Source: a virus
Direction: 5' to 3' (one strand)
Virus record (IMG/VR): IMGVR_UViG_3300031576_000103
Coordinates: 1-44,893 of that record
DNA: 44,893 nucleotides
Part shown: one piece after another, positions 1-44,893 of the stretch
How the letters are laid out: every line of letters begins with the position of its first letter
How positions within the stretch are numbered: the stretch's first letter is position 1
Position numbers and translations under genes: made by a program
The notes under the pieces: generated by a model
Databases searched by the model: none
Told to the model about the DNA's origin: nothing
Seen by the model: the letters and a program-made list of their open reading frames with translations, nothing else

Positions 1-127
1 AGCCGCTGCTCGGTCGTGTTGACTGCCCAGCGACATGTCGCGATCACGAGGTACTGGCCGACGAACGGGAACTTGATCCGGTCACTCGCCGTCTCCACGT
101 AGGAGTCGGTGTCCGCGACCGTCGTCG
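1..127. repeat. Terminal direct repeat, left copy (circular closure)
   Basis: These 127 bases are identical to the last 127 bases of the window. A reading frame runs unbroken through the join, from the tail-fibre gene at the left edge into its 3' part at the right edge. A 127-base overlap equals a k-mer size commonly used by assemblers, so this is most likely the signature of a circular contig rather than a biological terminal repeat. Confidence 0.95.
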
Positions 128-1946
128 AAGAAGCGAAGTCGGCCGTCTCAGTCGTCGCGTTGGTGACCGTCTGGTTGTTGGTCTGACGGACCTTGCATCG
201 CGAGTACCCGTTGCCGCGAAGGATCGGGGCACCAGCCGAGGACTCGAACCGGGCGATCTGCCCCGAACCCGTCCCCGCCCCGGGGAAGGTGTTGGTCGCG
301 GGCGGAGCATCGGGCGTCGCGTCGGTCGTGTAGTCGACCCGAGTCGTCTGGGTCGCCACGTCGTCGACGAGCGCCACGTCTGCCTGGAGGTCGTAGGTTC
401 CGCCGTCCGAGGTCCGGCGCATGAAGAACCCGACGTGGGTCGGGATGTTCGTGAGCCCGGTCGTGTTGACCGCCGCCGCCGTGATCCGCAGGCGCGTCCG
501 GCGGCGCATGACGATCGTGGCCTTCGGGGACGCCTTGGTCTCGAAGTCCCCGGCACCCAATGGCCGCGCACCGACCGACGCCGCTCCGTTGTCGTCGACG
601 TAGGTGTAGACGACCTCGTAGGTGGCGCTCTCCGTCGTCCACGTCCAGTTCGAGTGCTTGGTGATGATCTGCGAGGAATCACCCGTCCAGAACCGTGTGC
701 CGTCGTGCGCGAGACCGACGGCGTTCTGGCCGTTCCGGGTGCGGAACTCATTGTTAGCCTGGAACACACCCGCCGTGGAGAACGCCACTACCCCTGCGCC
801 ACCTCCGAACCCGGAAGGTGCCACCCACCATTTCGACTCGGCTGCAACGAAACCCCTGAGAGATACGTTCTCCTGGTTGAACGTCGGGTTGCCCGCGCCG
901 GAGGAGTTCGTGGTCGAGACGTAGACAGGCTGGTCGGCCCGGGTGAACTTGTGGAACCGGATCGTCTCGGAGGTGCCGTCACCGGTCAGGTCACAGACGA
1001 ACAGGTTCGTCCCGTCGTCGCCGAGGCAAGCATCCCCGTTCAGCTCGAACCCCAGCCGGATACGCATGTTGCTCTGAGCGAGGAACGCGAGGTTGGACTC
1101 CGCGTAGGAGTTGATCATCTCCTCGCCAGCAGTGTTCTCGAACAGCACGTAGACCCGCGTGCCCACCCGAGCCACACCGAACACCTTGTGGACACCGTTC
1201 ACCTGGAACGAGCGGATGAACGCGCCGTTATCGTTGAACTCGTAGACGGTGCCCTTGTTGGCTGCGTCGGGGAAGTGCTTGGCGGTCCAGAACGATGTGT
1301 TCGATGAGTCGTGGAATAACCCCGCCCGCTGCGAAACCTCCGACCCGCTCACATTCGCGAGGGTCAGCGTCTCGTCGATGATCGCCACGCCCGGAGCCGC
1401 CCCTGGGTTCCCGAAGGTCTGTCCGGTGGCCGACCCGCCCATGCGGACGACGGAGCCTTCAGCCATGAGGTTGTTCGCACCCTTGAGCACGAGGTCGTTC
1501 TCGACCAGCAGCCCCGTCGCCTCTACCTGGCCTCGCAGGAACGGTTCCCCGCCGCCGGTCGGCAGCTCGAACATGGGGTTACCGCTGGCATCGAGCAGGG
1601 TCATGTGATCCGAATCGAGGGTGAGGTTCCCCGCCTGGATCGCCCCCGCGAGCGTCACGATCGCCTGTAGGGTCCCGGCCGTGATCTTCGACGCCGAGAC
1701 ATCCGACACCTTGTCGTCCGACACGGCACCGACCCCGAGAGCAGAACCGTCCACAGCTCCGGTCGCGAGCTGGCCGGACCCGATGTGGCGGGACCGCAGG
1801 TGATCGGTGAGCGAGCGGTTATTCCGCCGGAGCTTGGAGTCAAGACCCGAGAACTGCCGGCGAAGCGCCTCCTCAGCGATCTGGGCGAGCTCGTCCGGGG
1901 CAGTGAAGGCACGGACGGACGGGTCGTACTCGGCGGCCTTCACCAT
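1..1946 (-). CDS. Tail fibre / tip protein, 5' part (continues across the circular join)
   Basis: ATG at 1946-1944 follows directly after the TAG of the upstream gene. The frame stays open to base 1 and, on the circle, continues at 44766 to a stop at 44529, giving 727 codons. It is absent from simple ORF lists because it has no stop inside the window on this side. The N-terminal third contains SDDKVSDVSASKITAGTLQA, typical of phage tail fibres and tip proteins that repeat K-I-T-A-G-T motifs. The middle is beta-rich with many aromatic and Gly residues. The C-terminal 150 or so residues (GQIARFESS, then QYLVIATCRW beyond the join) resemble a C1q/TNF-like jelly-roll receptor-binding head. It follows the nozzle-like gene, as expected for a late tail gene. 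Role inferred: host recognition. Confidence 0.8.
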   Translation of the reverse strand, partial: MVKAAEYDPSVRAFTAPDELAQIAEEALRRQFSGLDSKLRRNNRSLTDHLRSRHIGSGQLATGAVDGSALGVGAVSDDKVSDVSASKITAGTLQAIVTLAGAIQAGNLTLDSDHMTLLDASGNPMFELPTGGGEPFLRGQVEATGLLVENDLVLKGANNLMAEGSVVRMGGSATGQTFGNPGAAPGVAIIDETLTLANVSGSEVSQRAGLFHDSSNTSFWTAKHFPDAANKGTVYEFNDNGAFIRSFQVNGVHKVFGVARVGTRVYVLFENTAGEEMINSYAESNLAFLAQSNMRIRLGFELNGDACLGDDGTNLFVCDLTGDGTSETIRFHKFTRADQPVYVSTTNSSGAGNPTFNQENVSLRGFVAAESKWWVAPSGFGGGAGVVAFSTAGVFQANNEFRTRNGQNAVGLAHDGTRFWTGDSSQIITKHSNWTWTTESATYEVVYTYVDDNGAASVGARPLGAGDFETKASPKATIVMRRRTRLRITAAAVNTTGLTNIPTHVGFFMRRTSDGGTYDLQADVALVDDVATQTTRVDYTTDATPDAPPATNTFPGAGTGSGQIARFESSAGAPILRGNGYSRCKVRQTNNQTVTNATTETADFASSTTVADTDSYVETASDRIKFPFVGQYLVIATCRWAVNTTEQR

Positions 1947-3500
1947 CTACCGTGGCCCCTTGTCTATCAGCACCTTGGCCCAGACCTCCTCGATCGCGTA
2001 GCTCTCGCTCTCCGCGCCGACAGGGTTCGCCGAGAACTTCACGGCGATGTTCTTCCCTTCCTGCGAGGCACCGAAGTCGCGGCGCTCCTCATAGAGGCCC
2101 GCGGCGGCCTTCGCCCCGAAGTTCTTCGCCTGGGCGCCGATCTCCGCGCCGTCCACGATCGGGGTGGCGACCAGCGGCTCGGACGTGCCGCCGGTCCACT
2201 GCCGGTAGCGCACGTAGAGCGAGACGAGCGTGGCCTTGCCCGCGGGCGAGGGTAGCCGCCGCGGGGTCCCTTCGGTCGGCCAGAGCTCCCCCGTCGTCGC
2301 GGTGTAGATCGCATCGTCGGAGACATCCGGTTGCGGGTCCCGGTAGCCGGTGCCGGCCACGAATGGCCCGATCTCCTCACGTACCAGGAGCGTGCGCGAC
2401 GCATCGGGATTCAGCATCGTCGCGACCAGATAGCGGTCGTCGAACGAGACGAGATCGTGCGGCGTGTTGAGCGCCGAGTTGACCTTCTCTCGCCGCCACC
2501 GGTCGGCCGCCGGCTCGTAGCACCACACCGTCTGCCCGGATGTCGACAAGGTTACGTAGAGCTTCCCGGCGACGAACGAGGCCGAGACGTAACCGCCCCC
2601 GAGCGCCGGTGCCGGGTCGATCCGGAACTTCTTCGTGATCCGCCGGACGTCGCCGCCATCCCACAGGTAGCAGTTCCCATCGACGCCGACGATGAACACG
2701 CCATCTTCGGTCGGCACGATTGATCGGCCGCGCGCGGCACCGAATCGGGTCTCGAGCGGGCGGACCACGAAGTTCTCGGGCGTGTCGCCAGCCACGTACC
2801 AAAGACCGTGGTTCTTCCCCACGACGAGTACGCGGTCCCACACGGCCAGGTCCTCGATCGGCTCGCCGTCGTCCTGTCCGATGAGTACGAAGTCGTTCGC
2901 GAGGTCCCACGTGTCCGCGTCCCCCGGCGCGGAGTAGCGCAGATGCGTCGGGGTCGTGGGGTTGCCACCGACCCAGAACTGGCTCAGGTGGTACACGATC
3001 GCGCGGCCGGCGATGTTCGAGACCGCGATCGCGGCCGCCGTCGTGCCGTCGTACTTCCGGAGCTGTTGGGATGGATAGCCCGGCTGCGTCGAAACCAGCC
3101 GTCCCGCGCCCACGGCGAAACGCACCGGATCCTCACGGAACCCGGCGGTGATGGCGATCGCTGCATCGAACGTCGTGATCGTCGTGTAGGCGGTCGGGTC
3201 CGCGATGTTCGTTTTCGTCAGGTCGTAGGTGGTGAGTGCTGTCGGTGTCGTGGCCATCACGAGCTTGCGGATCCCCGCCTCGAACCAGCTCGGCTCGATC
3301 CCCCGACCGCGCCGGTTCGTCGGGTGGGCCGGTGTGGCACCGGCGTTCTTCCAGGCCGGTCGCGGCGTGAGACCCACGCCGGCCCATTCCAGGTTGTCGA
3401 GCACCTGCAGCTCGCCCGGGTCCAGCAGCGAAGGGGAGTCGTAGGTGTTGATCCCCCGCTCGAAAGTGATCGGGATCCAGCGCTCCTCGACGACGGCCAT
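1947..3500 (-). CDS. Beta-propeller-like tail nozzle / stabilisation protein
   Basis: A 517-residue protein with ATG at 3500. The N-terminus ERGINTYDSPSLLDPGELQ and repeated beta-strand blocks (for example YHLSQFWVGG, AVWDRVLVVGKNHGLWYV, VPTEDGVFIVGVDG, FDDRYLVATM) suggest the propeller or nozzle proteins that close podovirus tails (P22 gp10 / T7 gp12-like class). It lies between the T7 gp11-like adaptor gene and the tail fibre gene, the usual place for a nozzle. The stop TAG is immediately followed by the fibre ATG, so the two are probably translated together. The assignment is by architecture and context, not by a diagnostic motif. Confidence 0.65.
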   Translation of the reverse strand: MAVVEERWIPITFERGINTYDSPSLLDPGELQVLDNLEWAGVGLTPRPAWKNAGATPAHPTNRRGRGIEPSWFEAGIRKLVMATTPTALTTYDLTKTNIADPTAYTTITTFDAAIAITAGFREDPVRFAVGAGRLVSTQPGYPSQQLRKYDGTTAAAIAVSNIAGRAIVYHLSQFWVGGNPTTPTHLRYSAPGDADTWDLANDFVLIGQDDGEPIEDLAVWDRVLVVGKNHGLWYVAGDTPENFVVRPLETRFGAARGRSIVPTEDGVFIVGVDGNCYLWDGGDVRRITKKFRIDPAPALGGGYVSASFVAGKLYVTLSTSGQTVWCYEPAADRWRREKVNSALNTPHDLVSFDDRYLVATMLNPDASRTLLVREEIGPFVAGTGYRDPQPDVSDDAIYTATTGELWPTEGTPRRLPSPAGKATLVSLYVRYRQWTGGTSEPLVATPIVDGAEIGAQAKNFGAKAAAGLYEERRDFGASQEGKNIAVKFSANPVGAESESYAIEEVWAKVLIDKGPR

Positions 3501-3503
3501 GCG

Positions 3504-4145
3504 CTATATGTGCTTGCTCTCGAGGTCCCGGTCGAATGGCCCCGGTGCCCAGGCGACCGAGATCTGGCCAGGTTCGTTCCGCCCCGCGTCCTCGTCCGGC
3601 GCCGGCAGCCCGTACTCGAACGTCGAGTAGGAGGCACCTGCGGCGCCATCGTCTCCGAGCCGCTGGTAGCCGCGGTAGCGCACGTAGTCGACGAGGCGGG
3701 CGTCGTGGCGGCGATGGGTCGGGATCGTGTCTGCGACGACGGTGATTTCCGCCGGCAGGCCGTAGTAGCCGACCGAGAACGATGTCCCGTCGGCTGGTGC
3801 CGGGTGGATCTGCAGCTTCTCATCGTAGGTCGTGACGACGAACGCATCGGCGTCGAGCGCAGCGTTCTCACGTTTCTCCTCGAGCCACGAGTCGAAGTCC
3901 ATGAACGTGCCCGGGAAGTTCGAGGTATTGCGGATCCAGCGCCACCCGATCAGATCCGCCGGTGCCGCGATCGCTCCGGCCGTCGTGGTGAGGGGCGATT
4001 CCTTGTGAGTGGTCCGCAGGCGCCCGGCGAGCTCCTGCACGCCCTCGTTTACGTACGTAATGAGCTCGGCCGTCGTGATGAAGTCGCCGGCGGCGTCTCG
4101 GAACGCGTAGCGCGCCCGGTCGATGATCTGCTGGCAGGTCGTCAC
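3504..4145 (-). CDS. Head-tail adaptor (T7 gp11-like)
   Basis: 213 residues with a GTG start whose GTGA overlaps the stop of the preceding small gene. The N-terminus CQQIIDRARYAFRD, then ITYVNEGVQELA, is the helical pattern of phage adaptor proteins that dock under the portal. The central segment with WRWIRN, FDSWLEEKRENAALD and LQIHPAP matches the body of that family as I know it. It sits between structural genes and the nozzle-like protein. The expected role is to join the portal ring to the tail in a dodecamer. No cysteine cluster or catalytic motif is visible. Confidence 0.7.
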   Translation of the reverse strand: MTTCQQIIDRARYAFRDAAGDFITTAELITYVNEGVQELAGRLRTTHKESPLTTTAGAIAAPADLIGWRWIRNTSNFPGTFMDFDSWLEEKRENAALDADAFVVTTYDEKLQIHPAPADGTSFSVGYYGLPAEITVVADTIPTHRRHDARLVDYVRYRGYQRLGDDGAAGASYSTFEYGLPAPDEDAGRNEPGQISVAWAPGPFDRDLESKHI

Positions 4146-4363
4146 GGTCCCTCTCCGATCACGTTCCAGACCCCGAGCCAGAGGCCTATCCAGATCGCGT
4201 ACATCACCACGAGAGCTGCCACGATCACGACCTTGCCCGCGGCACCGAGGTCATCCTCGATCCACGTTACGTAGCCGGCGGTCGGCGGCGCTGGCGGAAC
4301 CGTGGCGATCCAACGTCGGCGCACCGGACGCGATTGCCGATGCGACGGCTGGCGGACACCCAT
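4142..4363 (-). CDS. Small single-pass membrane protein
   Basis: 73 residues. The N-terminal 40 are basic and Pro-rich (RQSRPVRRRW), followed by one hydrophobic segment, VVIVAALVVMYAIWIGLWLG, close to the C-terminus. The ATG at 4363 lies just after the upstream stop at 4369, and the gene's TGA overlaps the GTG of the adaptor gene. Other starts within the first 30 codons are possible. The position inside the connector module suggests a virion or lysis accessory role, but the function is unknown. It could be a minor holin-like protein. Confidence 0.55.
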   Translation of the reverse strand: MGVRQPSHRQSRPVRRRWIATVPPAPPTAGYVTWIEDDLGAAGKVVIVAALVVMYAIWIGLWLGVWNVIGEGP

Positions 4364-4368
4364 GGGAG

Positions 4369-4839
4369 CTAGCCGATCTCCTCGACGATCATGCTGGCCT
4401 CCATCGTCATTACGTCAGCCGGCGCGGTCATGCGAACCACGAGGATCGGGTTCGGTGAGTAGACGAAGTCGACGGGGGTCGGCGTCCAGATGTACGGCAC
4501 GCGCACGTTCCACCCGTCTTTCCCGACTTCCTCGGGCGTTCCCACGCTGGCGAGTGTCGTGTTCCGGCACTCAGCCACGAACGACGCGGCGGCGTCGCCC
4601 GTGTACTTCTTCGCCACGACCGCCGCTGCTCCCACCGAACCGCTGGTGGTGAAGCCACGGACGAACCGGATCGGGATGATCTCCTCGGCAGCGTCGCCGA
4701 GTTCGGTCGTCTGCCAGATCTTCAGCTCGTGAACGAACACGCCCTTGTCGACAGCCGGGTCGACCTCGAAGATGTCGATCGCCACGGAGATCGCCGTCGC
4801 GGCGTCCCACGTGAGCGTGTAGATCCTGCCTCCGAACAT
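4369..4839 (-). CDS. Phage structural protein of unknown role
   Basis: 156 residues preceded by a strong Shine-Dalgarno (AGGAGGTCCG before ATG). The start MFGGRIYTLTWD and the all-beta composition (FVHELKIWQ, IPIRFVRGFTT, VRVPYIWTPTPVDFVY, PILVVRMTAP) fit a beta-sandwich virion protein such as a decoration, connector or minor tail protein. It lies in an unbroken leftward run of structural genes, 8 bases after the previous gene. I do not recognise the family. No cysteine motif, membrane segment or catalytic signature is visible. Confidence 0.6.
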   Translation of the reverse strand: MFGGRIYTLTWDAATAISVAIDIFEVDPAVDKGVFVHELKIWQTTELGDAAEEIIPIRFVRGFTTSGSVGAAAVVAKKYTGDAAASFVAECRNTTLASVGTPEEVGKDGWNVRVPYIWTPTPVDFVYSPNPILVVRMTAPADVMTMEASMIVEEIG

Positions 4840-4847
4840 CGGACCTC

Positions 4848-5726
4848 CTATGCGGCGAGCTCCAGCTCGCAGATCTCTCGGGTGGTCGGCACGTACAGCC
4901 CATCGCGGGTCGCGAGGATCACTTCACGGAGCGGGTGCCTCCATGTCTCCCGTGCGCTTATGTGCCCGTCCGATCCGACGAGGAGCGACCAGGAGCGGAG
5001 CATGACCGGGGTCTGAAGCAGGCCGAGGATCACGCTCCGGGTCTTGGCGTACCGTCGACCCTCGGCACGCGAGACCGCGCCACCGGCCGCCGCCGCGTCG
5101 ATCTCGAAGATCGAATCGTGGTGGACGAAGTTGGTCCCGGTCGCCGTGAAGATCTGGTCCGAGCCGGTCGTCGTGTGACAGACGAGGAGCCCGTGGTTCG
5201 GCGTGGCGTGGCTCGCGTCGGCATCCGTCGTCCAGCCGGCCTCCGGCGTCCAGCCCGTCGGAGTACGCCTCAGCTGGTTGTCGTAGATGCAGAGCGAGTC
5301 TGAATCGGGTGCCGCGCCGAGCGAGAGGTTCGGCGTCGTGGCCACCGCCTCATCGCTGTGGGCCGACTGCTTGATCGGCGTCGTCGCGTGATGTCCGGCG
5401 AGCTCGCCGCACCATCCGACCCCACCCGTGATCGCCTCTGTCTGGTCAGCCGACAGCGTGGTGGAGACCCCGGTCACAACCAGCGCGTAGAACTCTTCGA
5501 GCCAGTGGAAGTTCGTGTCCGAGAGCTCATGCCCCGCTCGTGCGTTGTTCCAGGTGTATCCCCCACCCGAGAGTGCCGTGTCGAAGGCAGTGGCGCTATC
5601 GACCAGGGCCAGCACCACGAACAGCAGCGAGTTGTTCGCCGGAGTGAACGCCGCGCCGACCGTCTCCGGGTCGGCCCAGGCGGTGTTGGCCTCCTCGGCC
5701 TGCTCGAGGGTGAAGGTGACGGCCAC
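4848..5726 (-). CDS. Phage structural protein, beta-rich, unknown role
   Basis: 292 residues. The first 200 are rich in Thr, Ala, Gly and Asp with alternating hydrophobic residues (NNSLLFVVLALVDSAT, NFHWLEEFYALVVTG, LLVCHTTTGS), as in virion beta-sandwich or fibre-like proteins. The last 80 contain basic stretches (RAEGRRYAKTR) and YVPTTREICELELA. The gene is spaced 3 bases from the next upstream gene. Minor tail or appendage protein is a reasonable inference from composition and position, but I recognise no family. Confidence 0.55.
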   Translation of the reverse strand: MAVTFTLEQAEEANTAWADPETVGAAFTPANNSLLFVVLALVDSATAFDTALSGGGYTWNNARAGHELSDTNFHWLEEFYALVVTGVSTTLSADQTEAITGGVGWCGELAGHHATTPIKQSAHSDEAVATTPNLSLGAAPDSDSLCIYDNQLRRTPTGWTPEAGWTTDADASHATPNHGLLVCHTTTGSDQIFTATGTNFVHHDSIFEIDAAAAGGAVSRAEGRRYAKTRSVILGLLQTPVMLRSWSLLVGSDGHISARETWRHPLREVILATRDGLYVPTTREICELELAA

Positions 5727-5729
5727 GGG

Positions 5730-5978
5730 CTAGGGCTCGCTCGGAGGCACGAAGCCTTGGTTGACGTAGACCTTCAGATGTCCGCCCACGTAGACAGTGG
5801 CGCGGACCTCGAGGTCTCCGCCGGGGACGAGGCGCCGTCCTTCCTCGGCGAGGGTGGTCATGGCAGCCCGCAGAGCGATGGCTTTCGTGTCGACCTCAAG
5901 AGCCGTCTGGGCGACGACCTCGAGAGCAGGCTCCGAGGAGGCAGGAATCTGCACGGCGAGCGCGTACTCGGTCACCAT
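5730..5978 (-). CDS. Small phage protein, unknown
   Basis: 82 residues, ATG at 5978, preceded by AGAGGT from the end of the zinc-ribbon gene upstream. It is a soluble mixed alpha/beta protein with EVVAQTALEVDTKAIALRAA as a likely helix and LEVRATVYVGGHLKVYVNQG as strands. No known motif. Its placement between two structural genes in a tightly packed operon suggests a minor virion component or chaperone. Confidence 0.5.
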   Translation of the reverse strand: MVTEYALAVQIPASSEPALEVVAQTALEVDTKAIALRAAMTTLAEEGRRLVPGGDLEVRATVYVGGHLKVYVNQGFVPPSEP

Positions 5979-5981
5979 CGG

Positions 5982-6116
5982 CTACCTCTTCCGCTTCCCT
6001 CGGTCGATGTGCTTGCCGCAGCGCCGGCACTCGATGTAGCGGGTGCGATCGGCTCGGCGCCGCCGGCGCCAGTTCCGTGTCCCGCATGCGGGACAGCGTC
6101 TCGGGATCCCGATCAT
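5982..6116 (-). CDS. 44-residue zinc-ribbon protein
   Basis: A short gene easily missed by length cut-offs. ATG at 6116 overlaps the TGA of the fibre-like gene (ATGA), and the stop TAG lies at 5984-5982, just before the next gene. The peptide has two CxxC pairs, CPAC near residue 8 and CRRC near residue 31, separated by a very basic linker (NWRRRRRADRTRYIE), and ends GKRKR. This is a classic small zinc ribbon. Nucleic-acid binding is plausible; a role within the structural operon is unknown. Confidence 0.65.
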   Translation of the reverse strand: MIGIPRRCPACGTRNWRRRRRADRTRYIECRRCGKHIDRGKRKR

Positions 6117-7150
6117 GGCCGCGTGAAATCGACCTGGATCGCGATCTCGGTCGGGGAGCCCGCGATCGACCTGAGCGCGATCTCGAGGTCGTCGCCGGCC
6201 GCGTAGGCCGTGTTCGACACGGCGCCGCCATCGGTCCAGACATCCGTGGTCACGAGCGATAGGTCGGCCGCCAGATGATCGGAGGCCTGATTCCGCCGCG
6301 CGTTGATCGTCGCGCCGGTCCCACCCTTGCGATGGCCTCTGACGTTCGTCACCGTGCAGGCGAACGGAGCCCGCCAGACCATCACGGTCCGGGCACCGGC
6401 GGGATCGAGGATCGTCCCACCTCGAGCGAACCCGACGGCCTCGAAGGTGAAGGTCGCCGCGCCGGTCTCTCGGAAGAATCGCCCCGCCGTGCCACCCGCC
6501 TGCGTGTGGTCGGCGCCGTCGATGTCGTGCGCCTGCGCGTGGTGCGCGTTGGCGAGGTAGCCCGACCCGTGCGCGTGCACGTGATCCGCGCGCGCCGGGT
6601 TGGTCGCCGTACCGTCGGCCTCGGCCGCTGCCACGTCGACGGGATACCCGGTAACGGGCGCGACCAGGGTGTGCCGGTGGTCGGATCGCGCCGGCGTGGT
6701 CGCCGTACCGTCGGCCTCGGCCGTGAAGTCGGCGTCGACCGGGTAGCCGACCCCCGGCGCGGGAAACGCGTGTTGGTGGTCTGCGTTGGCGAAGGTGGCC
6801 AACGCTCCCGTGACGACCGCATCCCCGATGTCGATCTGGGTCGGGGCTCCTGCGACCTCCGAGGCATCGAGCGACACCTCGGTCTCATCGCCGGCGGCGT
6901 CGTCGACGACGTCGAAGCCGGAGAGGAAGTTCAGGCCCGCTCGAGCCGTGAACGGGGTTCCGGATTCCTTGATCGTGTGGCCGGTGCCGCCTCCGGAGGC
7001 CGCGACCGTGATGTCGATCTCGTCGTTGGCCGAGTCGTCGATGATCGTGAGGGTGACGTTCGTCCCCTCGATGAAGTTCAGGTGACCTCGCCGACCGATC
7101 AGCGCTCCGGCCTTGCGCACGACCTGGATCGGACCGGACGTGGTCCTCAT
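6113..7150 (-). CDS. Tail-fibre-like protein with repeated His-x-His modules
   Basis: 345 residues. The N-terminal part (GHLNFIEGTNVTLTI, then GLNFLSGFDVVDD) consists of two similar Gly/Asp-rich beta segments typical of phage fibre shafts. Residues about 125-215 carry tandem modules built around ADHQH, SDHRH and ADHVH, each joined by GYPVD and EADGTAT. HxH motifs of this kind bind metal along trimeric fibres such as T4 short tail fibres. The C-terminal 120 residues (TVMVWRAPFACTVTNVRGHR, LEIALRS) look like a compact beta domain for receptor or carbohydrate binding. It follows the capsid/decoration genes. Fibre role is inferred. Confidence 0.65.
   Translation of the reverse strand: MRTTSGPIQVVRKAGALIGRRGHLNFIEGTNVTLTIIDDSANDEIDITVAASGGGTGHTIKESGTPFTARAGLNFLSGFDVVDDAAGDETEVSLDASEVAGAPTQIDIGDAVVTGALATFANADHQHAFPAPGVGYPVDADFTAEADGTATTPARSDHRHTLVAPVTGYPVDVAAAEADGTATNPARADHVHAHGSGYLANAHHAQAHDIDGADHTQAGGTAGRFFRETGAATFTFEAVGFARGGTILDPAGARTVMVWRAPFACTVTNVRGHRKGGTGATINARRNQASDHLAADLSLVTTDVWTDGGAVSNTAYAAGDDLEIALRSIAGSPTEIAIQVDFTRP
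6601..6627 (-). repeat. 27-bp direct repeat in fibre gene, copy 1
   Basis: This 27-base segment recurs exactly at 6697-6723, 96 bases (32 codons) away and in frame. It encodes the EADGTAT linker between HxH modules, so the fibre appears to have grown by tandem duplication of a module of about 32 codons. Confidence 0.8.
6697..6723 (-). repeat. 27-bp direct repeat in fibre gene, copy 2
   Basis: Second exact copy of the segment at 6601-6627. The spacing of 32 codons matches the protein-level repeat GYPVD ... EADGTAT ... DHxH. Confidence 0.8.
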
Positions 7151-7153
7151 CGG

Positions 7154-7501
7154 TTACCCCCAGATCGTGATCGCGAGCGCCACGAGAGAAATCACCACGG
7201 CTGCGGCGACCGCTCCGAGCGCGTACATGCCCAGGAGCGCGGTCGTTCGGTCCGCCTCCCGCAGCTCGCCGAGAGCCGAGCGGATGTTCGGTCCGACGAC
7301 GTAGCCAATCTTGCCCTTGGCGCCCTCGTTGTGGGTGATGGACACGAGCGGCCCGAGCTCATCGGTCACTAGGCCCTCGCCCCAGGTTGGGATCTCAGGC
7401 GGTACCTCGGGCACGAGCGCGAGATCGTCGGACGTCTGGGCGAACGCGAACGCTACCTGGCAGCCGTCGTGCTCGCCGCAGGTGATCCACGCGGTTTTCA
7501 C
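7154..7501 (-). CDS. Small protein with C-terminal membrane anchor
   Basis: 115 residues. The N-terminal part has two cysteines (WITCGEHDGCQVAF), an acidic Pro-rich middle, and a C-terminal hydrophobic helix (LLGMYALGAVAAAVVISLVA) ending at the C-terminus, which suggests a tail-anchored membrane or virion protein. Its ATG overlaps the end of the upstream gene by 4 bases. No family recognised. Possibly a minor virion protein interacting with membrane during DNA entry. Confidence 0.5.
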   Translation of the reverse strand: MKTAWITCGEHDGCQVAFAFAQTSDDLALVPEVPPEIPTWGEGLVTDELGPLVSITHNEGAKGKIGYVVGPNIRSALGELREADRTTALLGMYALGAVAAAVVISLVALAITIWG

Positions 7502-7779
7502 GCGTAGTAGCTCACGTGGAGGGTCGCCGACACGGCCGTCTCGATGAACTGCAGCCTCGAGAGCTTCCCCGTGTACCAGACCTCATCCCCGATGTCGACG
7601 AGGATCCCGTCCGTGCCCGTCGGAGCGTTCCCGTCATCCTTATAGCGGACGGGCTGGGTCTCGGTCTTGAGCGTCGCGAACTTCGCCCGGGCGGGTACGG
7701 TGAGCGCCTTCGCGATGGACAGGCCCGTCACCTTCTCGTAGCCGCGGGGCTCGCGGTTGCCTTCATACGTTCCGGGCAT
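7498..7779 (-). CDS. Small structural-operon protein, unknown
   Basis: 93 residues, ATG at 7779 after a good Shine-Dalgarno (GAGGAGTG). It begins MPGTYEGNREPRGYEK and contains VDIGDEVWYTGKLSRLQF followed by VSATLHVSYYA, a mostly beta pattern. Possibly a connector or tail completion protein, judged only from size and place near the capsid genes. No motif was recognised. Confidence 0.5.
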   Translation of the reverse strand: MPGTYEGNREPRGYEKVTGLSIAKALTVPARAKFATLKTETQPVRYKDDGNAPTGTDGILVDIGDEVWYTGKLSRLQFIETAVSATLHVSYYA

Positions 7780-7789
7780 GGATCACTCC

Positions 7790-8371
7790 TCAGGTGGTTG
7801 CCGGTTCCTTCGGCCGGAACCGTCCGGACGCGTCTCGCGTTCTCTCGAGCGGTGTGCCATCGGCTCCGACCTCGATCACGTTCTCCGGCGTCAACGGCTG
7901 TGGTTCGACTTCTGGTGCAGACACGCGACCCGCCGAGTCGGTCTCTGGCTCGCCCGGCCCCATCATGACCAGCTCGTGATCGGGGCAGAACTTCGACGTG
8001 CGGAGCGTCGGCTGGCCGCAGATCGACACGCCCGTGGAGGACGGGATCATGAACGTGCACCGCTGGGTCGAGTCCTCGACGCCCGCAGCGATCTGCACCG
8101 GGTCGGGCTGACCGAGCAGATGCATCGACTGCCCGAAGTCCGAGGACGTCATGAGCCGCTGCTCAACGTGCTCGCGGGTCTCGTCGTCCCAGCCCTCACG
8201 CGCGGCCGCCTCGGTGGTGTCGAAGGTCGAGCCGGCGTTGGGGCCCTGGGGAACGAACTTCACGTGGAGCCCGGCGACCTTCCGGCGGTGCCGGTTGCCC
8301 GGGCCGGTGTATTCGTAGTCGTCGGGCGTGATCGTGTAGAGCGGATCGCGGTACCTGGACCAGAACAGCAT
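7790..8371 (-). CDS. Structural-operon protein with cysteine/histidine knuckle
   Basis: 193 residues, ATG at 8371 after GGGAGGGAACC. Residues about 15-60 include PDDYEYTGPGNRHRRKVAG. A region near residue 118 holds spaced Cys and His residues, C..C with KFCPDHE, suggesting a small metal-binding fold. The C-terminus is Pro/Glu-rich and ends with a basic stretch RDASGRFRPKEP. It follows the decoration-like gene downstream of the capsid. Function unknown. A minor head protein is the simplest guess from context. Confidence 0.5.
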   Translation of the reverse strand: MLFWSRYRDPLYTITPDDYEYTGPGNRHRRKVAGLHVKFVPQGPNAGSTFDTTEAAAREGWDDETREHVEQRLMTSSDFGQSMHLLGQPDPVQIAAGVEDSTQRCTFMIPSSTGVSICGQPTLRTSKFCPDHELVMMGPGEPETDSAGRVSAPEVEPQPLTPENVIEVGADGTPLERTRDASGRFRPKEPATT

Positions 8372-8395
8372 GAGCGGTTCCCTCCCTTGGGGGTC

Positions 8396-8743
8396 CTAGT
8401 AGCCGATCACCAGCAGCTTCACGCCGGTGATGGTCGACTGGTCCGACAGGTTGGCGACCTGGGCTGGGGCCGCCGCGTTGTCGAACAGCATGAGCTTCTT
8501 GTTCGTGTGGTCGACGCGAAGCTCTTTCCCGGTGGCGGCGGTGTACGCGGGCATCACGGGGATGACGGCGATCACCTCTTGGAAGTCGTTGAACACCGCC
8601 GTGATGTCCTCACCGCCGGTCGGATAGGACGCATCGAAGTCGAAGGTGTAGGACCGCATCACGAGGGTGCGCGATCCGCCGAACAACGCCGGGCGCTTTG
8701 AGCCGCGGCCCGGTAGGGCGGCGATCTCGGTGATTACTGCCAT
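8396..8743 (-). CDS. Putative head decoration / minor capsid protein
   Basis: 115 residues with a strong Shine-Dalgarno (GGAGGAG) 7 bases before the ATG at 8743. The sequence is beta-rich (LVMRSYTFDFDASYPTGGED, EVIAVIPVMPAY, KKLMLFDN, GVKLLVIGY) and it is the first gene downstream of the major capsid gene, where decoration or fibre-base proteins commonly lie. The 121-base gap to the capsid gene and its own ribosome site suggest high independent expression, in line with a stoichiometric head protein. No family was recognised from motifs. Confidence 0.5.
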   Translation of the reverse strand: MAVITEIAALPGRGSKRPALFGGSRTLVMRSYTFDFDASYPTGGEDITAVFNDFQEVIAVIPVMPAYTAATGKELRVDHTNKKLMLFDNAAAPAQVANLSDQSTITGVKLLVIGY

Positions 8744-8756
8744 GAGTTCATCTCCT

Positions 8757-8773
8757 CCCCCCGTCCGTGGGGG
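8757..8773. other. GC hairpin in the capsid-decoration gap
   Basis: CCCCC and GGGGG arms flank a 6-base loop just upstream of the ribosome site of the decoration-like gene. There is no U-run on either strand, so it is not a standard terminator. It may modulate translation of the downstream gene or mRNA stability. Confidence 0.35.
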
Positions 8774-8848
8774 AACGCGTTAGAGCCCTCGCTCCCCCCA
8801 AGGGCGCGGGAGGGGTGCGCCCCGGGGGGAAGCTCGAGCTGCCGTACA

Positions 8849-8869
8849 GCTAGTCCAGGCCGGACTAGC
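8849..8869. other. Hairpin over the capsid stop codon
   Basis: GCTAGTCC and GGACTAGC form perfect 8-bp arms around the 5-base loop AGGCC. The capsid gene's TAG (8867-8865) lies inside one arm. No U-tract follows on the minus strand, so intrinsic termination is unlikely. mRNA stabilisation or attenuation is possible. Confidence 0.45.
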
Positions 8870-10019
8870 CGGTGACGCCCTTCAGAACGGCGTGCACCTG
8901 CTGGTTGCGCACCTCGAAGCCGCATTCTGTGAGGTACTCGTCGGTCCAGGCGTCGTCTCCCGGGCTCTGACGATCCACCAGGAGCTTCGTGTCACGTGTC
9001 CGGAGCGACGCGTACGCGAGCTTCTTGGGATCGATCGCGAGGGCGTGGCCCCCGAACCCGGTGCCGCCGGGGCCGTGCTTCAGCAGCCGGTGCTTGACGA
9101 CGAGCAGCGTGCCGTGGACCGTGACCCACTGCTGCACGTCGACCCCGTAGGTCTGCGCCTTCGGGACCGTCTGCAACCTGCCGGCGGCGATCTGGTCGAG
9201 CACCGACACGACGAGCGGGGACGCCAGGAACACGCGCGTGTTCGAGCCTCCGGTGGAGGCGAACGCGGTCTGGCAGAACGTCTCCATCTCGGGCTCCGTC
9301 AGCGTTCCCAGAGCGTCCTGCACGTTCGTGGTGACCCAGTACAGGAACCCTCCGGAGTACCGGCGGGGCTTGTTCGTGTCGGTCGTATCGATGTTGCGCT
9401 GCCCGTAGATGTTGGAGTACTCGAGGTCGATCATGTGATAGACCCCGGCCTCCTTCCGGAGACGCGGGCGGTCGGTGCCGCCGTAGTTCTCCGAGGCAGC
9501 CTCGGTGCCCGTGGTGCCGAACGGATGACGGTAGATCTCGGTGTAGTTGAACGGGTAGGCCTCTTGGACCGACCGCTCTGTGCCGAGAGCACCGCCTTCC
9601 TCGTTCGCCGAGCCGACGATCATCACGTCGTCGTTGTCGTTCATCGCAGCGCCCGCGACCGAGCCCACACCACGGACCACGGTCAAGACGTTGGCGGCGA
9701 CCGACACGACACGGAAGATCTCGTTCGTACGAACGTTCAGCACCAGGTCGTGCGGGAAGTACAGGTTGCCGTTGTCGACCTCGATCGCTGTCTCCCCGGA
9801 GGTCTGCGCACCGTTGACCTGGTCAACCTTGGTGGGCAGTTCCTTCTCGATCCACTCGAACTTCGAGTTGACCACGGTCCGCCGCTGAGACCTCTTCATG
9901 AGCAGCGTGAAGGGGTTCTCGTTGGGGTCGAGGTAATGGATCGTGTTGGAGACGTCGCGTACCCGGCGTGATGCCGGGATGTTCTCGGTCGACTCACGGG
10001 CCTTGATGTTCGTAGGCAT
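8865..10019 (-). CDS. Major capsid protein, SU10/DUF5309-like HK97 fold
   Basis: 384 residues, ATG at 10019 after AGGAAAGG. The order of motifs fits the SU10-type major capsid family: an N-terminal region with NTIHYLDPNENPFTLLMKR, then EWIEKELP, VLNVRTNEIFRVVSV, and a central acidic block before FNYTEIYRHPF. The second half has ASPLVVSVLDQIAAGR, VHGTLLVVKHRLLK and ALAIDPKKLAY. The C-terminal EYLTECGFEVRNQQVHAVLKGVT is the usual ending of this family. It is preceded by a scaffold-like gene and portal, the classic head operon order. It assembles the icosahedral shell. Confidence 0.9.
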   Translation of the reverse strand: MPTNIKARESTENIPASRRVRDVSNTIHYLDPNENPFTLLMKRSQRRTVVNSKFEWIEKELPTKVDQVNGAQTSGETAIEVDNGNLYFPHDLVLNVRTNEIFRVVSVAANVLTVVRGVGSVAGAAMNDNDDVMIVGSANEEGGALGTERSVQEAYPFNYTEIYRHPFGTTGTEAASENYGGTDRPRLRKEAGVYHMIDLEYSNIYGQRNIDTTDTNKPRRYSGGFLYWVTTNVQDALGTLTEPEMETFCQTAFASTGGSNTRVFLASPLVVSVLDQIAAGRLQTVPKAQTYGVDVQQWVTVHGTLLVVKHRLLKHGPGGTGFGGHALAIDPKKLAYASLRTRDTKLLVDRQSPGDDAWTDEYLTECGFEVRNQQVHAVLKGVTG

Positions 10020-10146
10020 CCGTGTGCCTTTCCTGGTGCAGAGAACCGACGCGGACGGGCGCGAGAGCCTGCTGGTTCCAGGGTGATCTCGGCCGGAAGG
10101 CGAGGGCCGACGTTCTCATCGCATCGTCGGGTGGCCTCGGAGAGTG

Positions 10147-10187
10147 CGTGATGCCGTAATCACGAATCGTGATTCATGAATCGTGAT
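10147..10187. promoter_or_regulatory. Palindromes and direct repeats upstream of the capsid gene
   Basis: In the 203-base gap before the capsid gene, ATCACGA-A-TCGTGAT (10159-10173) is a perfect 15-bp palindrome and GATTCATGAATC (10171-10182) is another. GAATCGTGAT occurs at 10164-10173 and again at 10178-10187, with a further CGTGAT at 10147-10152. The segment is distinctly AT-richer than its surroundings. The layout suggests a regulator-binding site controlling capsid expression. The rest of the gap shows no gene. Confidence 0.45.
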
Positions 10188-10222
10188 CCTTGGCGCGGGC
10201 CGGCGCTACGCCGGGTGGCCGC

Positions 10223-11368
10223 TTACACGCCGAACACAGATGCTGCCCGGTCCTGTCGTGCGAGCTCGAGGACCGGACCCCAGATCTCATCATCTTCACC
10301 GGTCGTCCCACCTGGAGTCGTGGGAGCGGCGGAGGGACCCTTCTCGACGTGCGGCGCTGGGGCTGGCGTGCGTGCACCAGGTCGCCCAGCTTGTGTCGCG
10401 GGAACGGTGCCCACGTTCACTGTCGCGAGCGTGCGAGCGAGTCCCATCCCCTCCTCCGTCAGCACGAAGTCAGGGGAGGCTCTCAGTATGGACAGCAGCT
10501 TCGGATCATGGGCCGCCTCGTAGGCGACCTCGAGCATCTCGAGCTCCATCGGATCCAGCTCGAGCAGATCCACCACGTCTTGCATCGACTGGTCGATCGC
10601 GTTGCCTGCGACCACGTCGGGGTGCGCAGCAGTGAACGCCTGGGCGATCTGCGCGGCCGAGGCTCGAGCCTGGTCGGCCTGCAGCGCCTGGGCCTGCTGA
10701 GCCGTGCGCATCCGCTCGGAGTCGAACTCACCCCGGAGCGACGCCATGCGACGATCGGCCTCCTGACCAGCGAGCTCGGCGACGAGCTTGAGCGCGCCCT
10801 CCTCGAGTCCTGCCGCCTCTGCGGCCTGCACGAGCGCCGGCGAGAGCTGAACGGCCTGCGGTTGCCCCGGGGACCTGGACTGCAACAGCGTGGCCGCTTG
10901 CTGGAGGTAGCCGCGGAGCTCCTGCGTCTCGGCCTGCTGCTGGGCCAGCGCCGCGGCCGTCCGCTCATGCAGCGCGCGCACGTGCAGGTACCCCTGCTCG
11001 AGATCGCGATCGTTGGCGAACCGGCCGGCGTAGGTAGGCGCGGGGGCCCCGGGCGGCTCCTGCGTCGCCGGAGCCGTTGCCGGGGCGGTCTCGACACCCG
11101 CGGCTGGCGGCGTGGGGGACACCACCGCCTGCTCCCCTGCAGGGACTTGCGTGGGCTCAGGTGTCGCGAGCGGATCGCCGGCGTCTGAAGGCTCCACATC
11201 GGCGGCCTCGAGTTCGTCGGCAGTGATGCCGGGCAGATCGACGGTCGCCTCGGGGTCGTTCGGGTCGATCGGAGCTTCTACGGTCTCGGTCGCTGGCTCC
11301 TCGTTGGCGTAGTCGGCGTCGACGTCGAGTGTTTCTCGACCGAAGCCGAAGGCATCGTCTGGTGGCAT
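10223..11368 (-). CDS. Scaffolding protein
   Basis: 381 residues. The first 110 are acidic and rich in Pro, Ala, Thr and Glu. A long helical, Gln/Ala-rich region follows (ERTAAALAQQQAETQELRGY, then EFDSERMRTAQQAQALQADQ) with coiled-coil character. The C-terminus is Pro/Gly-rich and ends WGPVLELARQDRAAS. Composition, low complexity, helix content and the position between portal and major capsid gene are typical of podovirus scaffolds that are lost from the mature head. No protease motif is visible. Confidence 0.75.
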   Translation of the reverse strand: MPPDDAFGFGRETLDVDADYANEEPATETVEAPIDPNDPEATVDLPGITADELEAADVEPSDAGDPLATPEPTQVPAGEQAVVSPTPPAAGVETAPATAPATQEPPGAPAPTYAGRFANDRDLEQGYLHVRALHERTAAALAQQQAETQELRGYLQQAATLLQSRSPGQPQAVQLSPALVQAAEAAGLEEGALKLVAELAGQEADRRMASLRGEFDSERMRTAQQAQALQADQARASAAQIAQAFTAAHPDVVAGNAIDQSMQDVVDLLELDPMELEMLEVAYEAAHDPKLLSILRASPDFVLTEEGMGLARTLATVNVGTVPATQAGRPGARTPAPAPHVEKGPSAAPTTPGGTTGEDDEIWGPVLELARQDRAASVFGV

Positions 11369-11371
11369 GTG

Positions 11372-11719
11372 CTAGTCCCTCCCTGCAGGATCGAGCGATG
11401 TCAAGATGATCCCTTCGAGCTGGTCGATCTCGTCGCCCACGCCGGCGGGGAGCTGCTGGAGCTCGCGGAGCACGTTCGCTCTCGCGCGTGCTGCCACGGT
11501 CGTCTCGTAGCTGGCCCCATCTTTCCGCAGGGCCTCGAGCGCGTCGGCCTCCAGGTCCCTCAGATGCGCGGCGAACGACGGCCACTCCGGGGATGCGAAC
11601 AGGCCGCGGAACATCTCAATCTGTCCGAGGCGGGCCTGCGCCTGCACGATCGAGTACGGGATGTCTGGGCTCTCGTCGGCGGCAACGTCATCGTGGAGCC
11701 AGTCGGGGCCCGGACTCAT
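11372..11719 (-). CDS. Small helical head-module protein
   Basis: 115 residues, ATG overlapping the portal stop (ATGA), stop 3 bases before the scaffold ATG. Mostly helical and acidic (SIVQAQARLGQIEMFRGLF, HLRDLEADALEALRKDG, VGDEIDQLEGIILTSLD). Genes of this size and composition between portal and scaffold occur in many phages, but I recognise no named family. A role in prohead assembly is inferred from position only. Confidence 0.55.
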   Translation of the reverse strand: MSPGPDWLHDDVAADESPDIPYSIVQAQARLGQIEMFRGLFASPEWPSFAAHLRDLEADALEALRKDGASYETTVAARARANVLRELQQLPAGVGDEIDQLEGIILTSLDPAGRD

Positions 11720-13671
11720 ACCGCCACCGGTACCTGCTCAGGCATCTCGGACCCCGGCGTCGGCGCAATCCCGCCGGCGGCTGCGAGCAAGGCCTCGGGG
11801 GATCCGGGAGGTGGCGGAGCCGGAGCCCCACCGCCGCCCAGCATCCCGCCGAGGATCCCCTGCGGACCCATCTCCGGGATCATGTACTCGTTCAGGTTCT
11901 TGTAGCCGAACTCTCGGAGCACGTCCTCGAAGAACTTCCTCACGTTCGCGACCGGCTGCCCGGTCATGGGATCGACCACGTTCATCGCGAGGTCCATGAG
12001 CGACATCTTCTGTTCCTTGCGCACCGACTCGGTCACGGTCGAGGATTCGGCCTCGATGTCGTAGTCGAGCTCCCCCATGATGCCCTCGGCGGTGACCTGC
12101 TCCCACGTGTATTGCCCCTCGGGTCCCTGCCGGCGGATCGAGAGCTCCTCGGGCATGAACTGCTGCAGGATCATCCCGAAGTGACGCGCCAGGCGGACCA
12201 GGCCAGTGATCTCGGCCATCCGGACCTTGAGGGCGAACCGCGAGTTGCCCTGCTCGGAGATGAGCGCGACCCCGGTCGCCGTGTCGTTCAGCGTCGGTGA
12301 ATCGGTACCGGTCTGGTAGGCGCTCACCCCCGAGATCTTCTCCGACAGACGCTCGAGCTCCGCCGTCTCGGTGTACGCCGAGGCGGTCACGTCCGACATC
12401 TCGAACTCGTCGATCGCCTCGCGCGGCGGGACGTTGCCCTTCGTGCGGATGAACGCGCCCGGGTGCAGGAGCAGATCGCGGAGGTCGTGCAGCTTCGAGG
12501 GATCGCCGACGAAGATCTTGTTGAGGATCAGGCGGATGTTGTCGATTCGCTGGTTCCAGAGCGCATTGATCCCGTCCTGCACGCCCTCGAGCGGCTCGAG
12601 CTCGCCGACGCCCCAGAACTCGTGCTCCTGGTAGTGGTCGAGGATCCGGACGAACGGCTTCTCGCCGTGGTCGTAGGGGTTCGACGCCACCCGGACGATC
12701 ACCCGCTTGTTGAGCAGCGTGATCTGCGTATCGTCGGTCCAGAACTCGTGCAGCTCCGCGCGCCGCCGCGTCGGATCGGTGCCGGCCGACAGCCCGATCT
12801 CCTCGAGCCGTTCGATGTGCGGCGGGACCTGCGAGCTCCAGAGCTCCTCGTCCTCGATCCGGTGGCCGTCGGGCATCCGGTACTTGCCCTCGTCCAGGAG
12901 CTGGCGCACGTGGCGGTCGTCGCGGAACACCCGGTGGATCACGTAGCGGGCGTTCTCGATGTTCGTGGCCTCGGGCGCCGGCCAGAAGTCCATGATGTCG
13001 ATCGCCTCGGCGACCGGGCCCGAGTAGATCGGGTACTCGACGATCTCTGACTCATACCGCGGCGGGTCGTACGGACGCTCGCCCAGGGGCTCGGTGGTCT
13101 CGTCGTAGACGGGCTGGCGATCGGTGTCGAGCATCTGCCCGTTGCCGGACGGATCCATGACCGGCGACCGGAGCGAGCGCGTGGTCTGCTCCATGAGCTC
13201 GGTCTGCTGGCGCCTTCGCCGCGTCCGGACCTCGTAGTAGGTCTTGATGATCCCCGTGCCGTACTTCAGGCCCGATCGGTAGCAGGCCACGAGCTGCTCA
13301 TACAGGCCGGCCTGTTCGGCGGACCACTCGAGCAGATCCTCCAGGAGCTCGGCCGCGGCGACGTCCTCCTCCCCGACCGGGTCGACCACCATCTTCGGGA
13401 GCTGCGCGACGAGCTTCGGGGTGATCGTCTCGATCACGTAGAACGACAGCGGCACGAACATCTTCGAGCGCCAATCGTTCTTCGGCCGCTCGACGAAGGA
13501 CCGGTACATCCGGTACTGGCGCTTCCACTGGTCCTCGTGATCCAGCCGCGCTCGCTCCGCCTCCACGAGGGACTCGAGCGCCCAGCGGAGCTGTCGTGAG
13601 TGCTCCTCGGGCGTGGACGGGTAGAGGTCGCCGCCCTTCTCGTCTCCGTACGCAGCTTCAGCTCCGGGCAC
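11716..13671 (-). CDS. Portal protein
   Basis: 651 residues with a GTG start. Portal hallmarks include WRSKMFVPLSFYVIETITPK near residue 70, then VACYRSGLKYGTGIIKTYYE. The middle contains YVIHRVFRDDRHVRQLL and a stretch with FVRILDHYQEHEFWGVGELE followed by NALWNQRIDNIRLILNK, which is the stem/clip region in P22/N4-like portals. SGVSAYQTGTDSPTLNDTAT and the Gln-rich helices after it are also characteristic. The C-terminus is Gly/Pro-rich. It forms the dodecameric DNA channel at one head vertex. It lies between small head genes and the scaffold. Confidence 0.9.
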   Translation of the reverse strand: MPGAEAAYGDEKGGDLYPSTPEEHSRQLRWALESLVEAERARLDHEDQWKRQYRMYRSFVERPKNDWRSKMFVPLSFYVIETITPKLVAQLPKMVVDPVGEEDVAAAELLEDLLEWSAEQAGLYEQLVACYRSGLKYGTGIIKTYYEVRTRRRRQQTELMEQTTRSLRSPVMDPSGNGQMLDTDRQPVYDETTEPLGERPYDPPRYESEIVEYPIYSGPVAEAIDIMDFWPAPEATNIENARYVIHRVFRDDRHVRQLLDEGKYRMPDGHRIEDEELWSSQVPPHIERLEEIGLSAGTDPTRRRAELHEFWTDDTQITLLNKRVIVRVASNPYDHGEKPFVRILDHYQEHEFWGVGELEPLEGVQDGINALWNQRIDNIRLILNKIFVGDPSKLHDLRDLLLHPGAFIRTKGNVPPREAIDEFEMSDVTASAYTETAELERLSEKISGVSAYQTGTDSPTLNDTATGVALISEQGNSRFALKVRMAEITGLVRLARHFGMILQQFMPEELSIRRQGPEGQYTWEQVTAEGIMGELDYDIEAESSTVTESVRKEQKMSLMDLAMNVVDPMTGQPVANVRKFFEDVLREFGYKNLNEYMIPEMGPQGILGGMLGGGGAPAPPPPGSPEALLAAAGGIAPTPGSEMPEQVPVAV

Positions 13672-13822
13672 GGCTCACCTTCCTGCGTCGCTTGCCTCGA
13701 CGTCCCGACGCAGCACGCTCGGGCAAGTTCGCGATGGCGCCGTAGGTGTGCTCCCAGCGCTTCGCGATCTCGGGGTGCCTCGCATGCATGAACCGCCGCT
13801 GGGCCTTGGACTCGAACGGCAT
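13658..13822 (-). CDS. Small basic phage protein with SKAQRRFM motif
   Basis: 54 residues starting MPFESKAQRRFMHARHPEIA. The ATG at 13822 is chosen over an upstream in-frame start because the conserved part begins there and the preceding gene ends at 13824. Proteins with the SxAQRRFM...HPEIAKRW pattern are common, short and of unknown function in tailed phages, often close to portal genes. The C-terminal third is very basic (GRRGKRRRKVSRAR). Its 3' end overlaps the portal start by 14 bases. Confidence 0.65.
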   Translation of the reverse strand: MPFESKAQRRFMHARHPEIAKRWEHTYGAIANLPERAASGRRGKRRRKVSRARS

Positions 13823-13823
13823 C

Positions 13824-14102
13824 TCAGGAGTCCGGTTCCTCGGCGGGGTCCGGGAACTTCTCGGGCTCACCGACCGCGGACTCTGCTAGGTCGGGTGGCC
13901 GCTCGACCTCGACCTGGTCACCCTGCGCACCAGCAAGCACGTCCGCCGTGTGGTACGTCCCGCCGAAGTGCGCGTAGCTCACTGCGCCCACGATGTCCGC
14001 GTCGTCGAGGATCCCCTTCACGAAGTCGACGGCCCTCGCGAGGATCCCCGCTTCCTCGACAGGATCGTGCAGATGTCCGGTGACGTTGAGCGTCCAGGTC
14101 AT
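13824..14102 (-). CDS. Small phage protein, unknown
   Basis: 92 residues, ATG overlapping the end of the upstream gene by 4 bases. The N-terminus MTWTLNVTGHLHDPVEEA, then ILARAVDFVKGILDDADIVG, looks like a small alpha/beta domain. The C-terminal 30 residues are acidic and Pro-rich, probably disordered. Similar short proteins beginning with TLNVTGH occur in phages beside portal genes as far as I recall, but no function is known. Confidence 0.5.
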   Translation of the reverse strand: MTWTLNVTGHLHDPVEEAGILARAVDFVKGILDDADIVGAVSYAHFGGTYHTADVLAGAQGDQVEVERPPDLAESAVGEPEKFPDPAEEPDS

Positions 14103-14488
14103 ACGTCGCCACCCTCGGGCGCGGGTTCGTCGGGCAGCGGAGCCTCCGCTTCGGCGATCGCCTCCACCAGCTCAGCCTTGTTCATCCCCGACCGTCCCTC
14201 GATCTCCAGCTCGGCCGCTCGAGCCTGGAGTTCCTTCACGGTGCGATCCTCGAGCTCCTCCGCCTCGGACTCGGCGGCCGAGGGTGCCGTCAGCGTTATC
14301 ACGAGGTCGTCGCCTCTTGCCGGCACCTTCACATGCCCTTCGATCGGCTCGCCGGTGTCCCGATCCTTGATGAGCTCTTCGGGGTTCTCTACGAGCTCAA
14401 TCCCGCCGACCTCCCACCCGTCCCCGATGTGGGACTCAATCATGGTGCTGCCGTCCGGATTCAAGATCCGGAGGAACCGCTCAGCCAT
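14099..14488 (-). CDS. Protein with Rho-N/SAP-like C-terminal domain
   Basis: 129 residues. After an N-terminal beta segment (AERFLRILNPDGSTM), residues about 80-115 read TVKELQARAAELEIEGRSG followed by MNKAELVEAIAEAEA, which matches the helix-extended-loop-helix of the Rho termination factor N-terminal / SAP-like fold. Such domains bind nucleic acid and are common at the ends of phage head proteins. The tail is acidic with Pro. It overlaps the next gene by 4 bases. Function within the head module is unknown. Confidence 0.6.
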   Translation of the reverse strand: MAERFLRILNPDGSTMIESHIGDGWEVGGIELVENPEELIKDRDTGEPIEGHVKVPARGDDLVITLTAPSAAESEAEELEDRTVKELQARAAELEIEGRSGMNKAELVEAIAEAEAPLPDEPAPEGGDV

Positions 14489-14776
14489 TTAGCTTGCCCC
14501 CTTCCCGCGCGGGCACGTGCCCGCCGTGTGGTAGGTACCGACGCCATCGAGCGCCAGCTTCACGCCTCCTCGCCAGATCAGTCCGTGGACCGTCCCGACG
14601 GGAACGAGCTCGTCGGGGAACACCGATGCGTCGATGCCGAAGTTCGGGAACACGTCGAGGTCGAGCTCGGGCATCGGCGCGCCAAACGGCAGCTCGTAGG
14701 AGCTCACCACCATCGCCACCCGACACTCGAGCTCGCCGGCGTGGTCAACGACGTAGTGCACCGTGCCCCCCAGCAC
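14489..14776 (-). CDS. Small phage protein, unknown
   Basis: 95 residues, starting MLGGTVHYVVDHAGELECR and ending YHTAGTCPRGKGAS. The stop abuts the next ATG. Beta-rich (VAMVVSSYELPFG, LDLDVFPNFG, GTVHGLIWRGGVKLAL). No recognisable motif apart from two isolated cysteines. The placement in a run of small genes between TerL and portal suggests an accessory role in head assembly or packaging. Confidence 0.5.
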   Translation of the reverse strand: MLGGTVHYVVDHAGELECRVAMVVSSYELPFGAPMPELDLDVFPNFGIDASVFPDELVPVGTVHGLIWRGGVKLALDGVGTYHTAGTCPRGKGAS

Positions 14777-14777
14777 C

Positions 14778-15086
14778 TCAGACCTCGATGCGGTTCAGCA
14801 GGTCGGAAAGCGCGTCGTTCATGCGCTCGATCCGCCGGCGATCGTTCGCGAGCACGCCACCGATCGGTGAGGTCGTCGGCGTCTCCGGTCGAGCGTTCGC
14901 ATCGCCTCCCGGGCTCAGCACAGGCTGCAGGCGATCCTCGATCTTGTGGATGAGCTGCTCGAGCACCTCGAGCTCTCCCTCGAGACCTGAGAGCGCGGAC
15001 TGGATCTCCGGCACTCGCTCGGGCGCCTCCGTGGCGGCTTCCTCGGCGTGATCCGCCCTCGGCCCCCATGCCTGTCCCTCTGCCAT
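14778..15086 (-). CDS. Small coiled-coil protein downstream of the terminase
   Basis: 102 residues. Two helical segments, LSGLEGELEVLEQLIHKIED and RRIERMNDALSDLLNRIEV, have heptad-like leucines and flank a Pro/Gly-rich linker, so a two-helix coiled-coil dimer is likely. It directly follows the large terminase gene. Function unknown. A packaging accessory or head-assembly chaperone is conceivable from position. Confidence 0.5.
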   Translation of the reverse strand: MAEGQAWGPRADHAEEAATEAPERVPEIQSALSGLEGELEVLEQLIHKIEDRLQPVLSPGGDANARPETPTTSPIGGVLANDRRRIERMNDALSDLLNRIEV

Positions 15087-15100
15087 GACGCTCCCTCCCC

Positions 15101-16957
15101 CTACACGCCGGTCGGCGTGTTCTGCCTGGTGGCCTTCGGCCGTGCGCCGATCGCCTCATCCGTGTGGTGATGGCGCGCGAGCTGGACCGCGATCGCGAGC
15201 GAGATCACCCGGTCGTCGTGGGCGCCTTCCTGGGCTGCGGGCCGGCCCGCGTCGTCGCGGACGAACGTGAGGAGCTCGCCCACCGAGAGCGCGTGGCGGA
15301 TCCCGAGCTCGTCGCCTCGGACCACCGCGCCGAGCTCATCGAGCATCGGCATCCGCGTGTCGCCGTCGGTGATCCACCCGAGCTTCGTGGTGATCTGCTG
15401 CGTGCGCTCGTTCATCCGCCGGTGCGAGTACAGGTTCGGGTGCCCGTAGTTCTCGCGGAGGATGCGGAGCGTCGTCTGGCCGGATGAGTGGTTCCGCTCG
15501 ACCCCGGTGAGTGCCCACTCGCGCACGGCCTTGCGAGCCGTCGGACACGACCAGTACAGCGCCGCGCCGGCGATCTGCTCCGCGAATACCTCCGGCGCCA
15601 TCCGCTCATGGATGTGGGCCACCTGACGCAGGCATGGCACCCGCTGAGGCTTCCCGTGGAGCTCCACGAGCTCGGAGACCTTCAGCACGTCCGCGCTCGA
15701 GAAGTCGCGACCACCACGCTCGGATGACGCCTCGGTGAGCGAGGGGTCGTGCTTGGCTGACGCCTTGCCCTCGGCCGTGTCCGCTGCCACGACGTAGTGA
15801 CCGGCGGGGTCAGGCTCCTCCCACACGGACACGTAGCCCCGGACCGCGGGGCGGAGCCCGAACCCACCGCCGGCCTTCACGAAGTTCGCGCGATAGATCG
15901 GCGGGGTGGTCCTGGTCGCCTCCTCGTAGCGGACCAGCGCCTCCTCGTCGAAGAACGCGTTCCCGGAGACCAGGAACGCCTCGCGCGCGAAAGCAGGGAA
16001 CTCTTGGCGGTAGAGCCTCGAGTCGCCGGCGAAGTCGTTGGCGATCTTCCAGCGCCGCCATGCGATCTGCTCTGGGGTGAGCCGCCAGACCTCGCCTTCC
16101 CAGGGGATCCCGACGTCAAGGGCGGCGCGCTCCCACGGGTCCTCGGTGGCGGCGACCGCAGCTCGCTCGGAGTCCAACAGCTCGAGCGAGTACTCCTCGT
16201 GGATCCACCACGGCAGGAAGATCGCGAGCCACTCGGACTCGCCGGCCTCGGCCGCCTGCCACATGTTCCAGAACTCGTCGCCGACACCGTGAGCGGTCGA
16301 CTCCAAGTACACCTCGCCGGCGCCGTGAGGCACGGCCTGCAGCGCTCCGGTGAGCACCTCGAGCTGGTGGTCCCACCACGCGACCTCCGAACCGTGGACG
16401 TACTGGCGAGTCAGGCCTCGGCCCGGATCCTTGCCGCCTGCTGTGGTGATCGCGATCTGGGCATCGAGGCCACCGCCGGCCTTGCGGTCGAACAGCAGCT
16501 CGGTGCCTCGCCTAGAGGCCCGCTCGACCGGCCGCAGCTCTTCGGGCAGGTTGTCCCGGAAGCGCTCGTAGATCCGCGCGATCGCCTCGGCGCGGGAGTC
16601 GGAGTCGGCCAGGATCAGCGCGTTGCGGCCGAACCAGAGCGTGCAGCCTCGGAAGATCCGCGACCCGACCCAGGTCGAGATGCCCTCCTGGCGCGCCTTG
16701 AGGATGAGCGCCCGGACGTAGCCGAGTTCCGACCGTTGCCGGCCGATCTTCGAGGCCACGATCTGCTGCGCCCGGTTGAACTCGAACGGGATCAGCTCGC
16801 CGGCCTTCGTCTGGATGCGGAGCGCCACCCGTGCGTACCCGGCGTGGTTAGCCCGGAAACCGTGTATCGCTTCGGACGGGTCAGTCCTCTGCGACGTCCC
16901 CTCGAGCGTCGAGCTCACGAAGGCGCTCCTCCAGCGATCCACCGACCGCGAGCTCAT
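15101..16957 (-). CDS. terL: Terminase large subunit (ATPase and nuclease)
   Basis: 618 residues. The N-terminal ATPase has an adenine-binding region before it and the deviant Walker A KARQEGIST near residue 88, seen in many TerL proteins. The strand QYVHGSEVAWW has the Walker B layout. The C-terminal RNase H-like nuclease begins VVAADTAEG near residue 385 and ends with HDDRVISLAIA near residue 585, giving the acidic residues of the active site. The annotated start overlaps the small subunit by 77 bases; a GTG 13 codons downstream would shorten this overlap. It powers DNA packaging through the portal and cuts the concatemer. Confidence 0.92.
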   Translation of the reverse strand: MSSRSVDRWRSAFVSSTLEGTSQRTDPSEAIHGFRANHAGYARVALRIQTKAGELIPFEFNRAQQIVASKIGRQRSELGYVRALILKARQEGISTWVGSRIFRGCTLWFGRNALILADSDSRAEAIARIYERFRDNLPEELRPVERASRRGTELLFDRKAGGGLDAQIAITTAGGKDPGRGLTRQYVHGSEVAWWDHQLEVLTGALQAVPHGAGEVYLESTAHGVGDEFWNMWQAAEAGESEWLAIFLPWWIHEEYSLELLDSERAAVAATEDPWERAALDVGIPWEGEVWRLTPEQIAWRRWKIANDFAGDSRLYRQEFPAFAREAFLVSGNAFFDEEALVRYEEATRTTPPIYRANFVKAGGGFGLRPAVRGYVSVWEEPDPAGHYVVAADTAEGKASAKHDPSLTEASSERGGRDFSSADVLKVSELVELHGKPQRVPCLRQVAHIHERMAPEVFAEQIAGAALYWSCPTARKAVREWALTGVERNHSSGQTTLRILRENYGHPNLYSHRRMNERTQQITTKLGWITDGDTRMPMLDELGAVVRGDELGIRHALSVGELLTFVRDDAGRPAAQEGAHDDRVISLAIAVQLARHHHTDEAIGARPKATRQNTPTGV

Positions 16958-17333
16958 GCTGCTCGGCGAACTCCGGGATCCGCTTCAGGATCTTGTCGGC
17001 GGTCTGAACGGCGAGCGAGTTATCCGCCAGCGACACGATCTCGTAGTCGCCCTCACCCGTCGACACGACCTGCTCCCGGTGGGTCGAGCTCACCCCGCGG
17101 TCGAGCGCCTCGATGGCCTTCTCCGAGAGCTGCCGAAGATCCTGCACGGTCTTTCCGACCACAGCGTCGAGCACCTGTTTGCGCAGGGCCTGGTACTCGG
17201 GGTCGGAGGTCGCCCAGTCGTACAGAACCCGCCGAGGGATCCCCAGCGCTTTCGCGACGTTGATCTGCAACATGCCAGCGGCGAGCATAGCGGCAGCCTT
17301 CAGTTTCATCTCGGGTGGATGGCGTCTGCTCAC
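16881..17333 (-). CDS. terS: Terminase small subunit
   Basis: 150 residues with a GTG start overlapping the stop of the upstream zinc-ribbon gene (GTGA). An N-terminal helix-turn-helix is visible in EMKLKAAAMLAAGMLQINVA followed by KALGIPRRVLYDWATSD, typical of small terminase DNA-recognition domains. A helical middle (VQDLRQLSEKAIEALDRGV) suits ring oligomerisation. It is immediately upstream of the large subunit. It recognises the packaging site and feeds DNA to TerL. Confidence 0.8.
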   Translation of the reverse strand: MSRRHPPEMKLKAAAMLAAGMLQINVAKALGIPRRVLYDWATSDPEYQALRKQVLDAVVGKTVQDLRQLSEKAIEALDRGVSSTHREQVVSTGEGDYEIVSLADNSLAVQTADKILKRIPEFAEQHELAVGGSLEERLRELDARGDVAED

Positions 17334-17491
17334 AGCGGATCCAGCTCCTCCAGCAGCAGCTCGACCTGAGAAGCCTCGGCGATCTCCAGGACCGCGCAGA
17401 TCCTGCTGTGCGACTCTCGGTAGCCCGGGTGGATGCCGTCACCACAGTTCGGGCAGCGCCAGAGCGCTTCGGCGCAGACGGCGCAGATCAC
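17330..17491 (-). CDS. 53-residue zinc-ribbon protein upstream of TerS
   Basis: A short gene with GTG at 17491 overlapping the previous TGA (GTGA) and a stop that overlaps the TerS GTG. The peptide begins MICAVC and continues WRCPNC, two CxxC pairs 7 residues apart, then HPGYRESHSRIC, and ends in an acidic helix (EIAEASQVELLLEEL). This looks like a compact zinc-binding domain followed by a helix. Coupled translation with TerS suggests it works in packaging or late regulation, but that is inference. Confidence 0.6.
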   Translation of the reverse strand: MICAVCAEALWRCPNCGDGIHPGYRESHSRICAVLEIAEASQVELLLEELDPL

Positions 17492-17847
17492 GGCGGCTCC
17501 GACAGGGGATCGTCGGCGAAGTCGTGCTCGGTCGCACCGCCCAGCAGGACGTCGTCCACGCGACGCTCATCGAGTGGCACCAGCTCATTCGAGTGGCGAT
17601 CGATGTGTAGCAGCGTCCCATCGGGAGCTCGCTCCACGTGCCCGATCCCGTCGGTCTCATCGAGCGCGCGGTCGCGGGCATCTTCACCGAAGGCCTCGGA
17701 CACAGACTCGGCATCGAAGTAGCCGCGCCGCGTTCGACTCTCTCCCACCGCGACGTCGACCCGGACCGTGCCGATCCTGGCGGCCCATGAGAGCCCACAC
17801 GGGACGCGACCCAGGTGGACCGAGCGGCAGCTCGAGCAGTAGCGCAT
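17488..17847 (-). CDS. Small protein with N-terminal cysteine knuckle
   Basis: 119 residues from the ATG at 17847, preceded by GAGGCGAGGG. The upstream in-frame extension reads as shadow sequence and overlaps the previous gene. It starts MRYCSSCRSVHLGRVPCG, a C..C...C zinc-knuckle-like motif. The middle is acidic and helical (ESVSEAFGEDARDRALDE), followed by strands HVERAPDGTLLHIDRH. No named family was recognised. It belongs to the chain of coupled genes leading to the terminase. Confidence 0.55.
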   Translation of the reverse strand: MRYCSSCRSVHLGRVPCGLSWAARIGTVRVDVAVGESRTRRGYFDAESVSEAFGEDARDRALDETDGIGHVERAPDGTLLHIDRHSNELVPLDERRVDDVLLGGATEHDFADDPLSEPP

Positions 17848-17863
17848 GGGCGGACCCTCGCCT

Positions 17864-18097
17864 CTACGAAACCTCGAGCGGGACGGGGCGGCCCTGGATC
17901 GTCTCGCGTGGGATCTTCGTGATCGCTCGGTACCCATCGCCGTCGGGCAGCCGCTCCGACGCGATCACCAGGAACCGCTCGTTCGACTCGGGAAGGATCC
18001 ACCCGACCGAGACCGCGATGTAGTCGGCCCGGACCTCCGTCTGCTCGAGGTCGAAGTGGGCATCGCGCCAGCGGACCATCACGAGCTGGGGATCCAC
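17864..18097 (-). CDS. Small conserved-looking phage protein (VRWRDAHF type)
   Basis: 77 residues, GTG at 18097 with GGAGG 6 bases upstream. It reads MDPQLVMVRWRDAHFDLEQT ... VGWILPESNERFLVIASER ... AITKIPRETI. Short phage proteins with the order VxWxDAH, GW, IPxxxI are frequent in actinophage and marine phage genomes and lack a known function. It is the first gene after the repeat-rich gene-free stretch, so its promoter may lie there. Confidence 0.6.
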   Translation of the reverse strand: MDPQLVMVRWRDAHFDLEQTEVRADYIAVSVGWILPESNERFLVIASERLPDGDGYRAITKIPRETIQGRPVPLEVS

Positions 18098-18197
18098 GGG
18101 CGCCTCCGGGTGAAGCGACGAGCCCCCGAGGGGCCGGTGTCTCGAGGACTCGTTCTTTCCTACATCCTCAACGTATCACACCTCTGCAGCGCAACGG

Positions 18198-18251
18198 CTC
18201 TGGAGACGAAGCGCAGGTCAGGAGGGGTGCGAATCCGGAGACCCTCCAGAG
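18198..18251. other. Long-range stem with nested pairings
   Basis: CTCTGGAG (18198-18205) pairs with CTCCAGAG (18244-18251). Inside, CGCA can pair with TGCG and GGTC with GACC, though not all at once. It may form a structured RNA or cruciform. I see no complete tRNA here. Confidence 0.3.
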
Positions 18252-18318
18252 GCTGTCAAGCACCCTTCAGGATCTTTCTCGTTCTCGAGGCACCACTGCA
18301 GTTTCTTCTCACCGTTGA

Positions 18319-18341
18319 GTAGTACTGACCTTTAGTACTAC
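18319..18341. promoter_or_regulatory. 8-bp inverted repeat, candidate operator
   Basis: GTAGTACT (18319-18326) and AGTACTAC (18334-18341) are exact inverted copies around the 7-base spacer GACCTTT. The local AT content is higher than the surroundings. It has the geometry of a dimeric repressor site. Confidence 0.5.
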
Positions 18342-18359
18342 AGAGATCAGGGAATCCAG

Positions 18360-18412
18360 ACGGACACGTCACGGACACGACACGGACTCCGTCGACTGTC
18401 CGTGACGGACAG
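18360..18412. repeat. Half-site run plus 17-bp palindrome 1
   Basis: ACGGAC occurs at 18360, 18371 and 18382, exactly 11 bp apart. A perfect palindrome CTGTCCGTGACGGACAG follows at 18396-18412 (8-bp arms around a central G). One helical turn per half-site suggests cooperative binding on one DNA face. Confidence 0.75.
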
Positions 18413-18475
18413 CAGTTTCAGAAGAAGGCCGATTCTCAGGACGCAACAGCCTCTTACCTGCGCGTTCCCGTCTAT

Positions 18476-18511
18476 GTCCGTGTTCTGTCCGTTCGTCGTC
18501 CGTGACGGACG
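18476..18511. repeat. Half-site run plus palindrome 2
   Basis: GTCCGT occurs at 18476, 18487 and 18498, again exactly 11 bp apart and in the opposite orientation to the first run. The last unit is part of the palindrome CGTCCGTGACGGACG (18497-18511). Confidence 0.75.
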
Positions 18512-18575
18512 GCCGAAAAAGTGGAGGGGTAGCTCTCGAGAGAGCGGAGAGGTCATCACTCCCTCGAGACTCCGT

Positions 18576-18590
18576 TGTCCGTGACGGACA
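18576..18590. repeat. Palindrome 3
   Basis: TGTCCGTGACGGACA, the third perfect copy of the GTCCGTGACGGAC core, isolated at the gene-side end of the array. Confidence 0.75.
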
Positions 18591-18610
18591 GTGAGACGCC
18601 GTCCTACGCC

Positions 18611-18976
18611 TCAGGAGCGGTGTTTTTTGGGCATGCGGAGGCTCCCTTGCTTCACACCCGTCCCGCTCGAGGTTCCCTCCCAGCTACTCCGGCCCCGTTC
18701 CTTCGTGAAGGCCGCTTGGACCGTGCGCTCGTCTGCCCCGATCTGGCGCATCATGCGGGCGAGCTCGAGCTGTTCGTCGGTCATCACGTCTCCGGGGGGG
18801 ATCGTGCGGGTTCTCGGCCCTCTCCCCCGAAGGCTCTTCGTTCGGGTGGTCCAGCTCCTGCCGGCGGTGGCAGGATCAGGTCGGATCAGCCCGTCACGAA
18901 CCTTCGTGTGGTAGTAGCACAGGTCCTCGTCGTGAGGCACCGAGGCAAGGCACGGGCCGAAGCGACATTCCTTCAG
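18611..18976 (-). CDS. Small Cys/His protein, possible CTG start
   Basis: About 121 residues. The start reads VL/KECRFGPCLASVPHDEDLC, continuing YYHTKVRDGL: four spaced Cys/His residues (ECRFGPC ... LCYYH) that resemble a small zinc-binding fold. The C-terminal part contains MTDEQLELARMMRQIGADER and ends MPKKHRS. No ATG, GTG or TTG lies at the expected place. A CTG at 18976 overlaps the upstream TGA (CTGA) and has AGGAGG 4 bases before it, so CTG initiation is proposed. An alternative is a GTG about 75 bases upstream inside the previous gene. Function unknown. Confidence 0.55.
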   Translation of the reverse strand: MKECRFGPCLASVPHDEDLCYYHTKVRDGLIRPDPATAGRSWTTRTKSLRGRGPRTRTIPPGDVMTDEQLELARMMRQIGADERTVQAAFTKERGRSSWEGTSSGTGVKQGSLRMPKKHRS

Positions 18977-19209
18977 GACCCCTCCTGGGGGGCATCTGGG
19001 AGCGACTGTGTCCCTCGTTCCGCCCGGGCCCAGAACCGCTCCCACGGGCCTTCTCTGAGGTCCCCCGATCGTCTGAGGTCGACGCACCCCCCGCACCGTC
19101 TCGCCATCTCGATCGCGGCAGGCAGCCACCCGGTGTTCTCGAGCTCTCCCACAGAGAGGGTCACCGTCCGTGTTCTGCGAGCGCCCTGGCCCCGCCGGTA
19201 GCGCAGCAC
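18973..19209 (-). CDS. Small protein, unknown, with CGGC motif
   Basis: 78 residues from a GTG at 19209 that has GGGAG six bases upstream. The longer in-frame extension overlaps the preceding gene and is rejected. The sequence begins VLRYRRGQGARRTRTVTLSV, then TGWLPAAIEMARRCGGCVDL, and ends EGPWERFWARAERGTQS. A single CGGC pair and basic N-terminus suggest nucleic-acid or metal binding, but no family is recognised. The stop overlaps the proposed CTG of the next gene. Confidence 0.55.
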   Translation of the reverse strand: MLRYRRGQGARRTRTVTLSVGELENTGWLPAAIEMARRCGGCVDLRRSGDLREGPWERFWARAERGTQSLPDAPQEGS

Positions 19210-19231
19210 CGAGAGCTCCCAGCTCAGACCT

Positions 19232-19660
19232 TCACGAGGTCTCTCGGAAGGCGTCGTCTGCCTCCTCGAACGTGCCCCCCGACAGGTACACCGACACCCA
19301 CGCGCAGGCCTTCCGCAGCAGTCGATCGGGGGACATCTCGGGCCCACGGCGCAACACGCGGCGGATCTCGTAGTTGTCCCAGCCGAGCAGCATCTTGAGC
19401 GCGACCGCCGCAGAGGCCGACTGGTGCTCCCGCAGCTCCAGCGGTTCACGGCGGCCATTCAGGTGGGGCCATGCCATCGCGTGCAGGCCTCGCTCGACGT
19501 CGATCACTTCGGCCCACTCGACGCGGTCGAGCTCGCCTTCACGCTCGAGCTCGGAGCGCAGCTCCCCCCAGGTGTGGATGAGCGCCCACACCCGCTCCGG
19601 TTCGTAGCGCGAGGCGAAGTAGTCGACCTCACGGTGACGCGTGGGCGCTCGTGAGCTCAT
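19232..19660 (-). CDS. Helical regulator-like protein, unknown
   Basis: 142 residues. Motifs: EVDYFASRYEPERVWALIH near the N-terminus, then HQSASAAVALKMLLGWDNYE followed by IRRVLRRGPEMSPDRLLRKA. The second part has the rhythm of a helix-turn-helix or sigma-like region. It overlaps the upstream gene by 32 bases. It may be a late regulator because it lies upstream of the control region and terminase, but that is speculation. A shorter start is possible. Confidence 0.5.
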   Translation of the reverse strand: MSSRAPTRHREVDYFASRYEPERVWALIHTWGELRSELEREGELDRVEWAEVIDVERGLHAMAWPHLNGRREPLELREHQSASAAVALKMLLGWDNYEIRRVLRRGPEMSPDRLLRKACAWVSVYLSGGTFEEADDAFRETS

Positions 19661-20003
19661 GGATGTCCGCCGGTGTGGCGATCGACAGGTCGGTCATGGA
19701 TGGGTCATCCGGCATCCCGCCGGCGACGAGCATCTGCTCCACCAGGGCGATCTGCGCCCGCAGCAGCTTGAGCTGGTTGAGCTTCGTCCCCGGATGTTCG
19801 TCAGGGATCCCGCCGACCCGGGCGATCAGGAAGTAGTTCACGCGCTCCGTGGCGAGCTGCGAGCGCGCGATCCCGAGCGTCTGGCGCAGCGCGCCGATCT
19901 CGAGGTTGTCGAGCTCCGGGATCCCGTCGAGCGGTCCTTCGGGCTCGGAGGCCTCGGCCGTGGGCAGGTCGGCCGAGACGTCGGAGCCAGCCTCATCTCT
20001 CAT
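19629..20003 (-). CDS. Helical protein of unknown function
   Basis: 124 residues, ATG at 20003 after a strong AGGGAGGGG. The N-terminal 35 residues are acidic and probably disordered. A helical core follows, LEIGALRQTLGIARSQLATE and KLNQLKLLRAQIALVEQMLV, with leucine spacing fitting a helical hairpin or coiled coil. No motif is recognised. A stable RNA hairpin lies just upstream. Confidence 0.5.
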   Translation of the reverse strand: MRDEAGSDVSADLPTAEASEPEGPLDGIPELDNLEIGALRQTLGIARSQLATERVNYFLIARVGGIPDEHPGTKLNQLKLLRAQIALVEQMLVAGGMPDDPSMTDLSIATPADIHELTSAHASP

Positions 20004-20034
20004 CCGCTGGAATCCCCTCCCTGCTATGGCAGAA

Positions 20035-20058
20035 GGGGCCGACCCGGTGGTCGACCCC
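20035..20058. other. 10-bp stem hairpin upstream of a small gene
   Basis: GGGGCCGACC and GGTCGACCCC pair in 9 of 10 positions, with one G-T wobble in RNA, around the loop CGGT. It lies in the 5' leader of the gene starting at 20003. No U-run follows, so it is an attenuator or stability element at most. Confidence 0.4.
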
Positions 20059-20104
20059 CTCGCGTTGTCCGCCCTGGTGAGTAGGCGGGAGCGATTGTAC
20101 GCCT

Positions 20105-20117
20105 GTCAAGGATTGCC
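20105..20117 (+). promoter_or_regulatory. 13-bp motif, copy A (one mismatch)
   Basis: GTCAAGGATTGCC differs by one base from GGCAAGGATTGCC. On the minus strand it overlaps a TTGACA box (20109-20104) pointing toward the leftward genes. It is one of three related sites near the immunity region. Confidence 0.4.
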
Positions 20118-20125
20118 CGCCAGCA

Positions 20126-20452
20126 TCACTCCCCGACGGGCAGCGGGACCTGCCGAGCACGGCCGCTGGCCAGGTCGAGCGCCTCCTCCCATGACTTGAG
20201 CATCGCGCCGCGCCGGCCGATCGTCTCGCGGTTCACGGCGCCCGCGATCCACTCGCCGTGAGCCTCCGACTCGACCCTGACGAACTCACTCCCTTCGTAC
20301 TGGAGCTCGTAGGCTCGCCCGGACGGCAGGGTGAGCCGCACGTGCACGTAGCGCCGGCCGAACTTCACCACGCGACCGACGCGACACCGGCCATACCCGC
20401 GGGCGATCACAAAGTCGCCCACCTCGAGGAGCTGCCCGTTGCGGTCGTTCAT
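20126..20452 (-). CDS. Small KOW/SH3-like protein, unknown
   Basis: 108 residues from the ATG at 20452 (MNDRNGQLLEVGDFVIARGY), which has GGAAGGGAACG upstream. A longer frame upstream lacks a good start. The first 60 residues read as a small beta barrel (VGDFVIARGYGRCRVGRVVK, RYVHVRLTLPSGRAYELQYE), as in KOW or SH3-like RNA/DNA-binding domains. The rest is helical and basic. It is in the leftward accessory cluster. Function unknown. Confidence 0.5.
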   Translation of the reverse strand: MNDRNGQLLEVGDFVIARGYGRCRVGRVVKFGRRYVHVRLTLPSGRAYELQYEGSEFVRVESEAHGEWIAGAVNRETIGRRGAMLKSWEEALDLASGRARQVPLPVGE

Positions 20453-20506
20453 CGTTCCCTTCCTCTCTCCGGTGGACCCCACCACTGGACCCACTCGCTC
20501 GGATCC

Positions 20507-20566
20507 TCACCGCGCTCGAGCGCCGATCGGCAGCCCTCGGGGACAGACCGCGAACTGCTCGCTCAT
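20507..20566 (-). CDS. Possible 19-residue micro-ORF
   Basis: ATG at 20566 with AGGAAGGACGGAG directly upstream opens a 19-codon frame, MSEQFAVCPRGLPIGARAR. It lies in the 167-base gap between two small genes. It may be a real micropeptide or a remnant. The evidence is only a ribosome site and start codon. The rest of the gap shows nothing. Confidence 0.25.
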   Translation of the reverse strand: MSEQFAVCPRGLPIGARAR

Positions 20567-20619
20567 CTCCGTCCTTCCTGTCGACTCCGCCGCCGAGCTC
20601 GATCCCGGCGACGGGCTCG

Positions 20620-20886
20620 TCAGGCGCTGACCAGGCCGAGCTCGGAGTTGAGCCGGCCGGCCGGTAGCTCTCCGTCGCGCACGCGCGAGGTGCCGTAGGC
20701 GTAGAACGCGCCGCGCCAGTCGTGCTCGGTCACGTAGGACCTGACACGCTCGACGCTGGCCTTCGCCTCCTGGTGCGCACTGAACGGACCGAGCACCAGC
20801 GCGAAGCGTTGGCCATCGACCACCGACACGTAGAAGCCGCCACCCTCGGCAGCGGCTCCCGTCGGATCCTCCTGGAACCTGACCAT
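20620..20886 (-). CDS. Small alpha/beta protein, unknown
   Basis: 88 residues starting MVRFQEDPTGAAAEGGGFYV. Strands GFYVSVVDGQRFALVLGPF alternate with a helix HQEAKASVERVRSYVTEH and end GAFYAYGTSRV. This compact pattern recurs among short accessory genes of tailed phages, with no known role. The ATG at 20886 is preceded by GAGGAAAAATC. It is the second gene of the leftward accessory transcript. Confidence 0.5.
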   Translation of the reverse strand: MVRFQEDPTGAAAEGGGFYVSVVDGQRFALVLGPFSAHQEAKASVERVRSYVTEHDWRGAFYAYGTSRVRDGELPAGRLNSELGLVSA

Positions 20887-20898
20887 GATTTTTCCTCC

Positions 20899-21303
20899 TC
20901 AGTGGCCCATCCCGCCGGCCGCATACGTCTCGTACTGGCCACCGCCCTCGTAGGGCCAGGCGTAGCGGACCTCGTCGATCAGGACCGAGCGGACTCCATT
21001 CCCGCGGTGGGACGGCTTCCGGCACAGCTTCTCGGAGTAGCCGCGCGCCTCGTCCCGCAGGCGGTTCGGCGTGCCCGGGTTCCCCATCAGGTGCGTGTCG
21101 GTCGCCCACGCGTCCGGGACCGGCCAGAGCCGGCCGTTCCTGACCTCGGCGCCGATCCGACGCAGGACCAGCGATGCCTTCGTCTCCCTCACGACCTGGA
21201 AGAACTCAACGTTCGTCTGGTCGTAGCCCCAGCTCGTGTACCAGAGCTTCGGAGTCGTGGAGGGCTCCGTCTCGCGCTCCTGGAGTGCCTGCTCAGTGGC
21301 CAT
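20899..21303 (-). CDS. Accessory protein with WGYDQTNVEFF motif, unknown
   Basis: 134 residues from the ATG at 21303, chosen because AGGAAGGGGCAGGG lies upstream; a GTG at 21339 lacks a ribosome site. The core LWYTSWGYDQTNVEFFQVVR, then LVLRRIGAEV, then ARGYSEKLCRKPSHRG, is recognisable as a recurrent small phage protein whose function is not known to me. It is the first gene after the proposed leftward promoter at 21375-21347. Confidence 0.6.
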   Translation of the reverse strand: MATEQALQERETEPSTTPKLWYTSWGYDQTNVEFFQVVRETKASLVLRRIGAEVRNGRLWPVPDAWATDTHLMGNPGTPNRLRDEARGYSEKLCRKPSHRGNGVRSVLIDEVRYAWPYEGGGQYETYAAGGMGH

Positions 21304-21346
21304 CTTCCCTGCCCCTTCCTGGTCAACCTCTGTCGCCACGGTGTCA

Positions 21347-21375
21347 GACTAACGGCAATCCTTGCCACTTGTCAA
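21347..21375 (-). promoter_or_regulatory. Leftward promoter with operator in the spacer
   Basis: On the minus strand TTGACA (21375-21370) is followed 17-18 bases later by TTAGTCT, containing a weak TANNNT -10. The spacer contains GGCAAGGATTGCC (21366-21354), itself a near-palindrome (GGCAA/TTGCC around GGA). A motif in a promoter spacer is a typical repressor layout. The predicted transcript leads into the gene starting at 21303. Confidence 0.5.
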
Positions 21376-21405
21376 CCCCGCTCGCCACATGAGAGGATGG
21401 CGGCC

Positions 21406-21633
21406 ATGTTCGAGAGGACAGAGCTCACGGCCGATCAGCGGGCACTCCTGCGGCAGAAACGAGCCGCCCTCACGCAGGCACAGGTCATGTACGCGAAGGC
21501 GATCGCCCAGGTGGTGGCGGGGGGTGGCTCCTACGCGGCGATCGGGCGTGAGATAGGACTCACCCGAGAGGGCGTACGGAAGATGGCAGGAGCTGCGCGA
21601 GGTCGTCGGGCTTCAGCGTCATCTCGTGCTTGA
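21406..21633 (+). CDS. Small helix-turn-helix protein
   Basis: 75 residues on the plus strand against its leftward neighbours. MFERTELTADQRALLRQKRA ... GGGSYAAIGREIGLTREGVR then KMAGAARGRR: the SYAAIGREIGLTREGVRKM segment is a clear helix-turn-helix, as in sigma-region-4-like or resolvase-type DNA-binding domains. An in-frame ATG 9 bases upstream is also possible. GAGAGG precedes. The 3' end overlaps a minus-strand gene. It is likely a DNA-binding regulator of lysogeny or excision, by position beside the integrase. Confidence 0.6.
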   Translation: MFERTELTADQRALLRQKRAALTQAQVMYAKAIAQVVAGGGSYAAIGREIGLTREGVRKMAGAARGRRASASSRA

Positions 21634-21739
21634 CGACCCGGACCTCACCGTCCCACACGTCCACGGTGATCGATCCATAGGCGGCGCCGAGTGCTCGAGC
21701 GAGGGCCTCGGCGGCCTGCAGGGCGGTGAGCGCCTCCAT
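21560..21739 (-). CDS. Small protein downstream of the integrase
   Basis: 59 residues, MEALTALQAAEALARALGAA, then SITVDVWDGEVRVVKHEMTL and KPDDLAQLLPSS. The helix-strand pattern is regular and looks real. It begins 45 bases after the integrase stop. Its last 74 bases overlap the plus-strand helix-turn-helix gene tail to tail, so one of the two may be shorter than drawn. The ribosome site is weak. Function unknown. Confidence 0.4.
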   Translation of the reverse strand: MEALTALQAAEALARALGAAYGSITVDVWDGEVRVVKHEMTLKPDDLAQLLPSSVRPLG

Positions 21740-21745
21740 CCAGCC

Positions 21746-21758
21746 GGCAAGGATTGCA
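21746..21758 (+). promoter_or_regulatory. 13-bp motif, copy C (last base differs)
   Basis: GGCAAGGATTGCA lies 26 bases downstream of the integrase stop. It matches the spacer motif at 21366-21354 in 12 of 13 positions. It may be an operator or an integrase arm site. Confidence 0.35.
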
Positions 21759-21783
21759 CACCGGCAAGTGAGGGTGGGGGACC

Positions 21784-22710
21784 TCACAACCGCTCCACCG
21801 CCCGCCGGCGGATTGCATCGCGACCCGTGCCATAGCGACGGAGCAGCGCCGTGTCGGTGTGGTTCATGAGTTCGGCCACGACGAGGTCAGGGATCGCGGG
21901 GTCGTTCACGAGCCGCTCGGCGAACGAATGGCGGAGCAGATGCGGATGGGCGTGTAGGCCCGCGATCTCGCCCGCGAGTGAACACCAGCGCTCGATCGTG
22001 CCCGGACCCACGCCGACGAGCGTGGGGCGGCGATGCGTGGCCATCTTCGGCTTCCAGTCCACGAGTGAGAGCAGGGTCAGTGCCGCGCGCATCCCCCGGT
22101 CACCGAGCGGGACCTCATACGGGCGATCGCCCTTCGTCACGCGGAACCGGACCAGAGCGGCTCCGATGTCGACGTCACCTGGCTCGAGGGCGGCGACCGA
22201 GCCGAGGCGGCCTCCGGTGGCGTACATGAGCTCGAGCACCGGCCGCGCGCGAGGGTCGAGGCGCTCGGCGGCCGTGAACAGGGCCTCGAGCTCGTCGTCG
22301 GTGAGCGACCTCGGCCGGCCGTACTTCTTCGGAGGCACCCGCAGCCGGTGGACGGGGGATCTCGCGACGTGCTCACGCTCCTCGGCCCAGGAGTAGAACG
22401 CTCGGAGCGCTCGGAGGCTCATGCCGCGCATGTGACCGTTCTCGGGCAGCTCGCGTAGGTACGCGACGACGTCGTCCTCGTCGATCGCCGTGAGGTCGAC
22501 CAGGACCGTCGCCATGAACGCGATCACATAGCGCGCGTACTGCCGGCGCGTGGAGGCCGAGTACCGACCAGACACCGCCATGTAGTCCGTCCACCGCTTC
22601 AGCAGGACGAAGGTTCCGAGCCTGTCCTCCGGACCGCTTACAGGAGATGGGGATGGCACCGCTTCTGGGGGACAGTCTGCCGTCAGGACGGACCGGCTCA
22701 CATCGGCCAT
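21784..22710 (-). CDS. int: Tyrosine integrase
   Basis: 308 residues. The N-terminal SAM-like core-binding domain spans about residues 30-125 (TFVLLKRWTDYMAVSGRYSA). The catalytic domain has the full set: Arg168 in TGGRLG, Lys193 in VTKGDRP, His257 and Arg260 in HPHLLRH, His284 in LMNHTD, and the nucleophile Tyr293 in LLRRYGTG. It starts at ATG 22710, 7 bases after the repressor stop, so the two may be co-transcribed. It inserts the phage into a host attachment site. I could not identify attP. The presence of a complete integrase makes the phage temperate. Confidence 0.92.
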   Translation of the reverse strand: MADVSRSVLTADCPPEAVPSPSPVSGPEDRLGTFVLLKRWTDYMAVSGRYSASTRRQYARYVIAFMATVLVDLTAIDEDDVVAYLRELPENGHMRGMSLRALRAFYSWAEEREHVARSPVHRLRVPPKKYGRPRSLTDDELEALFTAAERLDPRARPVLELMYATGGRLGSVAALEPGDVDIGAALVRFRVTKGDRPYEVPLGDRGMRAALTLLSLVDWKPKMATHRRPTLVGVGPGTIERWCSLAGEIAGLHAHPHLLRHSFAERLVNDPAIPDLVVAELMNHTDTALLRRYGTGRDAIRRRAVERL

Positions 22711-22716
22711 CGGCCC

Positions 22717-23136
22717 TCACCCGACGGGCGCTACCAGTGGTGACTGCACCGAGGCCGGAGGTCGGGGGCGCCGGGACTTCCGGCCTCGGTTCGGAAGGCT
22801 CGTGAGTTTGGCAGACGGGTACCGCCGCGTAGCTGCAACCTTCCCCAAGACCTCGAGCTCGGGGTATTCGGTGGCCGTGGCGCCGAGGTCGCGCGCCCGC
22901 ACATCGTACACATCGGCGAGCATGATGATCGCCACGGCGTCGGGTCGACGCTCGTCGTTCTCCCACTTCGAGACCAGGGTGTTGCCGATGCGAACGCCGC
23001 GGCGGGCCAGCTCTTTCACGACCTGGTGCTGCTGCATGTGGGCGTGACGTCGAAGCCTCCGTAGGCGTTCCCCCATCGTCGGTTGCGAGGTCAGGTTGAC
23101 CACCTCCAGCTCGGTTGTTCGTGCTCTCGTCGCCAT
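22717..23136 (-). CDS. XRE-family repressor
   Basis: 139 residues from ATG at 23136. A helix-turn-helix spans about residues 20-75: GERLRRLRRHAHMQQHQVVK, then RRGVRIGNTLVSKWENDERR, then PDAVAIIMLADVYDV, matching the XRE/cI-type DNA-binding domain. The C-terminal 50 residues are basic and Pro-rich with no peptidase motif, so it is not a LexA-type cleavable repressor. The region upstream holds repeated TGACGGG operators and a promoter whose predicted start lies at the ATG itself (leaderless). It most likely maintains lysogeny. Confidence 0.8.
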   Translation of the reverse strand: MATRARTTELEVVNLTSQPTMGERLRRLRRHAHMQQHQVVKELARRGVRIGNTLVSKWENDERRPDAVAIIMLADVYDVRARDLGATATEYPELEVLGKVAATRRYPSAKLTSLPNRGRKSRRPRPPASVQSPLVAPVG

Positions 23137-23215
23137 GTGGAAAGTCTGACGGGTGGGAACCCTACCCGTCAATACCTCTCTTGACGGGAGTCACTCGGGG
23201 CTGTAGATTCCCCAT
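23137..23215. promoter_or_regulatory. Divergent promoter and operator region between repressor and early genes
   Basis: Three half-sites alternate in orientation: TGACGGGT (23147), ACCCGTCA (23164) and TTGACGGG (23181). Paired, they give inverted repeats with 8-bp arms: TGACGGGT/ACCCGTCA and CCCGTCAA/TTGACGGG. Rightward: TTGACG (23181-23186), 17 bases, TAGATT (23204-23209), with transcription predicted near 23216, the GTG of the next gene. Leftward: TTGACG (23172-23167), 18 bases, CAGACT (23148-23143), predicted start at the repressor ATG. Confidence 0.7.
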
Positions 23216-23488
23216 GTGTCTACTATCGACCAGCGGGGACCGGCCGGAGACGGCGCGGTGCGGCCGAATCGGATGCGGGAGTTCCGCGAGCAGATGGGTC
23301 GCGAGGGGTGGTCCCAGGAGTACCTGGCCCGGCGCTGCGGCCTGGCGCTCGCCACGGTGAATCGGCTCGAGGTCGGTTCCCGAGAGCCCAACCTTCGCTC
23401 CGCTAGACGGATCGCCAAGGCCCTCGGTCGCACGGTCTCCGACGTGTTCCCCGGACAGTTCGACGAGCTCGCTGAGGCCGTCTCATGA
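23216..23488 (+). CDS. XRE-family Cro-like regulator
   Basis: 90 residues. MREFREQMGREGWSQEYLAR, then RCGLALATVNRLEVGSREPN, then LRSARRIAKALGRTVSDVF is a canonical XRE helix-turn-helix with helix 3 in LATVNRLEVG. The GTG at 23216 coincides with the predicted transcription start, so the mRNA may be leaderless; a GTG at 23260 with GGAG upstream is an alternative. It is divergent from the repressor and first in the early operon, the position of cro. Expected to repress the repressor promoter. Confidence 0.75.
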   Translation: MSTIDQRGPAGDGAVRPNRMREFREQMGREGWSQEYLARRCGLALATVNRLEVGSREPNLRSARRIAKALGRTVSDVFPGQFDELAEAVS

Positions 23489-23853
23489 GGCTCGGCCCCG
23501 AGGTTGTCGAGAACGTCTTGACCGAGCTCCTCGGCCGCTTGCCCACAGGTCGGTCCGCAGCCATCCGAGGCGGCGATCTCGCCGGAGAGTTGGGGATCTC
23601 GGAGCGAACGCTCCGGGGACTCGTCGACGAGCTCATCGACCGAGGCTGGCTCGTCGGCTCGACCTGTTCGGGCGAGCGGCCGGGCTACTTCTTGTGCCGT
23701 GACTTCGCCGACGTCGAAGCCGGCTGCGCGCATCTCGTCTCACGTGCGCGCGCCCTCGGGGTCCGCGTGGCGCGGATGCGCGCCGCAGCGGAGGCCACCT
23801 TCGGGGACCACGTCGCGACCCTGTTCGACCTCGAGGACCTCTCGAGCGTCTGA
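23485..23853 (+). CDS. Winged-helix regulator
   Basis: 122 residues, ATG overlapping the previous TGA. VVENVLTELLGRLPTGRSAA then IRGGDLAGELGISERTLRGL then VDELIDRGWLVGSTCSGERP: a winged helix-turn-helix with the recognition helix around SERTLRGLVDEL and the wing GERPGYFLC. The C-terminal helices (EAGCAHLVSRARALGVRVAR) may dimerise. Similar small wHTH proteins lie early in many phage operons. A role as anti-repressor or early regulator is inferred. Confidence 0.65.
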   Translation: MRLGPEVVENVLTELLGRLPTGRSAAIRGGDLAGELGISERTLRGLVDELIDRGWLVGSTCSGERPGYFLCRDFADVEAGCAHLVSRARALGVRVARMRAAAEATFGDHVATLFDLEDLSSV

Positions 23854-23880
23854 AGGCACCACCAGATAGGGGAGGGCAAC

Positions 23881-24102
23881 ATGGGCACGAACGACGACCG
23901 CGACCGGATCTCCTACGCCATCGACAACCTGGCGGGGTGCTACGGCAAGCTCGATGACGCGGTCCACGAGCGGTTCGGCATGACCTACGAGCGGGCGTGC
24001 TGGGACTCGCTCGAGCCCCTGGGCTACTACATCCGCGAGCTCTGTGCGGCCCTGGACCGGCCGGTTCCCGCGGGACTCGAGCCGGAGCAGGTCCCCCGAT
24101 GA
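23881..24102 (+). CDS. Small protein, unknown
   Basis: 73 residues, ATG at 23881 after AGGGGAGGGCAAC. MGTNDDRDRISYAIDNLAGC, then YGKLDDAVHERFGMTYERAC, then LEPLGYYIRELCAALDRP: an all-helical small protein. No known family. Its stop overlaps the next ATG (ATGA). The early-operon position suggests a host-takeover or DNA metabolism accessory role. Confidence 0.5.
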   Translation: MGTNDDRDRISYAIDNLAGCYGKLDDAVHERFGMTYERACWDSLEPLGYYIRELCAALDRPVPAGLEPEQVPR

Positions 24103-24314
24103 GCTGGCCGTCGCGGAACATGCGCGAGCTCGACGAGCTCGAGAACGTGCTCGACGCCGGCGGCTTCCTCGAGGCCACATGCGAGTGCGGCGGCGAGCCG
24201 GTCGGGACCTGCGACGGGTGCGGCGATCTCGTCTGCGACGAGCACTTGCGCGGTGGCAGCGAGAGCCATCCGTCGCTCTGCACCCGCTGCCTATATCCGA
24301 CCGGTGACGAGTGA
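24099..24314 (+). CDS. Cysteine-rich zinc-binding protein
   Basis: 71 residues from ATG at 24099. After a helix (RELDELENVLDAGGFLEAT) come CECGG, CDGCGDLVCDEH and CTRC: eight cysteines or histidines in the spacing of a B-box or double zinc ribbon. This suggests a small metal-binding protein that may mediate protein contacts. An overlap on both sides (ATGA, GTGA) keeps it translationally linked to its neighbours. Confidence 0.55.
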   Translation: MSWPSRNMRELDELENVLDAGGFLEATCECGGEPVGTCDGCGDLVCDEHLRGGSESHPSLCTRCLYPTGDE

Positions 24315-24526
24315 TGGAGCCGCTGCAAGGCCTCGAGAACGTGGTGCATATGGGTTGGTTCTCGCGCGAGCCCCGGCCCTACCAGCGGGTCCGCGTTGCC
24401 GGCTCGTGCGCGCACGACGAGACCTTCACGGTCCTGTCGGTGCACCCGGGCGGGATGGTGGTCTGTGTCGACCGGAACTACCTGACGCGGTTCTTCCCGC
24501 TCGCCGACATCGAGGTCGTGTCTTGA
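24311..24526 (+). CDS. Small protein, unknown (SH3-like)
   Basis: 71 residues. Starts possible at GTG 24311 (overlapping the previous TGA) or ATG 24314. YQRVRVAGSCAHDETFTVLS then VHPGGMVVCVDRNYLTRFFP then LADIEVV reads as five short strands, like a small SH3/Sm-type barrel. No family recognised. The stop overlaps the TTG of the next gene. Confidence 0.45.
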   Translation: MMEPLQGLENVVHMGWFSREPRPYQRVRVAGSCAHDETFTVLSVHPGGMVVCVDRNYLTRFFPLADIEVVS

Positions 24527-24726
24527 TCGCTCAGTGGCGACTCGATGCGCTCGAGACGATCGCACGTCGCGAGTGGGGGAATCCGCTCGCGGCGCTCGCG
24601 CTGATGGAGCTCATTCAGGCTGCTGAGGAGTTGCGCCGTAGTCCGGGGCACGGCCCCAGCGAGAACACGGTCCGCTTCCATGTCCGCGAGCTGGCGGCTG
24701 AGATCGGGGTCGGGGTCTCGGTATGA
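24523..24726 (+). CDS. Small helical protein, TTG start
   Basis: 67 residues. A TTG at 24523 overlaps the previous stop (TTGA), matching the coupled layout of its neighbours. IAQWRLDALETIARREWGNP, then AALALMELIQAAEELRRSPG, then HGPSENTVRFHVRELAAEI is helical, with the last part reminiscent of a helix-turn-helix but incomplete. Function unknown. The stop overlaps the ATG of the nuclease gene. Confidence 0.45.
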   Translation: MIAQWRLDALETIARREWGNPLAALALMELIQAAEELRRSPGHGPSENTVRFHVRELAAEIGVGVSV

Positions 24727-25745
24727 AGGACGTGGACCTCAACCGCTGCCAGAGCTGTGGCCACGACGCCGACACGCACGGGCCCGGAGGGCAGTGCTCG
24801 AATCGGCCCAACCTGCTCGAGGACCCGTGCACATGCGAAACGTTCATCCCGGCGCACCGGATCACGACGCGCGTGCTGTCCGACGCGTGGTATCGGACCG
24901 TCGCCGCCTACCTGGACGAGCATCCGGATCCGCCGGCGGGTCCGGATGGCCGGCCGTACTGGCGCCCGTCGATGCTCGGCTATTGCCTACGTCGCCAGGT
25001 GCTTTGGCGCCGGGGCGTGCCGGACACGCGCGTCGAAGATCCGAACGACGAGTCCGACAAGCTCCGCCGGTTCGCGTGGGGCCGAGAGCTCGAGAAGAAG
25101 TTCGCCGAGCAGCTCGAGCTTTCGGGCCTGCTCATCTCACGCCAGGTGCACCTGGCCGACGAGGACCTCGCGGTCCAGGGATCGGCCGATCTGCTGTGGG
25201 GAGGCCAGCCGCAGCGCGAGCTGCCGGACCGGTCGCGCTACTGGTCGCCCGAGTACGTATGGGCGGTCCAGAGCTACCGCGAAGAGGTCGGCGGGCTGAC
25301 CCAGGACCGGTCGGTACCGGTCACCCTCACCGAGATCAAGTCGACGCACTCGCACAACGTCCGGAAGGCCTACAAGGAAGGCCCGCGGTTCGACTATCGG
25401 TGCCAGCTCGGCTCCTATGGCCTGGTCGCGCACCGGCACCCCGAGCAGCTCCCGAGCTACGACGTCGACCGCTTCGAACTCGTGGTCGTCGGCCGTGACG
25501 CCGTGCGACCGCTGTGCTTCGGGCTCACCGGAACCGACATCCGCATGGCCGAGGACCGCTTGGGCACCCTGAACGAGTGGTGGCGCTCCGGAGACCTGCC
25601 GCCCTGCACGTGCGACTCGCTCGAGGAGATCACGTTCCTGCAGTCGCGCTACTGCCCGTACCAGGACCCCCAGAACCCGTCGGAGTGCTGCCAGACGACG
25701 CTGCTCGACCGGCTCGAGGCCTCGGTGGCGAGGGTGCGCGCATGA
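24723..25745 (+). CDS. Cas4/RecB-like Fe-S exonuclease
   Basis: 340 residues. An N-terminal zinc ribbon (C9-x2-C12, then C25, C36, C38) precedes a PD-(D/E)xK nuclease: D156 in GSADLLWGG, E204 and K206 in LTEIKST, and Q228 in YRCQLGSYGL. C88 in GYCLRRQ and a C-terminal cluster (CTC ... YCPYQ ... ECC, about residues 297-325) fit the four cysteines of the 4Fe-4S Cas4/AddB-type nucleases. There are no Cas1 or Cas2 genes or CRISPR repeats here. It likely resects DNA ends for phage recombination with the neighbouring gp3-like protein and the resolvase. Confidence 0.8.
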   Translation: MKDVDLNRCQSCGHDADTHGPGGQCSNRPNLLEDPCTCETFIPAHRITTRVLSDAWYRTVAAYLDEHPDPPAGPDGRPYWRPSMLGYCLRRQVLWRRGVPDTRVEDPNDESDKLRRFAWGRELEKKFAEQLELSGLLISRQVHLADEDLAVQGSADLLWGGQPQRELPDRSRYWSPEYVWAVQSYREEVGGLTQDRSVPVTLTEIKSTHSHNVRKAYKEGPRFDYRCQLGSYGLVAHRHPEQLPSYDVDRFELVVVGRDAVRPLCFGLTGTDIRMAEDRLGTLNEWWRSGDLPPCTCDSLEEITFLQSRYCPYQDPQNPSECCQTTLLDRLEASVARVRA

Positions 25746-25780
25746 CGCCCGCGGAGGGACCAGGAAGGAACTCACGATGA
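25742..25780 (+). CDS. Possible 12-residue coupling mini-ORF
   Basis: ATG at 25742 overlaps the nuclease stop (ATGA), and the frame ends in a TGA overlapping the next gene's ATG at 25777. It encodes MTPAEGPGRNSR. It could bridge ribosome transfer between the two genes, but the downstream gene has its own AGGAAGGA site, so the mini-ORF may be incidental. Confidence 0.25.
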   Translation: MTPAEGPGRNSR

Positions 25781-26868
25781 GCCCACCGATCGAGGATCTG
25801 CATGAGGACCGCGACATCCGCACGTCGGCGCTGTTGTTCGGTCACATCCGGCTCGGGGTGTTCGACACCAAGCGCGGAGCGCCACGGCAGACGGAGACCT
25901 TCGTTTTCACCTCGCCTGATCGACAGCGCCTCGAGCCGATCGCCCGTGACTTCGGGGGCGAACTCGAGCGCTACGAGCCCCAGGGGGGAGGGGAGGAACC
26001 GTGGCGGGTCGTTTCCGAGACGGACGCCTTCACGGCGTTGTTCCCGGGCCCGTGGGCCGACGAGAACGTCGCGCAGTCCTGGGAGCTCTGGGCTCGGTCT
26101 GGCCCGTCGCGGTTCTGCACCGGCAAGACGTGTGAGCTCATCTCCTACGACGAGGAGACGGGCGAGCGGCTGGTCGATTCCGTCGAGTGCATCTGCCGGC
26201 GCCAGGGCACGCGCGAGTGCAAGGCGGAGACCCACATCCGCCTACTGCTGCCCCAGACGGGCCTCGGGATCTGGGAGCTCACGACCGGCTCGAAGATCGG
26301 CGCGATCGAGCTCTACGACCAGGCGCGGTTCATCGACCAGATCACGAACGGCATGATGAACCGGGTCCCGATCCGCGTGATCTACCGGCCGCGCGAGATC
26401 CACTACTTCGACGCTAAGAAGCGCGAGCGCCACTCGACCACCAAGCGGATCGTCTCGCTCTCGGTGGCCGGCGACGCGGCCCATGCGCTTGCCGCGCTCG
26501 CAGTCACAGAGGAACGAGGACTCGTGGAGGTGGTGCGCGCTGCGCTCGCCGACACGAACGGCGGGGCCCCCGCGCTGACCGCAGGAGGGGATGCGGCTGC
26601 GGGAGGGGGCGCGGGAGCTCCGCCACCATCGTCGGAGCCGGAGGCTGTCGAGGAGCCGGCGGAAGCTCCTCCCCGATCCACTGAGGAAGGGACAGGGCCC
26701 GGCTCCGACGCTCCCGCCTCGCGCGAGCTCTGGGCCAAGGCGGCCGACAAGGGCCTGAAGGGCTCCGCCGTCCTGAAGAAGGTTCGGGAGCTCGAGCTCG
26801 GTCAGCCGCGATCGATCTCGGCCATCACCGATTCACAGCTCCGCGCCGTGATGGAGACGGCGTCGTGA
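25777..26868 (+). CDS. phiC31 gp3-like recombination directionality family protein
   Basis: 363 residues, ATG after AGGAAGGA. The pattern FGHIRLGVFDTKRGAPRQTE, then FVFTSPDRQRLEPIARDFGG, then WRVVSETDAFTALFPGP, is the N-terminal signature of the family that includes the phiC31 excision factor gp3. A cysteine cluster (FCTGKTCELIS ... CICRRQGTRECKAETH) gives a predicted metal site, then LGIWELTTGSKIGAIELYDQ. The C-terminal 100 residues are Pro/Ala-rich with a last helical domain. Many phages with this gene lack a serine integrase, so here it is more likely a recombination or ssDNA-handling factor partnering the Cas4-like nuclease. Confidence 0.7.
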   Translation: MSPPIEDLHEDRDIRTSALLFGHIRLGVFDTKRGAPRQTETFVFTSPDRQRLEPIARDFGGELERYEPQGGGEEPWRVVSETDAFTALFPGPWADENVAQSWELWARSGPSRFCTGKTCELISYDEETGERLVDSVECICRRQGTRECKAETHIRLLLPQTGLGIWELTTGSKIGAIELYDQARFIDQITNGMMNRVPIRVIYRPREIHYFDAKKRERHSTTKRIVSLSVAGDAAHALAALAVTEERGLVEVVRAALADTNGGAPALTAGGDAAAGGGAGAPPPSSEPEAVEEPAEAPPRSTEEGTGPGSDAPASRELWAKAADKGLKGSAVLKKVRELELGQPRSISAITDSQLRAVMETAS

Positions 26869-27020
26869 TCCGGCAGGTTGCCCTCGTCGGATTGCTCGCG
26901 CTGTCTGGGGTGCTGGCGGCCGGGATGATGATCCTCCGGCGCCTGAGCTCCCAAGCGCGGATGTCAGACAACTGGCTCCGGCGCCATCACACCCCTCGAG
27001 ACCACCGGGACGAGCTCTGA
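26865..27020 (+). CDS. 51-residue single-pass membrane protein
   Basis: GTG at 26865 overlaps the previous TGA. The peptide starts MIRQVALVGLLALSGVLAAG then MMILRRLSS: one transmembrane helix, followed by a basic and His-rich tail (NWLRRHHTPRDHRDEL). It is too short for usual cut-offs but fits the coupled operon. It may be an early membrane protein (exclusion or host modification). Nothing more specific can be said. Confidence 0.5.
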   Translation: MIRQVALVGLLALSGVLAAGMMILRRLSSQARMSDNWLRRHHTPRDHRDEL

Positions 27021-27023
27021 GCC

Positions 27024-27734
27024 GTGACACGGACCTACGCCAAGATCGACGTCAACCTGCCCTGGCATCCGAAGTTCGTCGACCTCCCGCCACCGACGTG
27101 CTGGACGTTCGTGGCGATGATCTTGTACTCCAAGCGATTCATCTCCGACGGCCGCGTGCCGACCTCGGTCGCCCACGGGTTCTCCGGGCCGAAAGCGGTC
27201 GAGCAGCTCGTCGATCGCGGCGTCGTGTTCCCGGATGCCGGCGACTACGTGATCCGCGACTGGCACGAGTGGAACGTGCCGCGCGCCGAGATCGAGCGCC
27301 GGCGCCAACACGACGCCGAGCGCAAGCGGTCCGAGCGTGGGTCCGAGACGGACGATGATCGGACAGCGCGATCATCTTCGCGTCGTGTCCCTGTATCTCT
27401 GTCCTCTGTTCTCTCAACGGATGGGGGGTCCGGGGGGAAGGATCCGGGGTTCGACAGAGTGTGGGAAGCGTTCCCGGCCCACTACAGCGTCGTACGGGCC
27501 TACCAGGCTTGGTCCGAGATCGGCGATGAGGTCGACCACGCCGCGATCCTCGCCGGTGCCGAGCGCTATCGAGACGATCCCAACCGCACCGCCGCCTTCA
27601 CGAAGCACCTCGCGACCTGGCTCTACGACCACGGCTGGAAAGACCCGCCCCTGCCGAACCGGTTGAACGGCAAGGTCCCGAGGCGCAAGGGCGATCGCGC
27701 CGCCAAGGCGCTGAAGAAGGCGGGCCGCTCGTGA
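27024..27734 (+). CDS. Replication initiation protein
   Basis: 236 residues, GTG start. The N-terminal winged-helix-like domain reads YAKIDVNLPWHPKFVDLPPP ... VAHGFSGPKAVEQLVDRGVV then YVIRDWHEWN, the pattern of phage replisome organisers. A basic and Ser-rich linker follows, then a DnaT/O-like C-terminal domain: FDRVWEAFPAHYSVVRAYQA, then KHLATWLYDHGWKDPPLPNR. It ends in a Lys/Arg-rich tail. It most likely recognises the origin and recruits the host helicase. Its origin is not evident inside the gene. Confidence 0.75.
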   Translation: MTRTYAKIDVNLPWHPKFVDLPPPTCWTFVAMILYSKRFISDGRVPTSVAHGFSGPKAVEQLVDRGVVFPDAGDYVIRDWHEWNVPRAEIERRRQHDAERKRSERGSETDDDRTARSSSRRVPVSLSSVLSTDGGSGGKDPGFDRVWEAFPAHYSVVRAYQAWSEIGDEVDHAAILAGAERYRDDPNRTAAFTKHLATWLYDHGWKDPPLPNRLNGKVPRRKGDRAAKALKKAGRS

Positions 27735-28315
27735 AGGCTGACATGGCGCTCGCACTCGTGGCCGTGCTGGACGCCGCGTGGCCGGCTGGGGAGTGGCTCG
27801 AGGAGGTGGGCGACGACGATGTCTCCCTCACCGCTCGTGGCCAGCTCTACGCCGCCACGATCGGGCAGTTCTCCGACGAGGTCGCCGAGGAAGCGGTGCT
27901 GGCGCTCACGCGCATGACCTGGCGCGACTTCCGCGGACCTCAGAACGGCGACGTCTACGCCGAGCTCGTGCGCACGCGATCGGCACACCGGCTCGCGACC
28001 CCGGCGCTCCCCGACTACACGACGCGCTCGGAGACCGAGCAGGCAGCCGAGGACGAGGCAGGCCGCGCCATCGTTCGGGAATGGCGGGACCGCCAACAGG
28101 CTCCGACCGATGAGCGGGTCGATCAGATCGTGCGCGAGACGTTCGCCGCGGCCGTGCCCGAGCTGACCGAGCAGGAGCTCGAGGAGGCACGGCGACGTGC
28201 GCTCGCCGCGCTCGAGGAACGCTACGGCCGCGAGATCGCCGAGCAGGAGCGTGCACGTGCCTCCGAGCAGGCGCGTGAGCAACAGGTAGTCGGGCGAGAG
28301 GCGCCCGGGCTGTAG
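27731..28315 (+). CDS. Putative helicase loader / replication partner
   Basis: 194 residues, GTG overlapping the initiator stop. The N-terminal 90 residues are helical: ALVAVLDAAWPAGEWLEEV, YAATIGQFSDEVAEEAVLAL, TRMTWRDFRGPQNGDVYAEL. This resembles the helicase-loader/inhibitor type (G39P-like) that follows initiators in many phages. The C-terminal half is a long charged helix (ELEEARRRALAALEERYGRE), probably coiled coil. The assignment rests on order and helical pattern rather than a motif. Confidence 0.5.
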   Translation: MKADMALALVAVLDAAWPAGEWLEEVGDDDVSLTARGQLYAATIGQFSDEVAEEAVLALTRMTWRDFRGPQNGDVYAELVRTRSAHRLATPALPDYTTRSETEQAAEDEAGRAIVREWRDRQQAPTDERVDQIVRETFAAAVPELTEQELEEARRRALAALEERYGREIAEQERARASEQAREQQVVGREAPGL

Positions 28316-28330
28316 GGAGGGGGAGACCGG

Positions 28331-28750
28331 ATGGTCGCAGGCAAGAAGAAGCCGTTGCATCTCGAGGACAAGTTCGGCAACGAGATCGGACCAGATGTAC
28401 ATCGCCTCAAGACGACCGGCGACGTGTTCATCGGATGGCCCGAGCGCGATCCGCTCCCGCCGCAGGGAGCCGAGGTCACGGTGACGCTGCGCGGCATCAT
28501 CGCCGGCGGCGTGAGCCTGAAAGAAGTGAAGGACGAGGACGAGTCCCTCTGGGTCGCGACCGTGAACCTCAGGCTCGCATCCAAAGACGGGGCGATCTCG
28601 GTCCTCGCAGAGCCGCCGGTGGCAGGCGGGTTGCCGTTCGGCAAGGCCAAGCGCGCGAGCGTGACCATCACGAAAGACAGCGCGGCCCGCATGAGGAAGA
28701 ACGCCGCCGCAGCGAAGAAGAAGGGTCGCCCGAAGGTAGCGACGCGATGA
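28331..28750 (+). CDS. Basic protein of unknown function in the replication module
   Basis: 139 residues, ATG at 28331 after GGAGGGGGAGACC. Beta-rich middle (GAEVTVTLRGIIAGGVSLKE, LWVATVNLRLASKDGAISVL) and a highly basic C-terminus (MRKNAAAAKKKGRPK). Placement between the replication partner and the resolvase suggests a DNA-binding accessory such as a single-strand-binding protein, but the acidic tail typical of SSB is missing. The stop overlaps the resolvase ATG. Confidence 0.5.
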   Translation: MVAGKKKPLHLEDKFGNEIGPDVHRLKTTGDVFIGWPERDPLPPQGAEVTVTLRGIIAGGVSLKEVKDEDESLWVATVNLRLASKDGAISVLAEPPVAGGLPFGKAKRASVTITKDSAARMRKNAAAAKKKGRPKVATR

Positions 28751-29253
28751 ACGTGGTGGGGCTCGACCTGTCTCTGACCGCGACCGGGTACGCGGACGGC
28801 ACCGGCGCGGTGGTCCTGGTGCCAGCCCGGGGTCTGGTCGGTATCCCGCGCCTGGAGCACATCCTGGAGAAGATCCGGCAGCGCGCCGACGAGTGGCCCT
28901 CGACCACCGTGGTCGTCGTCGAGGGCTACGGGTTCCACTCGCAGAAGGCCGTCGCCCTGGGCGAGCTCGGCGGCGTGGTGCGCCTGTTCCTGCACACCGA
29001 AGGCCACGCGTGGGTCGACGTCGCACCGGCGATGCTCAAGAAGTTCGCGACCGGCAAGGGGAACGCTCGGAAGCCCGAGATGCTCGACGCCGCGATCCGG
29101 CGCTGGGCCTACGAGGGTCCGGCCGACGACAACGCCGTCGACGCCTACCTGCTCCGGTGCATGGGGCTCGTGCAGTACACCCGCCAGCACGCACCGGGCT
29201 ATGCCTACGAGGCGATCGAGAAGATCGCGTGGCCGGAGCCGGTGTCGGCATGA
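28747..29253 (+). CDS. RuvC-like Holliday junction resolvase
   Basis: 168 residues from ATG at 28747. RNase H-fold motifs: D7 in VVGLDLSLTATG, E59 in VVVVEGYGF, and D127, D128 and D132 in PADDNAVDAYLL. The helix LEHILEKIRQRADEW and DVAPAMLKKFATGKGNARKP are typical of phage RuvC-like enzymes. It would resolve branched replication or recombination intermediates so the terminase can package. It overlaps its neighbours by ATGA on both sides. Confidence 0.85.
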   Translation: MNVVGLDLSLTATGYADGTGAVVLVPARGLVGIPRLEHILEKIRQRADEWPSTTVVVVEGYGFHSQKAVALGELGGVVRLFLHTEGHAWVDVAPAMLKKFATGKGNARKPEMLDAAIRRWAYEGPADDNAVDAYLLRCMGLVQYTRQHAPGYAYEAIEKIAWPEPVSA

Positions 29254-29558
29254 CGCAGAAGGCCAGTTCCGCGACAGAGGTTCCGGCACACGAGAACTGC
29301 TCGCGCTGTGGTCGGCCCTACGCTGAGCACGCCCACTCAGGGGCGGAATACATCGAGCGCTCGAACGCCGTGGCGCGATTCGCGGCTCACGCTTTCCGCC
29401 GGCAGCCGGCCAGTCGGTTCTACCCGGAAGGATTGCCCCACCTGGGTAGGCGCGAGGACAAGTGGTCCGGTGCGCGCTGGTGGCCAGACGGTCGGTGGGA
29501 TGGGAGCAGCCTCGTGACGCAGAACATCCCTTCCGCGACAGGCGGTGCCCGTGCATGA
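29250..29558 (+). CDS. Small CxxC protein carrying two start-associated dyads
   Basis: 102 residues, ATG overlapping the resolvase stop. MTQKASSATEVPAHENCSRC, then GRPYAEHAHS gives a CxxC...H knuckle, then helices (YIERSNAVARFAAHAFRRQ) and a Trp-rich segment (DKWSGARWWPDGRWDGSS). The last 15 residues (VTQNIPSATGG...) repeat the N-terminal MTQKASSAT pattern, because a second copy of the DNA dyad lies here at 29516-29539. The gene may once have ended earlier and been fused to a leader of the methyltransferase. Function unknown. Confidence 0.55.
   Translation: MTQKASSATEVPAHENCSRCGRPYAEHAHSGAEYIERSNAVARFAAHAFRRQPASRFYPEGLPHLGRREDKWSGARWWPDGRWDGSSLVTQNIPSATGGARA
29252..29275 (+). repeat. Start-associated dyad 1
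   Basis: Arms GACGCAGAA and TTCCGCGAC around the 6-base loop GGCCAG. The first arm starts within the ATG of the 102-residue gene. Seven of nine arm positions can pair. One of five copies between 29.25 and 30.84 kb. Confidence 0.8.
29516..29539 (+). repeat. Start-associated dyad 2
   Basis: Same arms (GACGCAGAA, TTCCGCGAC), loop CATCCC. It begins in a GTG at 29514 that opens a 14-codon frame ending with a TGA overlapping the methyltransferase ATG. Confidence 0.8.
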
Positions 29559-30583
29559 GCACCTTCGGCTCCCTGTTCAGCGGGATCGGTGGCCTCGACC
29601 TTGGCCTCGAGCGGGCGGGCTGGGAGTGCCGCTGGCAGGTGGAACTCGATGAGTGGTGCCGAGCAGTGCTCGCTCGACATTGGCCCGGAGTCCCGAGATG
29701 GGACGACGCGACGACGTTTCCTCCCGACGCCGAACACGGGGGGAATGGATGGGGGAAGCAACAGTCGGCGAGCGTGGGTGAAGCGTGGCGGGTGGACCTC
29801 ATCGCCGGAGGATTCCCCTGTCAACCCGTCTCCCTCGCCGGCAAGCGCCGAGCACAAGCCGACGACCGATGGCTCTGGTCAGAGTTCGCCCGTATCGTTC
29901 GCGTTCTACGACCCCGATACGTCCTCGTGGAGAACGTTCCAGGGCTCCTTGCTGGACACGGAGGCATGGGGGACGTCCTTGGGGACCTGGCCGCGTGCGG
30001 GTATGACGCGGAGTGGGATTGCATACCGGCTGCGGCCGTCGGTGCCCCTCACCTCCGTTACCGAGTCTTCGTGGTTGCCCACTCCGACGAGGCAGAGCTA
30101 CGGCTACAACCAGCAGGACTCACCGGGAGCAGCGGTGCGACCGAGCTTGCAGACGATGGCCGCGAGGGGCATGTGGCCGACACCGAACGTGCCGGGCCGG
30201 ACCCTCAAGGGCGCACAGGACCGGAGGCGCGACGGGGGTCCGTCTTTGGCCCAAGTCCAGCTCAACTCGGGAGCGACCAGTGGCTCGTTGAACCCGACGT
30301 GGGTCGAGTGGCTCATGGGGTTCCCCGCCGGGTGGACCGACTTAGGGGACTCGGCAACGCCGTCGTCCCGCAGGTCGCGGAGTGGATCGGAAGACGCCTG
30401 ATGGAAGGCCGTGTGACGCAGAACTGGCCTTCCACGTCAGCCACGTGCGCCATCGAGGGCTGCGAGCAGGACTCGTTCGTCGGCGTCGGTGATCCGGCCA
30501 GGTGGGTGTGCTTTGAGCACTACGAGGCGTACCTGGCCCGAGCCCGTGAGGTCATGGACGCGCTGCGGGAGGCCACCTCGTGA
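29555..30583 (+). CDS. C5-cytosine DNA methyltransferase with C-terminal Zn-like extension
   Basis: 342 residues. All main motifs are present: FGSLFSGIGGLDLGLERAG (I), Cys89 in GGFPCQPVS (IV), ENVPGLL at 126-132 (VI), RYRVFVVAH near 169-176 (VIII) and LRGLGNAVVPQVAEWIGRR (X). The frame then continues without a stop through MEGRVTQNWPST into CAIEGCEQDSF and WVCFEHYEAYL, a C..C..C..H zinc-like module that looks like a separate small gene (possible starts ATG 30401 or GTG 30413). From about 29880 its third-position GC drops, because another frame is apparently coding there. It likely protects phage DNA from restriction. Confidence 0.85.
   Translation: MSTFGSLFSGIGGLDLGLERAGWECRWQVELDEWCRAVLARHWPGVPRWDDATTFPPDAEHGGNGWGKQQSASVGEAWRVDLIAGGFPCQPVSLAGKRRAQADDRWLWSEFARIVRVLRPRYVLVENVPGLLAGHGGMGDVLGDLAACGYDAEWDCIPAAAVGAPHLRYRVFVVAHSDEAELRLQPAGLTGSSGATELADDGREGHVADTERAGPDPQGRTGPEARRGSVFGPSPAQLGSDQWLVEPDVGRVAHGVPRRVDRLRGLGNAVVPQVAEWIGRRLMEGRVTQNWPSTSATCAIEGCEQDSFVGVGDPARWVCFEHYEAYLARAREVMDALREATS
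29589..30401 (+). CDS. Overlapping +1-frame gene inside the C5 methyltransferase
   Basis: A 270-codon open frame wholly inside the methyltransferase gene. It has FLPTPNTGG, then AEHKPTTDGSGQSSPVSFAF, then YDPDTSSWRTFQ, LGTWPRAGMTRSGIAYRL, LPTPTRQS, MWPTPNVPGRT and NPTWVEWLMGFPAGWTDL. I recognise these phrases from stand-alone Trp-Pro-Thr-Pro-rich phage proteins near methyltransferases, but cannot verify here. Between about 29882 and 30215 its third positions are G/C in 92 of 110 codons counted by hand, against 72 of 110 in the methyltransferase frame. The start is uncertain (ATG 29589 or 29649). Its TGA overlaps an ATG (TGATG). Function unknown. Confidence 0.45.
   Translation: MASTLASSGRAGSAAGRWNSMSGAEQCSLDIGPESRDGTTRRRFLPTPNTGGMDGGSNSRRAWVKRGGWTSSPEDSPVNPSPSPASAEHKPTTDGSGQSSPVSFAFYDPDTSSWRTFQGSLLDTEAWGTSLGTWPRAGMTRSGIAYRLRPSVPLTSVTESSWLPTPTRQSYGYNQQDSPGAAVRPSLQTMAARGMWPTPNVPGRTLKGAQDRRRDGGPSLAQVQLNSGATSGSLNPTWVEWLMGFPAGWTDLGDSATPSSRRSRSGSEDA
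30415..30438 (+). repeat. Start-associated dyad 3
   Basis: GACGCAGAA, loop CTGGCC, TTCCACGTC. It begins in GTG 30413, in frame with the methyltransferase and with the Zn-like extension that follows. The change to GTC restores one pair lost by the A at position 5. Confidence 0.8.
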
Positions 30584-30816
30584 CGCAGAACCGGAGTTCC
30601 ACGACCGAGGAGTGGGCCGTGTGGTGGCACCGCACGGACGACCGTGGCATGGACATCCCCGAATGCGTCGACCGTCTCACGGAGGCTGAGGCCCGCAGCC
30701 TCTACAGCGAGTGCCTGGATCGGCCGGAGCTCCACTTCATCCGCCTCATGCAGCGGTGGATCGAGCACTCGAGGTGGGAGGAGATGGCCTCCCGGCCAGT
30801 AGGGGGTCCGTTGTGA
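30580..30816 (+). CDS. Small protein behind a start-associated dyad
   Basis: 78 residues, GTG at 30580 overlapping the upstream TGA. It begins MTQNRSSTTEEWAVWWHRTD, then GMDIPECVDRLTEAEARSLY and ELHFIRLMQRWIEHSRWEEM. Helical and Trp-rich with no known motif. The first 8 codons belong to the repeated dyad. The stop overlaps the GTG of the MT-A70 gene. Role unknown; the position between two methyltransferases suggests an accessory to DNA modification or host interaction. Confidence 0.5.
   Translation: MTQNRSSTTEEWAVWWHRTDDRGMDIPECVDRLTEAEARSLYSECLDRPELHFIRLMQRWIEHSRWEEMASRPVGGPL
30582..30605 (+). repeat. Start-associated dyad 4
   Basis: GACGCAGAA, loop CCGGAG, TTCCACGAC, beginning in GTG 30580 of the 78-residue gene. 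Confidence 0.8.
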
Positions 30817-31421
30817 CGCAGAACCCGCGTTCCGCGCCTCGGTACCGGACGATCGTCGCGGACCCACCGTGGCGCTACGAGAACGACCGGGGGACTCAGA
30901 CCCGGAGCATCCGGAGCCGCAAGAGCACGACCGTTGCGGGGCACTACCCGGTCATGGACAACGCCGAGATCGCGGCGCTTCCGCTGGGAGAGCTGGCGGA
31001 CGCCGAGTGCGCGTTGTACCTGTGGGTGACGAACCCCCGCATCTTCGGTCACGTCAACCGTCGACGGGATCCCATCTCTCCTATCGACATGGTGGAGCGC
31101 TGGGGGTTCCGCTACGTCACGTTGCTCACCTGGGTGAAAACGGGGCCGCCTGGGATGGGCTTCGCGTTTCGCGGGCACACGGAGCACGCCCTGTATGCCG
31201 TGAAGGGCACCCTGTCGATCCCAGCCGCGCGGCGAGAGTCCAACGTGGTCGTGGCTCAGCGACGCGCGCACTCGCAGAAGCCCGATGCGTTCTTCGACCT
31301 GGTCGAGCGGGTCTCTCCGCCTCCGCGACTCGAGTTGTTCGCCCGGCGGCAGCGGCTCGGCTGGGACACGTGGGGCAACGAGGCGCTGGAGCACGTGGAG
31401 TTGGTGATGCCTCAAGTCTGA
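30813..31421 (+). CDS. MT-A70 family adenine DNA methyltransferase
   Basis: 202 residues from GTG at 30813 overlapping the previous stop. The catalytic DPPW lies at residues 17-20 (TIVADPPWRY), followed by NAEIAALPLGELADAECALY then LWVTNPR, WGFRYVTLLTWVKTGPPG and GHTEHALYAVKG. HSQKPDAFFDLVERVSPPP and RLELFARRQRLGWDTWGNE give the typical C-terminal region of MT-A70 enzymes. It would methylate adenine N6 in phage DNA, complementing the C5 enzyme. The N-terminal MTQNPRSAP comes from the start-associated dyad. Confidence 0.88.
   Translation: MTQNPRSAPRYRTIVADPPWRYENDRGTQTRSIRSRKSTTVAGHYPVMDNAEIAALPLGELADAECALYLWVTNPRIFGHVNRRRDPISPIDMVERWGFRYVTLLTWVKTGPPGMGFAFRGHTEHALYAVKGTLSIPAARRESNVVVAQRRAHSQKPDAFFDLVERVSPPPRLELFARRQRLGWDTWGNEALEHVELVMPQV
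30815..30838 (+). repeat. Start-associated dyad 5
   Basis: GACGCAGAA, loop CCCGCG, TTCCGCGCC, beginning in GTG 30813 of the MT-A70 gene. Arms are constant in all five copies while every loop differs. Confidence 0.8.
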
Positions 31422-31483
31422 CCGACCGCGAAGGCGCCTCGTCCAAGCCGGACGAGCTCCACCGAACCGGAGGTGATCCCTTC

Positions 31484-31915
31484 ATGCGAAATGCGCGAGT
31501 TATGACGGTGTTGTTCCTGACCCTCACGCTAATGCCGATGATATCCACAACCGCTCGAGCCCATCACGACCCCGGACCCTGCGACATCCACTGGCGCCGG
31601 GCCTACTACGACCACGGACAGACCGGCCCGATCGCCGACCTCATCCGCTGCGCCGTCGGACGCTGGCCCGTCGCAGGCGGCGTGACGAAAGCACTCTCGG
31701 TCGCACGATGCGAGTCGGGCCTGCGTCCTGACGCCGATGCGGGCGTCTCCGAGGGGCTGTACCAACACGTCAAGACCTACTGGCCCGCGCGGGCGGACCG
31801 GTGGCTCTGGCCGGCATGGCAGATCCGACCGTCGATCTGGAACGCTCGAGCCCAGGCGATCGTGACGATGCGGATGGTGCACGCCTGGGGCTGGGGAGCG
31901 TGGTCCTGCGCGTGA
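31484..31915 (+). CDS. Secreted transglycosylase-like protein
   Basis: 143 residues from ATG at 31484, which has GGAGGTGA eight bases upstream; unlike its neighbours it starts independently. The N-terminus RNARVMTVLFLTLTLMPMIS ending TTARAHH is a signal peptide. The core ALSVARCESGLRPDADA, then GLYQHVKTYWPARAD, has the Glu and Gly/Gln pattern of lysozyme-like transglycosylases (C-E-S-G-L...G-x-Y/F-Q) as in resuscitation-promoting factors. A moron affecting the host wall, or a lysis helper, fits. The catalytic Glu is the one in CESGL. Confidence 0.65.
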   Translation: MRNARVMTVLFLTLTLMPMISTTARAHHDPGPCDIHWRRAYYDHGQTGPIADLIRCAVGRWPVAGGVTKALSVARCESGLRPDADAGVSEGLYQHVKTYWPARADRWLWPAWQIRPSIWNARAQAIVTMRMVHAWGWGAWSCA

Positions 31916-32280
31916 CTGCCTTGCCTCGATGCGGGCATGAGCATCCTGTTTTCGGGTGCGGCGGTTGCATCGACCGCCTAGTGGGCCTGGGCCGGGAGAC
32001 GCCGGAACAGAACGCGGCGCGCAGGGCCGCTCGCTCCAAGCGGGACCGCGAGCGGACGTCAAACCAGCACGCGCTACTCGCCAAGGGGATCCACCCGGCG
32101 ACGTATCGGCCTCTCGCGAACAACGGAGAGACGTGTGGATCGTGCGGGTGGTTCGGGGTTGGGCACCGCGATCGCTACTTCAAGTGCACGCACCCGCTGG
32201 GCCCCGGCGTGACGAATGGCTCGGCGACCGACATCCGGAAGCGCTGGCCGGCGTGCGAGATGTGGAAGGTGGCGTCGTGA
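31912..32280 (+). CDS. Zinc-binding phage protein (CGSCGWF type)
   Basis: 122 residues, GTG overlapping the previous TGA. A first cluster CGHEHPVFGCGGC is followed by a basic helix (AARRAARSKRDRERTSNQHA) and a second cluster, TCGSCGWFGVGHRDRYFKCT then SATDIRKRWPACEMW. The second part is a common early phage domain (C..C...(Y/F)xKC...TDxRxWWPAC). Several zinc knuckles suggest nucleic-acid binding. It is coupled to the HerA-like ATPase gene by GTGA. Confidence 0.6.
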   Translation: MTALPRCGHEHPVFGCGGCIDRLVGLGRETPEQNAARRAARSKRDRERTSNQHALLAKGIHPATYRPLANNGETCGSCGWFGVGHRDRYFKCTHPLGPGVTNGSATDIRKRWPACEMWKVAS

Positions 32281-34121
32281 CGGGCCTCAAGCTCGCTCCC
32301 GGCCTCACACTCCCCGTCGACGCCGTCACGCAGACCTTCGGGATCCTCGCCAAACGAGGAGCAGGAAAATCCAACGCGGCGGCCGTCATGGCCGAGGAGA
32401 TGCACGCGGCAGGACTGCAGTTCGTGGTGGTGGATCCGGTTGGGGCGTGGTGGGGGCTCCGCTCATCGGCGGATGGGTCCGGACCCGGACTCGGGATCCC
32501 GGTGCTGGGCGGCTACCACGGCGACGTTCCGCTCGAGCCGACGCCCAGCGCCGGCGAACTCGTGGCCGATCTGGTGGTCGACGAGCGCCTGTCGTGCGTG
32601 CTCGACGTGTCGTCGTTCGACTCCGAGACGAAGAAGCGGACGTTCCTCGCGTCGTTCGCCGAGCGGCTGTTCCGCCAGAAGGGTCGACCAGGTCGCGAGG
32701 AGCCGCTGCACCTGTTCCTGGAGGAGACCGACGATTACGCGCCGCAGCGCGCGACCGGCGAGGTCGCCCGGTGCCTGGGCGCGTTCCAGCGGATCGTGAA
32801 GCGGGGGAGGGCTCGAGGGGTCGGATCGACGATGATCTCGCAACGCTCGGCCGCGCTCAACAAGGATCTGTTGACGCAGATCGACACGCTCATCGCGCTC
32901 CGAACGACCGGCCCGCTCGACCGCAAAGCGATCGAGGGATGGGTCACCTACCACGACACCGACGACGCGATCATCTCGTCGCTCTCGGAGCTGCGCGCCG
33001 GGGAGGCTTGGGTTTGGTCGCCTGAGTTCCTCGACCTCGTGAAGCGTGTTCAGATCCGCCGGCGCCGCACGTTCGACTCGGGTGCGACCCCGAAAGCTGG
33101 CACCACTCGCCGAGCACCGAAGGGCCTGGCCGACGTCGACGTGAGCGCACTCGAGGCGCGGATGGCCGAAACGATCGAGCGGGCGAAGGCGGAGGATCCT
33201 GGGGAGCTCCGCCGCCGGATCCGCGAGCTCGAGCTCAGTCTCCGGAAGGAACGAGCCGCTCGAGACATCATGGCCGTGGCCGTACCGCCCGAGCCAGAGA
33301 TCATCGAAGTCCCGCTTGTGCCCACGGAGGACTTGCAGTATCTGAAGAACGCGGCGGGGAACCTGCACGGCTGGATCACCGACGCCTACGGCCTCTACTC
33401 GCAGTTCGAGGAGCTCCGAACGAAGGTAGACGGCGTCCTCGAGGGGCTCCTCGCATTGTGGGAGAGGGGCGTGGGCGAGCGAGCCGAACGGGCTCTGCCC
33501 GCACCTACGCGTGGAGGGGCGGCAACCCCTGCGAAGCGCCAGGAGCAGGCCGCCATGCAACCGCGGCCGAGCCGGGCAACGGAGGACGACGCCGGCCCGG
33601 CGGGTGAACCCGTGCGCCCCTCACTCGACGGACACGTGTCGCCCTCCGAGCAACGGATCCTCGATGCCCTCGGGTGGCTGCAGGCGGCGAACCTCTACCC
33701 GCCGCCCCGTCAGCGCCTCGGATGGGTCGCCGGTTACAAACCATCGGGTGGGCGGTTCAACAACCTGGTCGGCGCGATGAACTCGGCTGGCCTCATCCAC
33801 TACCCGACGCAGGGGTTCATCGCCTTCACCGACGCGGGAGCGGCGTGCGCGGAAGTGCCGAGCAAGCCGCTCACGGTCGAGGACATGCAGAAGCTCGTGC
33901 TGCAGCGTCTCAGCGAGTCGGAGCGCAAGGTGCTGTCACCGCTGCTCGACCGCTATCCGGCGGCTCTGTCGCGCGTCGAGCTGGCGGCGGCGTCGGACTA
34001 CGACCACGAGGGCGGTAGGTTCAACAACCTGGTGGGACGGCTCTCCAGTCTCGGCCTCGTCGAGTACCCGATGAAGGGCGCGGTCCGGGCCGCGCCCGTG
34101 GTGTTCCTCGAGGACCTCTAG
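32277..34121 (+). CDS. HerA-like ATPase with duplicated C-terminal module
   Basis: 614 residues, GTG at 32277. Walker A AKRGAGKSNAAAV near residues 25-38; FVVVDPVGAWWGLRSS follows; Walker B LHLFLEETDDYAP near residue 140; GVGSTMISQRSAALNKDLLT and IDTLIALRT are sensor-like strands. This is the HerA/VirD4-type hexameric DNA translocase family. A coiled-coil middle (PGELRRRIRELELSLRKERA) leads to two related winged-helix-like modules, each ending GGRFNNLVG...(S/A)xGLIxYPxxG. It may drive DNA processing with the nuclease/resolvase set. No NurA partner is visible. Confidence 0.75.
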   Translation: MTGLKLAPGLTLPVDAVTQTFGILAKRGAGKSNAAAVMAEEMHAAGLQFVVVDPVGAWWGLRSSADGSGPGLGIPVLGGYHGDVPLEPTPSAGELVADLVVDERLSCVLDVSSFDSETKKRTFLASFAERLFRQKGRPGREEPLHLFLEETDDYAPQRATGEVARCLGAFQRIVKRGRARGVGSTMISQRSAALNKDLLTQIDTLIALRTTGPLDRKAIEGWVTYHDTDDAIISSLSELRAGEAWVWSPEFLDLVKRVQIRRRRTFDSGATPKAGTTRRAPKGLADVDVSALEARMAETIERAKAEDPGELRRRIRELELSLRKERAARDIMAVAVPPEPEIIEVPLVPTEDLQYLKNAAGNLHGWITDAYGLYSQFEELRTKVDGVLEGLLALWERGVGERAERALPAPTRGGAATPAKRQEQAAMQPRPSRATEDDAGPAGEPVRPSLDGHVSPSEQRILDALGWLQAANLYPPPRQRLGWVAGYKPSGGRFNNLVGAMNSAGLIHYPTQGFIAFTDAGAACAEVPSKPLTVEDMQKLVLQRLSESERKVLSPLLDRYPAALSRVELAAASDYDHEGGRFNNLVGRLSSLGLVEYPMKGAVRAAPVVFLEDL

Positions 34122-34339
34122 GGCGAGCCTGCCCAAGACAGGAGCTTGTTGATAACGATCGAGGCGGCCGCGCCTCCGGCCGCGATCCCCGCAGCCTTCA
34201 CGGCCGCCAGGTTCGTCCAGCCCAGGGCGTTCGTGCCCATCGCACCGATGAAGGTGTGGACCGCGACCTTCGCGGCCCAGATCAGCGTCTGGCCCCATCC
34301 CTTCGGGGCGAACGTGCCCACTACCTGCCTCACGGTCAT
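34118..34339 (-). CDS. Holin
   Basis: 73 residues. MTVRQVVGTFAPKGWGQTLI, then WAAKVAVHTFIGAMGTNALG and AAGIAAGGAAASIVINKLLS: two hydrophobic segments in the size and spacing of small r1t-type phage holins. It is the last gene of the leftward arm, its TAG interlocking with the TAG of the HerA-like gene on the other strand (CTAG at 34118-34121). It lies beside the endolysin and a membrane coiled-coil protein, a standard lysis cassette. Confidence 0.65.
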   Translation of the reverse strand: MTVRQVVGTFAPKGWGQTLIWAAKVAVHTFIGAMGTNALGWTNLAAVKAAGIAAGGAAASIVINKLLSWAGSP

Positions 34340-34791
34340 GCGCGTACCCCTTCCTGTTGCGGCCCCTCCACGAGGAGCCTGGTAACCCCTTGCTCGATGC
34401 GTGCGAGCGTCTCGTTGACCTCACCGACGGCCGCACGTGTGCGTTCGTCGGCCTCCGTGTTGATGTCGTGGATGGTCTCGCGGAGGGCTTCCTTGTAGGC
34501 CGGGGGAAGCGTCTCGCCCATCACGAGGGACTTCAGCAGCGTGTTCTCGCCCTGGAGTTGGCCGATGTCCTGAGCGCACTTCTCCCGAGCATCGCCGAGT
34601 TCAGCGCGGAGGGTCGCGACCGCTCCCTTCTCGTCGTCGAGCTGACTCTCCAGGAGGTCGATGCGCTTCTCCTGAGCGTCCATCGTCAGGGCGGCTTCGT
34701 CAGAGTGCGAGCGTCGATATGTCGCCAGGAGGTAGGCGAGGGCGGCGAGGATCACGAACGCGAGTGGGGCCCACTCCCGAACTTCATTCAT
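34336..34791 (-). CDS. Membrane-anchored coiled-coil protein of the lysis cassette
   Basis: 151 residues from ATG at 34791, overlapping the endolysin stop (ATGA). NEVREWAPLAFVILAALAYL then LATYRR is an N-terminal transmembrane helix. A long coiled coil follows (EKRIDLLESQLDDEKGAVAT, LRAELGDAREKCAQDIGQLQ), then NETLARIEQGVTRLLVEG. The geometry suits a second holin-like or spanin-like lysis protein. For a Gram-positive host a pore regulator would be more likely than a spanin. Confidence 0.5.
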   Translation of the reverse strand: MNEVREWAPLAFVILAALAYLLATYRRSHSDEAALTMDAQEKRIDLLESQLDDEKGAVATLRAELGDAREKCAQDIGQLQGENTLLKSLVMGETLPPAYKEALRETIHDINTEADERTRAAVGEVNETLARIEQGVTRLLVEGPQQEGVRA

Positions 34792-35210
34792 GCGGACAGG
34801 TGATAGGAGAAATGCCAAGGTTCGTCCATCGGTCGCGACTGCTTCCAACCGTGAGCGAGCAGGATCCGACGGACGAGCTGTGGTACCGGGTTCACCACGT
34901 CGATCGCTAGGCCGCGCGTGTGCAGCGTCGAGTCGGGGTGCGCGTAGCGCTTGGAGTCGCGCGAGTAGAGCTCGCGCTGGTAAGAGCAGGCGCGCCAGGT
35001 CCCGGTGCAGTTGATCGGGCGGGACTTGTGTTTGGGACGGGTGAGCTCGGCATACCGACGCTCGCAGGCCTTGAACGACCGCATCGCCGGACCTTGGAGC
35101 TTGATCGGCGAGCCCCGGCCGGGCTGGTGATACAGGCGGATGTTGTCGTAGTCATCCTTGCACCGTCCGCCGGCATGGATAGGTCCGTAGTGCGTCCTGT
35201 ACGTGGTCAT
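34788..35210 (-). CDS. Endolysin, M15-type peptidase
   Basis: 140 residues, ATG at 35210 after AAAGGACG. M15 zinc-peptidase motifs are present: H97 and D104 in HTRGLAIDVV, then E130 and H133 in DEPWHFSYH. This is the VanY/D-Ala-D-Ala carboxypeptidase or L-Ala-D-Glu peptidase type used by phages to cut the peptide stem of peptidoglycan. No signal peptide, so release needs the holin. The neighbours are the TM coiled-coil gene and holin. Confidence 0.75.
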   Translation of the reverse strand: MTTYRTHYGPIHAGGRCKDDYDNIRLYHQPGRGSPIKLQGPAMRSFKACERRYAELTRPKHKSRPINCTGTWRACSYQRELYSRDSKRYAHPDSTLHTRGLAIDVVNPVPQLVRRILLAHGWKQSRPMDEPWHFSYHLSA

Positions 35211-35225
35211 GCGTGCGTCCTTTCG

Positions 35226-36050
35226 TCAGACGGTGTAGCGGCGTTTCGCTGCGAGCGCCTGGGGTGGGGGCGAGGGCCTCCGGCGGGAGCGGACCGCAGA
35301 CGGCGTGGAGCCTCTCGAGGAGGTCGAGCTCGGACCGGGGCCGGAGGCGATCGAGCCGCGCGGGTTCGTCCGCCGGCGGAGTGGACGGCCGCCGCCGGTG
35401 TAGTGGGCGTGCCACGGCTCGCCACCGACGTCGAACGCGAAGCCGTGCGAGGTGAGGAATGACCGGACGTCAGGACGGCGGGCGAGGAAGGCGCTCGAGA
35501 TGTCGAAGGCCTCGCCCTGTTCGTGGAAGCTCTGCCCCGGCGGGGCAGCAAGGTTGCCCTGGCCCGAGAGGTAGCGCTGATAGGCGGCGGCCTGTTCCTC
35601 GCGCGTGCGGAACCCCGACGTGACCTCGGATAGTTGCGGGGCGCCGAGCTCGCGCTCGGCCGCGAGCAGCGTCCGCACGGCCTGTGGGACCCCGGTCACA
35701 CCCTGTCGCGTGACGAGGTTCTGCGGGCTCACGTCGTAACCGCGGAAGTCCGGGCCAGAGGGAGCTGCACTGAACGAGCTCCCGCTGAAGCTCCCACCGC
35801 CAGGAGCCCCCGGAAGGGTCCCCAGGGCTCCCAGAGCGCCTCCAGGAGCCACGTTCGGACCTGGTGCGCCCATGCCTGCCAGAAGGCCAAGGTTGCCCGT
35901 AGGGAAGCTCCCAGCGACTGGCGGGCTCGGAGGAATCAGGGGTCCTCGGGGCACCAACGCCTCGAGCTGTGCTCGCAGGCCGGCCGAGGGAGCCTGGCCG
36001 CTGACAGACGCCGGGCCTGTCATGGGGTTCCGGCGGTAGATGTAGGGCAA
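35226..36050 (-). CDS. Second M15-type peptidase, virion-associated
   Basis: 274 residues. The start codon is TTG at 36050 with a perfect AGGAGGT four bases upstream. The first 110 residues are Gly/Pro/Ser-rich and disordered. The M15 core includes EVTSGFRTREEQAAAYQRYL, H176 and D183 in SFHEQGEAFDIS, and E211 and H214 in GGEPWHAHYT. The tail is Ser/Arg/Pro-rich. The MPYIYRRN start resembles the MPYSY start of the giant virion protein downstream in the circle, suggesting a virion component that locally digests peptidoglycan on entry. The endolysin is a separate gene. Confidence 0.6.
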   Translation of the reverse strand: MPYIYRRNPMTGPASVSGQAPSAGLRAQLEALVPRGPLIPPSPPVAGSFPTGNLGLLAGMGAPGPNVAPGGALGALGTLPGAPGGGSFSGSSFSAAPSGPDFRGYDVSPQNLVTRQGVTGVPQAVRTLLAAERELGAPQLSEVTSGFRTREEQAAAYQRYLSGQGNLAAPPGQSFHEQGEAFDISSAFLARRPDVRSFLTSHGFAFDVGGEPWHAHYTGGGRPLRRRTNPRGSIASGPGPSSTSSRGSTPSAVRSRRRPSPPPQALAAKRRYTV

Positions 36051-36082
36051 GGTGACCTCCTGGTGTTACCGAGCGTGTTAGC

Positions 36083-36707
36083 GTGGTATCCGTGCCTTCA
36101 CGACCGCTGCTGGACCGGATTGAGGAGAAACTCGATCTCTCCGATCCGTCGGGGTGCTGGATGTGGACCGGGGCCAGGAACAGCCACGGCTACGGCAACG
36201 TCTGCATCGATCACGCCGAGCGCCGGTACGGGCAGGCCCATCGGGCGCTCTACGAGCTGATCGTCGAGCCGGTGCCGGCGGAGCTCGAGCTCGACCAATC
36301 TGTGCCGGACTTCGCTGTGCGTGAACCCTGACCATCTGGAGCCGGTCACTGGTCGAGAGAACAAACTTCGGAGCACCGGCCCCTCAGCGATCCATGCTGC
36401 CAAGACCCACTGCCCGAAGGGCCATCCCTACGACGAGGCGAACACCTACCGCTATCGAGGCATGAGAATGTGCCTCGTCTGCCGTCGTACGACGAGCAAG
36501 GCCGAATGGGCAACAAGGCGCGCCGAGCGAGAGTCCGCCGGTGAGGCTGTGCCGGTCGCCGAGAAGCTACGAACGCACTGCCCTCGAGGGCACCCGTACG
36601 ACGCCGAGAACACGTACGTGTACCGAGGCAAGCGCCAATGCGTGACGTGCCGTCGTGAACGATCGCGCTCTAGACCGAGATCCCGTACCGCCGCAGCGCC
36701 TCGGTGA
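36083..36707 (+). pseudogene. HNH endonuclease split by one inserted base
   Basis: Opposite-strand insertion in the late arm. The first frame (GTG 36083 or 36092) reads LLDRIEEKLDLSDPSGCWMW then ARNSHGYGNV and GQAHRALYELIVEPVPAELE, then breaks at the doubled A at 36297-36298. Removing one A joins it to the second frame: LDHLCRTSLCVNPDHLEPVT, the complete HNH active site. Two zinc modules follow, THCPKGHPYDEANTYRYRG ... CLVCRR and THCPRGHPYDAENTYVYRG ... CVTCRR. Homing-type HNH enzymes are often inserted this way. The frameshift is either real inactivation or a sequencing error. A TAGCGT -10-like box lies 7 bases before GTG 36092. Confidence 0.75.
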
Positions 36708-39700
36708 GCGCTCGTTCCTGCTCTGCCTGCTGGCGCTCCTGGAAGCTCGCCAGGTCATAGTCGACCGTCGGATAGCCAGCGAACCGCGCGAGCTGGTCCG
36801 CCGCCGAGGTCGGGAACAGCGGGGCCCCGGTCTCGTCGGGGATCGCCGTGAACGGCGCGGTGTCGTAGCTCGCTCCGCCGGCGAGGAGATCCCCCAGCAG
36901 CCCTATCTGCGGGACGTTCTGAGCGAGCACGCCGAGGGGTCCTGGACGCGGCGCACCCGTAGGCGCGACGTCGATCACGTTCCCCTGGTCATCCAACACG
37001 GGGCGGAAGTACTGGTCCGAACCGTAGGGCTTGAATCCCTGCTCGGTCGGGGCGGAGAACTCGTCGCCGGTGAACAGCTCGCGTCCGAGGAGCTGCTCGA
37101 GGACCGTCCGCGGCACGGGACCGAGCTGCGAGAGCGGCGGCTGGAACGTGCCTGAGAACGGGTCGGCGCCCCGCGTGGTGAGGAACGAGACCTCTGAGCC
37201 GGGCGGACCGAGCGGTAGGGCTCCGGAGAGCCAGTCCGGGACCGGCCCATACTGCTCCATCATCTCGGCGTGTGCGTTGCCGAGCGCCGCAGCGATCTCG
37301 GCTCGGCCCGGGTACTCGAACGGGAAGCGGAGGAGCAGTTGCATCTGGTGACGCGCGAAAGACCAGAACGGGAACAGGAACCGACGCATCACGTGGCGCT
37401 CGAACGGCGTGAGCGAGCCGTAGTTGCCGTAGAACCGGCGCACCTCGTTCAGCGCCGCCGCGCCGGAAGCCTCGTCGAAGCCCGAGCGCATGATGTCGTC
37501 CATCCGGCGCTTGGCCCCCCAGAAGCTCCGGACGGTCCGACGGAGCGCGTTCTTGCCCTGGAGCTTCTCGGCGGCGGTGAGGTAGCCGACATCGCGGTAG
37601 GCGTCGTCGATCTCGGCCACCAGATGCCGGACGGCCTGGCCCCACGTGCCGAGACGTCGTCCCGCGCGAGAGCCTCGGTAGCGGGTGATCGCGCGACCGG
37701 TCGCGGTCGCACGTGCGGCCATCGGGAGCTCCGGCCGATACTGCTCGGTGAGCTGCGTGAATCCGCTCGCGGGGACGTGCTCTGCTCCGGGGAGCCTGCG
37801 GATCTGTGCCGCGAGCGCACCCTCGCGGAGTTCGCCCCCGCCGATCGCGCCCCCGACCGCTTCCCGGATACCGCCCTTAGACTCGAGCCAGCCCGCGACC
37901 ATCGCGCGGAACCGCTCGCCGAGCACGCGCATCACGTCGGCAGTCTTGGCCCCCTGCATCGCGGCGAACACTGTATTCCCGAGGATGTTGTTGATTGCCC
38001 ACCGAGGGGAGCCCGAGAGGACGAGACCACGCCAGGCGTTCATGGCCGTGTCGTGGAACAGGGAGACGTTCTTCCCGCCGAGCACCTTCGCGTAGTCGGA
38101 GGCCTTCTCGAGCTGGCGGGCGACGACCTCCGGGACCGCCCAGACCTCGGCGCCGCGCCCCATCGCTTTGGCGACGTCATCTTGCGTGCGGAGCATCACC
38201 CTCTCGAGGACCTGGGCCCCCGCCGCGTCGGCGTCCATGCCTGACTCCCGCAGACGCGCCATCTCGTCGAGCAGCTCGAGCCGCTGCCGGTGGTGCAGGA
38301 ACAGCGCATCCGGGGCGATCGCCACGAATCCGGTTGGGACCTCCTCGCCGTTGGGGATCCGGTGACCGGTCTCGCGGACCAAGCGGCTCATGGTCTCGTA
38401 GGTCTCGATCTCGCGTGTGGCGCGAGCCGCGCGGCGCGTGAGTGCCTCGACGGGATCGGTGATGTAGGTCCCCTCGCGGAGCAGCACGCCCTTGAGCTGC
38501 TTCGCGTGCGGGTCGCGCGCGTAGATGTTCGCACCCCGGAGCTGTCGCGAGCGGAAGAAGTCAGAGGGCCGGACCTTGTCGGCGTCCATGTAGGGGAAGT
38601 AGACGGGCTGGGAGAGCCCACCATCCCGGAAAGCATCGTCGAGCTCTGCCACCGACGGTCCGCCCACGAGCTCGGTCCCGTCGAAGCGCGCCCCATGCTT
38701 CATCCGGGCGGCGAAGTAGGCGCGATCCACGATCTGCCGCGGGGTCTTGCCCATCACCCCGAACAGGTCGGCGAACTGCTCGGCGTCGACCAGGCGGAAC
38801 TCGTCCATCCCCTCGATAGCCGCGTCCAGGGCTGGACCTCCCTGGCGCGAGCCGGTGCGGCGACGTAGGCCATCGGCAAGGCCTCGGGCGAGTCTGCGCG
38901 CTCCGTCGATCTCGGCATCGACGTCCCATCCCGTTGATGCGTATTGCTCGCGGTCAGCCTCGAGCTTCGCGATGAACTCGTCGGTGCGGTCGAGAACGCT
39001 TTGGGTGCGCTCGGCGAAGATGGGGTCGGCAGCCTGCGCCGCGGCACGCTCGGCGTCGTCGAGCAGATCGCCGAAGGGTTGAGGGGGTGGAGGTTGCGCG
39101 AGGTCGCGAACCGTGGCTGCTAGGACTTCGGAGCCGGGGGATTCCGGAGCGCCTGGACGATCTCGGGGTGGACCTTCCGCGCCCAGGTCTCGATCTCGGC
39201 GCGCGACATCGACCGCAGGTTCTCCGGCAGCTTCACGAGCACTCCCGAGGAGTTCCCGGTCGCCGGTGCCTCCGACCTCGATCTCTCGCTCATTCGCAAC
39301 GTCCCAGATTGATTGCTGGTCGTTCTCGATGCCGAGTCTACGCGCCTCGCCCTCATCGAGCACGTTCATGGAGACGTCCAGCGCAACTTCTCCACGCTCC
39401 ACGTCGTGCCAGACGCCGAGGTAGTCCGGCCCGGCAAGCTCGGTCTGGTGGCGCTCGGCGTAAGCGATCAGTTCGGCGATGCCTTGCTCGGGGTCGAAGA
39501 AGCCGCCCTCAGGTACGACCGCACCGAAGCGAGCACTTGGGCGGGAGACCATGTACCCCTGGGTTGGCTCCTCGCCGGTCATGATTCGGAGAGACACGCC
39601 GCCCTCGGAGCGCACCCGCTCGAAGATCGTCGGGCGTCGGGGCTTCGGTCGCAGGCGCACGATCCTGGGCGCGACCGATCTCGGGGCCTCAAGGAATCGG

Positions 39701-41406
39701 CGCGCACGCGCGACGAGCTTCGCCGTCGTGTCTGCGCCCTCGAAGATGAGCCGGAATGGCTCGTCCCCGCCGAGCGCGTCGCGGAGTTCTGCTGCGAGCG
39801 ATGCCGTCACTCCCACACGTGAGGGCTGCGCCGCACCACGAGGAACGCGGCGTGGTGCGACTGGTGTTCCGACCGATGGCGAGACGCCTTCGATCCCTCG
39901 GAACACCGGACCCGCCTCGGCCGGGACACCCTGGGGGATGCGCGTGCCAGTCATGCGCCGCGCGTCGGTCGGGTCGAGTCCGAGCACGTAGCGAAGCAGG
40001 CCACCCTCGGGGTTCGCGCGCACGACCTCCGCCACGAGCTCTGCCGGGTCGTTGGCGACTTCACGCAAGCGACGTTCGAGTGATCGGAACCGAGCCTCAC
40101 CCAAGAGCTTCCGCACGGCTCGGATGCGACCGGTGGGACCCATGGCGTTCGCGACCTTCGCGAGCACTTCCTCCTCGAGGGCGGCGAGGGCCGTGAGATG
40201 CTCCGAGAGCTGGCGGTGCGCCTGCATGACAGGCTCGCTCGCCTCGGTGCCCTCGAGGACCCGCCGCCCAGCCGTCCCGTTGAACGGCCGCGCGGCCCAT
40301 GCCTCCGGCTCCAGACTCGGGATCTCGACATCGAGCCCCGTTGCCAGCAGGTGCCAGCGATCAGCCACGGTCGGGTCCTTCTTGATCGCAGCCACCACGG
40401 GGGCGGTGTAGACCTTCGCGCGCTGCTGACGGTGCAACAGGTGCTCGGCGGCGGCCTTGGCCATCGAGCGCTGGCCCGCAACCCACGCGTTCCGCCGTGC
40501 CCACTGCGGCGTCTCGATCCTGCGCAGATCAGCTTCCTCGGCGGCCTGCACGATCCGGTCGAGCACGCGCGCATCTGCGATCAGCGTTCCCGGAGGCTCG
40601 CGGCCGCCTGCGAGCAGGTCGCGGATCTCGGTCTGTTTGGCTACCAGAGCGGACCGAACGTCGCCTACGGGCGTCGTCATCCGGCGGCGGAGCGGCGTCA
40701 TGGCCAGGCGCGAAACCGGGTTCGCGAACTCGGTAGCCGCGATCGTCTTGCCGCCCTCGATGAGGCGCGGACGCTGGGCCGGGAGCAGGCGGCGAGCGAT
40801 CTCCGGCACGCGCGCACCCGTGGCCGCCAGCTCGTCCAGCCCTGCTCGCGTTCCCGCGAGCCGTGCCGTCCGGCGCGAGAGTCCCGCCACTCCGAGTTCT
40901 TTGGCGACCCGCGCAGCCGTCGAGGCGGCCTCAGTCCCACGCAGCGCTCCGGACCCGATCTTGCCGGCCGCGCCAACGCCCACCGACCCGACCGCGAGCG
41001 CGTCGAGCCCGAACGAGAGCGGATCCTCGTACATCCGGGAGAAGATGGCCGAGGCGGGCTCGCCTCCGGGCAGCAGGGGACCGTAGCGGTACTTCAGATC
41101 CTCCAGAACCGCGGAGGGGCGGTCGCCCCAGCCGACGAGGTTCGCCGCGAGCTCGGGCGTCGAATACCGAAAGTCGGCACCACCGAGGGTCACGGCCTCG
41201 GCCGCGAGCTTCCCGACATCGGTTACACCGCCGAGTACAAGCGATCCCACACCGCGGGCAAGGTTCGCCCCACCCTCAGCGATGTTGCCGAGGAACCCGA
41301 GGATGCCGCGGCTATCGTCGGGTGCTGTTCCGACCGGAGCACGTGCACCGAGCCCAAGACCAGCGAGCGACGAGCGCGTCGTGCTGGGTGTGTACGAGTA
41401 GGGCAT
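36670..41406 (-). CDS. Giant internal / DNA-ejection virion protein
   Basis: 1578 residues, the longest gene. MPYSYTPSTTRSSLAGLGLG then Ala/Gly-rich amphipathic segments (GILGFLGNIAEGGANLARGV, FGLDALAVGSVGVGAAGKIG). Around residues 615-715 is a compact domain, YMVSRPSARFGAVVPEG, EGEARRLGIENDQQSIWDVA. A helical region with FHDTAMNAWRGLVLSGSPRW then AINNILGNTVFAAMQGAKT, and FERHVMRRFLFPFWSFARHQ, resembles membrane-active ejection proteins. The C-terminus is GFKPYGSDQYFRP ... RYGISV. It is expected to be packaged in the head and form or line a channel at entry. No lytic motif was found. Confidence 0.65.
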   Translation of the reverse strand: MPYSYTPSTTRSSLAGLGLGARAPVGTAPDDSRGILGFLGNIAEGGANLARGVGSLVLGGVTDVGKLAAEAVTLGGADFRYSTPELAANLVGWGDRPSAVLEDLKYRYGPLLPGGEPASAIFSRMYEDPLSFGLDALAVGSVGVGAAGKIGSGALRGTEAASTAARVAKELGVAGLSRRTARLAGTRAGLDELAATGARVPEIARRLLPAQRPRLIEGGKTIAATEFANPVSRLAMTPLRRRMTTPVGDVRSALVAKQTEIRDLLAGGREPPGTLIADARVLDRIVQAAEEADLRRIETPQWARRNAWVAGQRSMAKAAAEHLLHRQQRAKVYTAPVVAAIKKDPTVADRWHLLATGLDVEIPSLEPEAWAARPFNGTAGRRVLEGTEASEPVMQAHRQLSEHLTALAALEEEVLAKVANAMGPTGRIRAVRKLLGEARFRSLERRLREVANDPAELVAEVVRANPEGGLLRYVLGLDPTDARRMTGTRIPQGVPAEAGPVFRGIEGVSPSVGTPVAPRRVPRGAAQPSRVGVTASLAAELRDALGGDEPFRLIFEGADTTAKLVARARRFLEAPRSVAPRIVRLRPKPRRPTIFERVRSEGGVSLRIMTGEEPTQGYMVSRPSARFGAVVPEGGFFDPEQGIAELIAYAERHQTELAGPDYLGVWHDVERGEVALDVSMNVLDEGEARRLGIENDQQSIWDVANEREIEVGGTGDRELLGSAREAAGEPAVDVARRDRDLGAEGPPRDRPGAPESPGSEVLAATVRDLAQPPPPQPFGDLLDDAERAAAQAADPIFAERTQSVLDRTDEFIAKLEADREQYASTGWDVDAEIDGARRLARGLADGLRRRTGSRQGGPALDAAIEGMDEFRLVDAEQFADLFGVMGKTPRQIVDRAYFAARMKHGARFDGTELVGGPSVAELDDAFRDGGLSQPVYFPYMDADKVRPSDFFRSRQLRGANIYARDPHAKQLKGVLLREGTYITDPVEALTRRAARATREIETYETMSRLVRETGHRIPNGEEVPTGFVAIAPDALFLHHRQRLELLDEMARLRESGMDADAAGAQVLERVMLRTQDDVAKAMGRGAEVWAVPEVVARQLEKASDYAKVLGGKNVSLFHDTAMNAWRGLVLSGSPRWAINNILGNTVFAAMQGAKTADVMRVLGERFRAMVAGWLESKGGIREAVGGAIGGGELREGALAAQIRRLPGAEHVPASGFTQLTEQYRPELPMAARATATGRAITRYRGSRAGRRLGTWGQAVRHLVAEIDDAYRDVGYLTAAEKLQGKNALRRTVRSFWGAKRRMDDIMRSGFDEASGAAALNEVRRFYGNYGSLTPFERHVMRRFLFPFWSFARHQMQLLLRFPFEYPGRAEIAAALGNAHAEMMEQYGPVPDWLSGALPLGPPGSEVSFLTTRGADPFSGTFQPPLSQLGPVPRTVLEQLLGRELFTGDEFSAPTEQGFKPYGSDQYFRPVLDDQGNVIDVAPTGAPRPGPLGVLAQNVPQIGLLGDLLAGGASYDTAPFTAIPDETGAPLFPTSAADQLARFAGYPTVDYDLASFQERQQAEQERALTEALRRYGISV

Positions 41407-41462
41407 CGTGACCTTTCGCCTGTTGCATTCCGGACGTCGCCGGTGTTATGCCTTTGGGTGCG

Positions 41463-41864
41463 ATGAGAAGAGGCACGGTGGGGCTGGCTCTGCTGTTGTT
41501 GGCGTCGTGCGGCTCGCCATCACTCACGGTGACCGGCGAGGTCTACTCAGTGAGCAGCTCGTGTCCTCGCACACTCCGGTTCTTCGATGCGACGCACTCC
41601 CAGGTAGGGCTCGCGACGATCACTCCAACGGAAGGCCCTACCTACGTCTTCCCGGGCGAGCTCGTCGAAAACCTGTCAGGCGAGCTGGTGGCCTCGGAAG
41701 TCACCACGTGTTCGCAGATCGGGTCGTTCAGTGTCGAACTACCTGACGCGGATGCCTACGAGGTCAGCCTCGGGGCTGAGTACTTCATCACCGACCCGAG
41801 CGTGATGTCGCGCACGGAGCTCGAAGCGGCAGGGGGCCGCTGGGTGATCGAGGCACAGGCCTAG
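41463..41864 (+). CDS. Lipoprotein moron on the opposite strand
   Basis: 133 residues from ATG at 41463, or 138 from ATG 41448. MRRGTVGLALLLLASCGSPS has a short positively charged start, a hydrophobic stretch and a lipobox LASC, so the mature protein would be anchored through Cys. The rest is beta-rich (LTVTGEVYSVSSSCPRTLRF, ATITPTEGPTYVFPGELVEN) with two further cysteines. It lies between two late genes on the minus strand and is transcribed against them, a mark of a moron expressed from the prophage. Superinfection exclusion or host-surface change is an inference. Confidence 0.7.
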   Translation: MRRGTVGLALLLLASCGSPSLTVTGEVYSVSSSCPRTLRFFDATHSQVGLATITPTEGPTYVFPGELVENLSGELVASEVTTCSQIGSFSVELPDADAYEVSLGAEYFITDPSVMSRTELEAAGGRWVIEAQA

Positions 41865-41899
41865 CGGTAGAGCCCCTCAAGACCGGGGGAGGCAGCGGC

Positions 41900-42712
41900 T
41901 TACCCGAACCAACCGGAGAAGTCGAAGAGGCGGGGGTCCACCAGAGACTGAGGCGCAGGAGCCGGAGGCGGCGCCGCCGGCTGCTGAAGCTCCTGGAGCC
42001 GTCCCGCGTAGGTGAGAGGACGCCCTCCGATCAGGTTCTGGCCCGTCGTCGGATCGGCCACGCTGGACGCGGGAGCCGCCGCGTACTGTTGACCGATTAG
42101 GTCGTAGGCCTCCTGTAGCTCTTGGTCGGTGGTGGTGGGGTCGGCGCGCATCCCCCCAAGGATGAGCATCCGCGCGTTGTGCAGCGGGACGGTGCCGTCT
42201 GCGATGAGTTGCCTGGTGTGGTCGAGGACCGCCTCGACGGTCTCCGGGGACATACCTCCGGGAGGGGAACCGGCCGTGCCGGATGCGTAGATCCCCTCGA
42301 TCACGCCGGCCGGCACGCCGAACTGTGCGAGTTGTGCGGCCTGCTGGGCCTCCGGCGGGAGAGCTGCGATCTGCTGGTCGTATGCGTTCTCGGCCCTCAC
42401 GCCCTGGCGATGCTCCTGGCGGCCGGTGATGCGTGCTTGAGCGTTGGAGATCACGGACTGCACCATCCCCATCGCCGACCCGGGGTCGAGGCCCTGGCCA
42501 AGGGCGGCCTGCAACGCCTGAAGCATCTGCCGGTCGGCACCCGAGATGTTCGCACGCACGCCGCCGATCGGGTTGTCGAACAGCCGCGGGGTGGCGCCGG
42601 CTTCGGTACCTGCGCCGGCGACGAGCTGGCCCAGGGCACCGAGCCCGCCGGTCGTGCCGCCCGAGAGACCAGCGACCAGGCCGCGAGGTGGTCGGAGTCC
42701 TACCTGTGGCAT
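41900..42712 (-). CDS. Internal virion-type protein
   Basis: 270 residues, ATG at 42712 after AGGAGGTCACG. N-terminus Gly-rich (GLRPPRGLVAGLSGGTTGGL), then a helical Gln/Ala-rich core (DRQMLQALQAALGQGLDPGS, AYDQQIAALPPEAQQAAQLA). A Pro-rich C-terminus ends DPRLFDFSGWFG. Composition and position next to the giant ejection protein suggest an internal core protein. It is encoded after the R/G-rich protein genes in the same operon. Confidence 0.5.
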   Translation of the reverse strand: MPQVGLRPPRGLVAGLSGGTTGGLGALGQLVAGAGTEAGATPRLFDNPIGGVRANISGADRQMLQALQAALGQGLDPGSAMGMVQSVISNAQARITGRQEHRQGVRAENAYDQQIAALPPEAQQAAQLAQFGVPAGVIEGIYASGTAGSPPGGMSPETVEAVLDHTRQLIADGTVPLHNARMLILGGMRADPTTTDQELQEAYDLIGQQYAAAPASSVADPTTGQNLIGGRPLTYAGRLQELQQPAAPPPAPAPQSLVDPRLFDFSGWFG

Positions 42713-42721
42713 CGTGACCTC

Positions 42722-43477
42722 CTAAAGCAGCGAGTTGATCCAGTCCATGAGGAACTGCCGCATCGCGGCGTCCGACTGCATCCCGGACTGGAACTGCTGG
42801 GATTGCAGCCCGAAGGCCCGGCGGTCCAGGTTCATCCCCTGCGTCGCCATCGCCTGCTGGAAAGTCTGGTCGCGCAGGTAGTCGATCCTCGAGCGGATCT
42901 CCGGCCCCATCCCACGCTTCAGATCGAGCCGCGATTGCCGGAGCTCCTCGAGGAAGTCGAGCTTGTCCTTCGTCATGTTGCGCCCGGCGATCATCTGCTC
43001 GATCGCACCCTGCCGCTGGGCGGAGTCCTGGTAGGTGGCCGTGCGCTGGGCGCCCGAGGCGAGATCCGACAGGGCGCCGGCACCGATCGTGCCGAACAGG
43101 TTCGCGCCCGCTCCGATCTCGCCCTGCGGGACCCCCGGCACGGTCGAGCCGAGCATGTCGGTGAGCCCGGAGAGCTGGGAAGAGAACGTGTCGCCGATGC
43201 CGGCGGCCTGCTGGGAGAACTGCCCCGCCAGAGGTCCGAGGATGTTCTGCAGCGCCCCGTACGCGCCTTGGCTCCGAGCCATGCCCTCCTCGTAGTCGCG
43301 GATCCCCTCTCGGCGCGAGCGCCGAAGGTCCTGGAGGTAGGGCTGGTAGGAAACGCGGACATCACGGCGCGCCCGTCGATAGAGCGGATTCCTCTGTCGA
43401 CGTCGACGGCCGCCGCCGCCACCACCGCCACCACCACCGCCGGGTTCGCCGCCTGGTCCCTGTCTCCGCTTGGGCAT
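42722..43477 (-). CDS. Internal virion-type protein with Gly/Arg-rich N-terminus
   Basis: 251 residues. MPKRRQGPGGEPG then a run of 11 glycines and RRRRQRNP gives a disordered, DNA- or RNA-binding start. The rest is helical and Gln-rich (YQPYLQDLRRSRREGIRDYE, YLRDQTFQQAMATQGMNLDR). The C-terminus is MRQFLMDWINSLL. It follows a gene whose C-terminus is also Gly/Arg-rich, so the join between the two is a mirror-like G/R block. Likely an internal or ejection protein. Confidence 0.5.
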   Translation of the reverse strand: MPKRRQGPGGEPGGGGGGGGGGGRRRRQRNPLYRRARRDVRVSYQPYLQDLRRSRREGIRDYEEGMARSQGAYGALQNILGPLAGQFSQQAAGIGDTFSSQLSGLTDMLGSTVPGVPQGEIGAGANLFGTIGAGALSDLASGAQRTATYQDSAQRQGAIEQMIAGRNMTKDKLDFLEELRQSRLDLKRGMGPEIRSRIDYLRDQTFQQAMATQGMNLDRRAFGLQSQQFQSGMQSDAAMRQFLMDWINSLL

Positions 43478-43480
43478 GGG

Positions 43481-44512
43481 CTACCGCCTTCTCCGTCGTC
43501 CACCGCCACCGCCACCGCCACGCCGTCGGCGACGACCTCCACCCCCGACCGCCCCAGGAGAGGTCCCGGTGTCGATCGGTGCGTAGGGGTCCTGGGCGTT
43601 CCGAGCCGCCGACTGCAGTAGGAGCTCCATGAGCTGCCTCTGGAAGTCGCCGCGGTAGTCGCCCTCGGCGCCGGTGAGCTGCGCGAGCTGGGCCGCCGTC
43701 ATGTTCGTGAGGTCCTGACGGGACCGCAGGTAGTCAGTGCCGAGATCCGCCCGGTTCTCGCGCTGGATCCCGGAGTTCAGGATGCCGCGCGCGGCCATCT
43801 GGCTCATGAGGCGCTCGATGTCGTTGCCCTCGTTCGTACCCAGGCGTGCCTCGGATAGCCCCTGCTGGGCCATGATCTGCTCACGCGCCGGCGCAAGCCC
43901 GGCAAGCTGTGCGGCAAGCATGTCGTCGAGCGACCGCCGGCCGGCCTCGAAGTAGGGATCGAGCGGCAATCCGCCAGCCCCGGGCGGCTGGTTCGGTCCC
44001 GATGCTCCGCCGGGGATGCCTCCCGGCGACCCCCCTGGTCCACCACCCGGAGGTCCGACAGGACCAGGCCATCCACCGACCGGTGCCGGCTGGCCCCCTG
44101 GGGCTCCGGAGCGAACGAACCGACCGTTCTGCCAGTCCCAGCCGTGAGCTTCCCACCAGCGCTTGTGTTCCAGCGGAGTGCGCGACCCCTCGTAGGACGC
44201 CGAGAGGAACTGGTTAGGGTTGGGCGGGACCCGTGGATGCTGGACCGGTCCCGGGTCGCCCCCCGGCGGGATACCCCGCGGAGGAGGAGGCACGATCGGG
44301 GGCCGGATCCCCTGCGGGCCGGGCGCCCCACCGATGATCGACGCCGGGCGACTGACACCGGGCATATTGGGAAGCGCTGGCAGCACACCGCGACGGCGCA
44401 GGCCCACGGCGCGTCCGGGGAACTCTCCGCGGTCGAAGGCCGGTACGCCTCGCCGGCGCCTGCGTCGGTTGGTCACGTCGCGGCGGTAGCCGAGGGGGTC
44501 GTTCGGGGGCAT
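43481..44512 (-). CDS. Pro/Gly-rich internal virion-type protein with Arg-rich ends
   Basis: 343 residues. The N-terminus NRRRRRRGVPAF and the C-terminus GGGGRRRRRGGGGGGGRRRR are strongly basic. Between them lie long Pro/Gly-rich blocks (PPIVPPPPRGIPPGGDPGP), an SH3-binding-like spacing, a short folded segment (SRTPLEHKRWWEAHGWDWQN) and a helical end (EQIMAQQGLSEARLGTNE, LMSQMAARGILNSGIQ). The basic ends probably bind DNA in the head. It is the gene next to the fibre gene across the join. Confidence 0.5.
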   Translation of the reverse strand: MPPNDPLGYRRDVTNRRRRRRGVPAFDRGEFPGRAVGLRRRGVLPALPNMPGVSRPASIIGGAPGPQGIRPPIVPPPPRGIPPGGDPGPVQHPRVPPNPNQFLSASYEGSRTPLEHKRWWEAHGWDWQNGRFVRSGAPGGQPAPVGGWPGPVGPPGGGPGGSPGGIPGGASGPNQPPGAGGLPLDPYFEAGRRSLDDMLAAQLAGLAPAREQIMAQQGLSEARLGTNEGNDIERLMSQMAARGILNSGIQRENRADLGTDYLRSRQDLTNMTAAQLAQLTGAEGDYRGDFQRQLMELLLQSAARNAQDPYAPIDTGTSPGAVGGGGRRRRRGGGGGGGRRRRR

Positions 44513-44528
44513 GAGGGTTCTCCTTTGC

Positions 44529-44893
44529 TCAGGCGTCTCCGAGGAAGATCACTGCAAGGTTCCAGTCCGACAAGGTGAGACCGGCCCCGCTGTCCTGCTG
44601 GACACGCAGCCGCAGGAACCCATCGTCGGCATCGACGACGGGGATGTCGATGATCCCGGACATCACCTGGGTCGTCTTGAAATCCGCGATGGCCTCGACG
44701 TTCGAGCGGAGCCCGTCGAGTTCAGCGTCGGTCCAGACGTTCGCGATCAGTGTCTCGGCGAAGAACAGCCGCTGCTCGGTCGTGTTGACTGCCCAGCGAC
44801 ATGTCGCGATCACGAGGTACTGGCCGACGAACGGGAACTTGATCCGGTCACTCGCCGTCTCCACGTAGGAGTCGGTGTCCGCGACCGTCGTCG
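44529..44893 (-). CDS. Tail fibre / tip protein, 3' part
   Basis: The 3' end of the 727-codon gene that starts at 1946. Reading across the circular join, the codons before 44864 are those at 1-127 in the left copy. FPFVGQYLVIATCRW, FFAETLIANVWTDAELDGLR and FLRLRVQQDSGAGLTLSDWN complete a jelly-roll, C1q-like C-terminal domain. The stop TGA lies at 44531-44529. The next gene downstream begins at 44512. The GTG at 44864 that an ORF caller would use is internal to the true gene. Confidence 0.85.
   Translation of the reverse strand, partial: TTVADTDSYVETASDRIKFPFVGQYLVIATCRWAVNTTEQRLFFAETLIANVWTDAELDGLRSNVEAIADFKTTQVMSGIIDIPVVDADDGFLRLRVQQDSGAGLTLSDWNLAVIFLGDA
44767..44893. repeat. Terminal direct repeat, right copy
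   Basis: Identical to bases 1-127. Removing one copy leaves a 44,766-bp circle. It implies circular permutation or a circular form, not a fixed biological end. Confidence 0.95.

Follow-up and report, generated by a model that had tools for sequence, protein, structure and literature searches.

An intergenic array of phased half-sites as a candidate second initiator-binding region in a temperate phage genome

Introduction

The phage SPP1 possesses a replication initiator, gp38 (G38P), which binds direct repeats at two places: oriL, inside the initiator gene, and the intergenic oriR, each with an AT-rich unwinding element beside it (PMC6316719, PMC3485210). The two sites are approximately 12–13 kb apart (PMC6316719, PMC3485210). 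Replication starts at oriL, while the role proposed for initiator bound at oriR is to stall forks and to set off concatemer replication (PMC6316719, PMC3485210). Mycobacteriophages such as Miko encode a RepA-type initiator with a helix-turn-helix, and their origin is presumed to be within the initiator gene or beside it (PMC7157519). Prophages of this type are extrachromosomal and carry parABS, and the authors identified no repeated motif at the origin (PMC7157519).

The origins of temperate actinophage-type genomes such as the one studied here are mostly unmapped in the literature that we searched. The DNA analysed, hereafter the window, is the whole 44,893-nucleotide IMG/VR record IMGVR_UViG_3300031576_000103. 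A preliminary description of it had pointed to phased 11-bp half-sites and three perfect palindromes in a gene-free region, for which a replication origin (iterons), an operator cluster and a partition-type centromere were offered as explanations. In this study, we compared these sites with those of other phages and with a second cluster in the putative initiator gene. The layout in two places resembles that of SPP1, and we therefore propose the intergenic region as a second initiator-binding origin region.

Results

Genome and setting of the gene-free region

Although listed as linear, the record very likely represents a complete genome that is circular and 44,766 bp long, since its ends are identical over 127 bp (window 1–127 and 44767–44893); motif counts in the record are thus genome-wide. 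The genome belongs to a temperate tailed phage. Its minus strand carries the terminase, portal and capsid genes, and the genome also encodes a tyrosine integrase, and CI-like and Cro-like proteins flanking a divergent promoter. The genomes searched yielded no close prophage relative, and a close-relative search of viral contigs confirmed no relative of the initiator.

Several other features were observed. TGACGGG(T) sites, inverted and direct, lie between the CI-like and Cro-like genes (window 23146–23192) and are likely the immunity operator. A Gp3-like recombination directionality factor (PF18897, window 25777–26868), of a family known from serine-integrase phages, is present in this tyrosine-integrase phage. 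Two DNA methyltransferase genes stand side by side (29462–30583 and 30711–31421), and further along are a HerA-like ATPase of 721 aa (31956–34121) and an ORF of 1578 aa without a PHROGs match (36670–41406).

The gene-free region is flanked by minus-strand ORFs, one ending at 18611 and the other starting at 18097. Downstream of it are two small ORFs, the putative small terminase gene, which was assigned by a weak match, and the large terminase gene (Table 1).

Table 1. Features discussed in the text (window coordinates)
Feature	Position	Strand	Remarks
Large terminase gene	15101–16957	-	
Putative small terminase gene	16881–17333	-	weak match, E 0.001; downstream of the array region
Gene-free region with arrays, 513 bp	18098–18610	.	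based on the listed ORFs and codon-position base composition
AT-rich island adjoining array 1	18266–18366	.	candidate DNA-unwinding element
Inverted repeat GTAGTACT-N7-AGTACTAC	18319–18341	.	within the AT-rich island
Array 1: ACGGAC x3 (18360, 18371, 18382; 11-bp steps), then 15-bp palindrome TGTCCGTGACGGACA (18397–18411)	18360–18411	-	
Array 2: GTCCGT x3 (18476, 18487, 18498; 11-bp steps)	18476–18510	+	
Third palindrome TGTCCGTGACGGACA, isolated	18576–18590	.	
Replication-initiation protein gene, 236 aa	27024–27734	+	proposed binder; phrog_2447 E 8e-18, phrog_3926 E 4e-15; actinophage relatives
In-gene cluster GTCCGA-N6-GTCCGA-G-ACGGAC-N5-TCGGAC, initiator-gene linker	27329–27364	+	second composite of the genome

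Sites and geometry of the intergenic array

The positions first reported for the six phased half-sites (Table 1) and for the palindrome GTCCGTGACGGAC (18398, 18498 and 18577) proved exact in every case. Counted genome-wide, as had been suggested, GTCCGTGACGGAC has three copies, all within the gene-free region. Two of the three palindromes reach 15 bp (TGTCCGTGACGGACA) and the remaining one is CGTCCGTGACGGACG; the third GTCCGT of array 2 forms the left half of the GTCCGTGACGGAC at 18498. The pattern GTCCGTNACGGAC is confined to these three places in the whole record, where its reversed control had 0 matches.

Half-site geometry is fixed, with direct steps of 11 bp and inverted pairs of 13 bp with a central G, and positions 18360–18589 hold 11 perfect half-sites, those of array 1 being offset by 11-11-16-7. 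Dinucleotide shuffling of the window (100 shuffles) gave a mean of 0.0 both for perfect palindromes and for triple 11-bp arrays, and of 0.35 for palindromes when up to one mismatch was allowed, and the genome-wide maximum of lag-11 self-similarity was at 18346, in array 1. An Rfam search gave no match. Cooperative binding by one protein, as suggested earlier, is plausible for sites phased in this manner.

A related cluster in the initiator gene

The protein proposed to bind these sites is the putative replication initiator of the phage, for which the AlphaFold2 model had low confidence. Its gene lies approximately 8.8 kb from the intergenic array and contains, at 27329, a four-half-site element that is also present in other members of the initiator family. 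When the half-site is written as WCGGAC, where the letter W was chosen post hoc after the cluster had been seen, this is the sole place outside the intergenic region where four half-sites cluster within 40 bp. None of the other 17 single-base variants yields a four-site cluster, and 20% of shuffled genomes yield at least one for some variant. The in-gene half-sites (GTCCGA) are one base off the intergenic GTCCGT, the in-gene cluster being degenerate and the intergenic set perfect. A weight matrix made from the intergenic half-sites was also tried as a pointer to the initiator gene and did not rank the in-gene cluster first. With the array and the cluster, the genome thus has two putative initiator-binding regions, and a second docking array is the most likely identity of the intergenic one.

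Perfect palindromes are suitable targets for dimeric repressors, and centromeres can have clustered palindromes; the palindromes of this region, being both perfect and clustered, would fit an operator cluster for a CI/Cro-type repressor or a partition centromere. However, a different inverted motif, TGACGGGT...ACCCGTCA, is present in the CI/Cro intergenic region, at the divergent promoter of the repressor, which weakens the operator reading. ParA and ParB were not found among the ORFs scanned, which covered only part of the small ones, and the copy inside the initiator gene points to the initiator instead. We consider an operator or a centromere very improbable. Likewise, nothing points to the plasmid-type replication of the prophage that the preliminary description had raised, and the genome has a tyrosine integrase.

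Arrays with 11-bp steps in other phages

A scan of viral contigs for three copies of ACGGAC at 11-bp steps returned 75 loci, many of them mid-gene in phage replication-initiator genes. We dropped the idea that ACGGAC is a specific initiator hexamer, given that arrays of AGCGAC and GCAAGC also fall in such genes: at the same cut-off, triple 11-bp arrays lay in initiator-like ORFs at 32 of 75 loci for ACGGAC, 42 of 82 for AGCGAC and 30 of 80 for GCAAGC. The initiator profile was built from ten ACGGAC ORFs and hence favours the ACGGAC set, so that the other two figures are cleaner, AGCGAC being a poor control on account of the GAC core that it has in common with ACGGAC. Since the control hexamers also occur in initiator ORFs, what characterises initiator genes of this class is the 11-bp stepping, with a variable hexamer.

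Related initiators were retrieved by tblastn from phages of Gordonia, Arthrobacter and Mycobacterium. A strong 11-bp array was present in the initiator gene of 7 of the 10 relatives first examined, and most relatives have their sites confined to this gene. The in-gene array of Dardanus contains palindromes and consists of TGTCGACGGTCGACA, nine bases, and then GTCGAC at 11-bp steps; its offset series, 7-16-11-11, is that of array 1 on the other strand. Letter identity between these two arrays (25 of 52 positions) is not significant by itself. Perfect GTCnnnNnnnGAC palindromes were found in 3 of 20 initiator genes, against 0.2 expected, and the one in the initiator gene is the sole such palindrome of the genome in both Dardanus and Footloose.

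Second ACGGAC pairs in two other phages appeared unrelated. L022 has two copies of TTTTTGACGGACATTTGACGGACA 233 bp apart (2810–3061), and record G011 has a similar pair.

That the same architecture recurs in the initiator gene of this phage as well as in those of its relatives favours the origin (iteron) among the three explanations first offered, while the operator and the centromere lost ground. We conclude that the intergenic region is probably an origin-type array for the phage's own initiator.

Distribution of the composite element

To compare genomes irrespective of the half-site letters, we defined a composite, GTCnnn-N5/6-GTCnnn-N0/1-nnnGAC, in which nnn is free. Exactly two matches to it are present in the 44,766-bp genome, at 18487 in array 2 without mismatch and at 27329 in the initiator-gene linker with one mismatch, compared with 0.1 in shuffles. 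A version allowing any hexamer and one mismatch had a background of approximately 3.6 per genome, and thus only the GTC-anchored composite is informative. Schmidt has a single GTC-type composite, within its initiator gene, and Bumble has one outside it; Dardanus, Catfish, Andrew and Footloose have 0. Phonegingi has four (0.025 expected without mismatch), of which one is in the initiator gene and three are elsewhere, and the sites of Pickles13 are similar and similarly positioned. The composites outside the initiator gene of these two Microbacterium phages are at 4817, 37092 and 38817 (L307) and at 4965, 37308 and 38723 (L310).

A GTCACG version of the composite lay inside an initiator-family ORF at 48 of 120 loci in viral contigs, where such ORFs make up 3.8% of the bases. 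The binomial tail, 4e-36, serves as no more than a rough guide, given the non-independence of related contigs. When 33 records with the GTCACG composite were searched whole, a second, distant composite was found only in one Appavirus-like record, and extra arrays outside the initiator gene are therefore unusual. The exact GTCCGT composite was found in two other contigs, in neither case in an initiator ORF and in one case just downstream of a primase-like ORF. At such a position, L313 has many TTTTGTCCGT copies plus GTCCGTGACGGAC (13880–14238), which is possibly another origin with the same half-site.

The position of the intergenic region allows two further explanations. It is directly upstream of minus-strand genes that run into the terminase genes, and one extra composite of Phonegingi and Pickles13 lies, if the genome is circularised, approximately 0.5 kb upstream of the small terminase gene; both would suit an initiator-bound regulatory site that times late or packaging transcription with replication, with the in-gene cluster as the sole origin. 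However, no promoter-like site was found on either strand in a scan for the sigma-70 type, and an AT-rich island beside a dense array is an origin-like feature. We judge such a regulatory role unlikely, though it deserves consideration. The second explanation is a packaging site (cos or pac) with repeats bound by the small terminase subunit. Less than 1 kb separates the region from the putative small terminase gene downstream of it, and the phased repeats of the region recall the cos sites of other phages, which contain phased terminase-binding repeats, but a packaging site would leave unexplained both the in-gene cluster and the association of the architecture with initiators in other phages. 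We regard this explanation as improbable.

AT-rich island and inverted repeat

The most AT-rich 60-bp stretch of the genome, at 18302, has 34 A+T, compared with 30 for the best stretch outside the region. It is placed where an unwinding or melting element would be expected and, beside the dense array, is an origin-like candidate for one. No DnaA box was found. A cumulative GC skew, proposed earlier as a check, had its minimum at 21,388, elsewhere than the array; the skew is confounded by gene strand and was uninformative.

The inverted repeat within the island is present as originally claimed. The GTAGTACT arrangement was found in just 8 viral contigs, a number that, roughly estimated, does not exceed chance expectation. 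With inverted arms on either side of a 7-bp spacer, the repeat resembles a tyrosine-recombinase core, and Arthrobacter phage Andrew has an intergenic tRNA-like 3' end approximately 2 kb from its integrase gene, so the repeat may be seen as the core of an attP, with the phased repeats as integrase arm or excisionase sites. However, the Pfam matches of the integrase are limited to core-binding (from residue 37) and catalytic domains, with none to an arm-binding domain, and the 21-bp core of the repeat is absent from the genome collection. Furthermore, the repeats are one-sided, and arm sites would leave the in-gene copy unexplained. We give an attP hardly any credence and retain the origin-type array as the preferred reading.

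Discussion

We infer initiator binding of the sites, as well as origin activity, from the architecture shared with initiator genes. In the mechanism that we propose, the initiator would occupy the half-sites along one face of the helix and, once bound, would bend or wrap the array. The AT-rich stretch at approximately 18.27–18.36 kb would then be opened by the initiator, which would also recruit the helicase. The intergenic region may be the main origin, a late origin or fork barrier, or a regulatory site, and either of the two places may be the active origin.

A broader hypothesis, which we put forward tentatively and consider rather doubtful at present, is that the initiator family has a general origin code, in which an 11/12-bp direct step and a 12/13-bp inverted pair are constant and the half-site letters are phage-specific. 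Some phages (this one and Appaviruses) may carry further arrays near packaging genes, where bound initiator would stop forks and bring about a switch to the concatemer replication that supplies packaging, in line with the proposal made for SPP1 oriR. The composite provides a simple sequence rule for a putative origin, usually in the initiator gene, and exposes exceptions such as the larger array described here. It opens two questions to direct test: in what way half-sites co-vary with the DNA-binding domain of the initiator, and whether a packaging-side array acts as a concatemer trigger outside SPP1.

Like SPP1 with its oriL and oriR, the genome has one array in the initiator gene and a larger intergenic one, here approximately 8.8 kb apart, and a candidate AT-rich unwinding element like those of SPP1 is seen for the intergenic array only. 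Unlike this temperate phage, SPP1 is lytic and has a Bacillus host, and binding has been shown for SPP1, whereas it is inferred here. The likeness to SPP1 is one of layout; the design of the sites, a 13-bp palindrome with 11-bp steps, is likened to that of actinophages only. Unlike Miko-type prophages, the genome has an integrase, and the ORFs scanned contained neither ParA nor ParB. A related initiator is shared with the Gordonia phages Dardanus and Schmidt, Arthrobacter phage Andrew and Microbacterium phage Phonegingi, whose initiator-gene linkers contain sites that combine 11–12-bp direct steps with inverted half-site pairs. Half-site letters vary by phage, and, unlike most of those actinophages, in which the sites are in the gene only, the phage described here has its larger and perfect set in an intergenic region.

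Follow-up and report, generated by a model that had tools for sequence, protein, structure and literature searches.

Two reading frames of one phage gene probably encode the two subunits of a single C5-cytosine DNA methyltransferase

The viral DNA analysed here (the window, which is the whole stretch of 44,893 nucleotides of IMG/VR record IMGVR_UViG_3300031576_000103) contains a C5-cytosine DNA methyltransferase gene in which the same DNA, read in two frames, very probably encodes the two subunits of one enzyme. The large protein read in frame 0 is called alpha, and the protein read in the +1 frame is called beta. Alpha would fold as the catalytic domain, with AdoMet binding, the PCQ nucleophile, ENV, motif VIII and motif X. 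Beta, which would start inside alpha, would give the missing motif IX and may also provide the small domain that reads the DNA and recognizes the target. The two chains would have to assemble as a heterodimer to methylate DNA, and the likely use of such an enzyme would be self-modification of the phage against host restriction. On the best reading, the closest type is a two-subunit C5-methyltransferase like M.EcoHK31I; we infer that both chains are translated, assemble and methylate DNA.

The earlier note had described a second frame of 270 codons inside the methyltransferase gene, and this frame is present as a +1 ORF at 29589-30401 with a GTG start. The +1 frame is free of stops from 29559, which is immediately past the methyltransferase ATG (29555). 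The compositional claim made for this region also holds on recount: between 29882 and 30215, third positions are G or C in 73 of 111 codons of the methyltransferase frame and in 92 of 111 codons of the +1 frame, at most one codon from the figures given before, and the 31 of 35 codons at the gene start are the same. All the phrases quoted from the +1 translation are found there. The gene upstream ends at 29558, with its stop and the alpha start sharing bases (ATGA), an arrangement that suggests translational coupling. The features of the pair are collected in Table 1.

Table 1. Positions of the alpha and beta features in the window, with the evidence for each.
Feature	Position	Strand	Evidence
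alpha, predicted C5-cytosine DNA methyltransferase large subunit, 342 codons	29555..30583	+	PF00145, phrog_363, AlphaFold model vs M.HhaI
beta, putative +1-frame subunit	29649..30401	+	phrog_1008, 340 overlapping homologues, selection tests
alpha motif I FGSLFSGIGG, 5' of the conserved part of beta	29564..29593	+	conserved in alignments A2 and A4
alpha motif IV, catalytic PCQ	29816..29824	+	P88, C89 invariant
alpha motif VI, ENV	29930..29938	+	E126, N127, V128 invariant
alpha residues 184-265, place of target recognition domain and motif IX in one-chain enzymes; predicted disordered	30104..30349	+	
beta YDPDTSSWRT, overlaps alpha motif VI	29907..29936	+	synonymous-codon identity excess, alpha codons 111-135, median z 8.75
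beta LPTPT segment	30075..30089	+	T113, P114 nearly invariant
beta WPTPN segment	30174..30188	+	translation and beta alignment
beta LNPTWVEWLMGFPAGWTDL, motif-IX-like segment	30288..30344	+	M191, G192, P194 invariant; synonymous constraint; hhalign
alpha motif X LGNAVVPQ, beyond the conserved core of beta	30350..30373	+	M.HhaI 299-318 profile match; hhalign E=2.2e-4

Alpha consists of motifs I-VIII and X and has no motif IX. The PF00145 model matches alpha (E=6.8e-38) at residues 3-183 only, and phrog_363 matches it at 1.4e-76. The AlphaFold model of alpha aligns with M.HhaI over 186 residues (Z 23.3, rmsd 1.9 A); its catalytic core and motif X helix are confident, and the region between them is predicted disordered, with pLDDT of about 36-51. 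The alpha profile matches residues 9-178 of M.HhaI, which hold motifs I-VIII, and, weakly, residues 299-318, which hold motif X, and skips the stretch between. An hhalign comparison with 25 one-chain enzymes likewise gives two blocks, at 2.5e-40 and 2.2e-4, and leaves template columns 195-338 unmatched. The motif IX pattern occurs in none of 70 alphas and in 80 of 95 betas. One-chain enzymes such as M.HhaI and M.HaeIII share the catalytic fold and motifs I-VIII and X with alpha, but they have the target recognition domain and motif IX in the same chain and no overlapping beta.

The strongest conservation in beta is found in the segment LNPxWVEWLMGFPxGWTDL, whose M, G and P are invariant in 95 sequences. 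In the window, the C-terminal end of beta with this segment occupies the expected place of motif IX, which in M.HhaI has the form LHPRECARVMGYP. The best hhalign match of beta puts the motif-IX-like segment on motif IX of the one-chain C5-methyltransferases, weakly (E=0.066). The phrase WVEWLMGFPAGW had been taken for an alternative reading of the motif IX-X region, but it is the motif-IX-like segment itself, and motif X of alpha lies just beyond. Each beta codon begins with the last two bases of an alpha codon, so the alpha text RVAxGVPxRVDRL mostly shadows the beta segment, and RVAHGVPRRVDRL is largely a shadow of WVEWLMGFPAGW. The corresponding part of alpha is poorly conserved and has no predicted order, so beta probably also supplies the small domain that reads the bases.

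Beta has no Pfam, NCBIfam or PADLOC match. The family phrog_1008, named "DNA methyltransferase", matches the beta of the window with E=1.5e-29, and all 95 members scanned match. The model of beta is poor (pLDDT 61, pTM 0.29); Foldseek finds no match for it in the PDB, the beta profile matches none of the solved structures, and in BFVD the Foldseek matches with E below 0.001 are three phage proteins.

Beta is linked to truncated methyltransferases. In 24 genomes chosen as beta-holding, which were searched for PF00145, beta (at least 50 bits) is found on none of the 38 C5-methyltransferases with both PF00145 halves and on 31 of the 32 with the N-terminal half only (Fisher p=4e-19, for genes sorted by hand by their match ranges and loci that are not all independent). 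In six actinobacterial loci (L302, L305, L309, L311, L312 and L317) the alpha frame itself holds the motif-IX segment, which follows motif VIII and reads FVEWMMGLPxGWVT, as in LNPRFVEWLMGLPAGWVT, with LGNGVVPQQ after it; the N-terminal part of beta in the same loci, with repeated LPTPT units, stays in the +1 frame. The identification of beta as the bearer of motif IX comes from the split between full and truncated enzymes and from this actinobacterial alpha-frame motif, and not from the hhalign value alone. The earlier note held that the function of the +1 protein is not described, but it can be inferred: this evidence points to the motif-IX-bearing subunit of a split C5-methyltransferase.

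The alternative that beta is a separate phage protein, such as an anti-restriction factor or a regulator, which merely shares the DNA, is improbable. It would agree with the lack of resemblance to any solved fold and with the N-terminal part of beta kept in actinobacterial relatives whose alpha has motif IX. This last observation suggests that beta does more than supply motif IX. However, beta accompanies only alphas without the C-terminal half of the Pfam model (31 of 32, against 0 of 38 complete enzymes), its most conserved segment matches motif IX of the one-chain relatives in both place and pattern, and none was found away from such methyltransferase genes in the enlarged set of loci described below.

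The +1 protein has tblastn matches in mycobacteriophages, cyanophages, phages of Gordonia, Microbacterium and Lacticaseibacillus and further phages, and each match lies on a methyltransferase gene. The +1 protein alignment gave 80 viral and 80 genome contigs, and the methyltransferase alignment gave 80 more. In all of the 252 loci first fetched, the beta and alpha profiles overlap and the offset is always +1; in these loci, the +1 frame stays open for a median of 240 codons, and the GC content ranges from 41% to 75%. In the enlarged set, from which 70 mixed C5-methyltransferases are left out, 340 of the 341 loci with an alpha-family match have an overlapping beta, and the sole exception (L331) came from a DNA pattern unrelated to the gene. 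The genome loci span Actinomycetota, Pseudomonadota, Bacillota, Planctomycetota, Bacteroidota, Synergistota and one archaeal contig, among others. The +1 phrases had also been held to mark a separate phage protein family; this family is found only inside methyltransferase genes, and phrog_1008 already carries the name of a methyltransferase. The absence of homologues outside methyltransferase loci counts only against a separate family, and the proposal of an overprinted gene is left standing by it.

A wider reading is possible, although we hold it with some doubt. A whole DNA-reading half would lie in the +1 frame on top of its own catalytic half; this arrangement would be deep and widespread in phages and prophages (many bacterial phyla and one archaeal contig), and motif IX would have moved between the frames in Actinobacteria, so that one-chain and nested two-chain enzymes would interconvert by frame changes.

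Prophage copies of the gene are present in 68 chromosomes of E. coli; four were inspected, and all of them contain beta and have an annotation for alpha alone. In Mycobacterium phage Llama (L003, 2221-2980), both frames shift at one place, as by a single indel, and the gene is annotated as two methylases, which suggests that the enzyme of the Llama cluster is lost.

Selection acts on both frames. Against a profile of relatives from which the window was left out, the +1 frame of the window scores 193.5, and 5000 synonymous recodings of the methyltransferase gene have a mean score of 51.6, a standard deviation of 14.7 and a maximum of 135. With profiles made from the other loci, the beta score is above all 100 synonymous shuffles in 204 of 205 loci (median z 7.5), and no shuffle reached the observed beta score in 58 non-redundant loci picked by alpha alone. 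The reverse test, in which beta is kept fixed and alpha is scored, gives a median z of 11. The agreement of synonymous codons in alpha has a median z of 0.34 before beta, of 4.8 to 8.9 over motifs IV-VIII, of 45.8 at its peak over the WVEWLMGFP segment of beta and of 1.5 after it, under a null that ignores relatedness and for which the flanking segments are the internal control. In 146 close pairs, the beta dNN/dNS is 0.53 (95% 0.49-0.57), which means that changes to both proteins are rarer than changes to alpha only; the ratio falls to 0.28 when the second half of the overlap is taken alone and is 0.81 (0.68-1.0) in the control region upstream. For alpha, which is constrained as well, dNN/dSN takes values of 0.28 within the overlap and 0.12 upstream of beta. 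Purifying selection is therefore not limited to the methyltransferase frame, and the nesting, recoding, synonymous-constraint and dNN/dNS tests all support the earlier proposal that the +1 frame is an overprinted gene, and show it to be under selection.

The candidate starts of beta are ATG 29649, ATG 29745, GTG 29778 and GTG 29589, and its conserved part begins near 29800. ATG 29649, with AGGTGG six bases upstream, is the best candidate in the window by the Shine-Dalgarno measure, and ATG 29745 agrees with the length of beta in the relatives. Near the beta start, Shine-Dalgarno-like sequences accompany 67 of 142 in-frame ATGs compared with 13 of 55 out-of-frame ATGs from the same region (p=0.002), and beta is presumably translated from a start of its own.

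Programmed frameshifting, in which ribosomes would slip from alpha into the +1 frame after motif VIII and produce a chain with motifs I-VIII and IX, is very unlikely. The parts of such a chain would come in the order seen in one-chain enzymes, and the motif IX of the actinobacterial relatives in the alpha frame also fits it. However, beta is constrained over motifs IV-VIII of alpha, which precede any slip site that would be of use, and its reading must therefore begin further upstream. Ribosomes would have to slip once more to recover motif X, and the enrichment of Shine-Dalgarno-like sequences is at the in-frame ATGs of beta.

It is hardly credible that the +1 frame is a shadow ORF, open and seemingly conserved only through the conservation of alpha and the GC-rich DNA: conserved alpha motifs such as ENV do constrain the +1 text, and when the amino acids and codon usage of alpha are preserved, 106 of 5000 recodings still have a +1 frame of at least 280 codons, so that open length was rejected as weak proof of beta in the window, but the shuffles almost never reach the real beta score, the excess of synonymous constraint is confined to the overlap, the beta dNN/dNS is well below 1 there and near 1 upstream, and the +1 frame is also open in loci with 41-50% GC.

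The preferred reading, a nested two-subunit enzyme, resembles known systems. Lee and colleagues reportedly found in 1995 that the small chain of M.EcoHK31I (176 aa) comes from a second frame within the gene of the large chain (309 aa) and that activity in vitro needs the two together. Such a nesting of the small gene in another frame of the large one is observed here. M.EcoHK31I is a C5-methyltransferase of two polypeptides, in which the large chain has motifs I-VIII and X and a predicted target recognition domain and the small chain has motif IX only (PMC3404938). The division of motifs between the large chain (I-VIII and X) and the small chain (IX, here the motif-IX-like segment) is shared by M.EcoHK31I, M.EaeI and the pair described here. 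In contrast, M.EcoHK31I belongs to a restriction-modification system that recognizes YGGCCR, whereas this gene is from a phage and no partner restriction gene was seen beside the locus, and the target recognition domain predicted in the large chain of M.EcoHK31I (PMC3404938) corresponds to an alpha region that is predicted disordered here, which speaks against the part in target recognition proposed for beta. The M.EcoHK31I sequence was not found in the phages, plasmids and E. coli genomes searched, in part with a composite beta query built from a consensus and not a natural protein, and the likeness described here is one of layout. The plasmid and E. coli searches gave only enzymes of prophage type or from phage-plasmids. 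A Paracoccus YGGCCR enzyme from the literature is an m4C enzyme and is not relevant.

M.AquI is also one C5-methyltransferase made by two polypeptides, as proposed here, and its second chain holds the distal variable region and motifs IX and X (PMC3404938). The split seen here is of another type, with motif X in alpha, and the genes differ from those of M.AquI in being nested in different frames.

The +1 proteins of phrog_1008 and of some annotated inner genes are the same protein, nested in the same kind of gene, but they are named "DNA methyltransferase" or hypothetical, with no stated role. Annotated pairs are gp34/gp35 of Escherichia phage K1G and, in Paenibacillus phages, gp61/gp62 of Leyra and gp62/gp63 of Lily ("g62 internal gene"); XFactor_67 of a Mycobacterium phage is likewise an annotated inner gene. 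The inner ORF has an annotation in several phage records of GenBank/RefSeq, but most of the records inspected annotate a single frame. The inner genes of a few phages and the phrog_1008 family are therefore already known. No described overlap in phage cytosine methyltransferases was found in the literature searched, and three points are apparently undescribed: the extent of the nesting, the selection measured for the two frames, and the variant in Actinobacteria whose large frame holds motif IX.

Many phage and prophage cytosine methyltransferases, which are annotated as one protein, probably need two, and in hundreds of loci the subunit with the missing motif IX may be beta. Cloning such a gene in recoded form, or without the internal start, would silently kill the enzyme. 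Long overlaps on the same strand are usually suspected to be artefacts, and the hundreds of divergent copies with a clean selection signal make this pair usable as a reference case for methods of overlap detection.

A gene for a predicted MT-A70 adenine methyltransferase (PF05063, E=2.1e-27) is located close downstream, at 30813-31421; modification by the phage may thus extend to adenine as well as cytosine.

The repeat RTGACGCAGAA-N6-TTCC occurs in five copies, at 29250, 29514, 30413, 30580 and 30813, over or near start codons, which is five in 1.6 kb against 0.02 expected. It forms an imperfect dyad and gives the N-termini MTQK/VTQN, and it looks like a start-associated operator or mRNA element. 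Elsewhere, it is found in three viral contigs, with one copy in each. The core of alpha comprises residues 1-286, and residues 287-342 resemble a second small gene read on in frame from GTG 30413. This tail ORF (30413-30583) opens with the start-associated repeat (VTQNWPSTSATCAIEGCEQ...) and has a sub-threshold match to PF04236; it is either fused to alpha or forms a gene of its own that starts at the internal GTG.
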